Below are positions 1 to 64,000 of a DNA stretch of 64,000 nt, one piece after another. The DNA is from Deltaproteobacteria bacterium (lineage in GTDB: Bacteria > Desulfobacterota > DSM-4660 > Desulfatiglandales > Desulfatiglandaceae), in contig JAIPDI010000004.1 in assembly GCA_021737785.1 (NCBI GenBank), positions 62,001-126,000 of the forward strand. Reading direction: 5' to 3'. Position 1 is the first letter of the stretch; every line of letters begins with the position of its first letter. The notes beneath the pieces were generated by a model. The model was given only the letters and a program-made list of their open reading frames with translations. It was not told where the DNA came from and searched no databases. The translations under genes and the position numbers were made by a program.

Positions 1-21
1 TTCATTTTTAGGAGATAATGG

Positions 22-819
22 ATGCGCGTTTTTATAGGCTTTGATGATACGGACGTGATAGGCGCCGATCGCGGCACCGGCAAACTGGCGCGGTGGTTTG
101 AAAGGGAACTCCCGGAGGGATGCAGTTTGTGGGGCGTGGTGCGCCAGCAGCTTCTCGTCCATGACGGAATACCTTATACCTCACACAACAGCTCCGCATG
201 CGTGGTTGTCAATATGCCGGATAGGTCGCTCCTGGAGCAGCTCACGGCCAGGGCGATCGCGCATGTAAAACGATATTCTTTTGACGGGAGCGATCCCGGG
301 GTATGCGTGGCGTGCGAAGACCATTCAACGCTGCCGGAACTAATGGACTTCGGTCGCAGCTGCACCAGACGGGTGGTCAGCCAGAAGGAGGCCCTGCGGG
401 CCGCGTCAGGGGTGCATCTTTCCGGGCACGGAGGAACGGATGACGGGATTATCGGGGCGACTGCCGCGGTGGGACTCACCGCCTCCGGCTGGAGCGGCCG
501 CCTGATAGAATTTAACGGGCTTCGCAACTTCCCGGATGTCGTGCCCGTGGCCGATCTGGAGCGCTCGGATATCCTGGTGGTCTCCCTTGACAGAAACGCC
601 CAGGTCCCGGCCCCGGAAGACCTGGTTCATACCAAGGGATGGCTTCGGCCAAGACTCTGGGGCAACAGGGCCGTTATCAGCGTAAAGGTTATTGCCAATG
701 GCATCTGGGAGTCGTTGGGAGAGAAACGAAAGAAAACAGACCATAAGCAGGAAATTGTCATTGGGGATGAACTGCCGGTCAGGTATCCGACCGTTGCACT
801 TGGCGAAACTGGGCTATGA
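22..819 (+). CDS. TiaS-like (tRNA-Ile2 agmatinylcytidine synthase-related) protein
   Basis: 265 aa, starting at an ATG behind AGGAGA. The N-terminus FIGFDDTD, the HNSSACVVV stretch (about residues 55-63) and the glycine-rich GTDDGIIGATAAVGL segment (about 138-152) resemble the N-terminal half of archaeal TiaS. That enzyme attaches agmatine to C34 of tRNA-Ile2. The protein lacks the C-terminal OB-fold and zinc regions of full TiaS, so it is a stand-alone homologue of unknown substrate. Bacteria normally use TilS for this modification, so the same reaction should not be assumed. Its 3' end overlaps the convergent padR gene by 41 bp. Confidence 0.6.
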   Translation: MRVFIGFDDTDVIGADRGTGKLARWFERELPEGCSLWGVVRQQLLVHDGIPYTSHNSSACVVVNMPDRSLLEQLTARAIAHVKRYSFDGSDPGVCVACEDHSTLPELMDFGRSCTRRVVSQKEALRAASGVHLSGHGGTDDGIIGATAAVGLTASGWSGRLIEFNGLRNFPDVVPVADLERSDILVVSLDRNAQVPAPEDLVHTKGWLRPRLWGNRAVISVKVIANGIWESLGEKRKKTDHKQEIVIGDELPVRYPTVALGETGL

Positions 820-1171
820 ACTGCCTGAGATTTTCCGCCTGACGCTCCATGTAGTGGGTCCATAGGACCAAGACCTCTTCCCCTTCGGGGGTTACATGAT
901 ACACCCGTTTGGCCGGACCGGTTCCCTCGGTCTGCCATTCGGAAGCAACCAACCCCTCTTCCTCCATCTGGCGCAGGTGGCGGTAGATCATGCCTGGCGG
1001 CGCATGCCCCTCCACGAATCCGAACCGCTGAATCTCCTGAATGAGCTCATATCCATAAGACGGTTTCATGTAAAGCCCCAACAAGATGGAAGGCTGAATA
1101 TAGCGCTCCTGTTTCCCGTGGGAGACCCGAGAGGGCCTTTTCTCTGAGAGGCCTATTTTTTTTGTTGACAT
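779..1171 (-). CDS. PadR family transcriptional regulator
   Basis: 130 aa. A winged-helix PadR domain covers about residues 25-100: ILLGLYMKPSYGYELIQEI, then GMIYRHLRQMEEEGLV, then the wing KRVYHVTPEGEEVL. The C-terminal helix after residue 105 is the usual short dimerisation helix of the small PadR subfamily. PadR proteins bind DNA as dimers and repress a neighbouring gene until a ligand binds. It diverges from the 71-aa gene at 1260 with an 88-bp spacer. A promoter for that gene begins at the padR start codon, so repression of both is likely (inference). No ligand can be named. Confidence 0.9.
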   Translation of the reverse strand: MSTKKIGLSEKRPSRVSHGKQERYIQPSILLGLYMKPSYGYELIQEIQRFGFVEGHAPPGMIYRHLRQMEEEGLVASEWQTEGTGPAKRVYHVTPEGEEVLVLWTHYMERQAENLRQFIAQFRQVQRSDT

Positions 1172-1193
1172 ATATGCTTCAAGGATATAGGTT
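1165..1193 (+). promoter_or_regulatory. Putative sigma-70 promoter for the 71-aa gene, overlapping the padR start
   Basis: TTGACA at 1165-1170 is followed by AT-rich -10 candidates around 1186-1193 (TATAGG with a 15-bp spacer, or TAGGTT with 17 bp). It lies about 70 bp before the start at 1260 and touches the first codon of the divergent padR. The -35 is perfect and the -10 weak. Confidence 0.45.
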
Positions 1194-1259
1194 CAAAAAA
1201 ACAAATCCACCTTTGATCAAGTTTTCATGCAAAGCGTCACAACGAGAAAGGAGGCGGCC

Positions 1260-1475
1260 ATGGGCGGTAAAATCTTTGTCCGTGAAAGACGGAAAATTGA
1301 ACAGGGTGAAAAAAAGCCCCGTTTCAGGGTGTTGGGGGTCAGCGGCATTGACCTCAAGATTTATGTGAAGCATATGCGCAACAAAGAATTGGCCCAACTG
1401 GCCGAGGCTACCGGTGCCGAGATTGTCTATTTGAAGGCCGGGAAAGAAAAAAAGGGCGAAGGGGCAGCGGCCTGA
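1260..1475 (+). CDS. Small conserved-looking hypothetical protein (71 aa)
   Basis: Start ATG at 1260 is chosen over an upstream ATG because it follows AAAGGAGG at ideal spacing. The protein is basic at the N-terminus (GGKIFVRERRKIEQGEKKPR) with a compact core: FRVLGVSGIDLKIYVKH, then RNKELAQLAEATGAEIVYL. The tail is Lys/Ala-rich. There is no signal peptide or membrane segment. I do not recognise the family. The core could be a small beta-alpha-beta fold. Facing a PadR regulator suggests that PadR controls it. Confidence 0.7.
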   Translation: MGGKIFVRERRKIEQGEKKPRFRVLGVSGIDLKIYVKHMRNKELAQLAEATGAEIVYLKAGKEKKGEGAAA

Positions 1476-1729
1476 AAAAATCGCGCATGAGTGGATGTGA
1501 GATCGGGAGGGATCGGCGCATGTCAGTGCCGCTCCACCCGTCTGACATCCAATGCAGGAATCCCTTCCTGATCAACATCTCAAATCCAATCCCCATTCCT
1601 ACCGGACCACCGCTTCACCATACACCATAAACGCCACGACTGCACGGAATTGAAACAAGGGCCGCGCAGCCACACCACGAAATTTCCTTTAACTCCAACA
1701 TGAAATGAACTACAATTTATAAGGATACG

Positions 1730-1778
1730 GGCTCGGGCCGGTCACCCTTTGGCCGGAGCCCCATGATCAGCCATGGGG
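1730..1778 (+). promoter_or_regulatory. Leader with two mutually exclusive hairpins upstream of the ECF operon
   Basis: GGGCTC (1730-1735) and GGCC (1737-1740) pair with GGCC (1751-1754) and GAGCCC (1756-1761) around a 10-nt loop. A second hairpin pairs CCCCATG (1759-1765) with CATGGGG (1772-1778). Bases 1759-1761 are shared, so both cannot form at once. ECF operons are often under riboswitch control, but I could not match the consensus of the cobalamin, THF, TPP, Moco or preQ1 classes. Start of transcription is unknown. Confidence 0.35.
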
Positions 1779-1946
1779 TCGCATGAGCCTGAATGCCTGC
1801 CGCAGAGAACAGCCCGTCGCGATTTTATCAGGATACTGTTCAACTGTGCGTCATCCCCACAGAAATCCTTTTTCCAATACTTGGGATCATATGAGCAAAG
1901 GCAACGACGTGTCAAGCATGAAGCACCTGGATCCGAAGACAGGCCC

Positions 1947-3329
1947 ATGAGGATGCAACCTGTCTTGGAGGTCAAGGACTACGGCTATTATTATCCGGGG
2001 GCAGAGGCGCCTGCCCTGGAGGGCGTATCGCTCGCCGTGGGCCTGGGCGAATGCGTCTGCCTGAACGGCCCTTCCGGTTCAGGGAAAACCACCCTCCTTT
2101 TGGCAGTCAAGGGCCTCCTGAAGGGAGGACGTGTTTCAGGTTCCATACAGATAGCCGGGTCGGGGCCGGGCTCGTCCCGCGGCATGGTCTTTCAAAATGC
2201 CGAGACCCAGATCCTCTGTACCACAGTGGAGGATGAGGCCGCCTTTGGTCCTGAAAACCAGGGCCGTGCCCCAGAGGATATCCAACGGAGCGTGAAGGAG
2301 AGTCTGGAGCTGGTGGGCCTCTCCGGATTTGAAACGCGAAATGTGGAACACCTCTCAGCCGGTGAGAAGCACCGTCTTGCCGTCGCTTCCGTCCTCTCCA
2401 TGTCGCCCAGGTTTCTCCTCCTGGACGAACCGACCGCCCAGCTGGACCCGCCCGGAAAGGAGAGGCTGGTCAGGATCTTGAAGAGGTTGAAAGATGAGGG
2501 GCACACCCTGCTGATCGCAGATCACGACCTGGCCCCCTTTTGCGAACTGGCCGACCGGTTTATCCTCATGGAACGGGGCCGCCTGCGGGAGACCCTAAAT
2601 GAAATGCCTCCCATCGTACCGGTGCCCCCCCCGGGTCAAGGCCGTGGCGACAGATCTTCCGCACTCGGGGCCGGACCTTTGTTGATCCACGTAAAAGACC
2701 TCCACCTGGCCGGGGCCGACGGCCATCCGCTGTTTCGCGGTCTTGACCTGAAGATCTGTCAAGGCGCCCTCGTGCATGTCTTGGGGGAGAACGGTGCGGG
2801 AAAATCGACCCTGTTACAATCAATAGCCGGGCTGACACAGGCTGATTCAGGGATGATTCACATCTCCGGCATTACCAAATTAAGGCCCGAAGCCCTCCTG
2901 GGAAAGGTGGGGTTCATGTTCCAGAATCCGGAACGTCAACTCTTTGAAGAGACGGTTTACGCGGAGGTGGGATTTTCAGTCAAGCGGCTGGGGCTTCCCC
3001 CCCGTGTGGTTCATGAACGCGTCCTGGAGGCCCTTGCCCTCTGTGAGGCAGGCCACTTGAGCGCCCGGTCCCCCCTTACCTTGAGTTTCGGGGAGCAGCA
3101 CCGCGTTGCAATGGCATCGGCCATTGCTCCGCAACCCGCCGTCCTGTTGTTGGATGAACCCTTTGCCGGGCTTGACTTCGGACAGCGCGGGCGTATTTTA
3201 AGGATATTGTCACGGCTCAGAAAGGAGCGTCATACCACGATTCTGATCGCATCCCATGAATATCTGCCGGATGGGGGCTGGGCAGACCAGACGCTGAGGT
3301 TGAAGGATGGAAAAATCGGCGCCCTCTGA
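1947..3329 (+). CDS. ECF transporter energy-coupling ATPase, two ABC domains fused
   Basis: 460 aa from the ATG at 1947; an upstream in-frame ATG at 1773 would add 58 residues unlike the family. Two full ATPase domains lie in tandem. Domain 1 has Walker A GPSGSGKTT, signature LSAGEKHR and Walker B LLLDEP. Domain 2, from about residue 245, has GENGAGKST, LSFGEQHR and LLLDEP followed by FAGLDFG. It corresponds to EcfA1 and EcfA2 in one chain and powers vitamin or metal uptake with EcfT and an S component. It overlaps the next gene by 23 bp. Confidence 0.93.
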   Translation: MRMQPVLEVKDYGYYYPGAEAPALEGVSLAVGLGECVCLNGPSGSGKTTLLLAVKGLLKGGRVSGSIQIAGSGPGSSRGMVFQNAETQILCTTVEDEAAFGPENQGRAPEDIQRSVKESLELVGLSGFETRNVEHLSAGEKHRLAVASVLSMSPRFLLLDEPTAQLDPPGKERLVRILKRLKDEGHTLLIADHDLAPFCELADRFILMERGRLRETLNEMPPIVPVPPPGQGRGDRSSALGAGPLLIHVKDLHLAGADGHPLFRGLDLKICQGALVHVLGENGAGKSTLLQSIAGLTQADSGMIHISGITKLRPEALLGKVGFMFQNPERQLFEETVYAEVGFSVKRLGLPPRVVHERVLEALALCEAGHLSARSPLTLSFGEQHRVAMASAIAPQPAVLLLDEPFAGLDFGQRGRILRILSRLRKERHTTILIASHEYLPDGGWADQTLRLKDGKIGAL

Positions 3330-3984
3330 ACGCAAAAAAGGCCGGCCGAAGGGAGGATATGCCTTCCAGTACTGCGCAAACGACTCCCCTGTACACCGGT
3401 TGGGGGCGGGCTGGAAACTGGCCCTGTGCGGGGCCCTGGGGGCACTGGCCGTCGCGGCGAGGGTCCCATGGGCCCTGGGCGCCCTGTTGGCAGTCAATCT
3501 GGTGTACTACTTTGCTGCGGGTTTGGGCCTCAGGGACTTCTGGCGGGACATCCGCATCTTTCTGATCCAGACGGCGATTATCGTCATCCTCTATGTGGTG
3601 AAATACGGCCCGGCAGAAGGACTCTGGCCGGGGATTCGAACCGGCGTCCAGATCCTCCTCTTATTCTTGCCGGGGGTGGTGTTTGTTCGGACCACCCAGG
3701 GATCTCAGATGATGCGAAGCCTGAAGCGGATCCTGCCGGAATGGCTTTCATTTGTCCTCTTCACCAGTTTTCGTTTTCTCCCGTTCTTTGCCCGCGAATT
3801 CCGCGAAATCGCCATGGCCCAGCGGCTTCGAGGGGCGCCCATCGCCCCGCGCCAGGTATGGAAACCGAAACATTGGAAAGACCTCTTTAACTGTCTCATG
3901 ATTCCACTGATGGTCAGAGCGCTCAAGACCGCCAAGGAAGCAGCCCTCTCCGCTGAAGCGAGGGGTTTTGGAGAACGCCGGTGA
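3307..3984 (+). CDS. ECF transporter transmembrane component EcfT (CbiQ family)
   Basis: 225 aa with four or five membrane segments: about residues 35-65, 80-97, 105-122 and 140-160. The cytoplasmic coupling region carries both EcfT signatures, AMAQRLRGAP (about residue 172) and SAEARGFG at the C-terminus. These dock into the two ATPase domains. It begins inside the end of the ATPase gene and its last codons overlap the S-component gene by 4 bp, so the three are translationally coupled. Confidence 0.92.
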   Translation: MEKSAPSERKKGRPKGGYAFQYCANDSPVHRLGAGWKLALCGALGALAVAARVPWALGALLAVNLVYYFAAGLGLRDFWRDIRIFLIQTAIIVILYVVKYGPAEGLWPGIRTGVQILLLFLPGVVFVRTTQGSQMMRSLKRILPEWLSFVLFTSFRFLPFFAREFREIAMAQRLRGAPIAPRQVWKPKHWKDLFNCLMIPLMVRALKTAKEAALSAEARGFGERR

Positions 3985-4523
3985 TGCCCATGAAGAAACA
4001 ATTTACCCTTCAGGAGGCCATCTGTCTCGGGTTCTGCGCCAGTTTTATCGTCATTACCCGCGCGGGGCTGCGCCTTCATTTGAATATTCCGGGCCACGCC
4101 ATGTTCTTCACCGTATTTTTCCTCATTCTTGCCAGGGGGTGCGTTCCCAGGATGGGTGCCGCCACCCTGGCGGGGCTGGTGGCAGGATTGCTGTCCATGC
4201 TCCTGGGAATGGGAAAAGGTGGACCGCTGATCCTCCTCAAGTTCGTCGTGCCCGGGCTGATTGTCGATTTAGGGGGGATCTTCTATCCAGGATTTCCGGG
4301 GAGCTATCTGGCCTGCGCCCTCATCGGGGCCAGCGCCTCGGCAAGCCGTTTCCTCACCATTGTCGTCGTCGAATGGGTGATTGGGATGGAGTGGTCCCTG
4401 ATCCTGCAGCATGCGGCCCTCTCGTCGACCTTCGGTGTTCTGTTCGGCGCCGCGGGTTCACTGATGGCGCCGCCGGTCGTCCGCAGACTGAAGGGAAGCG
4501 GGCTGATTACCCGGGGCCCGTGA
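3981..4523 (+). CDS. ECF transporter substrate-binding S component, substrate unknown
   Basis: 180 aa, hydrophobic, about six membrane helices, small and Gly/Ala-rich, with LRLHLNIPGHAMFF near residue 30 and MLLGMGKGGPLILLKF near residue 75. This layout is typical of S components, the part that binds the vitamin or metal in the membrane. Position directly behind EcfA-EcfT supports this. I cannot assign BioY, ThiT, RibU, FolT or CbiM from the sequence. A fragment of similar DNA recurs at 9437-9475. Confidence 0.82.
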   Translation: MMPMKKQFTLQEAICLGFCASFIVITRAGLRLHLNIPGHAMFFTVFFLILARGCVPRMGAATLAGLVAGLLSMLLGMGKGGPLILLKFVVPGLIVDLGGIFYPGFPGSYLACALIGASASASRFLTIVVVEWVIGMEWSLILQHAALSSTFGVLFGAAGSLMAPPVVRRLKGSGLITRGP

Positions 4524-4804
4524 ACCGGAACGCCCTGATTCCCCTTCGCATATCAGATTCTCCCGACATACCTTCTCAAAGGAGGGCCCTCCTGGATACG
4601 ACGTATGATGCCCCCATTCCGCCGCCTCTCCTTCCTTTTCAAGACCACAAAAAAGAATCTGCCCTGACATCGGTGACAGCATTTCCCTGCTGATATTTGA
4701 TAGATCTTCCGATAAGGCGACGCGAAGGTCAACGTCTGGAGAGTAGGCGGCGGTTGTATCTTTTTGTGCCAAGGATTTCAGTAAGGAGTTTGAGGAAGAA
4801 TACT

Positions 4805-5023
4805 TCAGGCGGCCTTTTCCAAGGGGAGATTTTCAATGGTTATGTTCATCAAATCCCGCGATGTCAATTTTTTGCTCGCATCCAGGATTTCGATACCCGC
4901 TACATGCCGCTTTTTATCCAGATCGATGGAGATGCCCTCTTCAACATCGATGTTATCCTCAACATATACATCTCGTAACTGGATATACAGTGCGTCGGCC
5001 TCTCTATCGTACTCAATGCGCAT
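4805..5023 (-). CDS. DUF2283 domain protein
   Basis: 72 aa. It opens with MRIEYDREADALYIQL, the DUF2283 hallmark, then GISIDLDKKRHVAGIEILDASK. Proteins of this family are small, soluble and of unknown function. They are usually encoded just after a DUF4258 protein, and the pair has been suggested to act like a toxin-antitoxin module. Here the DUF4258 gene ends 2 bp upstream. Confidence 0.85.
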   Translation of the reverse strand: MRIEYDREADALYIQLRDVYVEDNIDVEEGISIDLDKKRHVAGIEILDASKKLTSRDLMNITIENLPLEKAA

Positions 5024-5025
5024 GC

Positions 5026-5196
5026 TTAGGTAACCCTCAGATATTTATCTGAAAACTTCTTCCACACATTCCTTCGGCCTTCGAGGGCAGGCTCCTCAAA
5101 ATCAGGAGAAGCAATCGCGGATGCCACATCGGCTTTTGCAATCCTACGCCACCGCATTCTGTTTCTTGCGTGCCGGGTATATGTGACGGGTTTCAT
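5026..5196 (-). CDS. DUF4258 domain protein, C-terminally short
   Basis: 56 codons from ATG at 5194-5196 to TAA at 5026-5028. MKPVTYTRHARNRMRWRRIA followed by KADVASAIASP matches the start of DUF4258 (aromatic-x-RHAxxRMxxRxI, then DV and the P after the helix). Family members run about 70-90 residues and end with a beta strand after LRVTY. This one stops at YLRVT, so the last strand is missing. It is either truncated or a minimal form. It is encoded 2 bp before the DUF2283 gene, the usual partner. Confidence 0.65.
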   Translation of the reverse strand: MKPVTYTRHARNRMRWRRIAKADVASAIASPDFEEPALEGRRNVWKKFSDKYLRVT

Positions 5197-5210
5197 TCAC
5201 AACCATGTTA

Positions 5211-5390
5211 TCAGGTCTTATGGCCGGTGAGCAACAGGAAAGTGTTTACATTTTCTGCCAGTTTAGCCAATCGGGCGATAAAATCGTTCCGGTCGATGTT
5301 GTTGAAGAATATCGTTTGTTTCATTGCCTCGATCCATCACGTGGTGCATAACGCCCGGCGCGCATCCCATCGTGCTAATCTCACCATAAA
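5211..5390 (-). pseudogene. Relic of a REP-associated tyrosine transposase (RAYT/IS200-like)
   Basis: In one frame the minus strand reads GVMHHVMDRGNETNDIL, the family's N-terminal YHVxxRGN motif region. After a frameshift it continues DRNDFIARLAKLAENVNTF and stops at 5211-5213. Both pieces align with consecutive parts of RAYT proteins (H-V-x-x-R-G-N, then D-R-x-x-F-x-x-R-L-x-x-L). The catalytic HUH and Tyr regions are absent, so only about 60 residues of an approximately 200-residue transposase remain. Confidence 0.6.
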
Positions 5391-6216
5391 AGGATACGCT
5401 CATGTTCCCATATATAACCATCACCTTCTGCGCCAGCATCCCCCACTTCCCATTCCCAACCCATACACCTTCCCGAGAAAGGATATCACAACCATCGGGC
5501 TGGGAGAAAACGTTTGGGATATCCATTCTGGCCAGAAAGACGTCTCTAGCCATTAGAAGGAAATTACAGGCGCCTGGGACCGCCAGCGAGTACGTGGCTT
5601 TATCTGTACCTGTCAATAACGGCATATATCGCAATCATATGTCCGTGCTCAGGATATCCCGAGATTTTGTTTGGTCTGCCTGAATAATCGGGCTACTCAG
5701 GGAAACTGGAGGGGAGGTGGCGACCGGCAAAGCCTGGACACCATGAAACTTGGAATCTCCAAATGCAGGCCAATCCTGCAGCGGATGGCCGATATTACCC
5801 TTTGGGCATAATCCCTCTATTCCTGTTCAATATTAACAACCGATCCCTCTTCTGCATGAAACCCGCTCTGCAAAGTCACAATTGGCGCCCTGAACGTAAC
5901 CGTGGCCCCGCTTTGCACAGCAACGCCGGCTCCGATCGCGATGGATGCCTTGCTTACGCATTCGCACAGAGTGCGTGAATAAATTATGTAAACTTGTAAA
6001 CTCAGTTTCTTGGTTGATCAAACTCGGCGCTTCGGCGGTCAGCGGCAGGGCTGACATCTGACCCCTGGGTAAGGGGTGGTGATGGGGGAGTGAGATTACG
6101 CACATCAATTCATAATGTGGTCTTTGCCGACGCAGACCGGATAGTCAGTAGTCGAGGAGCAGCCTACCTGGCCGGTACAAGCCGTTCTGTCGGGACGGGG
6201 TGGCATTGATCTCCGC
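5391..6216. other. Non-coding stretch with relics
   Basis: No intact gene. Apart from the surface-protein tail at 5817-5955, I see only degenerate sequence and no promoter or RNA gene I can support. An inverted-repeat search by eye found nothing strong. Confidence 0.5.
5817..5955 (-). pseudogene. C-terminal fragment of a 3-coathanger-stack / beta-helix surface protein
   Basis: The minus strand reads SIAIGAGVAVQSGATVTFRA, then PIVTLQSGFHAEEGSV, ending VNIEQE and TAG at 5817-5819. The repeat ITxxxGFTVQSGATVTFRAxxxIxLxPGFHAExGS is characteristic of the C-terminal rungs of bacterial exported proteins. Only about 45 residues remain and no start is visible, so this is the stump of a deleted gene. 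Confidence 0.5.
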
Positions 6217-7425
6217 TTACCGGCCGGCCATATACGATGCGATCCGGTCGATGACGTTCTGTTCAAGGTTGAAGAAAAAGAAAGCATAATCGTAGTTGTG
6301 ATACCAACCCGGGAGCGTATTGTAAGGTTTATTCAGGTTTTGGTAGTACCCTGGCGACGGCAAAGTGTTTGGGTCGATCACTAAGGCGCCGTGATTGTTT
6401 TGGGCACCGGTGTAGCCGACAATCACTATGGCGTCGACCTCTGTGCCGCCAATGAGACATTTTTCCCAATCGGGCTCGATTTGGCCTGGAACCTGGCTAC
6501 CGGGGGGAGGCCCCAATTGGGGCTTTACCGGCGGCGGCTGGAACTTGTAGAAGACCGCCCCGAGATTGGCCGTGGCAGGGGCGGCGGCGGGCTCTGTTTC
6601 ATTCGGAGGGGTTGCAACCCAAGTCAGCGGATTGACGCTGTACGCGTTCGCTTGCACGATTCCGGTCGGAAAAGGGGTCGTTTGTGAAAAATCACCGGGA
6701 TTTTGCTGCGTGTTGTATGTGACGATGCATCCGGTTTGCTCCTTGCTGTCGCAGATACCGAGCAGAGACAGGTCAGGGTAGTTTGTCATATCATCGGCGG
6801 TGACTGACCAGCCGATCACGTAGGCGGCGACCAGAAGCCTGCGGAGTTCCGGATCCGAGAACCGCCGCTCCAAAAGCATAAGCAGCAGGTTGGAGCCCTG
6901 ACTGTGGCCCGCGAGAATAAACGGGCGCGGTCGTCCATTGGCGTCTTTGTTGTATTGAGCCAGATAGTAATCGAATGCGTTCTCGACATCCTCGTATGCG
7001 ATTTCCAAGGCCGTGTTTGCGGCATCGCTGTTTTCCGGTTGTGTTTTCCAGAGCAGGGCTTCGAGAACGTTGGGGCCTGCCGCCTGCCGGTAAAAGGGTG
7101 CGTACAAATTGACGCCCGCTTTGTAAAAGACGCTTGCTTTGGATTCGACCTGAGCCTGAATTGCGGGATCGGATTGGGCCTGCTCAATGGTCTGGTTCCA
7201 AGCCGCGGAATATACATGGTCATCGCTATCCAGATTGGGGAAGTAGGTTGTGGGATACAGAAAGAATACATCCACCGGTTGCGACGCACTCTCCGGGAGA
7301 GTCTGCCAGTTGCTCGAAAGAGAATACTTGTTGGCGTCGCTGGCGTGGTTATCGTTGCAGGCAACACACAGAGTGAGCCCGGCAAGCATACTTATCAATG
7401 CCAAACAGATTTTCACCGTCTTCAC
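6217..7425 (-). CDS. DUF3089 alpha/beta-hydrolase-like lipoprotein
   Basis: 402 aa from the GTG at 7423-7425, chosen because GGAG lies 8 bp upstream and the chain then opens with a signal sequence (KTVKICLALISMLAGLTLC) ending at a probable lipidated Cys. The body matches DUF3089: VDVFFLYPTTYF near residue 50 and the nucleophile elbow GHSQGS near residue 175 (Ser nucleophile). A late Asp/His-containing region follows. Members are predicted secreted esterases with no established substrate. The gene stands alone between relics. Confidence 0.8.
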   Translation of the reverse strand: MKTVKICLALISMLAGLTLCVACNDNHASDANKYSLSSNWQTLPESASQPVDVFFLYPTTYFPNLDSDDHVYSAAWNQTIEQAQSDPAIQAQVESKASVFYKAGVNLYAPFYRQAAGPNVLEALLWKTQPENSDAANTALEIAYEDVENAFDYYLAQYNKDANGRPRPFILAGHSQGSNLLLMLLERRFSDPELRRLLVAAYVIGWSVTADDMTNYPDLSLLGICDSKEQTGCIVTYNTQQNPGDFSQTTPFPTGIVQANAYSVNPLTWVATPPNETEPAAAPATANLGAVFYKFQPPPVKPQLGPPPGSQVPGQIEPDWEKCLIGGTEVDAIVIVGYTGAQNNHGALVIDPNTLPSPGYYQNLNKPYNTLPGWYHNYDYAFFFFNLEQNVIDRIASYMAGR

Positions 7426-8182
7426 TTTTGATTCTCCATCTTGTTGGGGGGACGTCCGGGACGTAGTTGAGTTTGGTGAATTAGTCGTGCTGCTGACACA
7501 CCTCTTCGCCAATAGGCAATGCTGAGGGCCACAGAATACAAAACCCTGTTCTCCATGTGTATGGGCCAACGGGGTTTAAAGGCACATAAATTATGTTGCA
7601 TCCTCTTTCCCTTGCGTGCCTGCATTGGCACGGCTTTGATCCGATCCCGTTGGGCCTATGCGTTATTCCCGACGTCACGTTATCGGTAAAGGGCATCGCC
7701 TCGGATCGGCCCGGCCAAGGGTTTAAAGAAGATAAACAGCGCACATGTTGCGCTGAAAAGACTGCATACATCTCACTGCCCCCAAAAGTCAAGACAAAGC
7801 ATTTTTCGGTTGAAGATACTGGTGGCCTGGGCAAGGGATATGGGAATCGGTTCCGATTGACAAGAATCTGGAATATCGAGATATGTTTCGGAAAGCTCAC
7901 AGCTCTCAGAGCACCAAAAACCGTTGATATGCCTACGGTTCCTTCCTGAGAACATTGCATCGAATCCTAAAGATGCCTCCCTCAATCTACCCCATCCTAT
8001 ATCTCAAAACCCCAAATATGGTCAAGCTCAAAAAGCCTGTGATATCCATCGGCCGGGTGGGTGGTTAAAAGCGACTGGAAGGGATTTTGATGTGAAGAAT
8101 TGGGCTTCGTGAGCCACAGGAGCTACCAGCTCGCCCTAATAAACAGCACCCATCCGATCTGCTCCTGCGGCAGATTGGTTTC
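7426..8182. other. 757-bp stretch with no recognisable gene
   Basis: Open frames exist on both strands, but none gives a recognisable protein, a good start or family-like composition. I see no RNA gene, CRISPR or strong terminator. It lies between a lipoprotein gene and a decayed restriction-modification gene and is probably eroded DNA. Confidence 0.5.
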
Positions 8183-9440
8183 TCAGGCGGCCAACGATAG
8201 GAGTGCTTTTTCAATCTCCGGGTATAAGGCGTCAATTTCTATTTGAATATCGATGGTCAGTTTCAAGGCTGTGACAATGCGGCAGTAGGTGCGGATGTCG
8301 TCCAGGTCGAGACGACGTTCCCGCCGGTCCTTGAGCCATTTTTCGCAGACCTGATACCCGCCGATGCGATAGGTCCATACGGCCTCGGGCACGGGGGCAA
8401 AGTACTGGGTCGCGTTAATGTGTACCCGCTGCTTGTCCGGATCGTATCGCAGGCCTTCCTTTTTCCCTTTACCGACGCGTTCATCCCCATGGCCCTCGAA
8501 CCGGCACGCGGGCGGGTCCAGTTCATCCGATTTAAGGAGATGCAGCCCCGTCAGCCGCTCTCCCAGTCCGGCCATCTTCAAGAACAGCTCCCCATCACTG
8601 GTGAACGGAATGCGCGGGAAGTCCATTCTCAGGAACTCGGCATATTTCGCACGGTACGCAGGGGCATAGAGCACGGCGTAGATGTAGTGGAAGATCTCCT
8701 CCGGCGAAGGCTGGGCGCCATGGGCTTCAGTCAACGAGGCAATCAGCTTCGGCTCCAGATTTGGCTGGCGTTCGGCAGATTCCAGATGGGCAAATAGGCT
8801 ACCACAATTGGTAGTGGGAGAGAGGTAGAGGGGAAAGACATATCCCCGCTCTCGTGTTCCATTGGAAACCATGCAGTCGTCCGTCACGTTTTGACTGACC
8901 ATTGCATGAAACCAGCCAGGCCTGGATAACTGGCGACACGTCATCAGAGCGAAGTTTTTCCCTGCCAACATATGTCCCATTACTTCTGGCCGGGGCATAC
9001 AAATAAATCCCCGTGAGTGGCCGGTGTAGTAAGTGAATCGCATATCGAAAGGGCGATAGAGAACCGGCACAACCTTTTCCCTTGTCGGTCCCGAGTCCAG
9101 CAGGTCTTTCTGAGCAAATTCGACCTTCCAGTCGCGTGCGTCTTTTCCAAGGCCGTACGCCTCCCGTGCCATTTCGGGGTCCATCTGGGAGAATAGCCTT
9201 ACCCTCTGTCAAATCTCTTCGGCTGTCCACCCGATGGTCAGTTTATCGCGCGCGGTGACAATGCCCACGCTGTTGACGGGAAATATGTTTGGAACGGATG
9301 GGAAACGCTGATAAACGGCCTCGAGGGCGTTGTCACGCGGCACAAACAGATAGGAAGGAGAAGTAGGCTTCAGCTCGGTCCATTCGGTATCCTCAAGACC
9401 GTCGCCGTCCAGCCAGGCATACTTAGCCTCCCTCAGTCAC
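8183..9440 (-). pseudogene. C-terminal remnant of a type ISP restriction-modification enzyme, with an in-frame stop
   Basis: The reading frame from about 9440 gives FPVNSVGIVTARDKLTIGW, then a TGA at 9209-9211 where the family has Trp (EEI-W-xxV). It continues in the same frame through LGKDARDWKVEFAQKDL, LYRPFDMRFTYYTGHSRGF and CMPRPEVM to the target-recognition part and a natural end at 8183. This is the last third of LlaBIII-like single-chain restriction/methylase proteins. The helicase, nuclease and most methylase regions are missing. It is therefore 5'-truncated and interrupted, and not functional. Confidence 0.8.
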
Positions 9441-9475
9441 CATGGTCGTTGTGGAATGGGTGATTGGTGTGGATC
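9437..9475 (+). repeat. Short duplicate of the ecfS gene segment at 4354-4392
   Basis: About 39 bp containing GAATGGGTGATTGG closely match the ecfS gene and, in frame, encode TMVVVEWVIGVD against TIVVVEWVIGME. A stop follows within five codons. It is a scrap of a second S-component gene or of a past duplication. It abuts the broken end of the restriction gene. Confidence 0.5.
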
Positions 9476-9507
9476 GGCGCGATTGAGGAAGGCCTTCCGC
9501 CGCCTAC

Positions 9508-10809
9508 TTATGCTATGGGGGCGATAAGAACTTTGTCTACTCGTCTCCCGTCCATATCCACAACTTCAAAACGCAAGCCCTGCCATTCAAAGTATTGTCC
9601 GACCGTGGGGATACCCTGAAGCTGGCTTATCATGAGCCCGCCAACCGTATGATACCTTCCGTTTTTTTCATTCGGCAACTCCGCTGTTTTCAGAATCTCC
9701 TTCAGCTCGTCTATATTCAGAAGACCATCCACCAGCCAGGACCCATCCTTTCGTTGTTGGGCCTGCGGTTCAGCGGAAGGTTCACCGGCAGTAGGGATAT
9801 GCCCGACGATATCTTCCAATATATCATTATGGGTGATCATCCCCTCGATGCCGCCGTATTCATCGGTGACCAGGGCAATATGTATCCCCTTTTCCTTAAA
9901 TAACTTAAGCACATTCAAGGATGACATGCCCTCATGAACAAACAAGGGAGGGCGCAATAACAGTTTGAGATCGAGGGGTTGCCGGTTTAGCCTTTGCGCC
10001 AACATGTCTTTTGCCCGAACCACGCCAAGGATGTTCTCAAGGCTACCCTTTGCTACAGGAAAGCGCGAATAATGATATTGCACCAGTTTGTGCCTGATAT
10101 CTTCGAGAGGCTCATCAATGTTCAGCCAGACAATTTTCGTACGGGGGATCATGGCTGCGCCTACAGACCGGTCGTCCAGCCGTAACACGTTTTCAATCAT
10201 ATCTTGCTCGGCTTCGTCAAAAATACCGCTCTTTTTCCCTTGTTCGATGAGGCCTCTGATCTCTTCATGGGTGACAACCGGCCTATGGGCCGGTTTAACG
10301 CCCAACAGGCGGATAACGAGATTGGTGGAGATCTCCAGTAACCGCACCACCGGCAAGGCTGTCCTCGTCAGGAACTGCATGGGGGGTGCCATCATGGAGG
10401 CAATTCGTTCGGGATTGTTCAGCGCCAATCGTTTGGGGACGAGCTCTCCAATGATGAGGGATAGATAGGTAATAACGACCACCACAGCGCCGACACTGAT
10501 AACGTCGCTGTATGGAGCGAACCAGGGGAATGTATTCAAATACGCCGCCATTTTTTTTGCAATCGTTGCCCCGCCAAAAGCACCGGCGAAGATACCCACA
10601 AGCGTTATACCTACCTGGATGGTCGCAAGAAACTGGTTCGGATTCTTGGCGAGTTTCAATGCTGTTTGGGCTCGTTTATCGCCAGAGTCGGCCGAATGTT
10701 GTAAACGGATTTTTCGGGCAACAACAACAGCTATCTCCGACATGGCAAAAACACCGTTCGCCACAAGGAGCAGGAAAATAATGATTATCTCCAAAGCCAG
10801 GTCTTTCAA
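9508..10809 (-). CDS. CNNM/CorC-HlyC family membrane protein (DUF21-CBS)
   Basis: 433 aa. An N-terminal DUF21 domain with three or four membrane segments (about residues 5-25, 65-85, 100-120 and 135-150) contains GELVPKRLALNNPERI. Two CBS domains follow (about 205-320; VGAAMIPRTKIVWL and VTDEYGGIEGMITHNDILEDIVG). The C-terminal CorC_HlyC domain (about 345-430) includes VGGLMISQLQGIP. Relatives are Mg2+/Co2+ export or resistance proteins, although many are annotated as hemolysins. The full family length is present, and transport of Mg2+ is the likely role. Confidence 0.88.
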   Translation of the reverse strand: MKDLALEIIIIFLLLVANGVFAMSEIAVVVARKIRLQHSADSGDKRAQTALKLAKNPNQFLATIQVGITLVGIFAGAFGGATIAKKMAAYLNTFPWFAPYSDVISVGAVVVVITYLSLIIGELVPKRLALNNPERIASMMAPPMQFLTRTALPVVRLLEISTNLVIRLLGVKPAHRPVVTHEEIRGLIEQGKKSGIFDEAEQDMIENVLRLDDRSVGAAMIPRTKIVWLNIDEPLEDIRHKLVQYHYSRFPVAKGSLENILGVVRAKDMLAQRLNRQPLDLKLLLRPPLFVHEGMSSLNVLKLFKEKGIHIALVTDEYGGIEGMITHNDILEDIVGHIPTAGEPSAEPQAQQRKDGSWLVDGLLNIDELKEILKTAELPNEKNGRYHTVGGLMISQLQGIPTVGQYFEWQGLRFEVVDMDGRRVDKVLIAPIA

Positions 10810-11029
10810 GCTATGTCACCTTTCTGTCGACCCTATCGTGCGAGGACGGGACGGCACCGGATCAGGGACCCCTATATCATGTTTCTCCAGGCGATGACGG
10901 AAGCGCCTGGGTGGCGGGCCAAGCTGTGATATTGTGAAATCCGAATCCGGCTACATCGGGAACACGCAACCCTTTCCTTTCTTGCAACATGTTGGAGGTT
11001 GTGAGGTCCTGAGGGGTTAATCACTGTTT

Positions 11030-11741
11030 TCATTCGATACCCGCACGTATCAATGCCAAAAAATCCGTGAAACTCCTGGTCCGAAGCACATTGTCGGACA
11101 TGCGCGGATGTTTAAAAAGTCGTGCGATTTCAGACGCGATCTCCAGTTGAACGCCTGGATGATTGCTGGGCGTAAGAATCAGAAAAAGCACATTTGCCGG
11201 CCTGTCGTCCGGTGAGTTGAAATCGATCCCGGTTTCAGAGATGCCCACCACTACCAGCGGTTCCCTCAGGCCGTCGATACGGGCGTGGGGGAGCGCCACC
11301 CCATTGCCGATACCGGTGCTGAGCGCTTCCTCACGAATGCCGACCAAGGGCCTCGGGTATAACCGACGGTGCAACCAGTGACATAAAAAATGGAATAACA
11401 ATGGCGCCGATGCCCACTTTGAGACCGGTCTTCCCCTGCCGCCAAATGGTTGATAGATCGACTTCCATCCCTGCTACCAGAAGGAATAAGGCAATTGCCA
11501 GTGTCGCAATGGCGTCCAGGGCTGTGGCGTTCAATCCCTGCAAGGGGAAGAGAAACGCACTCAGCTCAGGTGCCAGTCTCCCCAGAATCGTCGGGCCAAG
11601 AAGTACTCCTGCAAGCAGTTCGCCCAACACTGCAGGCTGGTGCAACCGCTGAGCCAACTCGCCAAGAACACGGGCCACAAGAAGCAGAACTCCCAAAGAG
11701 AGGAACATGGCGGTGATGTTATGCGAGGATAGCGTTTCCAT
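11030..11741 (-). pseudogene. Cation:proton antiporter / PTS EIIA fusion with a large internal deletion
   Basis: The first part (start ATG 11741) encodes the opening of a CPA2 antiporter: LGVLLLVARVLGELAQRLHQ, VLGELLAGVLLGPTILGRL and FLLVAGMEVDL. At about 11340-11370 it jumps into VGIREEALSTGIGNGVALPH, the active-site region of a type-2 EIIA domain whose His is intact, in a different frame. Fusions of this kind have some 400 residues of transporter before EIIA; here about 300 are gone. The junction is out of frame, so the upstream frame ends within a few codons. Confidence 0.75.
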
Positions 11742-11844
11742 ACGTTCTTTCAAAGCCTTGCCGGAGATACAGGGATTCCCGTTGCGGGAACCATCGTAAC
11801 CCAATCCAGACGAAACGAGAGGCCTCTCACCACGACGATATATT

Positions 11845-13257
11845 TTAAGTATCTGATTTCTCGCCAAGCCTTCGGTAAAGCGTCCTTCGACCGATGCCTA
11901 AAATGGCGGCGGCCCGGCGCTTGTTACCATCGACCTTTCTTAGAACATGCCGGATATAGTGCTGCTCTACATCGGCGAGTGATGGAAGTCTGTTATGCGT
12001 TTCCACCGGGCCGTACATCTCAGACGATGGTTCATCCATCTCCGGATGATAATTTCTGATTCTGGTTGGCAAGTGCTCCGGATGGATACAGGTTCCAGTG
12101 GCAAAGGTTACCGCACGTTCCACTGCGTTCGAAAGCTCGCGCACATTGCCCGGAAAAGGATACCGCACAATCAGATCCAAGGCCTTGCTGGAAATTTCCT
12201 TGACCTTCTTGTTGAGGGCCAGGGTGAACTGCTGCATGAATCTACTCGCAAGGAGTTCGACATCGTCGCCCCGTTCCCTGAGCGGCGGAACCCTTACGGT
12301 AAAGGTCTCTAAGCGGAAAAAGAGGTCCTCCCGGAAACGGCCCTGGCGGACCTCCTCCTCGAGGTCCCTGTGGGTGGCTGCCAGAACGCGGACATCAACC
12401 TGGTATTCGCGATTTTCACCCACTCGTCTGATTTTTCCATCCTGAAGAATGCGGAGGAGCTTTGCCTGAAGGAAAAGAGGCATTTCCGAAATCTCGTCCA
12501 AGAGTAAAGAACCTCCCTGAGCCTCCGCAAAAAGGCCTTGGCGGCCTTTTTGGGCGCCTGTGAATGAACCCGCCGCATGACCGAAGAATTCGCTTTCCAC
12601 CAGGTGCTCCGGTATGCCGGCGCAGTTGACAGGCAGAAAGGGACCATTTGCGCGTGAGCTCTCGTTATGAATGGCCTTTGTTACCAGCTCTTTTCCTGAT
12701 CCGCTCTCCCCCAGGATCAGGACAGGCCCCTGGGAATCGGCTACCTGGCGTATCTGCTCAAACAAGAGGCGCATGCATGTGCTTTTGCCATACATTCCGT
12801 GGAAGCTATCCGGTGGAAGAACGTCTTTCATCCGATTGACCACTTCCCTGAGACGTTTTCTCTCCAGTATTCTTTTCACGGACAACATAAAGTGCTCCAG
12901 ATCAAGCGGTTTGGTCAGAAAGTCTTCGGCGCCTGCTTTCAAGGCTTCCACGGCCTTTGAAATCGTGCCGAAAGCCGTGATGATCAGGAATCCGGGCAGG
13001 GAATCAGATGCCTGGCCTTGAACTTTATTTAGAAAGCTCAGTCCGTCCATTCCCGGCAGCCTCAAATCGCAAACCACGACGTCGGGCCGCCAGTGTTCCA
13101 TAACCCTTTCCCCTTCCTCGGCTGTCGAAGTCCAGCGTGCTTCGAGACCGGAGTCCTGTACCTCATCCAGAAGAAGGGTCCCAAGGGCTTCGTCATCCTC
13201 CACAATCAATACCAGTTCCTTTTCTGACTTGCCTTCGGGCATGGATTTCCCTTTCAT
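11845..13257 (-). CDS. Sigma-54-dependent response regulator (NtrC family)
   Basis: 470 aa. The receiver domain (about residues 15-130) has the phospho-acceptor Asp64 in CDLRLPGMDG and the conserved Lys in FLTKPLD. The AAA+ domain (about 150-385) has Walker A GESGSGKE, the sigma-54-contacting GSFTGA loop and Walker B GGSLLLDE. A Fis-type helix-turn-helix (about 425-465; NKRRAAAILGIGRRTLYRRL) ends the protein. The kinase gene ends immediately upstream. ATG at 13242 has a better ribosome site (AAGGGA) and may be the true start. Targets are unknown; the two exported proteins at 15002-15830 are the nearest candidates. Confidence 0.93.
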   Translation of the reverse strand: MKGKSMPEGKSEKELVLIVEDDEALGTLLLDEVQDSGLEARWTSTAEEGERVMEHWRPDVVVCDLRLPGMDGLSFLNKVQGQASDSLPGFLIITAFGTISKAVEALKAGAEDFLTKPLDLEHFMLSVKRILERKRLREVVNRMKDVLPPDSFHGMYGKSTCMRLLFEQIRQVADSQGPVLILGESGSGKELVTKAIHNESSRANGPFLPVNCAGIPEHLVESEFFGHAAGSFTGAQKGRQGLFAEAQGGSLLLDEISEMPLFLQAKLLRILQDGKIRRVGENREYQVDVRVLAATHRDLEEEVRQGRFREDLFFRLETFTVRVPPLRERGDDVELLASRFMQQFTLALNKKVKEISSKALDLIVRYPFPGNVRELSNAVERAVTFATGTCIHPEHLPTRIRNYHPEMDEPSSEMYGPVETHNRLPSLADVEQHYIRHVLRKVDGNKRRAAAILGIGRRTLYRRLGEKSDT

Positions 13258-14733
13258 CTATCCGTTTTCAGCCAATCTCGCAGGGAGCATGAACCGAAAA
13301 CAGGCGCCCCCCATCCGACTGTCATTCACCTCCACACGTCCCCCATGTTCTTCGGCCACCGCATGCACTACGGACAGGCCCAATCCCGTTCCTTCGCCCA
13401 CCTGCTTGGTAGTATAAAAAGGTTCAAAAATCTCGGAGCGTATGTCGACGGGCACCCCCGGACCATTGTCTTCCACGCAAAATAGGATCCACTCTTCTCC
13501 CTGCTGCCAGGAAAGGCGGATGTCGCCCCTCTGGGCGCACTGGATTGCGTTGCGAAGGAGATTGATGAGTGCCTGCTCAACGCGCATGGGGTCCACCATT
13601 ATCGGCGTAGTGTCCTTGGGACCACTCAACTTCAGTGTTGCGCGGTTTGCTTCGGTTTCTTCCGCTACGGCAGCCGCTGCAGATGCAGCCAGGCGGGACG
13701 GAAGGGCCGCAGAGTACCGGATGGGGCTGCTGCGGGTGAAATCCAGCAACTGTCTTATGATGTGTTCCATCCGGAAAACCTGTTTGCGGATGGTCTTCAG
13801 GGTTTGCCGGTGTTCGGGGATAAGTTTCTGGTCCCTAAGGGATCTCTGGGCCTTTCCATTGATGACGCTCAAGGGGCTGCCCAGTTCATGGGCTGTTCCC
13901 GCGGCGAATCTGCCCAGGGCAGCCAGCTTTTCGGATTGGCGCAGTTCCTTTTGTAATTTGTCCTGGGTTCTGCGGTGCTCGGCCAGCTCTTGTTCGGCCT
14001 GCTGGATGCTGTTGAGCATATGGTTGAAACTCGCCCCGAGGTCCACGATCTCTTTTGGCCCCCCATACTCGAATCTATGCTCGCGTTCCCCCTGCGCAAC
14101 CCTGGACATGATGGAAGCAAGCCGGCGCAGTTGCAGCCCAAGGGCCCGGTGATGTCCATAAAGGACCACGCCGGAGAGTATAAGCAAGAGCAAGACCAGA
14201 CTCAATGCCCCTTTTATCCTGATAGACCGCAGGTGCTCGCCGAAATCCGCGCCCTTTCGCGTCAGCTGCAACAGCCCGTTGATCTGACCTCCCGTATCGG
14301 TCAAAGGCACAAAGTATGAATATACCTCTCGTCCTGCAATACGGCCGTATTCGCCTCGCCGCTTTCCGTCTGCGGCTAATTCGGTCAATCGCTCGGGTTT
14401 AGGATCCGGGTCGTCTAAGCCGAGCGTCGCGATTTCGGCCCCTTCTTTATCATAGACATAAGCGCTGTATACCCGCTTGATGGAGAAGGCCGACTCCAAG
14501 GCCAGCATCATGCTTCCCACCCTATCTTTTTCAAGGGCGTAACTCAGGGGAAGCTGAATCGCTCGTGCCACAAGCTCCAGGTCATTCTGCATTCGAGTCT
14601 CGACCTCTTTCTCAAAAGAGTTTAAGGCCAGATATCCGCTGAGACCGAAAGCGCCGATCAACGGGGTTACAACATAGATCAGCATGGATGATCGTAAACT
14701 AAGGGTCGGTGAAAAAATTTTGAACCGACTCAT
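13258..14733 (-). CDS. Membrane sensor histidine kinase
   Basis: 491 aa. The N-terminal membrane helix (about 17-38) is followed by a periplasmic sensor of about 130 residues, a second helix (SLVLLLLILSGVVLYG, about 175-192) and HAMP (about 195-250). A coiled coil leads to the dimerisation domain with phospho-His in AGTAHELGSPLS (about residue 285). The ATPase domain carries NLLRNAIQ, DNGPGVP and GTGLGLSVV. The response-regulator start directly abuts its stop, so the two form an operon. The input signal cannot be read from the sequence. Confidence 0.93.
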   Translation of the reverse strand: MSRFKIFSPTLSLRSSMLIYVVTPLIGAFGLSGYLALNSFEKEVETRMQNDLELVARAIQLPLSYALEKDRVGSMMLALESAFSIKRVYSAYVYDKEGAEIATLGLDDPDPKPERLTELAADGKRRGEYGRIAGREVYSYFVPLTDTGGQINGLLQLTRKGADFGEHLRSIRIKGALSLVLLLLILSGVVLYGHHRALGLQLRRLASIMSRVAQGEREHRFEYGGPKEIVDLGASFNHMLNSIQQAEQELAEHRRTQDKLQKELRQSEKLAALGRFAAGTAHELGSPLSVINGKAQRSLRDQKLIPEHRQTLKTIRKQVFRMEHIIRQLLDFTRSSPIRYSAALPSRLAASAAAAVAEETEANRATLKLSGPKDTTPIMVDPMRVEQALINLLRNAIQCAQRGDIRLSWQQGEEWILFCVEDNGPGVPVDIRSEIFEPFYTTKQVGEGTGLGLSVVHAVAEEHGGRVEVNDSRMGGACFRFMLPARLAENG

Positions 14734-15001
14734 GATACCTCCTTTGACACACTAAAATAACACATGTGCCATTATTATACATTAACCCCTGGCACTGGGC
14801 AAGGTTCATTGAATAGCAGCAAACATCTACTGATAACGGTTAGTTATCCCAAAAAATGAAACAGGGGGGCCGGCCCGGTACGCTACATGCAGATACATAA
14901 AGATCAAGATTCAGGCCCGACAATCCAGCAACTGGCATTGCTGTGATCCTCGCTTACAGGGGCCTAATCCGGGTTTGGAGCCAAACAGAAAGGAGGAGAT
15001 C

Positions 15002-15337
15002 ATGGGACCTATACAGAAGGTTGGAAGGTGTATCCTGGTTGCGGCCGGTCTTGGGCTTGCCATAGGTCTTAGCAGCTGCTCCCAGGGGGTCAGCGGCGAT
15101 GAGGCCAAGGAACTGCAGAGCCAGGTGAAGGAAGTGCGGGAGCAACTAATGGCATTGGACGTTCGGCTCGCCAATATGGATACCCCCAAGGACAACGAAA
15201 TTCAGGGTGTGCGCCAGGAACTGGCATCGGTAGATAGATCGCTTACCGAGATCGAGGAGGTTTTGGAACCACCTGAGCCGCCTCAACCTCAGCCTCAGCC
15301 GCAGGCCCCACAACCGGGCGGCGGTCGGGCTTTCTGA
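15002..15337 (+). CDS. Small coiled-coil lipoprotein with a proline-rich tail
   Basis: 111 aa from the ATG at 15002, which follows AAAGGAGGAG. A signal peptide ends in the lipobox LSSC, so mature Cys26 is lipidated. Heptad-rich residues 33-85 (EAKELQSQVKEVREQLMALD and following) predict an Lpp-like coiled coil. The tail alternates Pro with Gln/Glu and ends in Gly-rich sequence, as in cell-wall-spanning segments. No specific family is recognised. It sits 268 bp from the divergent histidine kinase and upstream of a second exported protein. Confidence 0.75.
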   Translation: MGPIQKVGRCILVAAGLGLAIGLSSCSQGVSGDEAKELQSQVKEVREQLMALDVRLANMDTPKDNEIQGVRQELASVDRSLTEIEEVLEPPEPPQPQPQPQAPQPGGGRAF

Positions 15338-15431
15338 CCGATGACCGTGAAGATATGGATTCGAATCGGTATGTACCAGGTGGATTCGGATCGGTTTTTA
15401 AACCTCAACCAATGAGAAAGGAGTTATTTGA

Positions 15432-15830
15432 ATGTTGAACAAGTTTGGTTTTATCATTACGGCAGGCATTGTGTGTGCGCTTGTGTGGGCGGTACCGACA
15501 GCGGCGCAGCAGGAGTCGCAGCAGGGCTACCAGGGACAACAGGGCGCTGTCCCGCCGAAGGTAGAGGTCAATGATGCAGAATTGGATAAAGCTGCTGCAG
15601 CATATGTGCAAATCGCAAAGATCCAGAAAGACTTCCAGGAATCTCTGCAGGCAGCCCCTGACCCCGATCAAAGAAAGGGCCTGCAACAAAAGGCCAACCA
15701 GAAGATGATTCAGGCGGTTGAAGGAGAAGGCATTGCCGTTGACGAGTACAGCCAGATCATAACGGCTGTCCAGTCTGATGACAACTTGAGAGAGAAGTTC
15801 ATGGCTAAGCTTCAGGCGCTGCAAAGATAG
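15432..15830 (+). CDS. Secreted DUF4168 protein
   Basis: 132 aa, with GAAAGGAG upstream. A signal peptide is cleaved near VPTAAQQ. The mature part begins with a Gln/Gly linker. The DUF4168 domain follows (about residues 45-128): DAELDKAAAAYVQIAKIQK, then the repeat-like ISQIITAVQSD-type segment seen here as EYSQIITAVQSDDNLREKF. DUF4168 proteins are periplasmic, helical and of unknown function, often stress-induced. An inverted repeat with a T run lies just beyond the stop. Confidence 0.82.
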   Translation: MLNKFGFIITAGIVCALVWAVPTAAQQESQQGYQGQQGAVPPKVEVNDAELDKAAAAYVQIAKIQKDFQESLQAAPDPDQRKGLQQKANQKMIQAVEGEGIAVDEYSQIITAVQSDDNLREKFMAKLQALQR

Positions 15831-15863
15831 CGCGGCTGTCAACCTGCCGCGACAGCAGCGGCT

Positions 15864-15928
15864 GAATCCCCCTGACCGACGGGATAAAGAACAACTCACA
15901 GCGTGCCCCATGGTCAGGGGGATTTTTC
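15864..15928 (+). terminator. Candidate terminator after the DUF4168 gene
   Basis: AATCCCCCTGACC (15864-15876) is the exact reverse complement of GGTCAGGGGGATT (15912-15924), with TTTT following. The 13-bp stem is strong but the 35-nt loop is longer than usual. It may have arisen as an inverted insertion scar. Confidence 0.5.
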
Positions 15929-15934
15929 GGTTGG

Positions 15935-16095
15935 CAGACGTCATAGGCCAGGATCAGGTTGGGAAAGATGGACCGGTAGCGCTGGAGTTGTTCGGAGGAC
16001 TCAATAAGATCCAGAGTCTCACTCTGCATGTATTCGTCTCCTTCCTTTGAGGGATGTTCAATTTCGTGCTTGACGTAGGATATTAGCGTAGGCAT
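15935..16095 (-). pseudogene. N-terminal scrap of a DNA methylase / restriction enzyme
   Basis: The minus strand reads LDLIESSEQLQRYRSIFPNL followed by ILAYDV. Type ISP and BREX/PglX-like methylases have this pattern (EQLxRYxxxxPNLILTxY), where the enzyme's N-terminal nuclease-like domain ends. The chain then loses similarity and runs into the inverted repeat at 15912. Only about 50 residues are recognisable. It may come from the same kind of gene as the fragment at 8183-9440. Confidence 0.4.
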
Positions 16096-16130
16096 ATTAG
16101 GGGGAAAATATATTCAATGAGGAGCATACT

Positions 16131-16349
16131 ATGAGGACCACAATCAACATACAGGATGCGCTTATGGAGGAACTCCTCGCCCGGTCAAAGGCCGAGACCA
16201 AGACTCAGGCGGTGCAAGTGGCCATCACGGATTACCTCAAGAGGAAAGCCGCTGATGATCTTATCGCCCTCTCCGGCAATATCCACATCGATTCGGATTG
16301 GGAAGCGGACGAGGAAAGGGAACTGAATGAATACCGGGATCATAGCTGA
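16131..16349 (+). CDS. vapB: VapB-type antitoxin
   Basis: 72 aa. The N-terminal ribbon-helix-helix MRTTINIQDALMEELLARSK is the DNA-binding part. A middle helix (TQAVQVAITDYLKRKAADDL) and an acidic C-terminus (DSDWEADEERELNEYRD) follow; the tail is the segment that plugs the toxin active site in VapBC pairs. It overlaps vapC by 23 bp. It should be autoregulated with the toxin. Confidence 0.88.
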   Translation: MRTTINIQDALMEELLARSKAETKTQAVQVAITDYLKRKAADDLIALSGNIHIDSDWEADEERELNEYRDHS

Positions 16350-16719
16350 TACCTGCATATGGATCGAGTTTTTCCGCAAGCCGGACGCTGCGCTCACGGT
16401 GCACCTCAAACGCCTTATCAGGGAAGAGCAGGTGGTCATGACGGGCATGGTTCTGGCTGAGATACTGCAGGGGATCAAGTCGCAAAAAGAGGCGGGGCTG
16501 GTAAGGGACCATTTGCAGAAACTCCCCTATTTGGAGACGACTCGGAAAATATGGGAAAACGCCGGCCAAATATCGGCTTCTCTGCGCGCCCGGGGGATCA
16601 CCATTCCGCTGTCCGATCTCATCATTGCGGCCACCGCCATGTCGCACGGCTGCGAGGTCTTTACGGTTGATCCTCATTTTGATCAGGTGAAGGAACTGAA
16701 ACGGCATTATGCGGAATGA
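16327..16719 (+). CDS. vapC: VapC-type PIN-domain ribonuclease toxin
   Basis: 130 aa. The PIN-domain acidic residues are visible: Asp in IIADTCIWIEFF (about residue 8), Glu in GMVLAEILQGI (about 44), Asp in PLSDLIIAATA (about 95) and Asp in VFTVDPHFD (about 114). Typical PIN nucleases cleave tRNA or rRNA. It is translationally coupled to the overlapping antitoxin gene and is complete for the family. Confidence 0.9.
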   Translation: MNTGIIADTCIWIEFFRKPDAALTVHLKRLIREEQVVMTGMVLAEILQGIKSQKEAGLVRDHLQKLPYLETTRKIWENAGQISASLRARGITIPLSDLIIAATAMSHGCEVFTVDPHFDQVKELKRHYAE

Positions 16720-16901
16720 CAGGAGGGATGGGACGGAATCTCTTGTTCGAGGCAGACCAGCTCAAGGCCTTCAAAAGCGCCAAATAATACCTTGCGAATT
16801 CCACACTGGAATCGAAACGGAAGGTCTCAGAGAATTTCGAAATCGAGTGATCGGTCCGACAGCCAAGACCATGGGGGCAGGTTGAAATTTGCGGGAAAGA
16901 G

Positions 16902-17000
16902 ATGGTCGAAAAGATTGTGAAGCTGAGCGGCAACAGCGGCCGGGTCTATCTGCCGCTGCTCTGGGTCGGATGCCGTGTGAAAATCGTACGACTGGATTGA
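16902..17000 (+). pseudogene. DUF2080 (transposase-associated) fragment
   Basis: MVEKIVKLSGNSGRVYLPLL followed by WVGCRVKIVRLD and a stop reproduces the DUF2080 pattern (KxGNSGRVYLPxxWVGKxVKVVR). The in-frame residues before it (VEICGKE) also fit. Family genes are about 50-70 codons and lie beside IS-type transposases. Here no start with a ribosome site and no transposase are present, so it is a relic. The fdhE gene ends 5 bp beyond on the other strand. Confidence 0.55.
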
Positions 17001-17004
17001 TATG

Positions 17005-17934
17005 CTATACGGCCATGCTGTTCCAATGCCCCCGGTTCAGGGGAGTGAAGCCCTTTTGTCGGGCAATGATGTCGAGATGGAGGAGTTCAAAGGGGATGAG
17101 ATCGCTTGGTGGTTTCTCGATCAGTTCGGAGGTATCCAGGCACGTGAGGTATTTGTTACATTTGTGGCATACGTAGACCTTTTCATGGGGCGTTTCCTTG
17201 GCGGCCAGATATTCCAGGGAATCGGCATCTTCGGTGCCGCAATAGGGACAGTGTATCCTGCGCAGCCGCCACTCGTAACTGCACAGGGCGCAGTGGAGCC
17301 ATCGCTGACTCCCATGGGCCATCAGGAATTCCTGCTCCGCTTCGCCCTTCTTGAGAAAACTTGTGTCCGGATAGGCCCCGCAGATGGGGCAGTATCCCCT
17401 GTCCCAGGCAATCCCTTCTACATGCCGGGCCAGGCCGTGGGCCAGCCATTGAAGATAGGGCTTGAATACCTGCTTCAGTTCGATCCGGAGCACGTCCGGT
17501 TCAAGGCCCACTTCTTCTGCCAGTTTTCTTAGAGGCGCGTCCTCATTTCGGAGCAACATCCTCAGCCAGGCAGCCGGGGCCTTGGAATCCTCGACCACAC
17601 TGGAAAACAACTTGGCGCCATCCGCTTTGAGGGGCGGAAAGGCTGTGCCCACGGCAGTCAGCATTTTCTTGACCCCGGCCGTTAGGCCGGGAACCCTCTC
17701 CTGGAATTCCACATCGAAGAGCAATGGGACCCCAGCCGAAAGCCGGGTCGGATCCGGGCGCACTATGCTCGGGGCCGACAGGGCCGCCAGTTCGGTCCTG
17801 AGTTCGGCCCCGGTCATCATGATCCCCATGAAGGCATCCAGGATCTCTTTCAAAACGGGCTTACGTTCCGCCATCGTCTGAATCTGAGTGGCGAGAGAGA
17901 CTACGATATCGCTGTGGGGTGTTGCACTTTCCAT
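17005..17934 (-). CDS. fdhE: Formate dehydrogenase accessory protein FdhE
   Basis: 309 aa from the ATG at 17932-17934, chosen because AGAGGAAA precedes it. The C-terminal half holds four CxxC knuckles characteristic of FdhE rubredoxin-like iron sites: CPICGAYP, CALCSYEW, CPYCGTED and CHKCNKYL. FdhE is a cytoplasmic maturation factor that acts on periplasmic formate dehydrogenases after Mo/W-cofactor insertion. No formate dehydrogenase subunit is in the window. It follows the IclR gene on the same strand after 160 bp and may be transcribed with the molybdenum hydroxylase operon. Confidence 0.92.
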   Translation of the reverse strand: MESATPHSDIVVSLATQIQTMAERKPVLKEILDAFMGIMMTGAELRTELAALSAPSIVRPDPTRLSAGVPLLFDVEFQERVPGLTAGVKKMLTAVGTAFPPLKADGAKLFSSVVEDSKAPAAWLRMLLRNEDAPLRKLAEEVGLEPDVLRIELKQVFKPYLQWLAHGLARHVEGIAWDRGYCPICGAYPDTSFLKKGEAEQEFLMAHGSQRWLHCALCSYEWRLRRIHCPYCGTEDADSLEYLAAKETPHEKVYVCHKCNKYLTCLDTSELIEKPPSDLIPFELLHLDIIARQKGFTPLNRGHWNSMAV

Positions 17935-18094
17935 AAATTTCCTCTGCACATATATAGGCTTTGTGAATCTCGATGTGTGATTGGCAATGAACAACCGCTT
18001 GTAAATGCGTGACGTATTGCCCGGAACCCAAAAAATTCATGTCCCGCTTCATTCGGATAAATGTGTTTCACTGATGAGCATCGCACTTGCCGAC

Positions 18095-18898
18095 CTATTG
18101 CTTTGCCTCAATCACTGACCTCAGTTCATTTGCCGCATCCAGTGTCCCCTGGATGATCTGCGGCATCCTCTCCTTCGACATGGAATCCGTGAATCCGACA
18201 ACCCATACGAGGAGGGGGAGGCCCCTGTGCAGGCCCAGGTATATGGCGAGGGCCTTCACGCCGGCCAGGTATTCTTCGTTATCCAAGGCAAATCCGTCCT
18301 GGCGCACCCTTGCCAGTTCTTTGATATACGCCGTTTCATCCACAATAGAGGCGGAGGTGTATTTTCGAAGCCCCTTTTCTTGAATGACGGCCAGGGCCTG
18401 TGTTTCGCTCAGGGATGCCAGATAGGCCTTCCCGACCGCCCCCGCAAGAAGAGGGATGGTGTCCCCGGGCGAGGAAGAGATGGTCAGCGTTTTTGAGGCC
18501 CTGGCCGCAGCCAGAATGATCCCCCTCGAATCACTCAGCACGCCAAGGAAGACCGTCTCGTTGATACGATTTCGAAGCCGTTCCAGGATCGGCCTGACTT
18601 CAGTGGACATGGCAAAGTAGTTTCGACTCTTGAAGGCCAAATCCATGATGGAGGGGCCGAGAAAGAACTTCTTTCGAAGGGGGGTCTGGTCCAGCGCGCC
18701 GACTGCAACAAGGGCCTGAATCAATCCGTGAGTGGTACTCTTGCTGAATCCGAGGTCCTGGGATATTTCGGCCAGACAAAGCCCGTCCTCAGCCGAGGCG
18801 ACCCTTTGAAGCAGCTGAAACGCCTTTTGAACCGCGGGGGCCCGATAGCCTGTGCCATTTTCGGTTCGCGAGTGACGAGGAGCGATTTCAGGCCCCAT
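18095..18898 (-). CDS. IclR family transcriptional regulator
   Basis: 267 aa. The N-terminal winged helix (about residues 17-80) includes AVQKAFQLLQRVASAEDGLC and the recognition helix GFSKSTTHGLIQALV. The C-terminal IclR effector-binding domain (about 90-265) includes AGAVGKAYLAS and GFALDNEEYLAGVKALA. Its start overlaps the end of the molybdenum hydroxylase large-subunit gene by 11 bp, so it is the last gene of that operon and most likely controls it. IclR proteins often sense aromatic or small organic acids. Confidence 0.92.
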   Translation of the reverse strand: MGPEIAPRHSRTENGTGYRAPAVQKAFQLLQRVASAEDGLCLAEISQDLGFSKSTTHGLIQALVAVGALDQTPLRKKFFLGPSIMDLAFKSRNYFAMSTEVRPILERLRNRINETVFLGVLSDSRGIILAAARASKTLTISSSPGDTIPLLAGAVGKAYLASLSETQALAVIQEKGLRKYTSASIVDETAYIKELARVRQDGFALDNEEYLAGVKALAIYLGLHRGLPLLVWVVGFTDSMSKERMPQIIQGTLDAANELRSVIEAKQ

Positions 18899-21242
18899 TT
18901 TTCTTCTTTTTGAGCGCCATATAAACCCGTTCGGGGGTCAGGGGGAGTTCCCAGATGCGCACACCCGTTGCATTGTAAACCGCATTCAGGATCGCAGGGA
19001 TGGTCGGCATGATCGCCCCTTCCCCCACCTCTTTGGCCCCGAAAGGCCCGTTTGGCTCATTGCTCTCCACAATGATGGCGTCTATGGGGGGCATGTCCAG
19101 GGCAGTCGGGATCTTGTACTCGCCCAGATTGGCATTCAGGATGCGTCCCCTGTCGTCGAATTTGACCTCCTCGAACATGGCCTCCCCCAGTCCCATGGAA
19201 AGGGAGCCCTCCATCTGTGCCTCCACCGAGGTCCGGTTAATGGCAAAGCCGCAGTCATGGGCATCGGTCATCCTGTCCACGGTGACCTTCCCTGTCTCCA
19301 TGTCCACACTGACCTGCACCACCTGGGCCGAGCATCCGTATGCGGGCGAGGTGCCGACCGCGGCCCCCTTGAATTTCCCGCCGAGTTCTCCGGGCCTGTA
19401 TTTGCCCGTCCCCACAATGGTCCCTTTCGCCAGGTAGGCGATTCGTGCGGCCTCCCTGAAGGTAAGGTCGTCACCGGCCGGCTGATCCTTCCAGCCCCGG
19501 TGCTCCTTGATATACCGGGTCCTGATCGGTTCAAAATCAGGCGTCCCCCTTTTGAACACAATCCGCCCCTTTTTGATGTCCATCTCCTCTTTCGGAACAT
19601 CGAGGGCACCGGAGAGGACCTCCAGGACCTGCGCCTTGACACTCTCCGCCGCCATCTTGGTGGCATGACCGGTCATCAGGGTCTGCCTGCTGGAGTATGC
19701 CCCCAGATCCACCCCGAACTCGGTGTCCCCGGAGGATATGGAGACATGATCCAGGGGAACCCCTAACGCCTCTGCCGCGATCATGGCCATGGTGGTATCG
19801 GACCCCTGTCCGATCTCTGCGGAGCCGGTATATACATGGACGGTCCCTCCGTCTTCGCTGAGTTTGACGGTGACCGTGGAGTGATAGGTATCGGATCGAT
19901 AGATCGGGTACCCTGCGCCCGAAACAAAAAACCCGCAGGCCATGCCGATCCCTTTTCCTTTGGGGATTTTTCCCCGTTTTTCATGCCACCCTGACCCGTC
20001 CCGCACCGCCTCGATGCATTCCTTCATGCCGAGGCTGCTCATGTTGAGATCGTTGCAGGTGACATCCCCTGCGGACATCATATTCTTGAGCCGCAGTTCA
20101 ATAGGATCCATGCCCAGTTCTTCGGCAATCACATCCAGCTGCTGTTCCCAGGCCGCCCGGGCCGCCACCCCGCCGTGGCCGCGTTGGGCCCCGCAGGCCG
20201 GTCTGTTGGTATAGACCCGGTAGCCGTCATACTTCATATTGGGGAGTTTGTACGGTCCGCCGAGGAGGGAGCCTGCGTAGTAGACCGTTGCAATGCCGAA
20301 ACTCGCATAGGCGCCGCCCTCCAGATAGCACTCATTTTTGAGGGCCATCAGGGTCCCGTCCTTTTTCACGCCCGTGGTCAGGATATGGATAAACTGGTGG
20401 CGGCCCCTGGAAAAGAGAAATACCTGGTCCCGGTCATAGTTCATCTTGACCGGCTTTCCGGTCTTCATGGAGAGGAGACATGCGGCCAATTCCATCGGGT
20501 TTGCGGCGGCCTTGGGACCGAACCCGCCCCCTACATAGGGTTTGATCACCCGCACCTTGCCCACGGGGAGGCCCATTACCATGGCCACGGTGCGCTGCAC
20601 GTAGTGGGGAACCTGCGTGGAGGTATGCAGGGTTAAATAGCCCAGATGGTTGTAATCCGCCACACACCCGTTGGGCTCCAGGAAGGCACCGTCCTGGCGT
20701 TTGTTCTTGAAGGTATCGGTCCGGATCAGGTCGCACTCCTTAAAGGCAGCCTCAACATCTCCAAACTCCTGGTGGACCTCGGCGCACAAGTTCCGTGGGT
20801 AATCCTCATGGATCACCGGGGCCCCTTCCGCCATGGCCTCTTCGGGGGTGAATACGGCCGGCAGTTCTGCATAATCCACCTTTATCAGGGAGACCGCCTT
20901 CAGGGCGGTCTCCAGGTCCACTGCGGCCACCGCGGCGATCTCGTCCCCCACATAACGCACTTTTTCTTTGCAGAACATGGTTTCATCGTATCGCGCCGGG
21001 CTGACCCCGTATCGGATTGAACCGGCATCCTCTGCCGTCACCACCGATTTGACCCCCGGAAGCCGCTTCGCCTCTGAGATATCGATGTTGAGGATTTTGG
21101 CATGGGGGAGAGGGCTCTGAAGAAGCGCGCCGAACAGCATCCCCGGCATGCGCAGGTCATCGATGTATTTGGCCCGTCCTGTGGCCTTGTCCGGGGCATC
21201 CAGTCTGGGCGCCCGGGTATTGATCACGTCATACTCAGTCAT
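18888..21242 (-). CDS. Molybdenum hydroxylase, large molybdopterin subunit (xanthine dehydrogenase family)
   Basis: 784 aa, full length. The N-terminal aldehyde-oxidase a/b-hammerhead domain (about residues 15-125) starts RLDAPDKATGRAKYIDDL. The cofactor-binding domains follow, with YVGGGFGPKAAANPMELAA and RGHGGVAARAAWEQQLD, then the C-terminal GAKEVGEGA with the catalytic Glu. The enzyme hydroxylates or dehydroxylates an aromatic or heterocyclic carbon using a Mo-pterin centre. It forms a heterotrimer with the next two upstream genes. The RGHG motif resembles hydroxybenzoyl-CoA reductase-type proteins, but the substrate is open. Confidence 0.92.
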   Translation of the reverse strand: MTEYDVINTRAPRLDAPDKATGRAKYIDDLRMPGMLFGALLQSPLPHAKILNIDISEAKRLPGVKSVVTAEDAGSIRYGVSPARYDETMFCKEKVRYVGDEIAAVAAVDLETALKAVSLIKVDYAELPAVFTPEEAMAEGAPVIHEDYPRNLCAEVHQEFGDVEAAFKECDLIRTDTFKNKRQDGAFLEPNGCVADYNHLGYLTLHTSTQVPHYVQRTVAMVMGLPVGKVRVIKPYVGGGFGPKAAANPMELAACLLSMKTGKPVKMNYDRDQVFLFSRGRHQFIHILTTGVKKDGTLMALKNECYLEGGAYASFGIATVYYAGSLLGGPYKLPNMKYDGYRVYTNRPACGAQRGHGGVAARAAWEQQLDVIAEELGMDPIELRLKNMMSAGDVTCNDLNMSSLGMKECIEAVRDGSGWHEKRGKIPKGKGIGMACGFFVSGAGYPIYRSDTYHSTVTVKLSEDGGTVHVYTGSAEIGQGSDTTMAMIAAEALGVPLDHVSISSGDTEFGVDLGAYSSRQTLMTGHATKMAAESVKAQVLEVLSGALDVPKEEMDIKKGRIVFKRGTPDFEPIRTRYIKEHRGWKDQPAGDDLTFREAARIAYLAKGTIVGTGKYRPGELGGKFKGAAVGTSPAYGCSAQVVQVSVDMETGKVTVDRMTDAHDCGFAINRTSVEAQMEGSLSMGLGEAMFEEVKFDDRGRILNANLGEYKIPTALDMPPIDAIIVESNEPNGPFGAKEVGEGAIMPTIPAILNAVYNATGVRIWELPLTPERVYMALKKKKNGA

Positions 21243-21272
21243 GTTACATCTCCTCTTGTGCTCGTTGTTCGG

Positions 21273-21746
21273 TCAGGATATGGGTCCCCGGTCCTTGACG
21301 CTCGCTATCGCCTCCACGATTTTCTGGTAGCCGGTGCACCGGCAGAGGTTTCCTGATATGGCCGATCGAATCTCTTTTTCGTCGGCATCCGGATTTTGAT
21401 CGAGAAGGCTTTTGGCGGAGAGAATCATGCCGGAGGTGCAAAAACCGCACTGAACCGCGCCTTTCTCCACAAAAGACTGCTGAATAGGATGAAGCCCCTG
21501 ATCCGTTTCCAGGCCTTCGATAGTCAAGATGGTTTTGCCGTCGGCCTGGACCGCCAGGACCAGGCAGGAATTAACGGTTTTTCCGTCCAATATCACCGTG
21601 CAGGTGCCGCATTCTCCCACCTCGCATCCCTTCTTGGTGCCGGTCAGCCCGATCTCTTCCCGGATGACATCCGCCAGGGTCCGGTTAGGTTCCACCGCTA
21701 TTTCGTAGATTTTGTCATTAACGTTCAGACGTATGAGCCTTTTCAT
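21273..21746 (-). CDS. Molybdenum hydroxylase, small 2Fe-2S subunit
   Basis: 157 aa from the ATG at 21746, which follows GGAGGAG; an alternative ATG at 21761 overlaps the upstream stop. The plant-ferredoxin-type cluster is bound by GCEVGECGTCTVILDG with a later Cys in NSCLVLA. The second cluster is bound by QCGFCTSGMI and GNLCRCTGYQKI. This is the electron-transfer subunit linking the Mo centre to FAD. The length is normal for the family. Confidence 0.94.
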   Translation of the reverse strand: MKRLIRLNVNDKIYEIAVEPNRTLADVIREEIGLTGTKKGCEVGECGTCTVILDGKTVNSCLVLAVQADGKTILTIEGLETDQGLHPIQQSFVEKGAVQCGFCTSGMILSAKSLLDQNPDADEKEIRSAISGNLCRCTGYQKIVEAIASVKDRGPIS

Positions 21747-21760
21747 AGTGATCTCCTCCA

Positions 21761-22639
21761 TTAGCGGGACCCTGCCCGTTTAAGCGCCATATTCAATGCC
21801 CTTCGGGTCAGCACGGCCACCATGTCGCGCCGGTATTCGGCCGATCCTCTGAAGTCATCAATCGGTTGCGCATCTCCGGCGGCAGCCTCTCCTGCCCGGG
21901 CAAAGAGCGGTTCAGAGGGCATTTGGCCTCCAAGGACGTCTTCTGCGGACTGAGACCGGATCGGGGTGGGTCCCACGGATCCGAGGATAACGCGGGCCTT
22001 ACTGATGGGGCCGTCAGAGCCATCCAAGGAAATAAACGCAGCCACATTCACCAAGGAAATTTCAAAGGTTTGTCTGAGGCCCAGCTTGACATAGCTGTCG
22101 CCGTAATGCCCCTGGGGCGCCTCGATGACAATTCTTGTCAGAATTTCATCGGGGTCCATGACGGTCTTGCCCGGTGCCTTGAAAAAATCGTTCAGATCAA
22201 CGGATCGTTCCCCGGAGGTCTTCATCAACACCGCCCTGGCTCCATAGGCCATCAGGGGCGGGGGGAGGTCCGCAGCAGGTCTCGCCGAGACCACGTTTCC
22301 GGATATGGTGGCAAGGTTCCGGATCAATGGCGAGCCGAGGACCCTCGCCCCTTGGGCAAGGGCGGCGAACTTCTTTTCAACGGCATCGGAACCGGCAATC
22401 TCGGCGGCGGTCACACAGGCGCCGATTTCCAGAAGGCCGTTTTCCCGGACAATGCCCTTTAAATCGTCGATCTTTGCAAGCGAGACCACATGGTCCGGCC
22501 GAATCAGGTTCTTCTTCATATTGACGATCAGGTCTGTTCCCCCTGCGATGGGGCGGGCCTTCTCCCTCAACCGGCCCATGATCTCGCAGGCCTCGGACAC
22601 GGTAGTCGGCTCATGAAACTCAAAATGGGGTAATAGCAC
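21761..22639 (-). CDS. Molybdenum hydroxylase, medium FAD-binding subunit
   Basis: 292 aa. FAD-binding motif ARPIAGGTDLIVNMK sits near residue 30, and the second motif LIRNLATISGNVVSARPAADLPP near residue 105. The C-terminal CO-dehydrogenase flavoprotein domain follows. At 292 residues there is no room for the approximately 40-residue 4Fe-4S insertion of 4-hydroxybenzoyl-CoA reductase beta subunits, and I see no extra Cys cluster. The operon therefore encodes a conventional hydroxylase rather than that reductase. The stop overlaps the following start region. Confidence 0.92.
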   Translation of the reverse strand: MLLPHFEFHEPTTVSEACEIMGRLREKARPIAGGTDLIVNMKKNLIRPDHVVSLAKIDDLKGIVRENGLLEIGACVTAAEIAGSDAVEKKFAALAQGARVLGSPLIRNLATISGNVVSARPAADLPPPLMAYGARAVLMKTSGERSVDLNDFFKAPGKTVMDPDEILTRIVIEAPQGHYGDSYVKLGLRQTFEISLVNVAAFISLDGSDGPISKARVILGSVGPTPIRSQSAEDVLGGQMPSEPLFARAGEAAAGDAQPIDDFRGSAEYRRDMVAVLTRRALNMALKRAGSR

Positions 22640-22660
22640 TTTCTTCTCCTGCAGTTAGTG

Positions 22661-23470
22661 TTAATATCCGGAATGCCGCTTCTTAATCGATTGCGGGTCC
22701 GTGGCCATCTTGCCTGGAAAACCTGTCTGCATATCCCTCAGTTGGAGGGCTTGCTGGAATTCATTGCCCAGCTTACAGAATATGCTGGTATCAAACCGGC
22801 AGAGTTTCGACTCGAGGAGTTTCTTGTCGGCATCCCCTGCGTGCTGCATCCATTGATGAAAATCAAGACCCCTTGGGAAATAGGCCGAGGCAAGAAATCC
22901 GGTGAGATCTGCTATCTTCCTCGTACGGTCCATGACGGAATCCAGGTATTGAAGTGAAACGATCCCTGAATCTCGCAATCTGTCGTAGAGGTGCGGCAAT
23001 AAAGGTCTTTTCTCAATTTCGATGATGGTCGCATCCCTGAACCAGGCGATAACGCCCTCTCGTGTGTCTGCAACATCGGCAAATTGTTCTGTCAGACCCA
23101 TGTGCCGTTCTTTTACCACAGGCCCCGGAAGCCCTCGGATATGGACCAGTATTAGCCTCGGATTGAACAGGAGATCGCCCACCCCCTGCACCTCATTCTG
23201 ATCCGCATAGTTGCCCGCACACAGCAGACCCAGCTCGTTGATGCGGGCAAGGGTCAGCCCGTAGGCCGCATCCGCATCGTGCTCGCACCCGATCTCCTCA
23301 AGTTCGTTCAGCCGCTCTTCCAAAAGGGGCTCGTTGAACCTGCTCAGATGTGCGTCCTTATCCAATAGGGCATTCAGCTTCACCAGACGCCGCACATATT
23401 CCCTGGCAGGCCTTCCATCTAAAAACCGGGTATCCGGTAAGCGGCTATAGAAATTCTCTACCACAACCAT
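22661..23470 (-). CDS. Unrecognised 269-aa protein leading the molybdenum hydroxylase operon
   Basis: It starts behind GGAGGGAGATGACAG. It is soluble, has no signal peptide, is rich in Asp/Glu/Leu and looks mostly helical: REYVRRLVKLNALLDKDAHL, EERLNELEEIGCEHDADAAY. A hydrophobic middle reads LILVHIRGLPGPVV. Cys residues are scattered (about 83, 105, 227 and 234) without a metal motif. I do not recognise a family. It ends 21 bp before the FAD-subunit gene, so it is co-transcribed and may be an accessory or maturation factor or an enzyme of the same pathway. Confidence 0.7.
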   Translation of the reverse strand: MVVVENFYSRLPDTRFLDGRPAREYVRRLVKLNALLDKDAHLSRFNEPLLEERLNELEEIGCEHDADAAYGLTLARINELGLLCAGNYADQNEVQGVGDLLFNPRLILVHIRGLPGPVVKERHMGLTEQFADVADTREGVIAWFRDATIIEIEKRPLLPHLYDRLRDSGIVSLQYLDSVMDRTRKIADLTGFLASAYFPRGLDFHQWMQHAGDADKKLLESKLCRFDTSIFCKLGNEFQQALQLRDMQTGFPGKMATDPQSIKKRHSGY

Positions 23471-24344
23471 CTGTCATCTCCCTCCAACTCCAATAGGGAT
23501 GCCCCGGATCACCGTCTGACGCCCACCATTCTTTTCTGTTGACCCGGCTTCTTGCGGCGGTGTCAGGTTGTCGCAGGTGCCAAGCTACAGAGTTATGAAT
23601 TGGCGGAATAAATTGTCAATATGACACTTGTTAAGTATTCATAAATATCTAATATAAACCTATACTAACTAAAAAGCCATATTTCGGATATGATATATGC
23701 AAAAATAAAAATGCCTGTCAAGCAAAAAATCATCGCCATGGATTAGGGCGTTAACTTTGGGTCGAGCTGGCCAGGACAAACGGAATCCGATGCCTGGTAT
23801 GGCAGCCGGCATAACACGCCAGCATCCTCAAGAGCATTTTTGCCACGCCGGGAATCATTCTGGCTGGCATTCGAACGAAAACCGGTAAATTAATGAGTCC
23901 GATATTGATTAGGCGGGTTTAATAAAACTAAATTTAGATATTTTTTTGCGTTACTTTTTTCTTTTAATAGGCAGCCCTGTCTTATGTTTGGATCTCCATT
24001 GTTTGGGTGAATGGTCTTGTCTTAGAGGATGATCACCCCGGAAAGGTCAAAATCCGGGAGGTCCCCATGGCCTTGATATTTGTAGAAGGGCCATGCTCTC
24101 AATAATGGAAGTTCTTTTTAGAGATTAATTGTTATTAATAGTAGTTATTAGGCTTAGACAATTTTTATTTCTAAATACATTGACAACATATGATGCTAGG
24201 TCCTAACATGCGCCTCCAAAAAAAGGCGCTCCACAAAAGGAACCCGCATCATGGACAAACGGCTTTCCTGAGTCCTCAGTTCCATAAAGGTGTTTGATTT
24301 TTGAAAGGACCGATTTTTATAAAACGCAACATGGAGGTCTGGTT
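23471..24344. other. 874-bp divergent intergenic region, partly AT-rich, with clustered hairpins
   Basis: It separates the minus-strand hydroxylase operon from modABC. AT-rich tracts at 23600-23720 and 24110-24190 are probable promoter zones. At 24005-24097 three inverted repeats are packed: GGGTGA/TCACCC (24005-24010 with 24033-24038), CCCGGA/TCCGGG (24037-24042 with 24053-24058) and CATGGCC/GGCCATG (about 24066-24094). I cannot match a ModE box or the Moco riboswitch consensus. Confidence 0.4.
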
Positions 24345-25103
24345 ATGAAAAAATGTTTCTGGTGTTACGTGTTGATCCTGATTTTTTTGTCGGGAAGTGT
24401 TTGCCCAGTTGCCTTTGCCGGGGAGGAAGAATTAACCACATACGTGGCAGCCGGCTTGAAAAAACCGATGGATGTGGTCATCGAGAATTTTCGAAAGGAA
24501 AATGAAAACATCAAGGTGGTAGCCAATTATGCCTCTTCGGGGTCGCTTTATGCCCAGATCAGAGAGGGACAACCCTGCGACCTCTATTTCAGCGCCGACT
24601 GGCTGTATATCGAAAAGATCAAAAAGGATCGGAAACTGGCCGAGGGAATGAAGTTCTTAAAGGACCATGAAGTCCTGATCGTTTCCAAGACAGGAGAAGG
24701 AAAGGTCAAATCCGTCAAGGATTTGACCAGAAAGGGCGTTGTCCTGGTCATTGCCGACCCCCAGGCTCCGAATGGGGCCTATGCGGAGAGGGCCTTGAAA
24801 AACCTGGGCATCTGGGAAGAGATCAATGCCGCGGGCATTTTGAAGGCGCGGCCTTCCACCGTACACCAGGTGGCCATCATGGTGAAGGAAGACCAGGCGG
24901 ACGCGGCCATCATTTTCCAGAGCGTGGCAAAGGGCCATAAACTCAAAATCGTGGAAATGATCTCCCTGGATCTCACCGGTGAGATCATTTTCGCCGCGGC
25001 CATCATCAAGGGCGGGAATCAAAAACTGGCAAAGGAGTTTTACGATTTTGCCCGCCGCCATATAGCGGTGTTTACCCAATACGGATGGCAACCGTATGAA
25101 TAA
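24345..25103 (+). CDS. modA: Molybdate ABC transporter, periplasmic binding protein ModA
   Basis: 252 aa from the ATG at 24345, after GGAGGT. The signal peptide is cleaved near VAFAGEE. The mature protein follows the ModA pattern: LTTYVAAGLKKPMDVVIENF, NYASSGSLYAQIREGQPCDL, ADPQAPNGAYAERALKNLG and STVHQVAIMVKEDQADAAII. These supply the oxyanion-binding Ser and backbone residues for molybdate or tungstate. Its stop overlaps modB by 8 bp. It is the first gene of a modABC operon. Confidence 0.92.
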   Translation: MKKCFWCYVLILIFLSGSVCPVAFAGEEELTTYVAAGLKKPMDVVIENFRKENENIKVVANYASSGSLYAQIREGQPCDLYFSADWLYIEKIKKDRKLAEGMKFLKDHEVLIVSKTGEGKVKSVKDLTRKGVVLVIADPQAPNGAYAERALKNLGIWEEINAAGILKARPSTVHQVAIMVKEDQADAAIIFQSVAKGHKLKIVEMISLDLTGEIIFAAAIIKGGNQKLAKEFYDFARRHIAVFTQYGWQPYE

Positions 25104-25881
25104 ATTGAATAAAAATATCGTTGCGGTGCTTTTCACGCCGCTGTTTTTATTGCTGATCGTTTACCCCCTGATCGCCCTTCTGGCGCGCCTGGAATGGACA
25201 GGCACCCTGAAGACTTTTGCGGACAGCTATTTCTGGTTAAGCGTTCGGAACACCCTTTGTGCCGGCCTGCTGGCCGCCCTTCTAAGTCTGGTCCTGGCCG
25301 TCGGCTTTGGCTATTGCTATCTATTTTTAAGGCACACCCTGATCTACAAGGTGGCCAACTTGATGAATGACCTGCCCATTGCCCTCCCCCATACAGTAGC
25401 CGGTCTGACCCTTCTGATAGCCTTCGGCAGGAAGAACTTCGGTTTTATCGGAGAGACCGGCCTGGCATTCACCCTGGTGGCGGTGGTGCTGGCCATGTTT
25501 TTTGTATCCTATCCGCTGGCGGCCCGGACCGTGGCCTCCGGAATGGACAAAATGGAAACGGAAATGATCGATGTCGCAAGAACTCTGGGAGATACACCGG
25601 TCAAGGCCTACTTTCGGGTGGTCCTCCCCACGCTGGGGGAGGCATTGTTTTCCGGCTTTGTGCTGGCCTTTTCCCGTTCCTTAAGCGAATTCGCCGCTGT
25701 TGTCATGTTCGGGGGGAACTTGCCGGGAAGCACCCAGGTGCTCGCCTCCTATGTCTTTACCAAAGTGGAGGAAGGGGAACTGGAAATGGCGGTCACGGCC
25801 AGCGCCTTTTGTATCTTTCTTTCTCTATTGATTGTGGCGGCCCTGAGCCTGAGGAGGAGGGTGTGGCATGCTAAAGGTTGA
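25096..25881 (+). CDS. modB: Molybdate ABC transporter permease ModB
   Basis: 261 aa with five or six membrane helices. The cytoplasmic EAA loop reads MIDVARTLGDTPVKAYFRVV, the coupling helix for ModC. DLPIALPHTVAGLTLLIAFG resembles ModB/CysT permeases, and the late segment SEFAAVVMFGGNLPGSTQVL is typical of ModB. It overlaps modA by 8 bp and modC by 14 bp. Confidence 0.92.
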   Translation: MNKLNKNIVAVLFTPLFLLLIVYPLIALLARLEWTGTLKTFADSYFWLSVRNTLCAGLLAALLSLVLAVGFGYCYLFLRHTLIYKVANLMNDLPIALPHTVAGLTLLIAFGRKNFGFIGETGLAFTLVAVVLAMFFVSYPLAARTVASGMDKMETEMIDVARTLGDTPVKAYFRVVLPTLGEALFSGFVLAFSRSLSEFAAVVMFGGNLPGSTQVLASYVFTKVEEGELEMAVTASAFCIFLSLLIVAALSLRRRVWHAKG

Positions 25882-26545
25882 AAGGGTTGACAAGAGCTTC
25901 CCCCCCCGACAGGTGCTCCGGGGAGTCTCCCTGACTGTGGATTCTGAAATCAGGGTGATCATCGGCCTGAATGGCGGTGGCAAGTCTACATTGTTGAAGA
26001 TCATAGCAGGGATCTGGGAGGCCGACTCCGGCAATGTCTATATCGACGGCAAAGATGTGACGGACTTAAGCCCGGAAGACCGGGAAATCGGATACGTGCC
26101 TCAGCATCCGGCCCTTTTCAGGCATTTGACCGTGAAGGAAAACATCTATTATGCCCTCAGAAACGGCCGCGGGGCAGTCGAAGAGGGAGACCGATTGACA
26201 AGGATGTTGGGTCTGGGAGAGGTCCTGGACAAGAAGCCCGGCGTTCTGAGCGGGGGCTATCAGAGCCGGGTCTCCTTGGCCAGGGCCCTGGCCTCCCGGC
26301 CGAAGGTCATGCTTTTTGACGAGCCCCTGAGCGACCTGGATCTGGCGATCAAGGAACATCTGCTGCCCGAATTCAAAATGGTGCTGAAGGCACTGGGGAT
26401 GCCGGTTTTATATGTCACTCACGATCCGAGGGAAGCCGGCCTGGTGGGGGACAGTTTTTCGGCCCTGGTACAGGGAGAAATTAAGGAGATTCATTCCGCG
26501 GATGAGGCCTTCGATTTGATCAAAGCCGATTATGTTTCCGGCTGA
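25868..26545 (+). CDS. modC: Molybdate ABC transporter ATPase ModC, without regulatory domain
   Basis: 225 aa, ATPase domain only: Walker [12 protein letters not shown]-loop [10 protein letters not shown], signature [15 protein letters not shown], Walker [13 protein letters not shown] and H-loop YVTHD. Classical ModC is about 350 residues with a C-terminal molybdate-binding MOP domain that inhibits transport. Here it is absent, so feedback control must lie elsewhere. It is the last gene of modABC. Confidence 0.9.
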
Positions 26546-26651
26546 CCGCCGCACGGTGTGGGTAGAGGCGATGGCCCAGGTGAAACGAGGGCAAGGGGAA
26601 CAACTGAAAATCCAAAATTCTAATGATTATCCAATAAAGGAGGATCAGATC

Positions 26652-26790
26652 ATGTTTCATGCGGGAAGTCTGTCTGTTCCATTTGCCCCTATGGAAAAGG
26701 CCTTGGAGGCGAAGTATCCGAACCTTGACCTCCCGCGTGAGCCGAGCGGAAGCCAGAAGACTGCTCGAAATGCGCGTAATCTGGAGATGG
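26652..26790 (+). pseudogene. Remnant of a WtpA/ModA-type tungstate/molybdate-binding protein
   Basis: ATG at 26652 follows AAAGGAGGA and the frame reads [20 protein letters not shown], then [19 protein letters not shown]. The WtpA pattern is [31 protein letters not shown]. After about 45 residues the similarity ends. The same frame runs on into the next gene. It has lost its signal peptide and more than 200 C-terminal residues. The intact ribosome site shows that it is the start of a deleted paralogous transporter gene. Confidence 0.6.
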
Positions 26791-26876
26791 GATTAATGGA
26801 AAAGAGGGAGCTGTTGTCAAGAGTTCCAAGTAGAAGGTCTCGGTTCCGAACCAAACAGAAAAATGGAGGAAACGGT

Positions 26877-27977
26877 ATGAGTGAAAATGAAAGAGACGGC
26901 CTTAACCGAAGGGATTTTCTAAAAAGGACGGGGGCGTTCACCATGGCCACCGGATCGGTTGCGGCCCTGGGGGGCGTTACGCTTGCGCGTGCCGCCACGG
27001 AGACCGATGAGGAGGCGATCAATCGGTATTGGGAAAAAAAGCAGAAGGAGCATGAGGCCGAGGAGGCAGCGGTCCGGAAGCAGTATAAGGCATTCGGTCC
27101 ACCGCAGAAATTCATCTACCGTGGGTCTGACTGGACTGACGACAAGGCGACGTTCTATGCGCCGCTTCAGGAGGAATGTCCGTACCTTCCGGAGTTTCAG
27201 TCCATCTTCACCGAAGGAACGGCAGGTCAGTACTTCAAGTATACTCTCAAATTCGGAATGAAAGACATCATCCGCTTTCACGGCCATTCCTGTGAAGCCT
27301 TGTATTACACGCCGGCCATCCTTCGTCTGATCATTGACAAGATGTTTCCTGACGGCGTTGTGGATCGAACCCTATTGCGGGGTATAGCCGGGCAATCTCC
27401 GTGAATTGCCGATGCGATCGCCTATGTTACAGGCGGCAGGTTCCAGTTTGGAACCTTGAATATCGATCCCAATTTAGGTCATTCAGTCGTGCTGCAGAGG
27501 ATCGACACCGAGGAAACATGGATGGGGGCGTGGAAGGACGGCATTCAATCATGGAATGCCATAAAGGTCTTCGGCACGCCCAACAAGGCAAATCCCTCGC
27601 CCTACAAGAGATGGTCGGCCTGGAAGCATGAGCCGGACACGCCGGAAGTGCAACTGAAGGACTGCAAGATTCAGTGGAAATACGATAAACCTGAGTTGCT
27701 TCAACGACTGAGAGATATTAAGGATAACCTGAAGTATCTTCCCAAAGGACAGAAGCCCACCATCGATCCCAATCAGATCCGGGAGGAATTCACCTGGCTT
27801 CAGTATCGACATCTTCGCGAGGTCTTTAAACACCCCATAGCGGAGAGTTTTCAGATCAAGCGGGTGCCCGGTTATAAATGGGAATATCCCCATTGTGAAC
27901 CCATGTGGGTCCCCCGGCTGGATCAGAAGGCCAAGTGGGCGCCATTTATGGACCACCCGGAACAGCTCGTGGATTAA
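26877..27977 (+). CDS. Tat-exported FmdE-family selenoprotein (in-frame TGA at codon 176)
   Basis: 366 aa if TGA at 27402-27404 is read as selenocysteine. The start ATG follows GGAGG. The Tat signal [12 protein letters not shown] ends near LARAAT, so the product is exported folded. The FmdE domain starts with [13 protein letters not shown] (about residues 138-150); 36 residues after that Cys comes U, followed by [11 protein letters not shown]. In the FmdE protein at 34954 the same position is Cys (ACGTDAIQVLTG, 35 residues after HGHFC). The frame continues for 190 codons with no further stop. Hairpins suited to SECIS function follow the TGA. FmdE domains bind a metal near these Cys residues. 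The alternative is a nonsense mutation; selA/selB are not in the window. Confidence 0.8.
27405..27456 (+). other. Candidate bacterial SECIS element(s) downstream of the TGA
   Basis: Two stem-loops lie within the coding sequence after the TGA. TCGCCT (27418-27423) pairs with AGGCGG (27431-27436) around ATGTTAC. A perfect 8-bp stem, AGGTTCCA (27438-27445) with TGGAACCT (27449-27456), carries the loop GTT. Bacterial SECIS elements have a short stem with a G (often GU) at the start of the loop, usually 16-37 nt after the UGA. The first fits by distance, the second by loop but lies at 41 nt. Confidence 0.5.
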
Positions 27978-28020
27978 TGCCTGAAGCGGATAACCGCAAC
28001 CAAAACGGCTGTGTGCTGTC

Positions 28021-28099
28021 CCGTCATTTCGGCCTAACCCTAGCCGGAATCAGTCCGTCGTATTTCTGGACTCCGGCTGGAATCGTGCCGGAATGACGG
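28021..28099. repeat. Palindromic intergenic repeat (CCGTCATT...AATGACGG type)
   Basis: CCGTCATTTCGGC at the left end mirrors GCCGGAATGACGG at the right. The interior contains further CCGGAAT and ATTCCGGC-like words. This is the general form of the dispersed CCGTCATTCCGG elements of many proteobacterial genomes. It can fold into a long hairpin between the FmdE and porin genes. Confidence 0.6.
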
Positions 28100-28284
28100 A
28101 AGGCTGAGCGTGCAGTGGAAGGATGGCCATATTTTCTTTTTTTTGTGACAGAAAACCTGGCCATAAGGCCTGATGAATGAATGCTCCTGTCCCTATTTAT
28201 TGTTTCGGGGACAGGAGCAAGACCACACCATCCACCCCATTGACCTGCAACGGGGGAATATCAGATCTGAAGGAGATCTATATC

Positions 28285-29625
28285 ATGAGGTATACAAGAA
28301 TCCTTTTCGTCATTTTTGTGGTCGCCCTATGTTGGCCCGTAATCGTCAGCGGCGAGGCAAGGGCAGACGCCATATCGGATACTCTCACGGGGATACGTCT
28401 GGGCCCCGGCGAGCTGGATCTGGGAGGCAGTCTTCGGTATCGTTATGAATATCAAAATAATTTCAGCGTCCAGAAATACGGCACGAATCAAACCGATAAT
28501 GTCTTGCTGATGCGGACGAGGATCAATGTAGGCTACCGGCTGCCTCAAAAGGCACGATTTTTTGTGCAATTCCAGGATGCGCGATTCGCCCTCTCTGATC
28601 TGAAAAAAGATAATTTTGGTCCCAACTGCCCTTATTGGAATGAGCTGGATTTGCGCCAGGCATTCTTTGAATGGAGAGAAATCGGAAACTCCCCTTTAGG
28701 CTTCAAGGTCGGAAGACAGGCGATCCAATATGGCGATAACCGGATATTCGGTCCTGGGGGCTGGGGTAATGTGGGCCGCTACACCTGGGATGGGGGGAAG
28801 ATCCTGGTGCAGACCCCGGCGGTGGACGTGGATATCTTTACCGCACAGCGGATACTTTATCAAAAAGATGAATTCGATGACGACCACTTTCCCTATAAGG
28901 TTTATGCTGCGTACGGCCAGATCAAATCGATCCCCAAAAACAAGTTGGATCTCTTCTACGTGGTCAAGTGGGACTCCGACGAAACCACTAAAGGGAAGAC
29001 GGGGGTCGGGGAACTCCTCGTACAAACCGTCGGATTTTATGGGAAAGGAAAATGGAACCGATTCGATTATGCTTCCACCTTTGCCTATCAGTTTGGGGAT
29101 TACGGCAAGGACAACATCAACGCCTTCGGCCTCAATGCAGAGGTCGGATATACGCCTATTGATTTCTGGACCCCGCGGTTTGCCGTTTCTCTGAGTTATG
29201 CCTCCGGAGACAAGGATCCAAACGACGGGACTTACGGGACCTTTGACGGGGTGTTTGGGGCCATCGACATGTATTATGGCCGGATGAACCTCTTTTCCTG
29301 GATGAACCTGATGGACATCCAGGTCGGCGTGAGCGTAAAGCCGGTGGAGAAGATGAAAATATCCCTGGACTACCACAACTTCAGCCTGGCACAGAAAAAA
29401 GACGCCTGGTATTACTGTACAGGGAAAAAGATGCGCTGGGATCCCACCGGCGCGTCCGGGTCCGACCTGGGCAATGAAATCGATCTCGTCTGGCAGTATC
29501 AGATCCATCCCCGCATCGGCCTTATGGCCGGGTGCGCCGCATTTTTTCCGGGGGATTTTGTCGAGGCGACCGGCAGCGACGATAATGCCTATTGGGCCTT
29601 TGGCCAGATTATGATTAAAATCTAG
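28285..29625 (+). CDS. Outer-membrane porin, alginate-export (AlgE-like) family
   Basis: 446 aa from the ATG at 28285, after AAGGAG. The signal peptide is cleaved near GEARADA. The mature chain is beta-strand rich with alternating aromatic residues (GGSLRYRYEYQNNF, GYRLPQKARFFVQFQDARF, VGRQAIQYGDNRIFG) and ends in a hydrophobic strand finishing MIKI. This matches the alginate_exp barrel family, which is broader than alginate and includes uptake channels. Position after the modABC-FmdE genes suggests a role in moving a substrate or metal chelate, but this is inference. Confidence 0.78.
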   Translation: MRYTRILFVIFVVALCWPVIVSGEARADAISDTLTGIRLGPGELDLGGSLRYRYEYQNNFSVQKYGTNQTDNVLLMRTRINVGYRLPQKARFFVQFQDARFALSDLKKDNFGPNCPYWNELDLRQAFFEWREIGNSPLGFKVGRQAIQYGDNRIFGPGGWGNVGRYTWDGGKILVQTPAVDVDIFTAQRILYQKDEFDDDHFPYKVYAAYGQIKSIPKNKLDLFYVVKWDSDETTKGKTGVGELLVQTVGFYGKGKWNRFDYASTFAYQFGDYGKDNINAFGLNAEVGYTPIDFWTPRFAVSLSYASGDKDPNDGTYGTFDGVFGAIDMYYGRMNLFSWMNLMDIQVGVSVKPVEKMKISLDYHNFSLAQKKDAWYYCTGKKMRWDPTGASGSDLGNEIDLVWQYQIHPRIGLMAGCAAFFPGDFVEATGSDDNAYWAFGQIMIKI

Positions 29626-29833
29626 GGCTTTGATACGGCGTCGGTGCATCTTGGGGCTCAGGAGGGGGATAATCCGTTACTCATCAAAAATTTGACAAAA
29701 GGGGTGTCTGGGGCTATAGGTGCGTGTATGTCCAGGCAGCCCGATTGGACAGGCGAAAGTCTTTCGGATATGTGAATCGTTAACGCCCCAAATTCGGATT
29801 ATCCCCCAATCCCAGGAGAAAGGATTTTAAGAT

Positions 29834-31489
29834 ATGGACATCCTCTTCAAAGATCCGGTCACCGGTAAGCTCATGGAAAGGGTTGATGTGGTCGATACCC
29901 GCGCAAACCGGGAAATCGGCTTCCTTGAGGCCCGCAATTCCCTGGACTGTCTGAAAATCGGCAACCACACACTGGACACGGATCTCTACGAGCTGACCAT
30001 GACCGCAGGATATCTCGTGTCCGGAAAAGGGGAACAGAAAGCCTGCTTTGACCTCTACTACCGCCAGAATCCGGATGACGGCGGATTTTGCATTTTTGCC
30101 GGTCTGGAGAGCGCCATACGCTATATCAACCATCTCAAGATTTATCCGGATGACCTGGATTATCTGGCCGGTCTCGGGATCTTCACCCGGAAAGCCCTGG
30201 AGAGATTATCAAAAGGAATCCGGTTCAGCGGCGATATATGGGCCGTGCCCGAGGGCACGGTCGTGTTTCCCAATGAACCCCTGATCAGGGTGACCGGCCC
30301 CATTGCCGAAGCCCAGATTCTGGAAACCACCCTGCTGGCCATCGTGGGCCATCAGACCCTTATCGCCACCAAGGCGGCGCGTTTGAAGCTCGCCACCCGG
30401 GGAGCACCGGTGGTGGATTTCGGCACCCGCCGGGCCCACGGCGTGGAAGCGGCCCTCTATGGGGCCCGGGCGGCCTATATCGGCGGCTGCGAAGGAACAT
30501 CGAATGTCATGGCCGGCAAACTCTTCGGGATCCCGGTGAGAGGGACCCATGCCCACAGCTGGGTGGAGAGCTTTGATAAAGAGATCGAATCGTTCGAGGC
30601 CTTTGCAAAGGTTTTCCCAGACAACTGCGTATTACTCGTGGACACGTACGAGGTGGTGGAAGGCGTGCGCAACGCCATACGGGTGGCGAAAAAGATGCGC
30701 AAGGCCGGTAAGGCCCTCCAGGGGATCCGCATTGACAGCGGCGACCTGGCCTATTATTCCAAAATCGCTCGCGACATGCTGGACGAAGCCGGCTTCTCCG
30801 AAGTAAAGATTCTGGCAAGCAGCGACCTGGATGAATGGCTCATTGAAACCCTTCGGGATCAGGGGGCCCGCATCGACATCTGGTGCGTGGGCACCAAGTT
30901 GATGACGTCCTATCAGACTCCTGCACTGGGAGTGGTATACAAGCTCATGGCTGCGGACAGCAAAGACGGGAATCTCATCCCCAAGATCAAAATATCCGAG
31001 AACCCTGAAAAGGTGACCAATCCGGGGGTTAAGAAAATAGTCCGTTTCTACAACCTCAAAGGCCGGATGATGGGAGATCTTCTGACCGACGTGAACGAAA
31101 AGATCCCTCAAGGCGTTCCGGTGGTCGCGCATCACCCCATGTATGACTATCTGAAAAAGTCCTATAAGCCTCCCTATCATGCCAAGGAGATCATGATTCC
31201 TGTTTTCGAGAAGGGGAGACAGGTCTATGACCCGCCCCCTCTCTCGCAGGTCAAGGCCCATGCGGAGGAGGAAGTGGGAAGACTGGAGGCGGAAACCAAA
31301 CGCTTCATCAATCCTCACATCTACAAAGTCTCACTTTCAGATACCCTCTACGATATCAAGAAGCAACTCCTCACCTGGCACCAACTCAACCACGCGAATG
31401 CACCCAAGGAGAAGTCAGGAAAGCGTCGGCCCGCTCCGGCCCCGAGTCATGTCTCGACCGCCAATAATGATGGCGCGGGGAAGCGTTAA
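29834..31489 (+). CDS. pncB: Nicotinate phosphoribosyltransferase
   Basis: 551 aa. It catalyses nicotinate plus PRPP to nicotinate mononucleotide in NAD salvage. Family segments: LDTDLYELTMTAGYL near residue 48, FGTRRAHGVEAALYGARAAYIGG near residue 197 (written here in two parts: FGTRRAHGVEAAL, YGARAAYIGG), GTHAHSWVESF with the catalytic His, IRIDSGDLAYYSK and the phosphate-binding region near DIWCVGTKLM. The last 40 residues are a Lys/Pro/Ala-rich tail of no known role. GGAGAAAGGA precedes the start. It is not obviously in an operon. Confidence 0.92.
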   Translation: MDILFKDPVTGKLMERVDVVDTRANREIGFLEARNSLDCLKIGNHTLDTDLYELTMTAGYLVSGKGEQKACFDLYYRQNPDDGGFCIFAGLESAIRYINHLKIYPDDLDYLAGLGIFTRKALERLSKGIRFSGDIWAVPEGTVVFPNEPLIRVTGPIAEAQILETTLLAIVGHQTLIATKAARLKLATRGAPVVDFGTRRAHGVEAALYGARAAYIGGCEGTSNVMAGKLFGIPVRGTHAHSWVESFDKEIESFEAFAKVFPDNCVLLVDTYEVVEGVRNAIRVAKKMRKAGKALQGIRIDSGDLAYYSKIARDMLDEAGFSEVKILASSDLDEWLIETLRDQGARIDIWCVGTKLMTSYQTPALGVVYKLMAADSKDGNLIPKIKISENPEKVTNPGVKKIVRFYNLKGRMMGDLLTDVNEKIPQGVPVVAHHPMYDYLKKSYKPPYHAKEIMIPVFEKGRQVYDPPPLSQVKAHAEEEVGRLEAETKRFINPHIYKVSLSDTLYDIKKQLLTWHQLNHANAPKEKSGKRRPAPAPSHVSTANNDGAGKR

Positions 31490-31531
31490 CAGGTGTGCAG
31501 CGGTGTTATGGATAATACCAGGTGATACCGG

Positions 31532-32158
31532 ATGATAGGGTTCTTAACCACCGGAACGGTCCTGGGCCTTTCCGCAGGTATCGCCCCCGGGCCTCTTCTT
31601 GCCCTGGTCGTATCTGAAACCCTCAGGCACGGCATGAAAGCCGGGGCCAAGGTTGCCCTGGTTCCCATCATCTCCGATCTTCCGATTGTTGCATTGACCT
31701 TATACATATTGACGAAGCTGTCGGCCTTCCATATCATATTGGGGACGATTTCATTTTTGGGCGGTTTTGTACTCTTGTATATGGGATACGAGAGCCTCGT
31801 TACCAGAGGGGTCGATCTGAGCTTCCGGGAACTCAACCCCGACTCTTTTAGAAAAGGCATTCTCGTCAACGTATTAAACCCGCATCCATACCTCTTCTGG
31901 GTAAGCATCGGCGGGCCTTCCACAATAAAGGCCTGGGATCAAAGTGCCTTTGCGGCTGTGGCGTTTATCGGCAGCTTTTATCTGTTGCTGGTTGGATCCA
32001 AAATTCTGGTGGCAGTACTGGTGGGCCGATATCGGTCGTTTTTAACAGGCCGCTTTTATGTATACACCATGCGGGTACTGGGTCTGATACTGTTGGCCTT
32101 TGCGCTTGTTCTTTTTCGCGATGGAATGAATCTAATGGGGTTTCAGGTCCTCCGATGA
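31532..32158 (+). CDS. LysE family amino-acid exporter
   Basis: 208 aa with six hydrophobic helices. The N-terminal GTVLGLSAGIAPGPLLALVV is the LysE signature (G-x-x-PGP near the first helix). A long cytoplasmic loop containing FRELNPDSFRKGILVNVLNP HPYLFW precedes the C-terminal three helices. LysE transporters export amino acids or related metabolites by proton exchange. The substrate is unknown. It lies 42 bp downstream of pncB. Confidence 0.88.
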   Translation: MIGFLTTGTVLGLSAGIAPGPLLALVVSETLRHGMKAGAKVALVPIISDLPIVALTLYILTKLSAFHIILGTISFLGGFVLLYMGYESLVTRGVDLSFRELNPDSFRKGILVNVLNPHPYLFWVSIGGPSTIKAWDQSAFAAVAFIGSFYLLLVGSKILVAVLVGRYRSFLTGRFYVYTMRVLGLILLAFALVLFRDGMNLMGFQVLR

Positions 32159-32380
32159 CACAGGGCTGCGCAAGGGCAGCGGGACCTGCCCTTGCGGAGG
32201 GACCCCGTCCATTTGGTAATTCTTCAATGACTTATCCGACCGTTTTAAAGTCCAGCCTCTCTGAGGCGGATCCAAGATAGACGGGACTACGGAGGAGTTC
32301 CTCTCTATGATCCATGCCGGCCCTGCCTGCCGGCGGCGGAAAGGCCGGATACCTGGGGGTGCCGGGAGAAGGGTGGTCGA

Positions 32381-33796
32381 ATGGCGGGGAAAACTGCCGG
32401 GGGTAAGGATGGCATGGGAGCAACTGACGGGTCTCGGGCGGGGTTGAAGCGGGAACTCGGCGCGGGCTCTGCCATGATCCTGGTCATTGCCAATATGATA
32501 GGGACCGGAATATTTACCACCTCCGGCTTTATCATGGAGGCCCTTGGCGATCCTGTGGCCATGCTCCTCTGCTGGGTTGCCGGCGGGGTCCTGGCCCTTT
32601 CAGGGGCACTCTGCTATGGCGAACTGGGCGCAATGTTTCCCAGTGCCGGAGGGGAATATGTGTACCTGAGGGAAAGTATGGGGAGGTTGCCCGGATTTCT
32701 CTCCGGGTGGATCTCGTTGATCGTCGGGTTTTCAGCGCCCATTGCAGCCGCGGCCATGGCCTTTGCCTCCTATTTTTTCCGCGTGTTTCCAAAAACTTTT
32801 GCCGGGGCTCCCCATACCCCGTTCCTTGAACTCGCATGGATCCGTATCTCTCCGCTGTCCCTCTTTGCCGTGGGGGTGATCGTTCTTTTTTCGCTCATCC
32901 ATTGTTACAGCCTCCATCTCGGAAGCCGCGTCCAGAACTGGCTGACAGTATTCAAGATCGGGGTCATCCTGGCCTTTGTGGGAGGTGGGATCGCCTTTGG
33001 TCACGGGTCGATGGACCATTTTTCTTCCGGGATGGGTAAGGGCGCCCTTCTCTCAACCGGGTTTGCCTCATCTCTGATCTTTATCTCCTTCGCCTACAGC
33101 GGGTGGAACGCGGCCGCCTATCTGGGCGCTGAGATCAGAAACCCGGCCAGGAGTCTGCCCCTCTCTCTGTTCTGGGGAACCCTTTCGGTCATGGTCCTGT
33201 ACCTCCTTCTGAACGTCGTCTTTATCTATGCACTCCCTCCATCGGAGATGAGCGGGGTCCTGGAGGTGGGCGCCGCATCGGCCTTCACCCTGTTCGGGAA
33301 GGGGGTTGAAAGCATCTTTGCCGGGGCGATCACCTTTTGTCTCCTCTCTGTTATCAGCGCCATGATCATGGCCGGCCCCAGGGTATATTATGCCATGGCA
33401 AGGGATCATCTCTTTTTCGCGCGCTTCGGCCGGGTCACCCGGAGACACGGGGCGCCGGCCCAGGCCGTTTTTCTGCAGGCCGCCATCGCCATACTGATGG
33501 TCATCACCTCGTCTTTTGACAAACTCCTCTTATACATCGGCGTTACCCTTTCGCTCTTCGCCATGCTCACGATAATCGGCATGATGGTGCTGCGCGCAAA
33601 GGGATGTCATCTTGGAAGCCCCTACAGGACTTTCGGATATCCGATCACGCCTCTCTTTTTCATCCTGTTCAATCTGTGGATGATTGTCTTCTTCATAAAG
33701 GCCAATCCGATGGTTTCCCTGTACAGTGGAGGCACCATCGCCTGCGGGTTGGTGGTTTTTTTGTGCTTTAACAGAAAAGCAGAACAGATCACCTAA
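32381..33796 (+). CDS. APC superfamily amino-acid permease
   Basis: 471 aa with twelve predicted helices. MIGTGIFTTSGFIMEALGDP near residue 38 is the unwound substrate-binding segment of helix 1. SGALCYGELGAMFPSAGGEY and AYSGWNAAAYLGAEIRNPAR are conserved in helix 2 and helix 6 regions of the LAT/APC amino-acid transporters. The N-terminal 25 residues are basic and cytoplasmic; a second ATG at codon 12 could be the start. No substrate motif is decisive. Confidence 0.9.
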   Translation: MAGKTAGGKDGMGATDGSRAGLKRELGAGSAMILVIANMIGTGIFTTSGFIMEALGDPVAMLLCWVAGGVLALSGALCYGELGAMFPSAGGEYVYLRESMGRLPGFLSGWISLIVGFSAPIAAAAMAFASYFFRVFPKTFAGAPHTPFLELAWIRISPLSLFAVGVIVLFSLIHCYSLHLGSRVQNWLTVFKIGVILAFVGGGIAFGHGSMDHFSSGMGKGALLSTGFASSLIFISFAYSGWNAAAYLGAEIRNPARSLPLSLFWGTLSVMVLYLLLNVVFIYALPPSEMSGVLEVGAASAFTLFGKGVESIFAGAITFCLLSVISAMIMAGPRVYYAMARDHLFFARFGRVTRRHGAPAQAVFLQAAIAILMVITSSFDKLLLYIGVTLSLFAMLTIIGMMVLRAKGCHLGSPYRTFGYPITPLFFILFNLWMIVFFIKANPMVSLYSGGTIACGLVVFLCFNRKAEQIT

Positions 33797-33999
33797 GGGT
33801 TTTCAGCAACGCCGTCAGGATCCCGGCAAGAAACGCATCGTGACCAAGGGCGGGCCCAGGCTATTTTTCGTTTCGAAGCGATAACTTGGCGGGAGCGGTT
33901 GTCCAGCCGCCAAGAGTCGAGACAAGAGGCCACGCATAGTGTATTTTCACTTCGAGGCCGCTTCATCATGAGAAATTGCCGCTCATGCGGACTTTCGGC
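33797..33999. other. Intergenic region after the APC permease, no gene seen
   Basis: This is the first part of a 373-bp gap before the flavin-reductase gene. No convincing reading frame, RNA or terminator directly follows the permease. The second part holds the promoter and leader described separately. Confidence 0.5.
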
Positions 34000-34028
34000 T
34001 TGACAAGGAAGAATGGGGTCATTATAAA
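34000..34028 (+). promoter_or_regulatory. Near-consensus sigma-70 promoter
   Basis: TTGACA at 34000-34005, a 17-bp spacer and TATAAA at 34023-34028. Transcription would begin about 34035 and run through a leader of roughly 135 nt, including a complete terminator hairpin, before the gene at 34171. Confidence 0.7.
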
Positions 34029-34102
34029 GACACTTGAGGCAGGAAGTCTCAAAGGGCAAGAGGCCCAAACGTCCCAAAAATCAATATCCAAGGATAATTA
34101 AC

Positions 34103-34155
34103 CACCACGAAGGTGTATCCTCCCCGAAAGGGAGGGGCCTTCGTGGTTTTTTTTT
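34103..34155 (+). terminator. Strong intrinsic terminator inside the leader of the flavin-reductase gene
   Basis: CCACGAAGG (34105-34113) pairs with CCTTCGTGG (34138-34146), with an inner GC-rich GAAA-capped stem, followed by nine T residues (34147-34155). It sits downstream of the promoter at 34000 and 15 bp before the coding sequence. It is thus placed to attenuate that gene rather than only to end upstream transcripts. Confidence 0.85.
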
Positions 34156-34170
34156 GACAAAAAGGAGCAT

Positions 34171-34773
34171 GTGGTGCTGTTTAAACCGTTTATGCGCGAG
34201 GGGATGATGCCCCTCCCCGTGACCTTTATCTCCACCATCAGCCCGGACGGCGTACGGAATATCGCTCCCTGGTCCTGTGTAATGCCCATATTGCGGCCCC
34301 TGGACCTCATCTGTGCGGCATCGGCCAAGAAACGCGACACCCTGGTCAATATCCGGAAGACCGGGCAGTTTGTATTGAATCTGGCAGGAGCGGCCATGCA
34401 GGACAAGGTCATGCCTACGGCCAGGTACAGCACCCCTGAGGTGGACGAATTCGCGGAAGCGGGTCTGGAAGAAAAGCCGTCTTTATTGGTCAAACCGCCG
34501 GGCATTGCGGGCTGCTATGGCTGGATGGAATGCGAACTCGTGCGGGAATTCGAGGAAGACCGATATGCGCTCATCGTGGGAAGAGTGTTGCGGCTCGAGG
34601 TGGCGGATGAGGTCTTGAAACCGGATGGGTCTCTGGACATTGAAAAGGCCAGACCGCTCCTGATTACCGGCAGCAAAAAGGGGATGCATTTTTGTACGCT
34701 CCAGGATCTGGGCGTATCACAGGCCTTTTCAGCCATGTTTCCGGATGGAAAGGATCCTTTTGAAGTGAGCTAA
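34171..34773 (+). CDS. Flavin reductase-like (flavoredoxin) FMN-binding protein
   Basis: About 200 aa. GTG at 34171 or 34174 is the start; the latter has better spacing from AAAGGAG. The split-barrel FMN fold is indicated by MPLPVTFISTISPDGVRNIA, then SWxxx-like PWSCVMPILRPLDLICAASA, KRDTLVNIRKTGQFVLNLAG and EMEC-like WMECELVREF. Family members bind FMN and pass electrons in sulfate reducers (flavoredoxin). It stands alone, under its own promoter and leader terminator. Confidence 0.85.
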   Translation: MVLFKPFMREGMMPLPVTFISTISPDGVRNIAPWSCVMPILRPLDLICAASAKKRDTLVNIRKTGQFVLNLAGAAMQDKVMPTARYSTPEVDEFAEAGLEEKPSLLVKPPGIAGCYGWMECELVREFEEDRYALIVGRVLRLEVADEVLKPDGSLDIEKARPLLITGSKKGMHFCTLQDLGVSQAFSAMFPDGKDPFEVS

Positions 34774-34935
34774 AGTGACTAAAGTGAGCTAAAGTGCCTA
34801 AAATTGAGGGATTCTGTTAATTCATTATAACCGGAATGCGTTAGAGTGTGAAGTGTGGAGTTAGGAGTTGAAAGAACCGATATCCGGTATCGAGTATCCA
34901 GTATCTAGCAACCACCAACCAGTAACGAGCAACCA
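34762..34935. repeat. Island of short degenerate repeats
   Basis: Four units of AAAGTGA-CT type run across the stop codon of the flavin-reductase gene (34762-34805). From 34846 come GTGTGAAGTGTGGAG words, then TATCCGGTATCGAGTATCCAG words, then AGCAACCACCAACCAGTAAC words. Periods are 9-11 bp and units drift. No coding frame explains it. Confidence 0.7.
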
Positions 34936-34953
34936 TTTTTAGGAGAAAATCCC

Positions 34954-35559
34954 ATGAATGCAGATAAAATCATGGAGCAGGAAGACTTCAGGCGGTGCGC
35001 CGAGTTCCACGGGCACTTTTGCCCCGGACTGGCCATCGGGTACCGGGCCGGCAAAGCGGCCCTTGAATGGCTTGCAGAGAGGAGGGCCCCGGATGAGGAA
35101 ATCGTGGCCACCGTGGAGACCAATGCCTGCGGAACAGACGCCATTCAGGTCCTGACCGGATGCACCCTGGGCAAGGGAAACCTTCTCTGCAGGGATCAGG
35201 GGAAACACGCGTATACGATCGTAAGCCGAAAAACAGGGGAGGGGGTCCGCATCGCCCTGCTCCATGGCGTCATGAACCTGAATGATCGACACCTGGACCT
35301 GATTCAGAAGATCAGGGAGGATCGGGCCACGCCGGAGGAGAAGAGCGAATTTCAGGCGCTTCACCTGAATAAAGGACGGGAACTCCTGGAAACGCCCCTG
35401 GAAGCGCTTTTTTCGATCCGGAAAACCAGCACACCTGTCCCTGAAAAGGCCGTCATCGAGCCTTCCAGGCCGTGCGACCGCTGCGGGGAACCTGCCATGA
35501 TATCCAGGATGGTGACCGTCGACGGCCGGACATTGTGCGGGGACTGTGCGGAATCATGA
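34954..35559 (+). CDS. FmdE-family protein with C-terminal zinc ribbon
   Basis: 201 aa, cytoplasmic. FmdE domain: FHGHFCPGLAIGYRAGKAAL (about residues 18-37) and ETNACGTDAIQVLTGCTLGK (about 69-88). The His and Cys residues form the family's metal site. The C-terminal ribbon is CDRCGEPA plus LCGDCAES. The founding member belongs to molybdenum formylmethanofuran dehydrogenase operons, but bacterial copies commonly lie beside metal transporters. The stop overlaps the ABC permease start (ATGA), so the protein is tightly coupled to that importer, perhaps as a metal-handling partner. Confidence 0.88.
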   Translation: MNADKIMEQEDFRRCAEFHGHFCPGLAIGYRAGKAALEWLAERRAPDEEIVATVETNACGTDAIQVLTGCTLGKGNLLCRDQGKHAYTIVSRKTGEGVRIALLHGVMNLNDRHLDLIQKIREDRATPEEKSEFQALHLNKGRELLETPLEALFSIRKTSTPVPEKAVIEPSRPCDRCGEPAMISRMVTVDGRTLCGDCAES

Positions 35560-36659
35560 TCCATGCAGACGAGACGGAAACCGGGACCGGGAGTTCGCTG
35601 ACAGCCTCCTACAAGGGGGTCTTGCGACAGAAAACGATGTTCTTTTTTGCCCTGCTGGCGCTCCTGGGAATATTGGCCGTCTACGCCATTGCGGCCGGAA
35701 CCTATGACCTGTCGCCGCTGAAGGTTATCCGGTCCCTGTTGGGGTACGAGAAAGGGGCTGCCGACATCGTAATCTGGAATATCCGGATGCCCAGAATCGT
35801 GGCAGCCATCGTGGCCGGATGGGGCCTGGCCATCTCCGGCGTGGCCATGCAGTGCCTCCTCAGAAATCCCCTCGGTTCTCCCTTTACCCTGGGAATCAGC
35901 CATGGGGCCGCTTTTGGCGCGGCCCTCGCCATTGTTGTCCTGGGAGGGGGCGCGACCCAGAGCAGTGTCCTGAGGACCACGGCCTCAAACCTGATATTTG
36001 TCGAGAACATCGTCTCCGTCACCTTCTTTGCATTTTTGGGGGCCATGGCGGCCACGCTGGTGATCCTGGCCCTCTCCAGGATGAAGCGGCTCTCGCCCGG
36101 TTCCATTATCCTGGCCGGGGTTGCCCTCTCCTCCCTCTTTGTCTCAGGGACCATCCTGATCCAGTATTTTGCCACAGAGGTGGAGATCGCCACCATTGTC
36201 TTCTGGACCTTTGGGGATGTCTCCCGATCGAGTTGGAAGGAGATCGGCGTGATGACCGCGGCGTCGGCAGGGGTCACCGTCTATTTTGTCCTGAACCGAT
36301 GGCGGTTGAATGCCCTCTCCTCAGGGGAGGACGTGGCCAGGGGGATCGGGGTGGATGTGGAGAGGGTGCGATTGTGGGGCATGCTCATGGCCGCGCTGAT
36401 CGCGGCCCTGGTGACCGCCTTTCACGGGGTTATCGCCTTTCTGGGTCTTCTGGCCCCCCATATTGCCCGGCGCATGGTGGGGGCGGATCATCGTCTCTTG
36501 ATCCCCTTTGCCTCCATAGTGGGTGCCCTCCTCCTGCTTTTGGCGGACACGGTGGGCCGGATCCTGATAGGCTCCGGGACCCTTCCCGTAGGCGTCCTCA
36601 CCTCTTTTATGGGTGCGCCGCTCTTTCTCTATCTTCTCACAAGGGGGTACGGAAAATGA
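35556..36659 (+). CDS. FecCD-type ABC transporter permease
   Basis: 367 aa from the ATG at 35556 overlapping the FmdE stop. About ten membrane helices. IRMPRIVAAIVAGWGLAISG and MQCLLRNPLGSPFTLGISHG are hallmark sequences of the BtuC/FecCD family (R-x-P-R and NPL-x-xP-x-xLG). FHGVIAFLGLLAPHIARRMV and GTLPVGVLTSFMGAPLFLYL complete the match. These permeases import iron siderophores, haem, cobalamin or, in MolBC, molybdate. The stop overlaps the ATPase start. Confidence 0.92.
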   Translation: MIHADETETGTGSSLTASYKGVLRQKTMFFFALLALLGILAVYAIAAGTYDLSPLKVIRSLLGYEKGAADIVIWNIRMPRIVAAIVAGWGLAISGVAMQCLLRNPLGSPFTLGISHGAAFGAALAIVVLGGGATQSSVLRTTASNLIFVENIVSVTFFAFLGAMAATLVILALSRMKRLSPGSIILAGVALSSLFVSGTILIQYFATEVEIATIVFWTFGDVSRSSWKEIGVMTAASAGVTVYFVLNRWRLNALSSGEDVARGIGVDVERVRLWGMLMAALIAALVTAFHGVIAFLGLLAPHIARRMVGADHRLLIPFASIVGALLLLLADTVGRILIGSGTLPVGVLTSFMGAPLFLYLLTRGYGK

Positions 36660-37435
36660 TGCTTACCATTGCCGGGATCGAGTTCAGCTACAACAGCCAC
36701 CCTGTCCTGAGCAACATCCATCTGGAGCTGGATCGTGGTTCCATCCTGGCCGTGCTGGGGGTGAACGGGGCCGGAAAATCCACCTTTCTGAAGTGTATCA
36801 ACCGGATTCTCCATGTCAGGAAGGGAGCCGTCGGTCTTCACGGTGAAGATGTCCTCCGCATGAAAGGGGAGGAAATTGCGAGACATATGGGATATGTGCC
36901 CCAGAGATACGGCGAAGAGGAACTGACGGTTTTTGATGCGGTTCTCCTGGGGCGAACGCCCTACGTGAAATGGAAGGCCGATGAAACGGATTTCACGGTT
37001 GTTGAAACCACCCTCAAACAGATGGGACTGGAGGCCCTTGCCATGAGGCCGGTGAGCACCCTCAGCGGCGGCGAGATGCAGAAGGTGGTCCTGGCCAGGG
37101 CCCTGGCCCAGGAGCCGGACCTCCTTCTGCTGGACGAGCCCACCAGTAATCTGGACCTCAAGAACCAGTTGGAGGTCATGGGTCTGGTCCAAACGGCCGT
37201 CAGAAAACGGGGGTTGTCTGCCATCGTCTGTCTGCATGATATCAATCTCGCCTTGCGATACGCCGACCGTTTTCTGATGCTCAGAGACGGCAGGGTCCAT
37301 ACCCAGGGGGGCAGGGCCGCGGTGACCCCGGAGGCGATCCATCAGGTTTATGGGGTCCGGGTGATCTTGGGCGAGGTACAGGGATACCCTATTGTTGTGG
37401 CCCTGAATGGAAACGGAGGGAAGCCGGTGAGCTGA
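36656..37435 (+). CDS. FecE-type ABC transporter ATPase
   Basis: 259 aa from ATG at 36656. Walker A GVNGAGKSTF, Q-loop GYVPQRYGEEELTVFD, signature LSGGEMQKVVLARAL, Walker B LLLLDEPTSNLDL and H-loop CLHDINLALRYADRF. It groups with FepC/BtuD/MolC-type ATPases that pair with FecCD permeases. The reading frame is open well upstream, but that part is a shadow of the permease gene. Confidence 0.92.
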   Translation: MMLTIAGIEFSYNSHPVLSNIHLELDRGSILAVLGVNGAGKSTFLKCINRILHVRKGAVGLHGEDVLRMKGEEIARHMGYVPQRYGEEELTVFDAVLLGRTPYVKWKADETDFTVVETTLKQMGLEALAMRPVSTLSGGEMQKVVLARALAQEPDLLLLDEPTSNLDLKNQLEVMGLVQTAVRKRGLSAIVCLHDINLALRYADRFLMLRDGRVHTQGGRAAVTPEAIHQVYGVRVILGEVQGYPIVVALNGNGGKPVS

Positions 37436-37640
37436 TGAGCTGATAAGCTGATGAGCTATTAGGTCGGGATAGAAACGTTTTAAAGAACGAACGTCCAACG
37501 TCGAACGTCCAACATGGAACATCGAATGAACCACAACGAATGGCCAACGACTCATGCCCGAGCAAGGGTTCATAAGGGCTTGCCAGCTTATCAGCTCACA
37601 GGCTCAATAGCTCACCAGCGCAGTTGCTTATCAGTCTTTT
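37429..37640. repeat. Repeat island with inverted outer arms between ATPase and binding-protein genes
   Basis: The left arm (37429-37462) is built of GAGCTGATAAGCTGATGAGC-like words. The right arm (about 37578-37634) carries the reverse complement, as in GCCAGCTTATCAGCTCA. The centre (37486-37535) repeats GAACGTCCAACGTCGAACGTCC. The island starts inside the last codons of the ATPase gene. It could fold into a long imperfect hairpin in the operon transcript. Confidence 0.75.
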
Positions 37641-37659
37641 TACGAAAAGGAGATAAAGG

Positions 37660-38748
37660 ATGAAAAAACCTTCATGCATTTTTCTGTTGTGCTGCATGGC
37701 AGCCCTTGCATCCCTGTGGGCTGTGGGCCTGGCAATGGCCGGTGATTCCATGACCGTTACCGACATGGAAGGCCGGAAGGTTGCGGTCCCAGCGGATCCG
37801 AACCGCGTCATCGCCATCGGACCCGGGACACTCCGAATTTTGTGCTATCTGGAAGCAAAAGAGAAGATCGCCGGAATCGAAAACTTTGAAAATGTCCGTA
37901 CACAGGGCCGACCCTACTGGATTGCCAGTCCCGAGCTTAAAGATCTTCCGGTGATCGGTCCCGGCGGCCCCCAGCACCTGAACAAGGAGCCCGACCTCGA
38001 GGCGGTCCTCAAGGTCAACCCCGATGTGATCTTCGCCACCTATATGAAACCCGCTACAGCCGATGCCCTTCAGAAAAAAATCGGTATCCCGGTGGTGATC
38101 CTCACCTATGGGCGGTTTCCAGCCTTCAACGAGAGGCTCTATGATTCCCTCAGACTGGCCGGCAAGATCCTGGGAAAGGAGGCTCGTGCTGAAGCGGTCG
38201 TAGACTTTATTGAGGGCGCGAAAAAGGACCTCCTGAAAAGAACCGACGGCATCGACCCTTCCAGGAAGCCCAGGGTCTACATCGGGGGGGTTGGTTTCAG
38301 GGGGGTTCAGGGCATCGAGAGTACGGATCCAGACTACATTCCCCTGGAGTGGGTCCGGGCCGACAATATCGCGGCCGGTGCATCCGGGGAAAACCACCTC
38401 TTTATCGACAGGGAAAAACTCCTCATGTGGGACCCGGACGTCATCTTCGTGGACGCCGGCGGATACGGCCTCATTAAGCAGGATTTTGAAAAAAAGTCCA
38501 AATTCTATCAATCCCTGAAGGCCTTTCAAAACGGCCGTGTCTACGTACTCCTCCCGTTCATCTACTACGTAGCCAATATCGGGACGGCCGTGGCCGATGC
38601 CTATGGGGCAGGCAAGATTCTTTATCCCGAGCGTTTTCAGGATATCGACCTTGCAGAAAAGGCGGACGAGATCTATACCTTCCTTGTGGGGGCCCCGGCA
38701 TACAAAAAGATGGTCCGTGACTTCGGTCCCCTCGGAGCCCCTTTTTAG
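37660..38748 (+). CDS. FecB/BtuF-type periplasmic substrate-binding protein
   Basis: 362 aa, AAGGAGATAAAGG before the start. The signal peptide is cleaved near LAMAGDS. The helical-backbone binding-protein fold is seen as MTVTDMEGRKVAVPADPNRV, VIGPGGPQHLNKEPDLEAVL, VNPDVIFATYMKP and WDPDVIFVDAGGYG. It completes an FmdE-permease-ATPase-binding-protein operon. The MolA-type molybdate/tungstate proteins and siderophore binders share this fold, so the ligand cannot be settled here. Confidence 0.9.
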   Translation: MKKPSCIFLLCCMAALASLWAVGLAMAGDSMTVTDMEGRKVAVPADPNRVIAIGPGTLRILCYLEAKEKIAGIENFENVRTQGRPYWIASPELKDLPVIGPGGPQHLNKEPDLEAVLKVNPDVIFATYMKPATADALQKKIGIPVVILTYGRFPAFNERLYDSLRLAGKILGKEARAEAVVDFIEGAKKDLLKRTDGIDPSRKPRVYIGGVGFRGVQGIESTDPDYIPLEWVRADNIAAGASGENHLFIDREKLLMWDPDVIFVDAGGYGLIKQDFEKKSKFYQSLKAFQNGRVYVLLPFIYYVANIGTAVADAYGAGKILYPERFQDIDLAEKADEIYTFLVGAPAYKKMVRDFGPLGAPF

Positions 38749-39218
38749 GCGCCCCTGCAAACCGGGGATTCTCCCCGGAATTAAGGCACCGTGGGTTGTC
38801 CAACCCTCCAGAAAGGCTGTCCGCCCCTTTCGGGGCGCGGTCTCTCCTTTCCCATCGCTTATATTGACAAGGAAATCTCAGGATACGGTCCCGAAGGTTG
38901 ACTATCCTTCGACGTCCCATCAAATACCTTTAAAATGCTCAGCGAGCGCATGCCCCGCTGCTTGCGGTCCCGCTTGCAGCTTGATTAGCGAGCAAACAAG
39001 AAATGGTAAAAATTCCTTACATTTGGGAGATTCCCTGCAGTTTGCTACAGGGTTCTTCAATTTTCTGTGTGCATCCTGTAGGTTTTCCCGTTATACTCGC
39101 CAAAATCACATCTGGCGGGCCGACAGGCGCAGGCAGATGGAGAGTGGTGATGGAAGAACGCCGGCATGCTGGAAAGAGGTGAATCCTCAGGGCATGCGGC
39201 TTTTAAACCGGAGATATT
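38749..39218. other. 470-bp intergenic stretch without a gene
   Basis: A perfect small hairpin, CCGGGGA/TCCCCGG with loop TTC, lies about 38762-38778, just after the binding-protein gene, but lacks a T run. The rest has no convincing reading frame, RNA or promoter. The acyl-CoA dehydrogenase start at 39219 has GGAGATATT before it. Confidence 0.5.
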
Positions 39219-40361
39219 ATGGAAATCAGATTTTCATTTGAGGAACGGGAGATTCGGAGATCGGTTCGGAAATTCGTAAAGAACGAGCTCCTCCCCGTCT
39301 GCCGGGAGGTGGACGACACAGGAGTGCTTCCCGATGCGGTAAAGGACAAGCTCTTTTCCATGGGTCTTCTTAAAGCCTCCTTCCCTGAGGCGTGGGGCGG
39401 TGCGGGGGGGACGTTTACAGGGCTGGTCATCGCCTTGAAAGAGTTATCCTATGCCACGCTGGTGCCTGCCTGGCTCCTGTTTGAAAACTTCATGTTGGCC
39501 TATCCCCTCTTGAACTACGGATCCGACGCGTTGAAGTCCGCCTATCTGGAACCCCTCCTCTCTTTAAACCGTATCGGGGCCTTCGCCTTTACCGAGGCCG
39601 ATACCGGATCCGATCCCCTTCAGCTCAAGACCGTCGCACAGAAGGTGGAACAAGGCTGGCTGATCAACGGTTCAAAGCGGTTCATCACCCATTCAGGCAT
39701 ATGCGATCATCTGCTCCTTTTCGCCAAGACAGGAGACGGCGTGTCCGCGTTTCTGATAGAATCAAAACGCAAAGGGTACAGGGCAGGCAAGAGAGAGTCC
39801 TTTATCCATGTCAGGGGATTTGACAACGGGGATCTCTATCTCGAAGATTATCTTGCGCCGGATGATCATCTGATCGGTCGGGCAGACCAGGGATTTGAAA
39901 TCCTGTTGAAGACAGAGGCGGTGGGGAAGATCGCGTTTTGTGCCCTTTTTGTGGGGATGGCGCAAAGGGCGCTGGACCTGGCCGTCACCTATGCGCTTCA
40001 TCGCACCCACAGGGGAAAACCGATCGGCGCCAGGTTCCAGATGACCCAGGTCAAGCTGGCCAATATGGTGACAAAGATAGAGGCCATGAAGGCGTATCTT
40101 TTTCATGTTTGCGCCCTGGCGGACCAGGGAAAAGATGTCTTTATGGAAGCGGCCGCCCTCAAGCTGTTCGTTGCAGGCGAGATAAAGGGGATCACGTCCG
40201 ACGCCATGGAGATTCACGGGGCTTACGGTCTCAGCAGGGAATATGATATCGCCGGTCTGTATCAGACGGCCATCAGCGCCCAGGCGGTCATGGGGAGTCT
40301 GGATATCCAGCGGGTAATCGTGGCCAAGAGCGCCCTCAGCAGAATGGATCTTGGCGGATAG
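39219..40361 (+). CDS. Acyl-CoA dehydrogenase family protein lacking the usual catalytic Glu
   Basis: 380 aa with normal three-domain layout: N-terminal helices (FSFEEREIRRSVRKFVKNEL), the middle FAD/substrate sheet (FAFTEADTGSDPLQLKTVA and WLINGSKRFITHSG) and C-terminal helices. The family signature YEGTxEI, whose Glu is the catalytic base in most members, is replaced by LYQTAISAQAVMGSLDIQR: Gln takes the Glu place and an eight-residue insertion follows. The base must sit elsewhere (as in isovaleryl-CoA or cyclohexane-type dehydrogenases) or the enzyme is divergent. It is monocistronic. Confidence 0.85.
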   Translation: MEIRFSFEEREIRRSVRKFVKNELLPVCREVDDTGVLPDAVKDKLFSMGLLKASFPEAWGGAGGTFTGLVIALKELSYATLVPAWLLFENFMLAYPLLNYGSDALKSAYLEPLLSLNRIGAFAFTEADTGSDPLQLKTVAQKVEQGWLINGSKRFITHSGICDHLLLFAKTGDGVSAFLIESKRKGYRAGKRESFIHVRGFDNGDLYLEDYLAPDDHLIGRADQGFEILLKTEAVGKIAFCALFVGMAQRALDLAVTYALHRTHRGKPIGARFQMTQVKLANMVTKIEAMKAYLFHVCALADQGKDVFMEAAALKLFVAGEIKGITSDAMEIHGAYGLSREYDIAGLYQTAISAQAVMGSLDIQRVIVAKSALSRMDLGG

Positions 40362-40492
40362 CCGATGAGGTGATACGTTGATAAGGATTCAACCGCAACC
40401 GCTCAATTTCCGCCAGCGGGACTCAACACCTCAACCCCTCAACAGCTTTAACGCCTTGCGCCTTACGCCTTGTGCCTTACGCCTTATTTATG
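40362..40492. repeat. Repeat island (TCAACxCC and CGCCTTACGCCTT words)
   Basis: GATGAGGTGATACGTTGATAAGG is followed by CTCAACACCTCAACCCCTCAA and then ACGCCTTGCGCCTTACGCCTT and further copies. Unit lengths are 9-10 bp with substitutions. It ends 10 bp before the hflX start. Confidence 0.7.
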
Positions 40493-40501
40493 TGATACGC
40501 C

Positions 40502-41788
40502 ATGCAGCAACTCACACCTGACATGAAAGACGAAAAAATTACGGCCCTCTTGATAGGCGTGTGTCTGCCGAACCAGAGCATGGCGGCCAGAGAGGTTTCC
40601 ATGCAGGAACTGGATCGGCTGGCGGATACGGCCGGAATCGCTGTGGCGGGGAAGTGCATTCAGAGAAGGGAGAAGCAGAATCCGCGAACTTATGCCGGGG
40701 AGGGATTCATCCAAAATTGCCTTGAAGAGGCGGAAGAAGCGGTTGATATCCTGATTTTCGACAACGATTTGACCGGTTCTCAGGCCCGCAACATAGAGAA
40801 GACGTTTTCCATAGAGGCCATTGACCGTACCGAGGTGATCCTGAGGATCTTTCATGATCACGCACAGACCAAAGAGGCCCGGCTGCAGGTCAGGCTGGCG
40901 GAACTGAAATACGAGCTTCCCAGGCTGAAGAGCATGTGGACCCATCTTGACCGGGAGCGGTTCGGCAGCAGGGCCGGGGCCGGGGTTGCGTTCAGGGGGA
41001 TGGGAGAAAAGCAGAGTGAGAAAGACCGGCAGCGGCTTCAGCGGGAAATCCACGATATCGAGAAGTCCCTTGTCACCATCATCCGGAGGATCGATACCCA
41101 AAGGAAGCGACGGCAGAGGGACTGCAGAAATGTGGGTCTTGTGGGATACACCAATGCAGGGAAGTCCACCCTGTTCAACAGGTTGACCAAGGCCGCGGTG
41201 CTGGTGGAAGACAGGCTTTTTGCCACGCTCGATTCCACGTCCCGGTCCCTGAACCGGATGACCCTTCAGGATGTGGTGATCAGCGATACGGTAGGGTTCA
41301 TCTCCAACCTGCCCCACCATCTGATTGCATCCTTTCGGGCAACCCTGAGGGAGGCCGAGAACGCTGATCTCCTCTTAAACGTGATCGACATATCCGACGA
41401 TGATTTCGAAAGGCATATGGAAGAGGTGGACCGGGTATTGAGGGAGATCGGAGCGGGCGACATCCCCCAATTGCTGGTATTCAATAAGATAGACCTGGCC
41501 GACACTGCGGTTTTGGACAGGGTCCGGAAAAACTATCCGGATGCCGTATTCATCTCAGCCTCCAGGGGGGACCACATCGACAGCCTGCTGGACGAGATCC
41601 ACGCCCGCCTGAACGCCCCCCGGCGATACCGGCTGTCCATTCCCCAAGACCGGCAGAAGGCCATCCATTATGCCTATAACCATGGCCGGATCCTGGAAAA
41701 GGCATATGACGGCAATATGGTGAGACTGAAGGTGGAAATGGGGAGCAAAGAAATCCGGCAGCTTGAGGCGTACGTGGACAAGGGATGA
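40502..41788 (+). CDS. hflX: Ribosome-associated GTPase HflX
   Basis: 428 aa. The N-terminal HflX domain (about residues 15-185) includes GKCIQRREKQNPRTYAGEGF and VKE-like ARLQVRLAELKYELPRL. The G domain (about 210-370) includes G1 GYTNAGKSTLFN, G3 DTVGFISNLPHHL, G4 FNKIDL and G5-like ISASRG. HflX splits or rescues stalled ribosomes under stress. The upstream DNA is a repeat island and no clear ribosome site is seen. Confidence 0.95.
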   Translation: MQQLTPDMKDEKITALLIGVCLPNQSMAAREVSMQELDRLADTAGIAVAGKCIQRREKQNPRTYAGEGFIQNCLEEAEEAVDILIFDNDLTGSQARNIEKTFSIEAIDRTEVILRIFHDHAQTKEARLQVRLAELKYELPRLKSMWTHLDRERFGSRAGAGVAFRGMGEKQSEKDRQRLQREIHDIEKSLVTIIRRIDTQRKRRQRDCRNVGLVGYTNAGKSTLFNRLTKAAVLVEDRLFATLDSTSRSLNRMTLQDVVISDTVGFISNLPHHLIASFRATLREAENADLLLNVIDISDDDFERHMEEVDRVLREIGAGDIPQLLVFNKIDLADTAVLDRVRKNYPDAVFISASRGDHIDSLLDEIHARLNAPRRYRLSIPQDRQKAIHYAYNHGRILEKAYDGNMVRLKVEMGSKEIRQLEAYVDKG

Positions 41789-41834
41789 TCAGCGAATGAG
41801 CTGATAAGCCTCTTGCCCACTAAACTGTACCAGG

Positions 41835-42356
41835 CTATCGCCCAAGCGCTTTGATAACCGCCCTCATGAATGCGGGAAGATCATCCGGTTTTCTACTGGT
41901 GATCAATTTTCCGTCTATCACCACTTCCTCGTCTACCCAGTTCGCCCCTGCATGAATCAGGTCGTCCTTGATTGCGGAAACCGACGTCACCGTGCGGCCT
42001 TTGAGTATTCCGGCAGATGCGAGCATCCATCCGGCGTGGCAGATGGCTGCCACCACTTTCTGCGCCTCAAACAGCTCCTTTACCAGTTTGACCATGGCCG
42101 GATACCGCCGCATATGATCCGGCGCGTATCCGCCCGGAATGATGATGCCATCGAATTCCGAGGCCGAAACATTGTCGGCCACGGCATCCGGCGCTGCCTG
42201 GGTCCCTGATTTGCCGGCGTATGTCCCGGCGCTTCCCGACCCCACCACGACCACCTGAGCCCCCGCCTCCTTGAGCCGGTAAAAGGGATACCAGAATTCT
42301 TGATCATTGAACATCTCTTCCACCAGGACGATTATCTTCTTTCCGTCAAGTTCCAT
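41835..42356 (-). CDS. DJ-1/PfpI family protein
   Basis: 173 aa. GKKIIVLVEEMFNDQEFWYP provides the conserved Glu near residue 14. FDGIIIPGGYAPDHMRR is the oxyanion region, and AAICHAGWML has the nucleophilic Cys with following His. This is the class I glutamine-amidotransferase-like fold of PfpI/YhbO proteins, linked to protein deglycation or stress. It is a full-length single gene. Confidence 0.92.
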   Translation of the reverse strand: MELDGKKIIVLVEEMFNDQEFWYPFYRLKEAGAQVVVVGSGSAGTYAGKSGTQAAPDAVADNVSASEFDGIIIPGGYAPDHMRRYPAMVKLVKELFEAQKVVAAICHAGWMLASAGILKGRTVTSVSAIKDDLIHAGANWVDEEVVIDGKLITSRKPDDLPAFMRAVIKALGR

Positions 42357-42544
42357 CTTTACCTCCCTCGCACTTGTTACAAGCTATTCTGCTATTGCCC
42401 AATGCGGCCTAACGGCCGCAACCAGGATTCTGACACAAAGTCACTAAGACACAAACATGTTTTTGGTTTTATAGACACAATCCGGCGTCCGCGTTCAGTC
42501 CGAACCGGAAAGCCTGAGACCGTCTTATGTTCCCCTCCTTGCGA

Positions 42545-42925
42545 TCATAATAGAACATCGGACTCTGTATCGGGATGCTGCCGGTCATGTGCGATGGTGT
42601 TGAAGGCCACCAGAATATTCGTGCCGCTGCTCAGATTTTTTATGGCGTGGGACTGACCCGGAGGAAAGATGAATGTGTATACCTCCCCGTCGGGTACATC
42701 TATGTCTTTGATTTCCGAATGGTCGCGAACGCGCACCAGCGCAGGCCCCATTACGGCCATGGTTTCTTCGCCGATTTTGTGATAATGGTTCCCTCTGATG
42801 ACCCCCGGATTGCTGATGACCACATGGGCGTTCTTTTTGTCCGACAGGGCATCTCCGGGAAGGGGCTCAAAAACATCCCCTCTGGCATCTTTTATGACAT
42901 CCAGTTTTTCATAATGAACGGGCAT
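42545..42925 (-). CDS. Cupin-fold protein
   Basis: 126 aa from ATG at 42923-42925; a TTG four codons upstream is possible. VVISNPGVIRGNHYHKIGEE is the first cupin motif with metal-binding His residues, and FIFPPGQSHAIKNLSSG the second. It resembles sugar-epimerase-like or WxcM/FdtA-like cupins. No sugar-nucleotide genes are nearby, so function is unassigned. Confidence 0.75.
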   Translation of the reverse strand: MPVHYEKLDVIKDARGDVFEPLPGDALSDKKNAHVVISNPGVIRGNHYHKIGEETMAVMGPALVRVRDHSEIKDIDVPDGEVYTFIFPPGQSHAIKNLSSGTNILVAFNTIAHDRQHPDTESDVLL

Positions 42926-42997
42926 ACGATTCCCCAAAAAGCTGTTTATCCGGCAGAGATGGATTTATCGGAAAGTCTGCCGAGCCCCGAATTTAAG

Positions 42998-43294
42998 TTA
43001 CCGGATCGAATGGATCTCTTCCATGACATTGATTTCCGGTTTCCCCGCCAGGACCGCCCCGATCCCCTTGAAGAAGGCCTTGAAGTGGGGCGTGGAGGAA
43101 TGATAATCAAGGGCCGCCTGGTCTTTATAACGCTCCATGATGATGATCGTGTTGGGTTTGGCCTTGTCCTGGTTCATGGTATAGGAAAGGGTTCCTTCTT
43201 CCTTGGCCACACCGGCCATCAGTTCCTTGATGAGGTGGATGGCTTCCTCCATTTTTTTGTCTTGAATGGGCAGTGTTGCAATAACTCCGATCAT
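42998..43294 (-). CDS. Antibiotic biosynthesis monooxygenase (ABM) domain protein
   Basis: 98 aa from ATG at 43292-43294, after AGGAGG. The dimeric alpha+beta barrel pattern is present: MIGVIATLPIQDKKMEEAI, LMAGVAKEEGTLSYTMNQD, IIIMERYKDQAALDYHSSTP HFKAF. Relatives include YgiN quinol monooxygenase. It lies 72 bp upstream of the cupin gene on the same strand and may be co-transcribed. Confidence 0.88.
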   Translation of the reverse strand: MIGVIATLPIQDKKMEEAIHLIKELMAGVAKEEGTLSYTMNQDKAKPNTIIIMERYKDQAALDYHSSTPHFKAFFKGIGAVLAGKPEINVMEEIHSIR

Positions 43295-43326
43295 TTTCAA
43301 TCCTCCTGATTTTTTTAGTCAGGCCT

Positions 43327-44097
43327 TTACAGTTTCTGCACCCCTCTGCAATCCGGGTAATCTGAGCAGCCCCAGAACTGCTTTCCAAGGTTCTTTCCGG
43401 TTTTTGCGGTCCGCAGCACCATCGGCTTGCCACATTGTGGACAGTCCGGAATCTGATCGGTCGGATCAGATTGAACGGACTGATCCGGTTTCTTCTTTCT
43501 GCTCCGTTCCGCCAGCCTGGCCGCGGCCAGTTGTTCACTGTAGCCCCCGCCTTCGACAAATTGCCTTTCCAGGGCGGCAATCTGCTGATCCAGCAGGTAG
43601 TTGGCCTGGTTTATCAGGCAGATCAGGGCATTCGCCCGCACCGCAGGATTTTCGTGTTCCAGCCAGGGCGCATAAAGTGCCCAGCGCTCCTGATCGGACA
43701 GATCCGTCAAATCCTTCCGGTCAGACCGATCCGTCTGGTTTTTTTTAAACCTCTGCGGCACCTGCCGGACGGCGGCAGCCTCCGCTGAATTCGGCGCCCA
43801 CAGAGCCAGCCGCCGATGCCTCAGAAAATCCTCAAAGTCGAGGAGCAGTTCCTCAAAGCTGGCGCGGGCCACATTGAGCAACCGTAACTCCGTATGGGAA
43901 GAGGTTGCAGAGGTCCGGCTCCCTTCGGCGATGTTTTGCCGGCCGGAACGGGCCGCTTGCACCATTTGATCCACGGTGCGCGAGAGCGGGTCAATGTATT
44001 TCTCGCAAAACCAGTAGGTCGCGTCGTAGATGATGGTTGCCGTCTGAAAACTGACCGTCTTTCGGTACCCGCCGCTTGGCCGAAGTTTCTTAGGCAT
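43327..44097 (-). CDS. Four-helix-bundle (S23-like) protein with C-terminal topoisomerase-type zinc finger
   Basis: 256 aa. Residues about 15-95 match the four-helix-bundle family of 23S-rRNA intervening-sequence proteins (DQMVQAARSGRQNIAEGSRT, then LLDFEDFLRHRRL). Residues about 215-255 are a C4 zinc finger of topoisomerase I type: CPQCGKPMVLRTAKTGKNLG, then FWGCSDYPDCRGV. The linker repeats charged SDR/TDL/SDQ-like words (KNQTDRSDRKDLTDLSDQER). The combination suggests nucleic-acid binding; no catalytic site is seen. Confidence 0.85.
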   Translation of the reverse strand: MPKKLRPSGGYRKTVSFQTATIIYDATYWFCEKYIDPLSRTVDQMVQAARSGRQNIAEGSRTSATSSHTELRLLNVARASFEELLLDFEDFLRHRRLALWAPNSAEAAAVRQVPQRFKKNQTDRSDRKDLTDLSDQERWALYAPWLEHENPAVRANALICLINQANYLLDQQIAALERQFVEGGGYSEQLAAARLAERSRKKKPDQSVQSDPTDQIPDCPQCGKPMVLRTAKTGKNLGKQFWGCSDYPDCRGVQKL

Positions 44098-44370
44098 AAT
44101 TCACCTCTTCCCTATTCTCTTTGGCCTGTAACATAATCATATCCGAAAAACAGCCACCTGTCATCCTTCAATTGAAAATCCCCAATGGGGTTTGCCAGGA
44201 AACACTCGATCGCCATACATTCGTTCCCCTGCAAGGCGATCTTTTCGCCTTGACTCGATGGCCCTTGCCTGGTAACAGATTTCAGAGGGCGCCTGCAGGC
44301 GCCTGGGCCGACGACAAGACAGGAGAGCTCATCTTTCAGACGTCTGCATAGCTGAATGGAAACGAGGAAC

Positions 44371-44814
44371 ATGGCCGTGGAACTTGAAACGGGTCTGAGG
44401 GGGTATGAGGAAATAGTGGTCTCGGAAAAGGACCTCGCCAGTTTTGCCGGGAATGTCGGCGTGGATGTCCTGTCCACGCACCGGGTGGTGCTCTTGATGG
44501 AGATGGCGGCGCGGAACGCTGTTTCGGGGAGGATTCCAGAGGGAAAAATCACCCTTGGGACCCGCATCGATATCCGGCACCTGGCAGCCGCACCGCCGGG
44601 GGTTCGGGTCTGCGCCGAGGCCGAGCTTACGGCGGTTCAGGGGCGCAGACTCATTTTTCACGTGGTTGCCTTTGACCCGGTTGAAAAACTGGCCGAGGGC
44701 GAAAATGAGCAGATCGTCGTGTCCCTTGAGGCGTTCAAGAACAGGGTGCGGCGAAAAATGGAAGCCCCGTGGACAACCCGGGGGTGTGCAGGCCTGGGGC
44801 TGCCCACGAGATAA
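44371..44814 (+). CDS. Acyl-CoA thioesterase (hot-dog fold, FlK-like)
   Basis: 147 aa from ATG at 44371 (GAGGAAC just before); ATG at 44356 is an alternative. VGVDVLSTHRVVLLMEMAAR resembles fluoroacetyl-CoA thioesterase and related proteins (STxxVxxxMExAA), with GTRIDIRHLAAAPPGVRV the second conserved strand. It would hydrolyse a short acyl-CoA. The next gene, a HAD hydrolase, starts 15 bp later. Confidence 0.82.
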   Translation: MAVELETGLRGYEEIVVSEKDLASFAGNVGVDVLSTHRVVLLMEMAARNAVSGRIPEGKITLGTRIDIRHLAAAPPGVRVCAEAELTAVQGRRLIFHVVAFDPVEKLAEGENEQIVVSLEAFKNRVRRKMEAPWTTRGCAGLGLPTR

Positions 44815-44829
44815 GAGGCGAGAGACGCC

Positions 44830-45579
44830 ATGGACCATATCAAGGCAATCGGATTCGATCTCTTCAACACCCTGATTATCGCAGAGGCCGGCGCGCTCGA
44901 TGAGGCCATGCGGCGATTGATGACGGGCCTGGCGCAAAACGGCGTCTGCCCGGAGATCGAACCGTTTCAACAGGCCTACCGGGAGGCCGCCCTCGGTTTT
45001 ATCCGACAGGCGGCCAAGGACGGCGTGGAGACCCATAACCGGTTCTGGATCAGTGCGGCCCTGGAGGGGACGGGGTACTCCTTGAGTCCTGATGATCCCC
45101 GCATATCCACTGCTGTTGAGGCCTATTTTTCCGCCTTTTTCGATTACTGCCATCCTGTCCCCGGAACCCATGCCATGCTCGAGACGCTCAGGGGGTCATA
45201 CCGTCTGGGTCTGCTCTCCAATTTTACCCACGCCCCCGCGGCCCTGAAGCTCATCGATCTTCTGGGTCTGGATGATTTTTTCGAGGTGGTGCTGATCTCC
45301 GGTGAGATGGGGTTCCGGAAGCCCCACCCGCGGGTCTTTGACAAGCTCGCGGGTTCCCTGGGAGTGGACGGGGGAGAGATGCTTTACGTGGGGGATGATA
45401 CCGATGCCGATATCGGCGGGGCCCTCAGCGCGGGGATTCAGCCGGTCTGGTTCACCTATGCCCGCGACCGGAAAAGCCCCCTGCCTCTCGGGGCAACATC
45501 CGACCCATCCGAGATCCCGGCCCCCGACATCCCCTCGATTTCCAGCTGGGGGGAATTGCCGGCCCTTCTGCATCGGTGA
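44830..45579 (+). CDS. HAD-superfamily hydrolase
   Basis: 249 aa. Motif I is AIGFDLFNTLI, with the nucleophile Asp but Phe at the +2 position where phosphatases have Asp. Motif II is LLSNFTHAP, motif III the Lys in FRKPHPRVFD, and motif IV YVGDDTDADIGGALSAG. The DxF/DxY form is known in haloacid dehalogenases, so phosphatase activity is uncertain. The cap lies between residues 20 and 95. It is probably co-transcribed with the thioesterase gene. Confidence 0.85.
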   Translation: MDHIKAIGFDLFNTLIIAEAGALDEAMRRLMTGLAQNGVCPEIEPFQQAYREAALGFIRQAAKDGVETHNRFWISAALEGTGYSLSPDDPRISTAVEAYFSAFFDYCHPVPGTHAMLETLRGSYRLGLLSNFTHAPAALKLIDLLGLDDFFEVVLISGEMGFRKPHPRVFDKLAGSLGVDGGEMLYVGDDTDADIGGALSAGIQPVWFTYARDRKSPLPLGATSDPSEIPAPDIPSISSWGELPALLHR

Positions 45580-45801
45580 GTTCTTTTCAAATCCCGTCCA
45601 CGGTTCCTCTCTTGCACACCCTTCCTTTTTTTGGATTCCAAAGGTGACTTATCGTAGGCAAGCAAACCCGAGATTTCAATGAAACGAAAAACGGCTGATA
45701 CGTTCTTTCACCCATTACGGCATTGCCGTATGATTTACACTTTGACATTATCGTGTTATGATATAAAAATGCATTTTTTCAATTCCAGCCAGGAGGGCAA
45801 A

Positions 45802-46071
45802 ATGCAAGATAAACGTGTAACCATTAAAATACCTTTTAAAATATGGAAGACTCTGAGGGAGCTCCAAACTATGGGGAAAATTTCCAGTATTCAGCAGGCG
45901 GCCGTTACCGGTATGGACAAGCTTATTGATTCGCTGAAAGGGGATGTTGAAGATGGTGAAAAGGAGGCTGCCAAAAAACGTGTACTCAATGCCCTTATAA
46001 AGGAAAAACCGCTTGGCAATTGGGAAGATGTGCACAGAGAAAGGACTGATGCAGATGCTTGCAGGTCTTGA
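45802..46071 (+). CDS. Antitoxin-like protein of a PIN toxin pair
   Basis: 89 aa from ATG at 45802 with CAGGAGGG upstream. MQDKRVTIKIPFKIWKTLRE looks like a ribbon-helix-helix start. The C-terminal third is acidic/amphipathic (DGEKEAAKKRVLNALIKEKP). It overlaps the PIN-domain gene by 23 bp, the same coupling as vapB-vapC at 16327. It is probably the antitoxin, though the family is not a standard VapB. Confidence 0.7.
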   Translation: MQDKRVTIKIPFKIWKTLRELQTMGKISSIQQAAVTGMDKLIDSLKGDVEDGEKEAAKKRVLNALIKEKPLGNWEDVHRERTDADACRS

Positions 46072-46432
46072 TACCGGCTTTTTCTTTGCCCTACAAAACC
46101 AACATCCGCTTGCGCTTCGAATCTGGGATGAGGTCGAAAAGCTCACATCCGTCATCGTCTTATATGAGCTGCAGAGAAAACTTCTGAAGGGACAATTCGA
46201 GGACTGGCCGACGATGATTTCTGATATCAGTCTGGCAGTAGCCATAGTTCCTCTTGACAAGAAAACAGCCTTACAAGCGAGTCACATAGGGCACGGCACC
46301 GGTATGCCGGGGCTTGACGCATTAATACTGAGTTCACTCTTGGTATCTGAATGTACCGAAATTTACACCGCGGATGCGCATTTTGAGCTTTACCAAAAAA
46401 AGGGGCTCAAGATCATTAACCTCTCCTTATAA
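46049..46432 (+). CDS. PIN-domain ribonuclease toxin
   Basis: 127 aa from ATG at 46049 (AAAGGA upstream). PIN acidic residues: Asp in MLAGLDTGFFFAL, Glu in SVIVLYELQRKL, Asp in MPGLDALILSSLL and Asp in IYTADAHFELY. The fold is complete. It is encoded overlapping the small gene upstream, forming a second VapBC-like module in this window. Confidence 0.82.
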   Translation: MQMLAGLDTGFFFALQNQHPLALRIWDEVEKLTSVIVLYELQRKLLKGQFEDWPTMISDISLAVAIVPLDKKTALQASHIGHGTGMPGLDALILSSLLVSECTEIYTADAHFELYQKKGLKIINLSL

Positions 46433-46598
46433 GCGTTACTCAAAAAAATCGAGGGATTGCCAACTCCCGGTGGATTACGTCTTGAATTTTGATTTGGCAC
46501 GCTCAGGGATCCTTCCCCGCCAAAAGTCATCAGGGAAAAACTAAAATTGTCTCAGGGGACAGAGGAATGCCCTTCAAATCGCCAGGGGACCTCTGGAT

Positions 46599-46898
46599 TT
46601 ACCCTCTTTGGCTTCTGTTTTCCCTGCGAATGAGGCGGTAGGTCTCCTCATAGATTCGGTCCCGGGGCCCAATAGCGACAATCTGAATCTCTTTGGGATC
46701 GGCAATGCGATAGACGATTCTGAACCGGCTTACCCTAAGGCTTCTGAGCCCTTCCAGTTCGTCTTTCAGCGGCTTTCCGGAGCCGGGCTCAGAGGTAATG
46801 ATCTTGAGTGAGCCCTTGATCTTTCTCCGTATTTCGGGATGGAGGCCCCGAATGAATCCGACGAGGTGATCGGGGACTCTGAGTTTATATCCGGACAT
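46599..46898 (-). CDS. RelE/ParE-family toxin
   Basis: 99 aa: HLVGFIRGLHPEIRRKIKGS, GKPLKDELEGLRSLRVSRFR and IVYRIADPKEIQIVAIGPRD are the RelE-fold strands and basic residues used for mRNA cleavage on the ribosome. It starts 5 bp after the antitoxin stop. Confidence 0.88.
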   Translation of the reverse strand: MSGYKLRVPDHLVGFIRGLHPEIRRKIKGSLKIITSEPGSGKPLKDELEGLRSLRVSRFRIVYRIADPKEIQIVAIGPRDRIYEETYRLIRRENRSQRG

Positions 46899-46903
46899 GG
46901 CAT

Positions 46904-47167
46904 TTACTCATCGAAGAGCTCTTCAAGGGTGTAGAGCTTTGCCTTATTTTGCCTGAGTATTCGAATACCCTTTTTGATCTCGCTTAGAAATGCAGGATCG
47001 GATCGAATGAGAAGGGTCTCATTCCAGCCCTCGAATTCATCAGGGCTGACAAGGACTGCGGCCGGACGCCCGTTCTTTGTGATAACGACCTCCTCGTCGG
47101 TGGTGTTGACCTTGTCAACCAGCCAACTGAGTTTCATTTTTGCCTCGGAAAGGGATAGTGTCGCCAT
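46904..47167 (-). CDS. Phd/YefM-family antitoxin
   Basis: 87 aa from ATG at 47165-47167, behind GGAGGT. MATLSLSEAKMKLSWLVDKV, then EEVVITKNGRPAAVLVSPDE is the classic Phd/YefM DNA-binding fold; the C-terminal helix would wrap the toxin. It is the first gene of the pair with the RelE-type toxin. Confidence 0.9.
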   Translation of the reverse strand: MATLSLSEAKMKLSWLVDKVNTTDEEVVITKNGRPAAVLVSPDEFEGWNETLLIRSDPAFLSEIKKGIRILRQNKAKLYTLEELFDE

Positions 47168-47332
47168 AGGACAGACCTCCATTAAAGTCGACCATAATTT
47201 TAGACCATATTATGGTGTTATGTTCTTGATGTCAAGGTGTGATGTCCAGGACGGAACTGACTTCGATGGGTTATCCCGCTTTGAACCGCATGTCTTATCC
47301 ATGTGCCCCAAAACAGAACCACGACATGCAAA

Positions 47333-47365
47333 ACCCCGCTCTCCATTTGATTGGAGAAACGGGGT
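47333..47365 (-). terminator. Hairpin, probable weak terminator on the minus strand
   Basis: ACCCCG and TCTCCA (47333-47345) pair with TGGAGA and CGGGGT (47352-47365) with a small internal loop. On the minus strand the stem is followed by TTTTGCATG. It would end transcripts of the aminotransferase-HepT remnant region. Confidence 0.45.
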
Positions 47366-47431
47366 CTTCGTGTGCCCTGAATCATGGCTTTCTTCCTGTG
47401 GCTTAGGAATGAACGACAATAACCCAATGCT

Positions 47432-47748
47432 TTAAGAGGCCTGTGCTGTTTTTCCCCCTGCGGAGAGCCCTTTGATTATTCTTTCTACCATCTCCCTCAG
47501 CTTTGGGATATGGTTCTGACAGATATATAGACGATTTTATGATCCACATGGTCATAGTGATGAGAAACCAGATCCCGGAATCGTGCAATCTTATCCCACT
47601 CAATTTCGGCAAAACGACTCAGAAGCGAAGATCCTTTTTTTTGGATTCGTTTCACCGACTCGCCTATGACCTGGAGCCGCATGGAGATTGCATCCAACAC
47701 TGTGACGCCGTCCGAGGTTGACACAAAATCCTCGGGCGCTATGCCTCC
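47432..47748 (-). pseudogene. HepT-like (DUF86) toxin gene, truncated and frameshifted
   Basis: The frame reads PEDFVSTSDGVTVLDAISMR, LQVIGESVKRIQKKGSSLLS, then WDKIARFRDLVSHHYDHVDH, which is the HepT core with the R-x4-6-H active site (RDLVSHHY). After KIVYI the frame fails, and the expected C-terminus NHIPKLREMVERIIKGL continues in another frame. A two-base gain in a TATATA run explains the shift. The first 40 or so residues are missing where it meets the aminotransferase gene, and no MNT partner is present. Confidence 0.75.
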
Positions 47749-49049
47749 AGATCCTTGACCGCCTGAAAGAGCGTGTCAAAGAGTTCCCGGGTGTCTTCCT
47801 TTTCCAGGCAGGAGAAGGCCACGCGGAGATCGGTCTCCCCCAATGAGATGAGTCCGATCCCGTAGGTGTCGAGGAGATGGACCCGGAGGGCTTCGGCATC
47901 GACGGTCTTGAGCCGCAGACACATGAAATAGCCTGAATTGAAGGGATAGGGTTCCCACACATCCTGGAATTTCGTATCTGAAAGGACGCGCATCACCTCC
48001 TGGGCCCGCTCCTGCATGATCTCCAGTTTATCTTCCTTTTCCGCCAGATAGGAATCCGCCTTAAGGGACTTGAGAACGATCTCCTGGCCCAAACGGGAGG
48101 CATTGGAGATGGATCCCCTGACCGCGCCCGCGGTCTTCTTTTCAAGGGCCTCGTAGACGGGTCTTGTTTCCCCTGTAAGTGTGGCGCCGTAGGTGACAAA
48201 ACCGACCCGCAGGCCCCAGACGTAGTTTTCCTTGGTTGCCCCGTCCAGCTTGATGGTGAGGAGCCTGGGGTCCTGGCCGATCAGCCGGGTGAAGATCGAT
48301 TCTTTCAGGGCATCGTCGGTGTAAAAGAGACCGAAGTAGGCATCGTCGGTCAGGGCGAGGACCCGGACGCCCTTCTCCGCAACCTTCCTCAGGATATCCG
48401 CAATCCCGTCGGCCTCCCGGGGGGTGACGGTATAGCCGGTGGGGTTGTTGGGAAAATTGAGGATCACGATAATCTTTTTGGCGGATGCCGCCTCGCCCTC
48501 AACACAGGCCTCGAATCCCTTCAGATTGAATGCCCCGTCGCCATCAAAGAGCGGATAGGTGACAATCCGCGCCCCCCTGCGGACGGAAAAAATGAGGTTG
48601 TAATTGCCCCACATCTTGTCCGGCAGGACGATCGTATCGCCCGGGTCCACCCACATGTCCGATACCACGCTGAGGCCGTGGGTAATGGCGTGGGACACGA
48701 CCGGCAGGCTGATCTCTTTTCCCTTCAGAGAGGGGTTTTTTCTCAACAGTTCCTCCTGCCAGGCCTGGCGGAGGGGGGGAATGCCGAAAGAAGGGGCATA
48801 GGTAAGCGCCTCCTCGGGTTCGATCTCATGCAGCATGGCCATCACCGAGGGGAGGTGCATGGTCCTTCCCTTTTCAGTGGCCATTCCGATGGTGGCGTTG
48901 AACTTATGGGCCTTTTCCTTTGCCTCGGCGCCCTGGGAAAGGATCCCCTTTGGAAAGAAGAGGTTTTTCCCCACTTCTGACAGCGTTCCATAGATATGCT
49001 CGTTGCCTGCCCGGATGACCTGGTTTAACTCCTCTGCAATCGGGTTCAT
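47739..49049 (-). CDS. PLP-dependent aminotransferase (fold type I)
   Basis: 436 aa from ATG at 49047-49049, behind GAGGAGT. VVSHAITHGLSVVSDMWVDP, ILNFPNNPTGYTVTPREADG, LALTDDAYFGLFYTDD and TIKLDGATKENYVWGLRVGF hold the usual PLP contacts: Asn and Pro in NNPTG, Asp-x-x-Tyr, and the Schiff-base Lys in the last segment. It resembles aspartate/aromatic-type class I/II enzymes. It is transcribed away from the thiolase genes. The substrate is not assignable. Confidence 0.88.
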   Translation of the reverse strand: MNPIAEELNQVIRAGNEHIYGTLSEVGKNLFFPKGILSQGAEAKEKAHKFNATIGMATEKGRTMHLPSVMAMLHEIEPEEALTYAPSFGIPPLRQAWQEELLRKNPSLKGKEISLPVVSHAITHGLSVVSDMWVDPGDTIVLPDKMWGNYNLIFSVRRGARIVTYPLFDGDGAFNLKGFEACVEGEAASAKKIIVILNFPNNPTGYTVTPREADGIADILRKVAEKGVRVLALTDDAYFGLFYTDDALKESIFTRLIGQDPRLLTIKLDGATKENYVWGLRVGFVTYGATLTGETRPVYEALEKKTAGAVRGSISNASRLGQEIVLKSLKADSYLAEKEDKLEIMQERAQEVMRVLSDTKFQDVWEPYPFNSGYFMCLRLKTVDAEALRVHLLDTYGIGLISLGETDLRVAFSCLEKEDTRELFDTLFQAVKDLEA

Positions 49050-49315
49050 CGCTTCACTCCTCATGGTTCATGGTATTTTTGTGCAATTATCATTCATATT
49101 GATTAGCTGCTAATCCTCAGATTTGTCAAGAAAATTGTCAGGCGGCGACTTAGGGCTAATTTGTCTTGACTTAAAAAGCGTTCCTTTAATATAAGAGATG
49201 AGTTGAATTCCAGATGCGTTGAATCGGTTTTGATAAGCCTGGTATTCCCGCTGAAAACGGGACATGGACGTGCATCCGGAACCGGGAATCCAGAATCCAG
49301 AAAAGGGGAATATTT

Positions 49316-50506
49316 ATGAGAGAAGTGGTTATTGTCAGTGCGTGCAGGACAGCGGTGGGGGACTTTGCCGGATCGCTCAGTACGGTTTCCGCCACAGATC
49401 TTGGCGCGCTTGTTATCAGGGAGGCCATTAAAAGGGCCGGCATTGAGAAGGATCAGGTGGACGAGGTGATCATGGGAAGCGTCCTCCCCCACGGCCTGGG
49501 ACAAAACCCGGCCAGGCAGACCATGGTGCGGGCCGGCCTTCCGTGGGATGTGGGGGCCATTACCGTGAATAAGGTGTGCGGATCCGGCCTCAAGGCGGTC
49601 ATGCTGGCGGCCCAGGCGATTCAATGCAACGATGCCGAGGTGGTTGTGGCGGGCGGCCAGGAAAACATGAACCAGTGCCCCTATATGCTCGACAAGGCCA
49701 GGACCGGATACCGCATGAACAACGGGCAGTTGATTGACGGGATGGTCCATGACGGCCTGTGGGACCATGTGAATGACTTTCACATGGGGATCAGCGCGGA
49801 ATTGGTGTCTGAGAAGTACGGGGTGAGCCGGGAGGATACGGACGCCTTTGCAATGAGGTCCTACGAAAAGGCCTGGAAGGCCATTGACGCAGGCAAATTC
49901 AAGGATGAAATCGTCCCGGTTGAGGTTCCCTCAAGAAAGGGAGACCCGAAGATATTCGAGGTGGACGAGATCGCGGTGAGAAAACCGAGGACCAGCTTGG
50001 AGGCCCTGGCAAGACTTCGGCCCGCCTTTAAGAAAGACGGCCTGGTGACCGCGGGAAACGCCTCCAAGATCAGTGACGGGGCATCCGCCCTGGTGGTGAT
50101 GTCGAGGGAAAAGGCGGATCAGTTAGGGTGCACGCCCCTGGTCCGGATCGGGGCACAGGGCGCATCCGGCATTGATATGAAATACGTCCTGGTGGCGCCG
50201 ATCCTGTCCATTCCCAAGGTTCTGGCCAAGGACGGCCTCACGGTGGGAGACGTGGATTTGCACGAGATCAACGAGGCCTTCAGCACCTCTTCCGTGGCCA
50301 TCAATCGCGAACTGGGGATCGATCCTGAAAAGGTCAATGTCCACGGGGGATCTGTGGCCATAGGCCATCCCATCGGGGCGAGCGGGGCCCGGGTCCTCAC
50401 CACCCTCATCTATGCCATGAAAGATAGAGGGGCCAGGATCGGTGAGGCCTCCCTCTGCCTGGGGGGCGGAGAGGCGGTAACCCTGGTGGTTTACAATGAG
50501 GGATAA
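49316..50506 (+). CDS. Acetyl-CoA acetyltransferase (thiolase)
   Basis: 396 aa, the usual thiolase length. Catalytic Cys in NKVCGSGLKAVMLAAQAI (about residue 88), His in GGSVAIGHPIGASGARVL (about 352) and second Cys in CLGGGEAV (about 383). It cleaves acetoacetyl-CoA to two acetyl-CoA. It is the first gene of a seven-gene beta-oxidation/mutase cluster on the plus strand. Confidence 0.94.
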   Translation: MREVVIVSACRTAVGDFAGSLSTVSATDLGALVIREAIKRAGIEKDQVDEVIMGSVLPHGLGQNPARQTMVRAGLPWDVGAITVNKVCGSGLKAVMLAAQAIQCNDAEVVVAGGQENMNQCPYMLDKARTGYRMNNGQLIDGMVHDGLWDHVNDFHMGISAELVSEKYGVSREDTDAFAMRSYEKAWKAIDAGKFKDEIVPVEVPSRKGDPKIFEVDEIAVRKPRTSLEALARLRPAFKKDGLVTAGNASKISDGASALVVMSREKADQLGCTPLVRIGAQGASGIDMKYVLVAPILSIPKVLAKDGLTVGDVDLHEINEAFSTSSVAINRELGIDPEKVNVHGGSVAIGHPIGASGARVLTTLIYAMKDRGARIGEASLCLGGGEAVTLVVYNEG

Positions 50507-50575
50507 ACGTATCTGAGAAATTTATTAATCATCTGCGTAATTCTGCGGAGTCTACAGATGGAATTTAAGGAATAG
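50507..50575. repeat. Short degenerate spacer of ATCTGCG / TCTGCGG words
   Basis: ATCATCTGCGTAATTCTGCGG followed by AGTCTACAGATGG. Closely similar wording (CATCTGCGCGAATCTGAGAAA, then TCTGTGGATGG) recurs at about 55863-55895. It fills the gap between the two thiolase genes. Confidence 0.55.
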
Positions 50576-50583
50576 GAGACGAA

Positions 50584-51873
50584 ATGATGAAAGATGTGGT
50601 GATTGTTTCTGGTGTAAGGACGCCCGTGGGGGCATTCGGGGGGACCTTGAAGTCGACGCCGGTTGTAGATCTGGGGGCATTGGTGCTCAAGGGGGCGCTC
50701 AAGAAGCTGAATCTGAAACCGGCCGCGACAGACGATCTGACGCGGTTCGAGCCGGACGCCCTGAAGGGGCTCGGTATGATCGACCTGGAAAAGAAGGATT
50801 ATGACTACGACGCATCCGGTCAGCCCATTCAGATCGATGAGGTCATTATGGGAAATGTGGTGGGCGCGGGCCAGGGACAGAATGTGGCACGGCAGGCCAT
50901 GATCCGTGCGGGGATCTCCAAGGAGACGTCCGCATTCACCGTGAACAAGGTGTGCGCCTCGGGCATGAAGTCCCTTGCCCTTGCAGCCCAGGCCATCCGT
51001 GCGGGCGAGGCAGACATCATACTGGCGGGCGGCATGGAGAACATGAGCCTCATCCCATATGCCCTTCCGGCGGCGCGCTGGGGTGCGCGGATGAACAACG
51101 CCGATCTGGTGGACCTGATGATCATGGACGGTCTGTTCGAGATCTTTTATGGCTATCACATGGGCGTCACCGCCGAAAATATTGCGGCCAAATATGCCAT
51201 TTCAAGGGAAGAGCAGGATCAACTGGGCGCCCTGAGCCATCAGCGGGCCAGAAAGGCCATTGCAGAAGGCCTGTTCAAGGATGAAACCGTGCCGGTGGTC
51301 ATCCCCCAGCGGAAAGGGGACCCGGTGGTCTTCGACACGGACGAGCGGCCCATGGATACCAGTGCGGAGAAAATGGCAAAACTGAGACCCGCCTTCAAAA
51401 AGGACGGTACAGTGACCGCAGGGAATGCATCCGGAATTAATGACGCGGCAGCGGCCCTTCTGGTCATGTCCGATTCAAAGGCCGCTGAACTCGGCCTGAA
51501 ACCCCTTGCCAAGATCCGTGCCTGCGCATCCGCGGCCATCGATCCCGCCTATATGGGTCTGGGGCCGATTCCGGCGGTCAGGAAGGTCCTGCACAAGGAA
51601 AACCTCTCCATCAATGATTTTGGGGTAATCGAACTCAACGAGGCCTTTGCCTCACAGGCCATCGCGTGCGTGCGCGAGCTGAAATGCGATATGGAAAAGA
51701 CCAATCGCCTGGGGAGCGGCATTTCCATCGGTCATCCCATCGGGTGTTCAGGGGCCCGGCTCGTCGTCACCATGATGGGCGAGATGTTGCGATCAGGTGC
51801 CCATCTGGGGCTGGCCTCTTTATGCATCGGTGGCGGACAGGGGATGGCCATGGTCTTAGAGATTGATGATTGA
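50584..51873 (+). CDS. Second thiolase with an internal insertion
   Basis: 429 aa. Catalytic Cys in NKVCASGMKSLALAAQAIRA, His in GSGISIGHPIGCSGARLV and Cys in LCIGGGQGMA. Compared with the neighbour at 49316 it has about 33 extra residues at 42-79 (an Asp-rich segment including DDLTRFEPDALKGLG and EKKDYDYDASGQ) before the common IDEVIMGNV. Such an insertion near the loop domain may affect chain-length preference or oligomerisation. GGAGACGAA precedes tandem ATG codons. Confidence 0.92.
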   Translation: MMKDVVIVSGVRTPVGAFGGTLKSTPVVDLGALVLKGALKKLNLKPAATDDLTRFEPDALKGLGMIDLEKKDYDYDASGQPIQIDEVIMGNVVGAGQGQNVARQAMIRAGISKETSAFTVNKVCASGMKSLALAAQAIRAGEADIILAGGMENMSLIPYALPAARWGARMNNADLVDLMIMDGLFEIFYGYHMGVTAENIAAKYAISREEQDQLGALSHQRARKAIAEGLFKDETVPVVIPQRKGDPVVFDTDERPMDTSAEKMAKLRPAFKKDGTVTAGNASGINDAAAALLVMSDSKAAELGLKPLAKIRACASAAIDPAYMGLGPIPAVRKVLHKENLSINDFGVIELNEAFASQAIACVRELKCDMEKTNRLGSGISIGHPIGCSGARLVVTMMGEMLRSGAHLGLASLCIGGGQGMAMVLEIDD

Positions 51874-51990
51874 CAGATTGTCGATTGCCTTGGGACTTTC
51901 GTAATGTCGGATGGACCATGAAAGGTCCCGCTCTTCAATCGTCAGTTATCGCCAGATCTGGCAAATCAACAATCAACAATGCGAATGGGG
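51862..51990. repeat. Repeat island with inverted GATTG / CAATC arms
   Basis: The left side has TTGATGATTGACAGATTGTC and GATTGCC words. The right side has GGCAAATCAACAATCAACAA, the reverse-complement vocabulary. The island begins inside the end of the thiolase gene and closes 10 bp before the enoyl-CoA hydratase start. Confidence 0.7.
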
Positions 51991-52000
51991 GTAAGCACCA

Positions 52001-52789
52001 ATGGCTTACGAAAATATCATTTATGAGACAGAAGGGAATGTGGCGGTCATCCGGTTCAACCGGCCTAAGGCCTTGAACGCCGTTAATCTGGACGTGGTCA
52101 AGGATATGCAGAAGGCCCTGGACGAGGTTGAAGCCGATCCGTCGATTCGGGTGTTGATACTGACAGGCGAGGGGGGCAAGGCATTTGTGGCGGGCGCCGA
52201 TATCTCGCTCATGGTCAACCTGTCCCCGCTTCAGTTGAGGGACTTCTCCGTTGCACTTCATGACCTGGGATTCCGCATGGAAGCGCTTCCCATACCGGTC
52301 ATCGCCTGCGTCAACGGGTTTGCCCTGGGCGGCGGGACCGAGATCGCCATGGCGTGCGATTTCATCTACGCCTCAGAGGATTCCAAGTTCGGACAGCCCG
52401 AGATCAACCTGGGGATCATTCCCGGTGCCGGCGGGACCCAGCGTCTTCCCAGACTGGTGGGAAAGGGGATGGCCAAGGAGCTCTGTATGACCGGGGCCAT
52501 TATCAGCGCACAGGAAGCCAAGGAGATCGGCCTGGTCAACAAGGTCTTTCCCGCGGACAAGCTGTGGGAAGAAACCCTGAAGACCGCCAAGATCATGGCA
52601 TCCAAGGGACGATTTTCACTGATGGCGGCCAAGCGCTGCATTGACCGGGGCTTCAATTTAGAGCTGCGTGCTGCGTGCGGTCTGGAGACGGACCAGTTTG
52701 CGTTGTGCATGGCGAGCCCTGACGGCAGGGAGGGGATGAGCGCATTCCTGGAGAAGAGAAAGCCCGAGTTCAAAGGAGGCTTGAGTTGA
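52001..52789 (+). CDS. Enoyl-CoA hydratase (crotonase)
   Basis: 262 aa. Crotonase motifs: GGKAFVAGADIS for the CoA/oxyanion loop, NGFALGGGTEIAMACDF with the first catalytic Glu (about 118), and FGQPEINLGIIPGAGGTQRL with the second Glu (about 138). It hydrates crotonyl-CoA-type substrates. The next gene starts 1 bp after its stop. Confidence 0.94.
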   Translation: MAYENIIYETEGNVAVIRFNRPKALNAVNLDVVKDMQKALDEVEADPSIRVLILTGEGGKAFVAGADISLMVNLSPLQLRDFSVALHDLGFRMEALPIPVIACVNGFALGGGTEIAMACDFIYASEDSKFGQPEINLGIIPGAGGTQRLPRLVGKGMAKELCMTGAIISAQEAKEIGLVNKVFPADKLWEETLKTAKIMASKGRFSLMAAKRCIDRGFNLELRAACGLETDQFALCMASPDGREGMSAFLEKRKPEFKGGLS

Positions 52790-52790
52790 C

Positions 52791-53936
52791 ATGGATTTTG
52801 CACTGACCGAAGAACAGCAGATGGTAAAGGATATGGCGGCCCGGTTTGCCGAGAGCGAAATCAGACCGAAGGCGGCCGAACTGGATGAAAAGCATGAACA
52901 TCCCGCAGAGATCGTTCGGCAGTTGGGCGAATTGAAGATGATGGGCATCGTGATCGCCGAGGAGTTCGGGGGCGGGGGCATGGATTACGTCAGTTATGTG
53001 CTGGCCCTTATCGAGATCTCCAAGGCATGCGCATCCACCGGGGTGATCATGTCGGTGAATAATTCCCTCTATTGCTTTCCGGTCAATGCATACGGAACGG
53101 ATGAACAGAAGAAGAAGTACCTCTATCCCTGTGCATCGGGCGAAAAGATCGGATGCTACGGGTTGACAGAGGCAGGCGCCGGATCGGACCCTGCAGGAAT
53201 GCGCACGACCGCGGTGAGGGACGGAGACGGATGGGTGATCAACGGCGAGAAAAAGTTCATCACCAACGGCAACGTCTCTTCCTACGGCGTCATTGCGGCG
53301 GTCACAGAGAAGGGGAAAGGGTACAAGGGGATCTCCTCCTTTGTGGTGGACCTGGAAAATACCCCCGGGTTCAAGGTGGGACGGGTGGAAGACAAACTGG
53401 GCATCCTGGGCTCCGGTACGGCAGAAATTATCTTTGAGGATGCCAGGGTGCCTGCCGATGCCCTTCTGGGGAAGGAGGGCGAAGGCTTTAAGCAGATGCT
53501 GACCACCCTGGACGGGGGCCGGATCGGGATTGCGTCCCAGGCCATCGGGATCGGACGGGCCGTTCTGGAAGAGGCGGTGGCCTATGCCAAGACCAGAGAG
53601 CAGTTCGGCAAGCCGATTACCGCTTTTCAGGCGATCCAGTGGAAACTGGCCGATATGGCCACGGAACTGGATGCCGCGGAACTCCTGACCCTTCGGGCGG
53701 CCTGGCTGGAAGACCGCAAGAAACCGTATGAGAAGGCCGCTGCCATGGCCAAGATGTATGCATCGGATGCGGCCATGAGGGCATCGGTCGAAGGCATTCA
53801 GGTCCTTGGGGGATACGGGTATTGCAAGGACTACCCGATGGAACGTCACATGCGGGATGCCAAAATATGTCAGATCTACGAAGGAACCAATGAGATCATG
53901 CGGATGGTGGTGGCGAAGAACCTCATCAGAGATTGA
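52791..53936 (+). CDS. Acyl-CoA dehydrogenase, butyryl-CoA type
   Basis: 381 aa. [20 protein letters not shown] and [20 protein letters not shown] in the FAD/substrate sheet, [20 protein letters not shown], and [13 protein letters not shown] with catalytic Glu near residue 367. It oxidises a short acyl-CoA, probably butyryl- or isobutyryl-CoA given the neighbours. It passes electrons to an electron-transfer flavoprotein not found in this window. Confidence 0.94.
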
Positions 53937-54020
53937 CGATCGACGATTGGCGATTGATGATTGAAACGCATCCGACCAAGAGTCTTGTCCAGAATCGACA
54001 ATCAACAATCAGCAGTCGAA
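53934..54020. repeat. Repeat island with inverted GATTG / CAATC arms
   Basis: TTGACGATCGACGATTGGCG and GATTGATGATTG on the left face CAGAATCGACAATCAACAATC on the right, with a unique centre. It separates the acyl-CoA dehydrogenase and mutase genes and overlaps the stop codon of the former. Confidence 0.7.
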
Positions 54021-54031
54021 AGGGGGGTCAT

Positions 54032-55717
54032 ATGCCCTTGACGTTTAATGACGGGATCTTTGAGGACATAAACAGGGAAAACGAGAAGTGGCAGAAGAAG
54101 CTGGAGAAGGTGTTTGAAGCCCGGCCCGAACGTCTCCCCAGGTTTTCCACGGTTTCCGACCTGGAGATCGGGCGGCTCTATACCCCTGCCGATATCAAAA
54201 ACCAGGATTTTATGAGAGACATCGGCTTTCCCGGAGACGCCCCCTTCACCCGCGGGGTCCAGCCCTCCATGTACCGGGGCCGTCTCTGGACCATGCGCAT
54301 GTTTGCCGGCCTGGGGAGCGCCAAGGATACGAATAAGCGGTTTCATCTTTTGGTGAATCAGGGGCAGACCGGTCTCTCCACCGCCTTTGATATGCCGACC
54401 CTCATGGGCTACGACACCGATTCCCCCAAGGCCAGGGGGGAGTGCGGCAAGTGCGGTGTGGCCATCGACACCCTCAAGGATATGGAAGATCTCTTTGAAG
54501 GGCTTCCCATCGATAAAATCACCACCTCCATGACCATCAATCCGCCTGCCTCGGTGATCTGGGCCATGTATATCGCCATGGCGGAAAAACGGGGAATCGA
54601 CCGGAAGGTGTTGGGCGGCACCATCCAGAACGACATGCTCAAAGAATTCATTGCCCAGAAGACCTTCATGTGCCCGCCGGTGCCGTCTGTCCGCATTATT
54701 ACGGATACGGTGGAATTCGGGACCAAGGAGGTCCCGAGATGGAACACCATCAGCATCAGCGGGTACCATATCCGGGAGGCGGGGTCCACTGCGGTGCAGG
54801 AATTGGCCTTTACCCTGGGAGACGGCATCGCCTACACTGAAGAGGCCATGAAGCGGGGACTCGACGTGGATGACTTCGCCCCCAGGTTTTCCTTCTTTTT
54901 CAATTCCCATCTCGATTTCTTCGAGGAGGTTGCCAAGTTCAGGGCGGCCAGGCGGATGTGGGGAAAGATCATGAAAGAGCGCTTCAAGGCCAAGGATCCA
55001 AGATCGTGGTGGTTGCGGTTCCACACGCAGACAGCAGGGTGTTCCCTTACGGCCCAGCAGCCGTACAACAACGTGGTCCGGACGGCGTTTCAGGCCCTGG
55101 CGGCGGTGATGGGCGGCACCCAGTCGCTCCACACCAATTCACTGGATGAGGTTCTGGCGATCCCGACCGAGGAGGCCGCGACCATTGCCCTGAGGACACA
55201 GCAGGTTATTGCCGAAGAATCCGGCGTGGCCAACACCATCGATCCCTTAGGGGGGTCCTATTTTGTGGAGGCCCTCACCAACCGGATGGAGGAGGAGGCC
55301 TTTGAGATCATAGAGAAGATCGACAACATGGGCGGCATGCTGTCGGCTATTGAGAAGAACTATCCCCAGCAGGAGATCGCCGACGCCGCCTATCACTATC
55401 AAAGACAGATCGATGACAAAGAAAAGACCGTGGTAGGGGTCAATAAGTATGTTACCGAAGAGGATATCCCGGTGGAGATCCTGGAGATCGACGAAGAACT
55501 GGAAAGCCTCCAGATGGAGAAGACCAACCGGATCAAGAATGAGCGCGACAATTCCCGGGTGAAGGCCTGTCTGGAAAGGGTGGGCGAGGCATGTTCGGGC
55601 GACAGAAATGTCATGGAGGATCTGATTGACGCGGTCAAGGCGCACGCCACCCTTCAGGAGGTGTGTGATGTCTACAGGAAGGTGTACGGCGAGTACAGGG
55701 ATCCGGGGATATATTAG
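54032..55717 (+). CDS. icmA: Coenzyme B12 acyl-CoA mutase large subunit, isobutyryl-CoA mutase type
   Basis: 561 aa from ATG at 54032 (AAAGGGGGG before it). The TIM-barrel segments are those of the methylmalonyl-CoA mutase family ([57 protein letters not shown]). At the two substrate-specifying sites it has Phe91 (RMFAGL) and Gln209 (IAQK), 118 apart. Methylmalonyl-CoA mutase has Tyr89 and Arg207; isobutyryl-CoA mutase has Phe80 and Gln198, also 118 apart. Length matches IcmA (about 566). It lacks the B12 domain, which is encoded separately at 55912. It probably interconverts isobutyryl-CoA and butyryl-CoA. Confidence 0.85.
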
Positions 55718-55721
55718 AAAG

Positions 55722-55905
55722 CTGAACGTCCAACATCGAATATCGGACGTCCAACATCGAATGGGCAAAAAATTTCCTTTTAGTCCTTTGTGTCACTTGA
55801 GTCGCTTATCCGGCAACAGGGGATTAGAGACGGTTCAATAAACGAGTGGAGAGATGGTCATTACATCTGCGCGAATCTGAGAAATCTGTGGATGGGATTG
55901 AGGAA
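55722..55905. repeat. Repeat island (GTCCAACATCGAA words) between mutase subunit genes
   Basis: GAACGTCCAACATCGAATATC, GGACGTCCAACATCGAATGG share their vocabulary with the centre of the island at 37486-37535. Further along come GTCACTTGAGTCGCTTATCC and CTGCGCGAATCTGAGAAATC. It interrupts an operon whose two products form one enzyme. Confidence 0.7.
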
Positions 55906-55911
55906 TTATAG

Positions 55912-56316
55912 ATGAAACAGAAGAGAAGAGTCAGGGTGATGGTGGCAAAACCGGGTCTGGACGGTCATGACCGGGGGGCCAGGATCATCGCAAGGGCCTA
56001 TCGGGATGCCGGTTTCGAGGTGGTGTACACAGGGCTTCACCAGACACCCGAAGAGATTGTGGAGGCCGCCATTCAGGAAGACGTGGATATGATCGGGATG
56101 TCGAGCCTGGCCGGGGCCCATAGATATCTGTTTCCTGCGGTGGTTCAGCTGCTTCGGGACAGGGGGGCGGATGACATTGTGGTGTGCGGGGGCGGAATCA
56201 TCCCGGAGGATGATATTGCGAAATTAAAGGCGGCCGGGGTCCAGGAGGTATTTACCCCCGGAACGCCCCTCGACGAGATCGTGAGATGGGTCGAGGAAAA
56301 TGTATCACCGAGGTAA
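55912..56316 (+). CDS. icmB: Mutase small subunit, cobalamin-binding
   Basis: 134 aa, matching IcmB (about 136). The B12-binding motif is intact: [20 protein letters not shown] contains D-x-H-x-x-G with the Co-ligating His, [11 protein letters not shown] contains the Ser-x-Leu, and [12 protein letters not shown] the Gly-Gly. It assembles with the large subunit at 54032. MeaB follows after 12 bp. Confidence 0.92.
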
Positions 56317-56328
56317 AAATAGGAGATT

Positions 56329-57288
56329 ATGGCCAGTGTAGCAGAAAAGGTGGTTGCCGGCGATATCCGGACGGTCGCGCGTCTGATCCGGGATATTGAC
56401 GACGGCATGCCCGAGGTGCGAGAGGTCCTGAAAGAGCTGTATCCGCATACCGGAAAGGCCTATGTTATCGGGATTACGGGATCTCCCGGTGTGGGAAAAA
56501 GCACCCTGGTGGATCAGATGGTTGCCCACATCAGGAAACGGGGAAAGACGGTCGGGGTCCTGGCGGTGGACCCCACCAGCCCGTTCAGCGGCGGCGCTAT
56601 CCTGGGGGATCGCGTGAGAATGCAGCGGCACAGCATGGATCAGGGCGTTTTTATCCGGTCCATGGCCACCAGAGGCCACTTCGGCGGCCTGACCCAGTCC
56701 ACCCGGAGCGCCATCGATGTCCTGGATGCCATGGGCAAAGACTATATTCTGGTGGAAACCGTAGGGGTAGGCCAGGATGAGGTGGATGTGGTGAAGAGCG
56801 CCCATACCACCGTTATCGTAGTGATTCCCGGTATGGGGGACGATATCCAGGCGATCAAGGCCGGGATCCTCGAGGTGGGCGATATCTTCCTGATCAATAA
56901 GGCCGACCGGGAAGGGTCGGACAAGACCATGAGCGACCTGAGACTGATGATCGAGATGGATCAGAAGAAGTATAATGAAGGCGGATGGAAGCCGCCCATA
57001 CTCAAGGTCGAGGCGGTGTTTGACAAGGGGGTGGATGAATTTCTGGAGGCGGTGGACCGGCATGCAGCATACCTCGCCAATACCGAGGACGGCCTCCACT
57101 TCAGGGCGAACAGGGTCAAGGTCCGCCAGGAACTGGGAGAGATGATCAAGGCCCGGCTTATCGAGGAGGTTCTGGACCGATTGACGGATTCGGGTGAATT
57201 CGATGCCGCCGTGACATCGATTGTGGAAGGGAAGGTGGATCCCTATACTGCATGTGAAGACCTGGTTCTCCCGATTCTGTCCGGCTGA
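56329..57288 (+). CDS. meaB: MeaB/ArgK-type G-protein chaperone of the B12 mutase
   Basis: 319 aa. P-loop GITGSPGVGKSTLVDQMV, switch region DPTSPFSGGAILGDRVRMQR, VETVGVGQDEVDVVKSAHTT, and base-recognition INKADREGSD. The C-terminal dimerisation helices are complete. MeaB uses GTP to load and protect the cobalamin cofactor of acyl-CoA mutases. Its place directly behind the small subunit supports a functional mutase. Confidence 0.94.
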   Translation: MASVAEKVVAGDIRTVARLIRDIDDGMPEVREVLKELYPHTGKAYVIGITGSPGVGKSTLVDQMVAHIRKRGKTVGVLAVDPTSPFSGGAILGDRVRMQRHSMDQGVFIRSMATRGHFGGLTQSTRSAIDVLDAMGKDYILVETVGVGQDEVDVVKSAHTTVIVVIPGMGDDIQAIKAGILEVGDIFLINKADREGSDKTMSDLRLMIEMDQKKYNEGGWKPPILKVEAVFDKGVDEFLEAVDRHAAYLANTEDGLHFRANRVKVRQELGEMIKARLIEEVLDRLTDSGEFDAAVTSIVEGKVDPYTACEDLVLPILSG

Positions 57289-57420
57289 ATCCGTCTCACG
57301 GCCGATTTTTGAAGCGCCTCCTCCCCCAAGCAAGATCCACGCATGGAAAGGGATTGCCTTCACGATTCCTGTCAAGCGATGATAACCGTTGCGCCTTAAC
57401 CTCTGATCCCGGATGAACCG

Positions 57421-57651
57421 ATGGTCAACATGTTCTGGTGGCTACGCCAGGCCCTCCTCATTCTTGCAGGCTGTTTCTTCCTGGCATTCGGGATCCATAT
57501 CCTGATCGCCGCCTATAAACTGAACGATCCGTATTCCTTTGTTATGGCCTTTTTTGCATCCAACCTCATCATACTCATCAGCGCCACCCTGATCCTGGGC
57601 TTTGTGCTGAGAATGATAAGGGTGTACCGTCGCCTGAAGGAGGGTAAATGA
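57421..57651 (+). CDS. Small two-helix membrane protein
   Basis: 76 aa with two hydrophobic helices (QALLILAGCFFLAFGIHILI and FASNLIILISATLILGFVLR) joined by a short NDPYSF loop, ending in a basic tail. No family is recognised. The start lacks an obvious ribosome site, but the helices and charge pattern look real. It lies between meaB and the XRE-cupin regulator. Confidence 0.6.
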   Translation: MVNMFWWLRQALLILAGCFFLAFGIHILIAAYKLNDPYSFVMAFFASNLIILISATLILGFVLRMIRVYRRLKEGK

Positions 57652-57791
57652 CCGGATGCGCAATTGGGTTTGTGGAGTTTAGAGGGAGGGTTCAGGCCTG
57701 ATACGGGGTGGGCTTCTATTCCTGAACATCGACCACCGGAACCTTCACACGGATTAATGAATCCCGTTTGATCGGGAAAGGAGGTAGTGTG

Positions 57792-58340
57792 ATGCCGAGC
57801 ACCAAAACCGGTCAACCTATCGGTAAACGGCTCTTGAAGCGGCGGCGGGAGAAGAAATTGACCCTCAAGCACCTGGCCAATGAGACAGGCCTGGCCACCA
57901 ATTTTATCTCCCAGGTTGAAAAAGGAGAGGTGATCCCGCCCGTCTCCGTGATTCTGCAGCTTTCAAGGGCCCTTGAAATCGACTCCAGCATCCTCCTTAA
58001 GGAGGAGAAGCAGCAGGCGGGCAAAAAATCCGCTGAGGATTTCAAGAAGAGAACCGAGGCGTATACCTACGAGACCCTCACGCCCGAGGCCATCCATAAA
58101 CACCTCAAGGCCTTCAAGGTCTTTATCGATCCGAAATCAGAGCATAAGTCCATCAGTTACCAGCACCTGGGAGAGGAGTTTCAGTATGTCCTGAAAGGAA
58201 AGGTCGAGGTGATGGTAGGGGAAAGCAGAAATATCCTGGAACCCGGGCAGAGTCTCCATTTCAATTCTTCGATCACCCATAAGCTCAGGAATATCAGCTC
58301 GGAACGGGCGGAGTTGCTGGTGGTGCTGTACACCCCTTGA
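57792..58340 (+). CDS. XRE-type transcriptional regulator with cupin domain
   Basis: 182 aa from ATG at 57792, behind AAAGGAGG. The N-terminal helix-turn-helix (about residues 12-65) contains KKLTLKHLANETGLATNFIS. The C-terminal cupin (about 105-180) contains GEEFQYVLKGKVEVMVGESR and LEPGQSLHFNSSITHKLRNI. Such regulators respond to small acids or amines bound in the cupin. It lies between mutase and acyl-CoA dehydrogenase genes and probably controls this cluster. Confidence 0.9.
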   Translation: MPSTKTGQPIGKRLLKRRREKKLTLKHLANETGLATNFISQVEKGEVIPPVSVILQLSRALEIDSSILLKEEKQQAGKKSAEDFKKRTEAYTYETLTPEAIHKHLKAFKVFIDPKSEHKSISYQHLGEEFQYVLKGKVEVMVGESRNILEPGQSLHFNSSITHKLRNISSERAELLVVLYTP

Positions 58341-58540
58341 ACCTAATCCAGGCAGGCTGGAACCAGAGAATTCTCACACAAAGACACGAAGACACGAAGA
58401 TTTTATAACCGCATGCATTTGCCGGACTTTTCCTTTGCGGGCGTTGTGGCTGTGTGTGACAACAAAATGAAAACCGCCTGCTGGTGTTTGGAAGGTGGAT
58501 TTAAGCAGGACAAGTTCCGAGCTGAGAATATGAGGAGCAG

Positions 58541-59683
58541 ATGGCCTATCAACTGAATGAAGAACAGCGGATGATTCGGGCAATGGTCAGGGACTTTGCA
58601 CGGGATACGATATTGCCCACGGCTGCCGAGAGGGATCTGACCTGCGAATTTCCTGCGGAGCATCTCAAGCAGATGGGGGAGTTGGGACTTCTGGGCATGA
58701 ACGTCCCGCCCGAATATAACGGGGCCGGCGTGGACACGGTGAGCTATTCCGTGGCATTACAGGAGATCGCCTATGCCTGCGCCTCCACGGCCGTGGTCAT
58801 GTCGGTGCACAACTCTGTTGCCTGCGGCCCCATCTATCTGTTTGGATCGGAGTATCTCAAGGAGCATTTCCTGAAGGTCCTGGCTGCCGGAGAGAAGATC
58901 GGTTGCTTTGCACTGACAGAGGCCGGCGCCGGTTCGGACCCGGCCAGCCAGAGGTCCAAGGCGGTCAAAGACGGCGGTACCTATGTGATTAACGGCGCCA
59001 AGATGTTCATCACCAGCGGAAAGAACTCGGATGTCACGGTGGTGACGGCCTATACAGACAGAGATAAGCGGCATCGCGGGATCAGCGCCTTTGTGGTGGA
59101 AAAGGGGACCCCGGGGTTCTCCGTGGGCAAGGAAGAGAAGAAGATGGGGCTGCGGGCCTCGGACACGACGGAATTGATCTTCGAGGACTGCCGGGTGCCT
59201 GCGGAAAACCTGGTGGGGGAGGAAGGGGATGGGTTCCGTATTGCCATGGCCTCTCTGGACGGGGGACGGATCGGTATCGCCTCCCAATCCGTGGGCCTGG
59301 CCCAGGCCGCACTGGACGCAGCGGTCAGCTATGCCAAGGAACGGGTCCAGTTCGGAAAGACCATCTCCCAGTTTCAAGGGATTCGATGGATGATCGCCGA
59401 TATGGCCACCCAGATCGAGGCGGCCAGACTCCTTACCTTTAATGCCGCCGCCATGAGGGACCAGGGGGAAAATTTCTCGGCCGCCGCTTCCATGGCCAAG
59501 GTCTTTGCCTCTGAGATGGCCAACAAGGTGGCGTATAAGGCCCTGCAGATCCATGGCGGATATGGCTATATTCAGGACTTTCCGGTGGAGAGATATTACC
59601 GGGATGCCAGGGTGTTTACCATCTACGAAGGGACCTCCGAGATCCAGAGGATGGTGATTTCCAATCATGTGATCGGGAAGTAA
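58541..59683 (+). CDS. Acyl-CoA dehydrogenase, short-chain type
   Basis: 380 aa. [60 protein letters not shown] and the catalytic IYEGTSEIQRMVIS. It resembles butyryl-CoA or methyl-branched short-chain dehydrogenases. It is the third acyl-CoA dehydrogenase in the window and one of two with an intact catalytic Glu. The upstream 200 bp includes CACAAAGACACGAAGACACG repeat wording. Confidence 0.93.
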   Translation: MAYQLNEEQRMIRAMVRDFARDTILPTAAERDLTCEFPAEHLKQMGELGLLGMNVPPEYNGAGVDTVSYSVALQEIAYACASTAVVMSVHNSVACGPIYLFGSEYLKEHFLKVLAAGEKIGCFALTEAGAGSDPASQRSKAVKDGGTYVINGAKMFITSGKNSDVTVVTAYTDRDKRHRGISAFVVEKGTPGFSVGKEEKKMGLRASDTTELIFEDCRVPAENLVGEEGDGFRIAMASLDGGRIGIASQSVGLAQAALDAAVSYAKERVQFGKTISQFQGIRWMIADMATQIEAARLLTFNAAAMRDQGENFSAAASMAKVFASEMANKVAYKALQIHGGYGYIQDFPVERYYRDARVFTIYEGTSEIQRMVISNHVIGK

Positions 59684-59711
59684 CCCCGGTCTTCAGATTA
59701 TCTTCCGAGGG

Positions 59712-59750
59712 AGAAAAAGACGCCGGCGGGTCTTGTTCAAGACCCGCCGG
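59712..59750 (-). terminator. Intrinsic terminator of glutamate dehydrogenase gene
   Basis: A perfect 12-bp stem, CCGGCGGGTCTT with AAGACCCGCCGG (59723-59750), loop GTTC. On the minus strand it is followed by TCTTTTTC. It lies 33 bp beyond the gdhA stop and between two convergent genes; the plus strand lacks a T run. Confidence 0.85.
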
Positions 59751-59783
59751 TTCAGCATGGAAATAAACATCTGTGGGCGTTTC

Positions 59784-61133
59784 TTATACCAATCCCTGAT
59801 CCAGCATGGCGTTGACCACCCTGACAAATCCCACGATATTGGCCCCTGCAAAATAGTTGCCCGGCCGGCCGTATTCCGCGGCTGCATCCGCGCAGCTCTG
59901 GTGGATGCTCTTCATGATTATTTTCAGGCGGCCGTCCACCTCCTCCCGGGGCCAGTTCAGCCGCATGCTGTTCTGCGCCATCTCCAGGCCTGAAACCGCC
60001 ACGCCGCCGGCATTGGAGGCCTTGCCCGGCGAGTAGAGGATCTTGTTGTCCAGGTAGATGTCGATGGCCTCGGGGGTGGAAGGCATGTTAGCGCCCTCGG
60101 CCACCAACTGCACGCCGTTGGCGATCAGGTTCTGGGCGTCCTTCCCATTGATTTCATTCTGGGTGGCGCTGGGAAAGGCGCAATCGGCCTTGTGGTTCCA
60201 GAGGGGATTATAATCAAGGGTCGTATCCACCTCGGTATAGGTTGCCTCTGAATACTTGTCCACGTATTCCATGATCCTGCCGCGACGGACGTTCTTGAGC
60301 CTCATGACAAAATCCAGTTTGCTCCGGTCAATGCCTGCCTCGTCGTAGATATAGCCGGATGAATCGGAAAGGGTCACCACTTTTGCGCCCATCTCGATAA
60401 GTTTCTCCACGGTGTACTGGGCGACATTTCCCGTCCCCGAGACCAGGCAGGTCTTTCCCTCGAGGGTGTCGTTTCGAGTGGCCAGCATCTCAGAGGCAAA
60501 ATAGACGCAGCCGTATCCTGTCGCCTCCGGCCGGATAAGGCTCCCCCCCCAGCCGAGGCCCTTGCCGGTCAGAACCCCCGTGAATTCATTCCGAAGCCGC
60601 TTGTACATGCCGAACATATACCCGATCTCTCTCGCCCCCACCCCAATATCTCCGGCAGGAACATCCGTGTCAGGGCCGACATGCCGGCTCAGTTCGGTCA
60701 TGTAACTCTGGCAGAACCGCATGACCTCATTCTCTGATTTTCCCTTGGGATCGAAGTCGGAGCCGCCTTTTCCCCCTCCCATGGAGAGGGTGGTCAGGGC
60801 GTTCTTGAAGACCTGTTCAAAGGCCAGGAATTTAAGGATGCTCAGATTCACCGAAGGGTGAAAGCGGGTGCCCCCCTTGTACGGTCCGATCGCACTGTTC
60901 ATCTGTAATCGGTAACCGCGATTCACATGTACCTGTCCCTCGTCATCCATCCAGGGGACCCGGAACATGATGACCCTTTCGGGTTCGATGATCCTCTCCA
61001 ATATGGCCGCCTGACGGTATTCGGGGTTTCGCTCCAGCACGGGCTGAATGGTTTCAAGGACCTCTTTCACCGCCTGGTGAAATTCCTTTTCGTGAGGATC
61101 TCTTGCCCTAACGTAATTTAAAATGTCTTCCAT
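59784..61133 (-). CDS. gdhA: Glutamate dehydrogenase (hexameric, NADP-type)
   Basis: 449 aa, the size of hexameric bacterial enzymes. NSAIGPYKGGTRFHPSVNLS, LTTLSMGGGKGGSDFDPKGK with catalytic Lys and Asp nearby, DVPAGDIGVGAREIGYMFG, and the dinucleotide fold CLVSGTGNVAQYTVEKLIE. It makes glutamate from 2-oxoglutarate and ammonia. The next gene on the same strand starts well upstream; a terminator follows gdhA. Confidence 0.96.
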   Translation of the reverse strand: MEDILNYVRARDPHEKEFHQAVKEVLETIQPVLERNPEYRQAAILERIIEPERVIMFRVPWMDDEGQVHVNRGYRLQMNSAIGPYKGGTRFHPSVNLSILKFLAFEQVFKNALTTLSMGGGKGGSDFDPKGKSENEVMRFCQSYMTELSRHVGPDTDVPAGDIGVGAREIGYMFGMYKRLRNEFTGVLTGKGLGWGGSLIRPEATGYGCVYFASEMLATRNDTLEGKTCLVSGTGNVAQYTVEKLIEMGAKVVTLSDSSGYIYDEAGIDRSKLDFVMRLKNVRRGRIMEYVDKYSEATYTEVDTTLDYNPLWNHKADCAFPSATQNEINGKDAQNLIANGVQLVAEGANMPSTPEAIDIYLDNKILYSPGKASNAGGVAVSGLEMAQNSMRLNWPREEVDGRLKIIMKSIHQSCADAAAEYGRPGNYFAGANIVGFVRVVNAMLDQGLV

Positions 61134-61197
61134 AAATAACCTCCCCTTTTTATTGATGCTGCCATGATCTTAAAAATTCCTGCACAAAACCTCATTT

Positions 61198-64000
61198 TCA
61201 TCCGTCATCACCGATAATCACGCACCGGGATTTCCTGCCGTCGATTTTGATGATGAGCGGTTTTTCCATTGTCGCATGTCTCAAAAAGGTGGTTTCCTGA
61301 ACCGCAGGGATCGAACGGATCCAGTTCCAGTCCAGATAGTCTTCGGATTCCGCGTCCTCTGTCACCGTGATGTAATCGATGCCGAGGGACGTGATGTTCT
61401 GAAAAAAATGGGACCCCTGGGAAGGGTCGGCCTTCAACTGCTTGTTCCTGAGTTCGACGATGGCGCCCACGCCTGAGATATGCCGCCACTGGACCGGAAT
61501 GCCCAGCCATCTGTCTGCGGATCCCCATCTGCCCGGCCCGATCAGGAGATACTTCCGCTTTTCCTTTGAGAGCCCCGCATTTATCTGCCCGATTTCCTCT
61601 GCAATCTGCACTGTTGCGCCGGCATCGAAGGCATCGGGTTTGACATAGATGATATCCGTGATTTCCTCGTTTTTGCCGTTTCCCAGGGCGGTTGAGGACC
61701 GGCAGAATGCCCGGTCCAGATCCTGGGGGGTGATTTCCACATTGAATCGTTCCTCGTCAGCCACCATCGGTCGCATCTGCAGAAAGATGAACTCGTTCTT
61801 ATGATCTTTATCAGGGGTGAGTTCCACGGAGAACTCGATCTCCACAGGGCATCCCATGCCCTTCCTCCCCATTGTGAGGAGATCGGACAGGAGGTCCGGC
61901 AGGGGGAAAATATGATGTTTCAAGACCTGGGCAAAGGTCAGCACCTTGGGCCCCGGCATATACCCCGTATCTCGAATACGGTCCTCCTCGGGCACATAGG
62001 TGCTGGCCAGGGTCTTTACCGGAAATTCATTTTCCGCATCATCCAGGTCCCGTTTTTCCAGGTTGGAATCGCGCCACAACTCCGGGCCCTCCGGATAATT
62101 CCGGATCCTCAAGGCATAAAAAAATCTCTGGGCATTGGAAAGGATGTCTTTCACCGTGGAAAACTGGGGCATGATCTCCGGATATCTGGGGGAGAACCGC
62201 AATGTCTTTTCCCCTTCCACAACGGTCTTGCCCAACCCGAGTGCAATATGGGCGATCCCTTCCTCCGGCTTCATCCGGGATACCGGATAGAAATTATGAG
62301 ACTGGGCCACGCCCGAAATGGCCGGATAGAAATAGTCCCCGTATTCCCTCCCTGAGAGCTCCTGGATGATAACGGCCATCGACTCTGCCTGGGGCTGGTT
62401 GGACGTGCTTCTCGCAAAGGCCTTGGGACTTTCATAGTAGGTGGATGCATAGACCAGCTTTACGGCCGTTATGAGATGCTGCCGCCGAATGGAGAGATCG
62501 GGATGATTATTGGGAATCATATAGGTTTGATACAGTCCGGCATAGGGCTGAAACTGGGCGTCTTCCAGCAGGCTTGAAGACCGGACAGAGAGGGGAATTC
62601 GGACCCGGGCCGCAAATGCCTCCAGATCATTCGCCAGCCATTCCGGCATGTCCGCGTCAAGAAAACCCCTGGCGACCTCTTCATCGGTGAATCCTTCCTT
62701 TGCAAAATGTTCCAGGTGGTTCTGCGCCACAAACGCCTCAAATCCGTCTGTACAGATGACCAGTGTCTTGGGTATCCGGATCTTGATTTTGGAATATTTT
62801 TCGTGAAGTTCCTGGTCCTGCTCGAGGACCGCAGACATGAAGGCCAGCCCCCTGGCCTTGCCGCCCAGGGATCCCTGACCGATCTTGAGAAAATCATTGA
62901 TTAAAGGGTCAAAATGTTCCGCCCTGAATCGGGCCACCACCCCCTTCTGCCGCAATTTCCGGAGGGCCCGGATATTGCTGATAATGTACTCGCGCATTTC
63001 AGGAACACTGGCGAAATCACTGGCATGGACCTCACGGAATTTAGAGGCGAGGGCGATCTCGGAACGGGCCATGATCCAGTTTGAAAAGTGATTCCGTTCA
63101 GCATGGTAGCGGAGCGAGGCATCGGGTATCCAGGCCAGCTTGGTTTCCAGGGTGTGGAGATCGGAGGCCCTGTCCACCTCTGTCCCGTCAGGCATACGGA
63201 AGATGAAATCGCCGAACCCGAGTCTGGACAGGAAGAAATCGTGTATCTCGGAGAGGAGGTGGGGAGAATTCTTGTCCAGGAAATCGGCCGGGATTTGTTC
63301 CGCCTTGTTTCTGTTGCTGGATTCCGAACTCAGCAGGAGGAGCGGGACGTCAGGGACCTCTTTCTGGATCTGGGAAAGCAGTAAAAATCCCGTGTTGTCG
63401 TCCATCTGGTGGTTCTTGGGCAGGCGGGCGTCTGAAATCACGCCGAAGAGAAAGGACCGGAATTTCTGGTAGAGGGCCAGGGCCTCCTCATAATTGGTGG
63501 CCAGGAGGATCTTGGGCCGTGCCCGCATGGTCAGAAGCCGGTGCTCTTCGTTCAGCCCCATCTTGAGCACGGCCTGGGTCTGGCGGACGATTTCCTTGTA
63601 GATGAGCGGCAGAAAGGAGGAATAATACACCGGGGAGTCCTCCACCAGGATCAGGACCCGGACCATGGCCCGCTCCGTGTCGGCGTCCACGTTCAGATGA
63701 TCCTCGGCATTCTTGACCAGGGCCAGGAGAAGATCCGAGTTCCCGGACCAGATGAAGATCTTGTCGATCCCCTCGCAGTTCTTGTTTTCAGGAAGGGGGT
63801 AGATCCCCCTGGGGCTGTGGGCCAGGAGGATGACAGGGAGGCCGGGATGGGTCTTTTTCGCCTTCAACCCGAGGGTGAAGGCATCCATCTCCTCCAGATG
63901 GGGGGTGGTGACCACCATGTCGAAGTTCCTCATATTGAGGAGGGCCAGGGCGTCAAAGGCCGATGACGTCCGGGTGACCCGGGGCGGATGGCTCAGGTTC
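61198..64000 (-). CDS. Receiver-domain / PEP-pyruvate-binding (PPDK N-terminal) protein, 5' end outside window
   Basis: Open from the window edge. It begins in a receiver-like domain (SSAFDALALLNMRNFDMVVT, then HPGLPVILLAHSPRG). A second receiver follows with VLILVEDSPVYYSSFLP, ISDARLP and FLDKNSP (Asp and Lys conserved). After a helical linker comes the ATP-grasp domain of PEP synthase/PPDK: GQGSLGGKARGLAFMSAVLE, LSVRSSSLLEDAQFQPYAGL, GCPVEIEFSVELTP and GPGRWGSADRWLGIPVQW. There is no phosphohistidine (swivelling) or PEP-binding barrel domain, so it is not a complete synthase. It probably acts as a signalling or nucleotide-dependent partner. Confidence 0.85.
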   Translation of the reverse strand, partial: NLSHPPRVTRTSSAFDALALLNMRNFDMVVTTPHLEEMDAFTLGLKAKKTHPGLPVILLAHSPRGIYPLPENKNCEGIDKIFIWSGNSDLLLALVKNAEDHLNVDADTERAMVRVLILVEDSPVYYSSFLPLIYKEIVRQTQAVLKMGLNEEHRLLTMRARPKILLATNYEEALALYQKFRSFLFGVISDARLPKNHQMDDNTGFLLLSQIQKEVPDVPLLLLSSESSNRNKAEQIPADFLDKNSPHLLSEIHDFFLSRLGFGDFIFRMPDGTEVDRASDLHTLETKLAWIPDASLRYHAERNHFSNWIMARSEIALASKFREVHASDFASVPEMREYIISNIRALRKLRQKGVVARFRAEHFDPLINDFLKIGQGSLGGKARGLAFMSAVLEQDQELHEKYSKIKIRIPKTLVICTDGFEAFVAQNHLEHFAKEGFTDEEVARGFLDADMPEWLANDLEAFAARVRIPLSVRSSSLLEDAQFQPYAGLYQTYMIPNNHPDLSIRRQHLITAVKLVYASTYYESPKAFARSTSNQPQAESMAVIIQELSGREYGDYFYPAISGVAQSHNFYPVSRMKPEEGIAHIALGLGKTVVEGEKTLRFSPRYPEIMPQFSTVKDILSNAQRFFYALRIRNYPEGPELWRDSNLEKRDLDDAENEFPVKTLASTYVPEEDRIRDTGYMPGPKVLTFAQVLKHHIFPLPDLLSDLLTMGRKGMGCPVEIEFSVELTPDKDHKNEFIFLQMRPMVADEERFNVEITPQDLDRAFCRSSTALGNGKNEEITDIIYVKPDAFDAGATVQIAEEIGQINAGLSKEKRKYLLIGPGRWGSADRWLGIPVQWRHISGVGAIVELRNKQLKADPSQGSHFFQNITSLGIDYITVTEDAESEDYLDWNWIRSIPAVQETTFLRHATMEKPLIIKIDGRKSRCVIIGDDG

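Follow-up and report, generated by a model that had tools for sequence, protein, structure and literature searches.

The exported FmdE protein encoded in the window (the whole stretch of DNA analysed, 64,000 nucleotides) is very probably a selenoprotein, predicted to leave the cytoplasm by the Tat system and to bind metal at a His-His-Cys-Sec site. The selenoprotein reading is preferred because a TGA codon lies at the position of a conserved cysteine, the homologous gene of another species (locus L019) also carries TGA, the sequence downstream of the codon is under purifying selection and the genome contains genes of the selenocysteine (Sec) machinery. The TGA codon, the alignment, the downstream selection, the Sec machinery genes, the neighbourhood and (as a model) the fold are read from the sequence. 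Insertion of Sec at UGA codon 176 is judged highly probable, metal binding at the predicted site likely, and a role in molybdenum/tungsten (Mo/W) uptake slightly favoured. The explanation as a whole, i.e. an exported Sec-containing FmdE with the predicted His-His-Cys-Sec metal site, Tat export and participation in Mo/W acquisition with an ABC importer, is put forward with moderate confidence.

An FmdE gene with an in-frame TGA codon

The gene and its internal codon are:
26877-27977, + strand: exported FmdE, 366 aa plus stop if the TGA is read as Sec, with a twin-arginine N-terminus
27402-27404, + strand: TGA codon 176, predicted selenocysteine, in the alignment column of the conserved FmdE cysteine (Cys55 of 2glz)

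The frame starting at 26877 meets TGA at 27402-27404 and then stays open for 190 further codons, up to TAA 27975-27977. Four ORFs of the window end in TGA with at least 60 open codons behind it (26877, 21273, 1773 and 3968), and for ORF 21273 this open stretch is the frame of the next gene. The exported FmdE matched the PF02663 profile (49.0 bits, cut-off 22.9), and in the genome-wide PF02663 search it scored 41.6 bits with one TGA inside the match; a third FmdE is present in the genome, outside the window. No FmdE or FmdE-selenoprotein model of NCBIfam matched the exported protein, and the window yielded nothing with Rfam at gathering thresholds and no tRNA with ARAGORN. The twin-arginine N-terminus reads RRDFLK in the window and in L019, and RRKFLK in L020, which we take to fit the Tat consensus; its match to TIGR02811 (26.8 bits) is under the cut-off of 48.45. 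Automatic annotation is likely to report this gene as two broken pieces.

Fold and predicted metal site

Using HHalign, residues 127-330 were assigned to the FmdE domain, which thus spans both sides of the TGA. In the AlphaFold2 model (pLDDT of 78-93 in blocks 121-220) the same fold was recovered: comparison with the PDB gave FmdE structures, released in 2006-2008, as the sole matches under an E-value of 0.001 (fold Z of 11.6 for 3d00, 10.9 for 2gvi and 10.9 for 2glz). Searching the PDB by sequence with the full exported protein, or by its profile, retrieved no FmdE structure, and the profile gave one chance match.

The key residues are FHGHSC at 134-139 (HGHxC at 135-139), U176 and D179. In a 16-row alignment that includes both TGA genes, with their TGA read as C, the TGA/Cys column was invariant, and likewise H135, G136, H137, C139 and D179. 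The column of codon 176 corresponds to Cys59 of the cytoplasmic FmdE of the window and to Cys55 of 2glz, which is among the metal ligands of that structure in the available text of PMC2954224. The original prediction held that FmdE binds metal through a conserved His/Cys set; in the exported protein H135, H137 and C139 of this predicted set are invariant, and the fourth ligand position is the TGA codon. The Cys-to-Sec swap at a ligand of the site would mark this residue as chemically important.

According to the same text, the core site contains Zn/Ni in 2glz and Zn in 2gvi and is empty in 3d00; the solved structures therefore favour neither Mo nor W. With these PF02663 structures the exported FmdE has in common the fold, HGHxC, the fourth-ligand position and a metal-transporter neighbourhood. 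It differs from them in the TGA coding for the fourth ligand, the twin-arginine export signal, an extra N-terminal part of ~100 residues, an insert and a C-terminal tail, and it shows no zinc-finger match.

Genomic neighbourhood and possible role in Mo/W acquisition

The genes around the exported FmdE are:
18888-22639, - strand: molybdenum hydroxylase, three subunits, divergent from modABC
24345-25103, + strand: modA, molybdate-binding protein (TIGR01256, 119.5 bits, cut-off 62.5)
25096-25881, + strand: modB-like permease (TIGR02141, 134.7 bits, below the cut-off of 182.6)
25868-26545, + strand: modC/wtpC-like ATPase, 225 aa, below curated cut-offs
26649-26786, + strand: remnant of wtpA (tungstate-binding protein gene), 46 codons (NF003196, E-value 3.3e-12)
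28285-29625, + strand: outer-membrane porin (Alginate_exp)

The position of the exported FmdE behind modABC, as originally described, agrees with this gene order, but its frame is interrupted by the TGA. The gap between modC and FmdE measures 331 bp and includes the wtpA remnant, 21 of whose 45 amino acids are identical to WtpA of locus L021; in L021 a relative of the porin (37.5%) adjoins an FmdE remnant and W importer genes. The large subunit of the molybdenum hydroxylase is closest to 4-hydroxybenzoyl-CoA reductase (TIGR03194, 923.9 bits, below the cut-off of 994.55). In L019 the Sec FmdE is also found behind modABC (ModA 96.4 bits against the TIGR01256 cut-off of 62.5). The importers of the window and L019 share only 29-34% identity, and therefore simple inheritance of a single block probably does not explain the link between Sec FmdE and modABC. 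The same is suggested by the remnant of wtpA and by L021 and L022, in which FmdE remnants lie downstream of TupA-like genes, with WtpA nearby in L021.

A survey of neighbourhoods bore out the predicted association of FmdE with importers. FmdE is present in 296 of the 395 sampled genomes of the phylum, and a FecCD or FecB homologue was found within ~1.4 kb in 11 of 30 loci (those whose FmdE scored best across the sampled phylum). An ABC importer adjoins the exported FmdE in 8 of 21 loci; the other 13 include L086, L088 and L092, where a contig end lies close upstream and leaves too little sequence to tell whether an importer adjoins. Locus L119 has no adjacent importer, though it encodes an FmdE with 95% identity to the L084 protein. 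In the Cys sister clade, FmdE often lies beside an SsuA/NMT1-type importer. The placement of FmdE beside metal/oxyanion importers is a true pattern and was published already in 2010: most PF02663 genes adjoin metal-ion transporter genes (Axelrod et al. 2010, available text of PMC2954224). A metal carrier role of FmdE on both sides of the membrane, which the original prediction suggested from such pairs, is a hypothesis.

A selenoprotein in this position could also be a periplasmic thiol/selenol redox protein, one that repairs or reduces some target unrelated to Mo/W and has the mod genes as neighbours by chance. Redox functions are presumed for many selenoproteins (available part of PMC13188914), the FmdE core has a permuted thioredoxin-like fold (available part of PMC2954224), and the 13 loci without an adjacent importer fit such a role. 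Against it, the metal-ligand motif HGHxC is invariant (16/16), the site at codon 176 has no CxxU or UxxC motif, and Mo/W importers of differing kinds recur beside FmdE. This alternative is considered unlikely, though far from negligible.

In the preferred explanation, that of a metal-binding selenoprotein, the UGA at codon 176 would be decoded as Sec by the organism's own SelB and tRNA-Sec, and the predicted site His135-His137-Cys139-Sec176 would form in the FmdE fold. The protein would fold in the cytoplasm and, as its twin-arginine N-terminus suggests, leave via the Tat system. In the periplasm it may act as a metal-binding or ligand-exchanging accessory, serving Mo/W acquisition jointly with the ABC importer encoded next to it and, perhaps, the porin. 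If the Mo/W link is true, it would tie the use of selenium to the uptake of metals needed by selenoenzymes such as formate dehydrogenase. A more specific version is speculative and rather improbable: the His-His-Cys-Sec centre would capture soft thiometallates (thiomolybdate/thiotungstate) in sulfidic habitats, swap their sulfur ligands and pass the oxyanion to ModABC/WtpABC, on the assumption that ModA-type proteins do not bind thiometallates. If correct, there would be a selenium-dependent step in Mo/W acquisition that feeds the many Mo/W enzymes of the organism, some of them Sec formate dehydrogenases.

Conservation of the TGA codon and selection downstream of it

The site is covered by 22 relatives (window excluded), of which 20 have Cys, one has TGA (L019) and one TAA (L026). 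The FmdE of L019, found by a scan of genome contigs (11 candidate stretches, 4 loci), belongs to another species, is 76% identical and carries TGA at the same codon. Over the 188 codons compared behind the TGA, pN is 0.081 and pS 0.795 (saturated), and amino acid identity is 84% behind the TGA and 78% ahead of it; the stretch behind the TGA is thus under strong purifying selection in both genes.

These data bear on the possibility that the TGA is a true stop, either of a young pseudogene or of a truncated protein of 175 aa. Decayed FmdE copies in the relatives L021, L022 and L026 and an imperfect bSECIS match are in its favour. Nevertheless, a true stop is very unlikely, since two species with saturated synonymous divergence share the codon while so few nonsynonymous changes have accumulated behind it, the FmdE domain continues past it, and the TGA, placed on a conserved Cys, is the sole stop within the 366-codon frame.

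The FmdE gene can be lost, because decayed copies exist: that of L021 retains the Tat N-terminus and an out-of-frame C-terminus and nothing else, that of L022 is a fragment with a TAG, and that of L026 has TAA at the site and a further TAG. For L026 (genome G228) UAA-coded Sec was rejected in view of the tRNA-Sec anticodon TCA and the additional TAG, and its FmdE therefore reads as a decayed copy. As a guess, the two stop codons of L026 may have arisen from TGA and TGG by G-to-A change.

In protein searches, an internal TGA was seen in the genome under study only, among 395 genomes of the phylum (15 matching at 1e-10), and likewise at 1e-15, with 46 genomes of the family (3 matching) and 85 of the order (5 matching). 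The genome sets overlap, and the class search comprised the same 85 genomes as the order. At 1e-15 no internal TGA was found in the class of G228 (46 genomes, 2 matching) or that of G286 (46 genomes, 6 matching), and PF02663 searched over the phylum gave no internal stops among the matches listed (~150, the stronger-scoring). The Sec form is seen in only two species, both represented by draft assemblies. The two Sec forms cluster in the tree (78/70 support, 80% of bootstraps), and therefore one origin of both is likely, albeit weakly supported.

Sec machinery and SECIS candidates

The genome encodes SelB (397.4 bits, cut-off 242.25), a tRNA-Sec with the anticodon TCA, and three formate-dehydrogenase-type genes that contain a TGA, of which two exceed the cut-off of TIGR01591. 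That the UGA is instead misread as Trp or Cys, or that the gene is split and restarts at the candidate TTG start at 27456, is highly improbable, since the genome has a tRNA-Sec(UCA), TGA is an ordinary stop of neighbouring genes and the 17 codons that separate the TGA from this TTG belong to the conserved core of the protein.

Two hairpins behind the TGA are shared with L019:
27438-27456, + strand: candidate SECIS hairpin AGGUUCCA-GUU-UGGAACCU, 8 bp, -9.9 kcal/mol, kept in L019
27418-27436, + strand: second hairpin, UCGCCU-AUGUUAC-AGGCGG, with its loop 19 nt behind the UGA

The bSECIS criteria given in the available part of PMC13188914 are a loop of 3-9 nt, a stem of 4-16 bp, G among the first two loop nucleotides, a spacing of 16-37 nt and an MFE of at most -7.5. 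The GUU-loop hairpin is within them in loop, stem (8-9 bp), G and energy (-9.9/-7.9 kcal/mol), but the distance from the UGA to the loop is 41 nt instead of the expected 16-37; the loops of the formate dehydrogenase hairpins of the same genome are 18-23 nt away. In the second hairpin neither of the first two loop nucleotides is G. Folding energy behind the TGA was not exceptional relative to shuffled sequences (z from +0.88 to -1.85 over four cuts). At +1 to +20, synonymous codons are unusually well conserved when the TGA genes are compared with each other: 14 of 18, versus 99 of 223 in the remainder (p 0.006 by a one-sided Fisher test). Each TGA gene compared with the Cys gene of L020 showed no unusual conservation (3/9 and 5/11), and in a scan that leaves the position of the peak free, the peak is not significant (p 0.45). 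The SECIS of the exported FmdE is atypical and, taken alone, not convincing.

Comparison with known systems

FmdE/PF02663 is absent from the 119 bacterial selenoprotein families in Table 1 of PMC13188914 (2026), as far as the available part of that paper goes, and the exported FmdE is a candidate family to be added to the known prokaryotic selenoproteins. No report of a Sec-containing FmdE was found in the open-licence literature; one elsewhere is possible. Known families have in common with it a TGA in frame at the column of a conserved Cys, homologues with Cys and Sec machinery in the genome. The SECIS spacing outside the usual range and the missing CxxU-type motif set the exported FmdE apart. 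There is also a likeness to the Sao system (SaoB, SaoX, SaoP and others), named in the available part of PMC13188914, in which Sec-containing proteins are tied to ABC transporters and some Sec residues are proposed to bind metal; there, however, Sec occurs in the transporter subunits themselves, and the protein families differ. The binding protein encoded beside the Cys-FmdE operon resembles SaoX distantly (82.8-85.8 bits, below the cut-off of 300). Genes of ModABC/WtpABC/TupABC importers adjoin Sec FmdE or FmdE remnants; no FmdE partner for these importers is named in the portions of the literature covered, and FmdE does not occur in the available part of PMC10102598. Through Se labelling and comparison of Sec with Cys, the Sec form would give functional access to a widespread family, the function of which is left open in the available text of PMC2954224.

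The cytoplasmic FmdE and its FecBCD-type importer

The second FmdE of the window is part of the following gene set:
34954-35559, + strand: cytoplasmic FmdE (PF02663, 150.8 bits, cut-off 22.9), with a zinc-finger match
35556-36659, + strand: FecCD/BtuC-type permease, overlapping FmdE by ATGA at 35556-35559
36656-37435, + strand: FecE/BtuD-type ATPase, downstream of the permease
37660-38748, + strand: Peripla_BP_2 substrate-binding protein, last of the importer set

The ATGA coupling of this FmdE to a FecBCD-type importer, claimed in the original prediction, was confirmed by the overlap and by the ATPase and Peripla_BP_2 genes that follow. The site is intact and all-Cys (HGHFC and Cys59), and the cytoplasmic FmdE with its importer is a separate all-Cys member in an ordinary, known arrangement.

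An in-frame TGA in the exported FmdE gene

The original prediction had placed two FmdE genes beside different ABC importers, and both neighbourhoods are real, as judged from gene calls and profile matches in the window, which belongs to contig C4 in a draft genome of 5.33 Mb. A profile search of this genome added a third FmdE. The features are:

24345-26545: locus A importer, modA-modB-modC-like, upstream of FmdE
26877-27977 (+): locus A FmdE domain protein with a twin-arginine N-terminus, after the importer
28285-29625: locus A porin, alginate-export-type, after FmdE
34954-35559: locus B FmdE with a zinc finger, in ATGA overlap with a FecCD permease, behind which lie an ATPase and then a Peripla_BP_2 binding protein
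C71:10338-10706 (L097:6186-6758, minus strand): third FmdE of the source genome

A feature overlooked in that prediction is a TGA inside the frame of the exported FmdE. The frame starting at 26877 reaches this TGA at 27402-27404 and then continues through 190 open codons to a TAA (27975-27977); the Pfam FmdE match crosses it (residues 134-231) and the genome search likewise flags one TGA within. Taken as selenocysteine (Sec), it becomes residue 176, which is invariant alongside H135, H137, C139 and D179 in alignment A2 (16 rows, with both TGA genes entered as C at this residue). A profile comparison with ten cytoplasmic FmdEs places residue 176 on their invariant Cys59, which aligns with the Cys at chain index 56 of the solved FmdE structure 2glz, i.e. 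Cys55 with the leading Gly0 counted. According to passages of PMC2954224, Cys55, His15, His17 and Cys19 are the ligands of the metal bound in 2glz, and 2gvi shows density without an explanation at a distance of 1.8 A from the sulfur atom of Cys61, the counterpart of Cys55. Among the 22 relatives covering the site (window gene excluded), 20 carry Cys, one TGA (locus L019) and one TAA (L026).

The AlphaFold2 model of the exported protein, built on the 16-row alignment, has pLDDT values of 78-93 in the blocks covering residues 121-220 (overall mean 65.3). With Foldseek (E <0.001) it matched both 2glz chains, 2gvi and 3d00, and nothing else; VIA-align Z values for the FmdE structures were 11.6 (3d00), 10.9 (2gvi) and 10.9 (2glz), the next best being 4.8. 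Homology to FmdE spans residues 127-330 in the profile comparison, and a stop at the TGA would delete a large part of the domain together with the fourth ligand.

Selection, Sec machinery and candidate recoding signals

The gene in L019, from the Desulfobacterales MAG SV3-B15.1, is 76% identical to the window gene. Synonymous sites are saturated between the two (pS 0.82, mature protein), yet behind the TGA pN is no more than 0.081, so this part is under selection as protein in both lineages. The source genome encodes SelB (397.4 bits vs a cut-off of 242.25) and a tRNA-Sec whose anticodon is TCA; tRNA-Sec (TCA) also occurs in the genome of L019 and in that of L020, the locus of a Cys-form exported FmdE. 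Three formate-dehydrogenase-type genes with TGA were found in the source genome (two above the TIGR01591 cut-off), followed by hairpins whose loops lie 18, 18 and 23 nt from the UGA, two with a GGUCU loop.

At codons +1 to +20, synonymous choice is kept between the window gene and L019 at 14/18 positions, compared with 99/223 elsewhere (one-sided p 0.006 with the place pre-set; p 0.45 in a scan without a pre-set place). The excess is absent when the Cys gene of L020 is compared with the TGA genes (3/9 and 5/11). The two TGA genes share two hairpins, the stronger of which, a candidate SECIS (GUU loop, 8-9 bp, -9.9 and -7.9 kcal/mol), is located 41 nt from the UGA vs the usual 16-37, and the folding energy of the stretch after the TGA was not exceptional relative to shuffled sequences. 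A subset of putative bSECIS elements departs from the model, as stated in a passage of the review PMC13188914. Because of the invariant Cys column, the relatives, the downstream selection, the Sec machinery and the synonymous-codon pattern, TGA 176 very probably encodes selenocysteine.

In L020, a strong hairpin (8508-8552, -18.4 kcal/mol over 45 nt) lies right behind the Cys codon; it is unlike that of the window and is possibly a relic or a chance structure. The exported FmdE of L026 (positions 1774 and 2077) has TAA at the Sec/Cys site and TAG further along. Reading this TAA as Sec was rejected in view of the TCA anticodon of the tRNA-Sec in that genome and of the extra TAG, and the gene is probably a decayed copy.

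The location of FmdE genes beside metal transporters is already described in part of PMC2954224. No Sec form of FmdE appears in the 119-family selenoprotein table of PMC13188914 or was found in a literature search of open-licence papers, and an NCBIfam profile search with the exported FmdE matched no model for a Sec form. Judged by sequence, this protein is very probably a Sec form of a known family, the Sec form itself being new, and Sec-FmdE is a candidate new selenoprotein family, from two species here.

Importers in the neighbourhood of FmdE genes

In both Sec forms modABC precedes FmdE. The importers of the window and L019 are not close orthologues (identity of ModA 31%, ModB 29% and ModC 34%, vs 76% for the FmdEs), so inheritance of the pairing as a single block is unlikely. 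A wtpA remnant of 46 codons, with 21/45 amino acids identical to the WtpA of L021, lies between modC and FmdE in the window, and a molybdenum hydroxylase is encoded upstream of the importer on the opposite strand. L021 contains a gutted FmdE (a Tat N-terminus fused out of frame to the C-terminus) behind a TupA-like gene (125.2 bits vs a cut-off of 400), and close by are a WtpA that exceeds its cut-off, a regulator of HTH-PBP type and a porin related to that of the window; in L022 the gene ahead of an FmdE fragment is likewise TupA-like (123.9 bits). Near the Cys form in L020 are genes that by eye look like molybdopterin oxidoreductases, one with a TGA within a formate-dehydrogenase-type motif.

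Exported FmdEs were counted at 21 loci with flanks (window, L019, L020, L083-L096 and L116-L119), excluding the L021 and L022 remnants, the short L111 and L098, which is the L020 genome again. An ABC importer gene lies next upstream on the same strand in 7/21 (window, scored so despite the wtpA remnant, L019, L083, L085, L116, L117 and L118) and is divergent in one (L084). No adjacent importer was visible in 13, three of which have a contig end close upstream (L086, L088 and L092); L119 is among the 13 despite 95% identity between its FmdE and the one in L084. The importer is of the SsuA/NMT1 type in L085 and L116-L118; the L083 contig shows a related ATPase only. For cytoplasmic-type FmdE, FecCD or FecB homologues occur within a flank of about 1.4 kb at 11 of the top 30 loci by score.

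Most likely, Sec-FmdE would act in the periplasm in aid of Mo/W uptake. Sec would be put in at UGA176 and the protein would fold in the cytoplasm, perhaps loading metal there, before presumed export in folded form by Tat. In the periplasm, metal may be bound or exchanged at His135/His137/Cys139/Sec176, and this handling would assist a putative Mo/W importer. As a ligand, selenolate is softer than thiolate, and it is also the better nucleophile; in our boldest reading, this would fit the Sec site for soft thiometallates, which form in sulfidic water.

Other FmdE-associated genes

The third FmdE has an FmdE-type treble-clef finger and FHGN where FHGH is expected, FHGHxC being absent; its region includes a ModC-like ATPase gene and a gene presumably resembling one for a molybdopterin-binding protein. 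In L085, L116, L117 and L118 an exported Cys-type FmdE is encoded in a conserved operon together with an SsuA/NMT1-type binding protein, a permease and an ATPase; the FmdE of L085 is decayed, and the binding proteins of L116-L118 show distant likeness to SaoX. L022:3067-6897 encodes a TonB-dependent receptor, then a tetrapyrrole-methylase-domain protein (also with a weak Oxidored_molyb match), the TupA-like protein and the FmdE fragment. A second exported FmdE-like protein in L020 (15875-16645, minus strand; PF02663 30.5 bits) reads FHGYC in the motif and carries two adjacent Cys (CC) at the site. Finally, window 22661-23470 (minus strand) and L020:15064-15846 (minus strand), 41% identical over 246 aligned positions, form one family without a match in Pfam or NCBIfam, which adjoins modABC/FmdE in the window and the second exported FmdE-like gene in L020.

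Follow-up and report, generated by a model that had tools for sequence, protein, structure and literature searches.

The locus and its reading frame

The window, by which we mean the whole 64,000-nt stretch analysed, from a bacterium of sulfate-reducer type and with coordinates counted from its first letter, carries a gene of the FmdE family (PF02663) with a TGA in its reading frame, preceded by a modABC-like operon and followed by a porin gene. The features of this region, with the basis for each in brackets, are:

24294-25103, + strand: ModA-type molybdate/tungstate-binding protein (TIGR01256, over cut-off)
25096-25881, + strand: ModB-type permease (profile matches)
25868-26545, + strand: ModC/WtpC-type ATPase without a TOBE domain (profile matches)
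26649-26786, + strand: short relic of another oxyanion-binding protein, between the ModC and FmdE genes (46 residues align at 48% identity with the SBP of L040:4642-5613)
26877-27977, + strand: putative Tat-exported FmdE-family gene of the selenocysteine type, 366 aa when the TGA is read as Sec (translation, PF02663 profile, alignment)
26877-26993, + strand: predicted Tat signal peptide region with an RRDFLKRTG motif and a cleavage region of the A-R-A/A type (sequence; TIGR matches below cut-off)
27276-27293, + strand: FHGHSC metal-binding motif, residues 134-139 with H135, H137 and C139 (aligned with His15, His17 and Cys19 of DSY1837/2GLZ)
27402-27404, + strand: TGA codon within the frame, proposed to encode Sec176, at the position of the fourth metal ligand (L012 likewise has TGA; the remaining intact homologues read have Cys)
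27411-27413, + strand: Asp179, invariant, equivalent of Asp58 in 2GLZ (alignment)
27438-27456, + strand: candidate SECIS-like hairpin AGGUUCCA-GUU-UGGAACCU, 8 bp, with its loop 41 nt after the TGA, a non-standard spacing (hairpin search, comparison with L012 and L013)
28177-29625, + strand: outer-membrane porin of the Alginate_exp family, downstream of the FmdE gene (profile match)

Translation of 26877-27977 yields 366 residues followed by TAA, and the TGA at codon 176 is the sole internal stop, in agreement with the preliminary description of a single in-frame TGA inside an otherwise continuous 366-codon gene. A good ribosome-binding-like site, AAATGGAGGAAACGGT, lies immediately 5' of the ATG. 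The PF02663 profile match spans the TGA (residues 134-231; score 49 bits, cut-off 22.9), and a scan of the whole genome with this profile recovers the same gene, flagged with one TGA inside the match. Standard gene calling splits the gene in two, so proteins of this kind are overlooked in MAG annotation.

The window contains another FmdE gene at 34954-35559, and alignment (CGTDAI against UIADAI) places its Cys on the TGA column, as had been proposed. The accompanying claim that 35-36 residues separate the HGHxC motif from the Cys or Sec was right for this protein, with 36 counted from the motif Cys, but not for the TGA gene, in which C139 to U176 is 37. The same distance is 36 in 2GLZ and 41 in 2GVI; since it varies from 36 to 41 among FmdE proteins, the alignment is diagnostic and the spacing is not. 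This second FmdE, which has a zinc finger, is followed (34954-38748 in all) by a FecCD/BtuCD-like permease, an ATPase and a binding protein, as judged by eye, a further case of FmdE next to genes for ABC uptake.

Cys/TGA exchange and selection among relatives

Relatives were gathered by related-locus and genome searches, and comprise L012, L013 (the same as G072) and more distant exported FmdE proteins. Searching at class level yielded no genomes beyond those obtained at order level. L012, from the Desulfobacterales MAG SV3-B15.1, is 75% identical to the window gene and has a TGA at the same codon with no other internal stop, so the window TGA is not a chance event. L013, at 67% identity, has TGC in the codon-176 column, as do all 13 of the further intact homologues read (L018 and L049-L060; TGC or TGT); the lone exception among homologues read for that codon is the pseudogene L048. 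An alignment of 15 FmdE proteins, the other one of the window included, has just seven invariant columns: H135, G136, C139, C/U176, D179, T185 and G186. The exchange between Cys and TGA among close relatives, set beforehand as the test of the proposal, is thus confined to one clean column with no random mix of stops, and on these alignments it would not be credible that chance nonsense mutations struck this column in two diverged genes.

The two TGA genes are the only ones known, both from fragmented assemblies. With L013 they form a firm clade (100/99), a tree that either one gain of Sec with a reversion or two separate gains would fit. FmdE is present in 283 of the 395 sampled genomes of the phylum; of the matches listed from the PF02663 scan of these 395 genomes, which are the higher-scoring ones, none contains an internal stop, and Sec forms may occur at lower scores.

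Comparison of the window gene with L012 gives a pS of about 0.8, close to saturation, and a dN of 0.098 before the TGA and 0.081 after it. The stretch 3' of the TGA is under the same strong purifying selection as the stretch 5' of it, which bears out the earlier observation that 190 family-like codons follow the TGA. The first 20 of these codons behave differently at synonymous sites: pS drops there to 0.28 for the two TGA genes, versus 0.66-0.67 in the two TGA-Cys comparisons, and for the TGA pair this stretch differs from the rest of the gene with a Fisher p of 6e-5. It is among the most conserved parts of the gene in the TGA pair and among the most divergent in the comparison of the window gene with the Cys gene. 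This confinement of low pS to the TGA pair matches the expectation for an RNA element within the coding region.

Candidate SECIS element

The published bSECIS model has a loop of the form N1-G-[G/U]-N-N2 at a usual spacing of 16-37 nt after the UGA, and a 2026 review of prokaryotic selenoproteins notes that some bSECIS elements fall outside this model. We sought a canonical element at 16-37 nt in both TGA genes and found one in neither. The best hairpin fits the model in its loop (A-GUU-U) and 8-bp stem but not in its 41-nt spacing; the loop in this genome's formate-dehydrogenase-type genes is GGUCU, with a spacing of about 18 nt. In L012, 18 of the 19 bases of the hairpin are identical and pairing is kept (9 bp including one G-U), the hairpin is missing from the Cys gene L013, and only 0.8% of synonymous shuffles equal its score. 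Given the off-model spacing, either the SECIS element is unusual or the true element is a different one. In a nearer hairpin (spacing 19) the first G comes only at loop position 3, and L012 has none. Folds of 50 nt from the two TGA genes are no more stable than shuffles (z of 0.2 and 0.1) and those of 60 nt are somewhat stabler (z of -2.2 and -1.8); folding energy alone was dropped as evidence for a SECIS because the Cys gene L013 folds well too (z of -2.5, for a stretch starting 15 nt past the Cys codon).

Selenocysteine machinery and reading of the UGA

The machinery for selenocysteine, whose absence from the genome would have spoken against the proposal, is complete: tRNA-Sec (73.6 bits, anticodon TCA), SelB (397 bits), SelA (617 bits) and SelD (373 bits), the last itself with a TGA, accompanied by four formate-dehydrogenase-type matches with a TGA. 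A tRNA-Sec is also present in the L012 genome and in 7/7 genomes checked. From the comparative sequence evidence we consider it very probable that the UGA at codon 176 encodes selenocysteine; SelA, SelB, SelD and tRNA-Sec would then read it to give the full 366-residue protein.

Three other readings of this UGA have to be weighed. Genes of this group do decay. The pseudogene G305 (L048/L074, at L074:7800-8650) has TAA in the Cys/Sec column and two TAG stops, one replacing a conserved Trp and the other within the signal region; its TAA was rejected as a recoding site because of these two further stops, although, TGA to TAA being a single step, G305 may be a decayed Sec gene. Other decayed copies, with an internal deletion and the C-terminal end kept, stand beside TupA-like genes at L014:3150-3480/L040 and L015:5930-6123, that of L014 retaining the Tat region as well. 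That the window TGA is likewise a real nonsense mutation in a decaying gene is nevertheless highly improbable, since two 75%-identical genes near synonymous saturation share one TGA, neither has another internal stop or a frameshift, dN after the TGA is as low as 0.08, and the column is otherwise an invariant Cys. We give still less credence to a split gene, with translation ending at the TGA and another polypeptide initiated from TTG 27456: a 173-aa ORF does begin at this TTG, which has a counterpart in the same position in L012, but such a start would lose the invariant D179, T185 and G186, and the Cys relatives read straight through. The unusual spacing of the hairpin could instead mean that the UGA is decoded inefficiently or under regulation, with the fragment as the main product when selenium is scarce; as that 175-residue fragment would have only three of the ligands and a minor part of the fold, and the rest of the protein is strongly conserved, we regard this as quite unlikely.

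The 119 families in a 2026 catalogue of prokaryotic selenoproteins do not include FmdE (PMC13188914), so the suggestion that the family is undescribed as a selenoprotein stands on what could be checked. Among open-access papers, a full-text search for FmdE with selenoprotein gave only a methanogen genome review, and a search by phrase for an FmdE family or domain found none. The gene would thus represent a real, probably new selenoprotein family inside a known fold family and, as far as could be checked, the first selenocysteine form of FmdE, a widespread family.

Metal site, fold and predicted export

In the crystal structure 2GLZ a metal (Zn/Ni) is held by His15, His17, Cys19 and Cys55, and in 2GVI by the equivalent residues, whereas 3D00 lacks two of the ligands and the metal (PMC2954224). 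Although a single-protein phmmer search against the PDB gave no match, a profile built from 15 homologues matched the FmdE structures, and in the profile alignment U176 falls on Cys55 of 2GLZ with the other three ligands conserved. An AlphaFold2 model, calculated with Cys in place of Sec, has a mean pLDDT of 71.9 (mostly 80-92 in the core) and matches 3D00, 2GLZ and 2GVI with Z of 11.9, 11.0 and 10.8, the next row standing at 3.6; at the level of this predicted model, the FmdE core fold is confirmed for the product of the TGA gene. Sec176 is likely to be a metal ligand, and would be the fourth beside His135, His137 and Cys139, adjoining the invariant Asp179. Its position exactly on the fourth ligand suggests that the residue is chemically active and not merely structural. 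We are confident, though short of certain, that this gene is a selenoprotein with Sec at its metal site.

The Tat motif makes it likely that the protein is exported. Tat profiles match below cut-off (TIGR02811 formate_TAT at 26.8 bits; TIGR01409 at 14.1 against 16.7), and the 67% identical L013 passes TIGR01409 at 21.3 bits. With a Tat signal, the protein would fold, and probably take up its metal, in the cytoplasm before export.

Gene neighbourhood and possible function

Directly upstream of the L012 FmdE gene lie ModA (over cut-off), ModB and a ModC with TOBE domain. Identity between this modABC and that of the window is just 30% or so, which means that their pairing with FmdE does not simply reflect shared descent of one operon. 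Related loci also contain transport genes: MOT1 is found near the L013 gene (L036), a divergent modABC-like set adjoins L075, an ABC ATPase adjoins L037 and L074, and TupA-like proteins adjoin L040, L015, L085 and L086. The formate dehydrogenase-like genes at L036:3707-6514 and L085:3702-6536, both near exported FmdE, contain a TGA in frame (HCART-U-HAPTVAG), and a porin 37% identical to that of the window lies near the decayed copy in L040.

Some of these loci have further features of their own. Exported FmdE occurs with a TupA-like protein at L085:6664-16001 and L086:47-5512, as does an FmdE remnant at L015:1067-5927, and these loci variously contain a TonB-dependent receptor and genes that look by eye like ExbB, ExbD and TonB, a possible TonB-dependent W/Mo uptake system. 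An unusual fusion of Oxidored_molyb and tetrapyrrole methylase domains lies beside the TupA/TonB genes at L015:3125-4897 and L085:12392-14197. Another exported FmdE branch (L078, L079, L080, L082 and L083) stands beside ArsR-like, ArsP or TauE/SafE permease genes, neighbours that suggest a metalloid or sulfur-oxyanion role for it.

Because both TGA genes come right after a modABC-like operon and relatives lie near Mo/W uptake genes, we infer, tentatively and at somewhat less than even confidence, a periplasmic role in the acquisition of Mo/W or a linked metal. The protein would bind or chemically handle molybdate or tungstate (or a linked metal or thio-form) in the periplasm and so support uptake. 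In a fuller and more doubtful version, a periplasmic selenoenzyme or carrier with Sec as ligand, made by means of the SECIS at 41-nt spacing, would capture or transform molybdate or tungstate ahead of the ABC transporter. In sulfidic water its substrates might include thiomolybdate or thiotungstate; if true, this would tie selenium to Mo/W acquisition in a new way. As other exported FmdE branches adjoin ArsP/TauE permeases, a Mo/W role may not be general, but the recurring Mo/W-transport neighbourhood gives this exported branch a testable function.

Redox catalysis is the presumed role of many selenoproteins (PMC13188914), and the gene neighbourhood is circumstantial. The TGA protein might have Sec as proposed but work as an enzyme of thiol/selenol redox chemistry, directed for instance at oxidants or metalloids, with no part in Mo/W handling. 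The ArsR/ArsP and TauE neighbours of a sister group would agree with this; residue 176 is in neither a UxxC nor a CxxU motif, however, and both TGA loci have modABC neighbours despite the low identity of the operons, and we hold such an enzyme to be rather unlikely. It is less probable again that FmdE senses metal in the periplasm or serves as a chaperone to formate dehydrogenase or other Mo/W enzymes. This reading would suit the Sec formate dehydrogenase-like genes close to two FmdE genes, the Cys-type one in L036 and another exported one in L085, as well as the name of PF02663, which derives from formylmethanofuran dehydrogenase operons (PMC2954224); against it, the protein is without a sensor domain and the ORFs checked beside the two TGA genes include no formate dehydrogenase.

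Comparison with known systems

The TGA protein shares with the FmdE structures DSY1837/2GLZ, TA1109/2GVI and SYN_00638/3D00 the core fold, the HGHxC + C/U + D motif and four ligand positions. It differs from them in having a proposed Sec for Cys55, a predicted Tat signal with a long N-terminal extension, and a long C-terminal extension without an assigned family in addition to lacking the C-terminal zinc finger. The exported Cys-type FmdE proteins (L013/L036, L018/L037, L020/L038 and L049/L075) have the core motif and an N-terminal signal region in common with it, and several adjoin Mo/W-type transport genes; L013 shares its full architecture, whereas the distant ones are shorter, and all have Cys for Sec. 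In formate dehydrogenase, SelD and [NiFeSe] hydrogenase, too, UGA stands for an active-site residue in whose place relatives have Cys, and Sec binds metal in hydrogenase and formate dehydrogenase (PMC13188914), but their fold is different from that of FmdE, and the SECIS-like hairpin of the TGA gene has a longer spacing. The FmdB-family selenoprotein of the catalogue (TIGR02605) resembles FmdE in name only, its family being distinct from PF02663.
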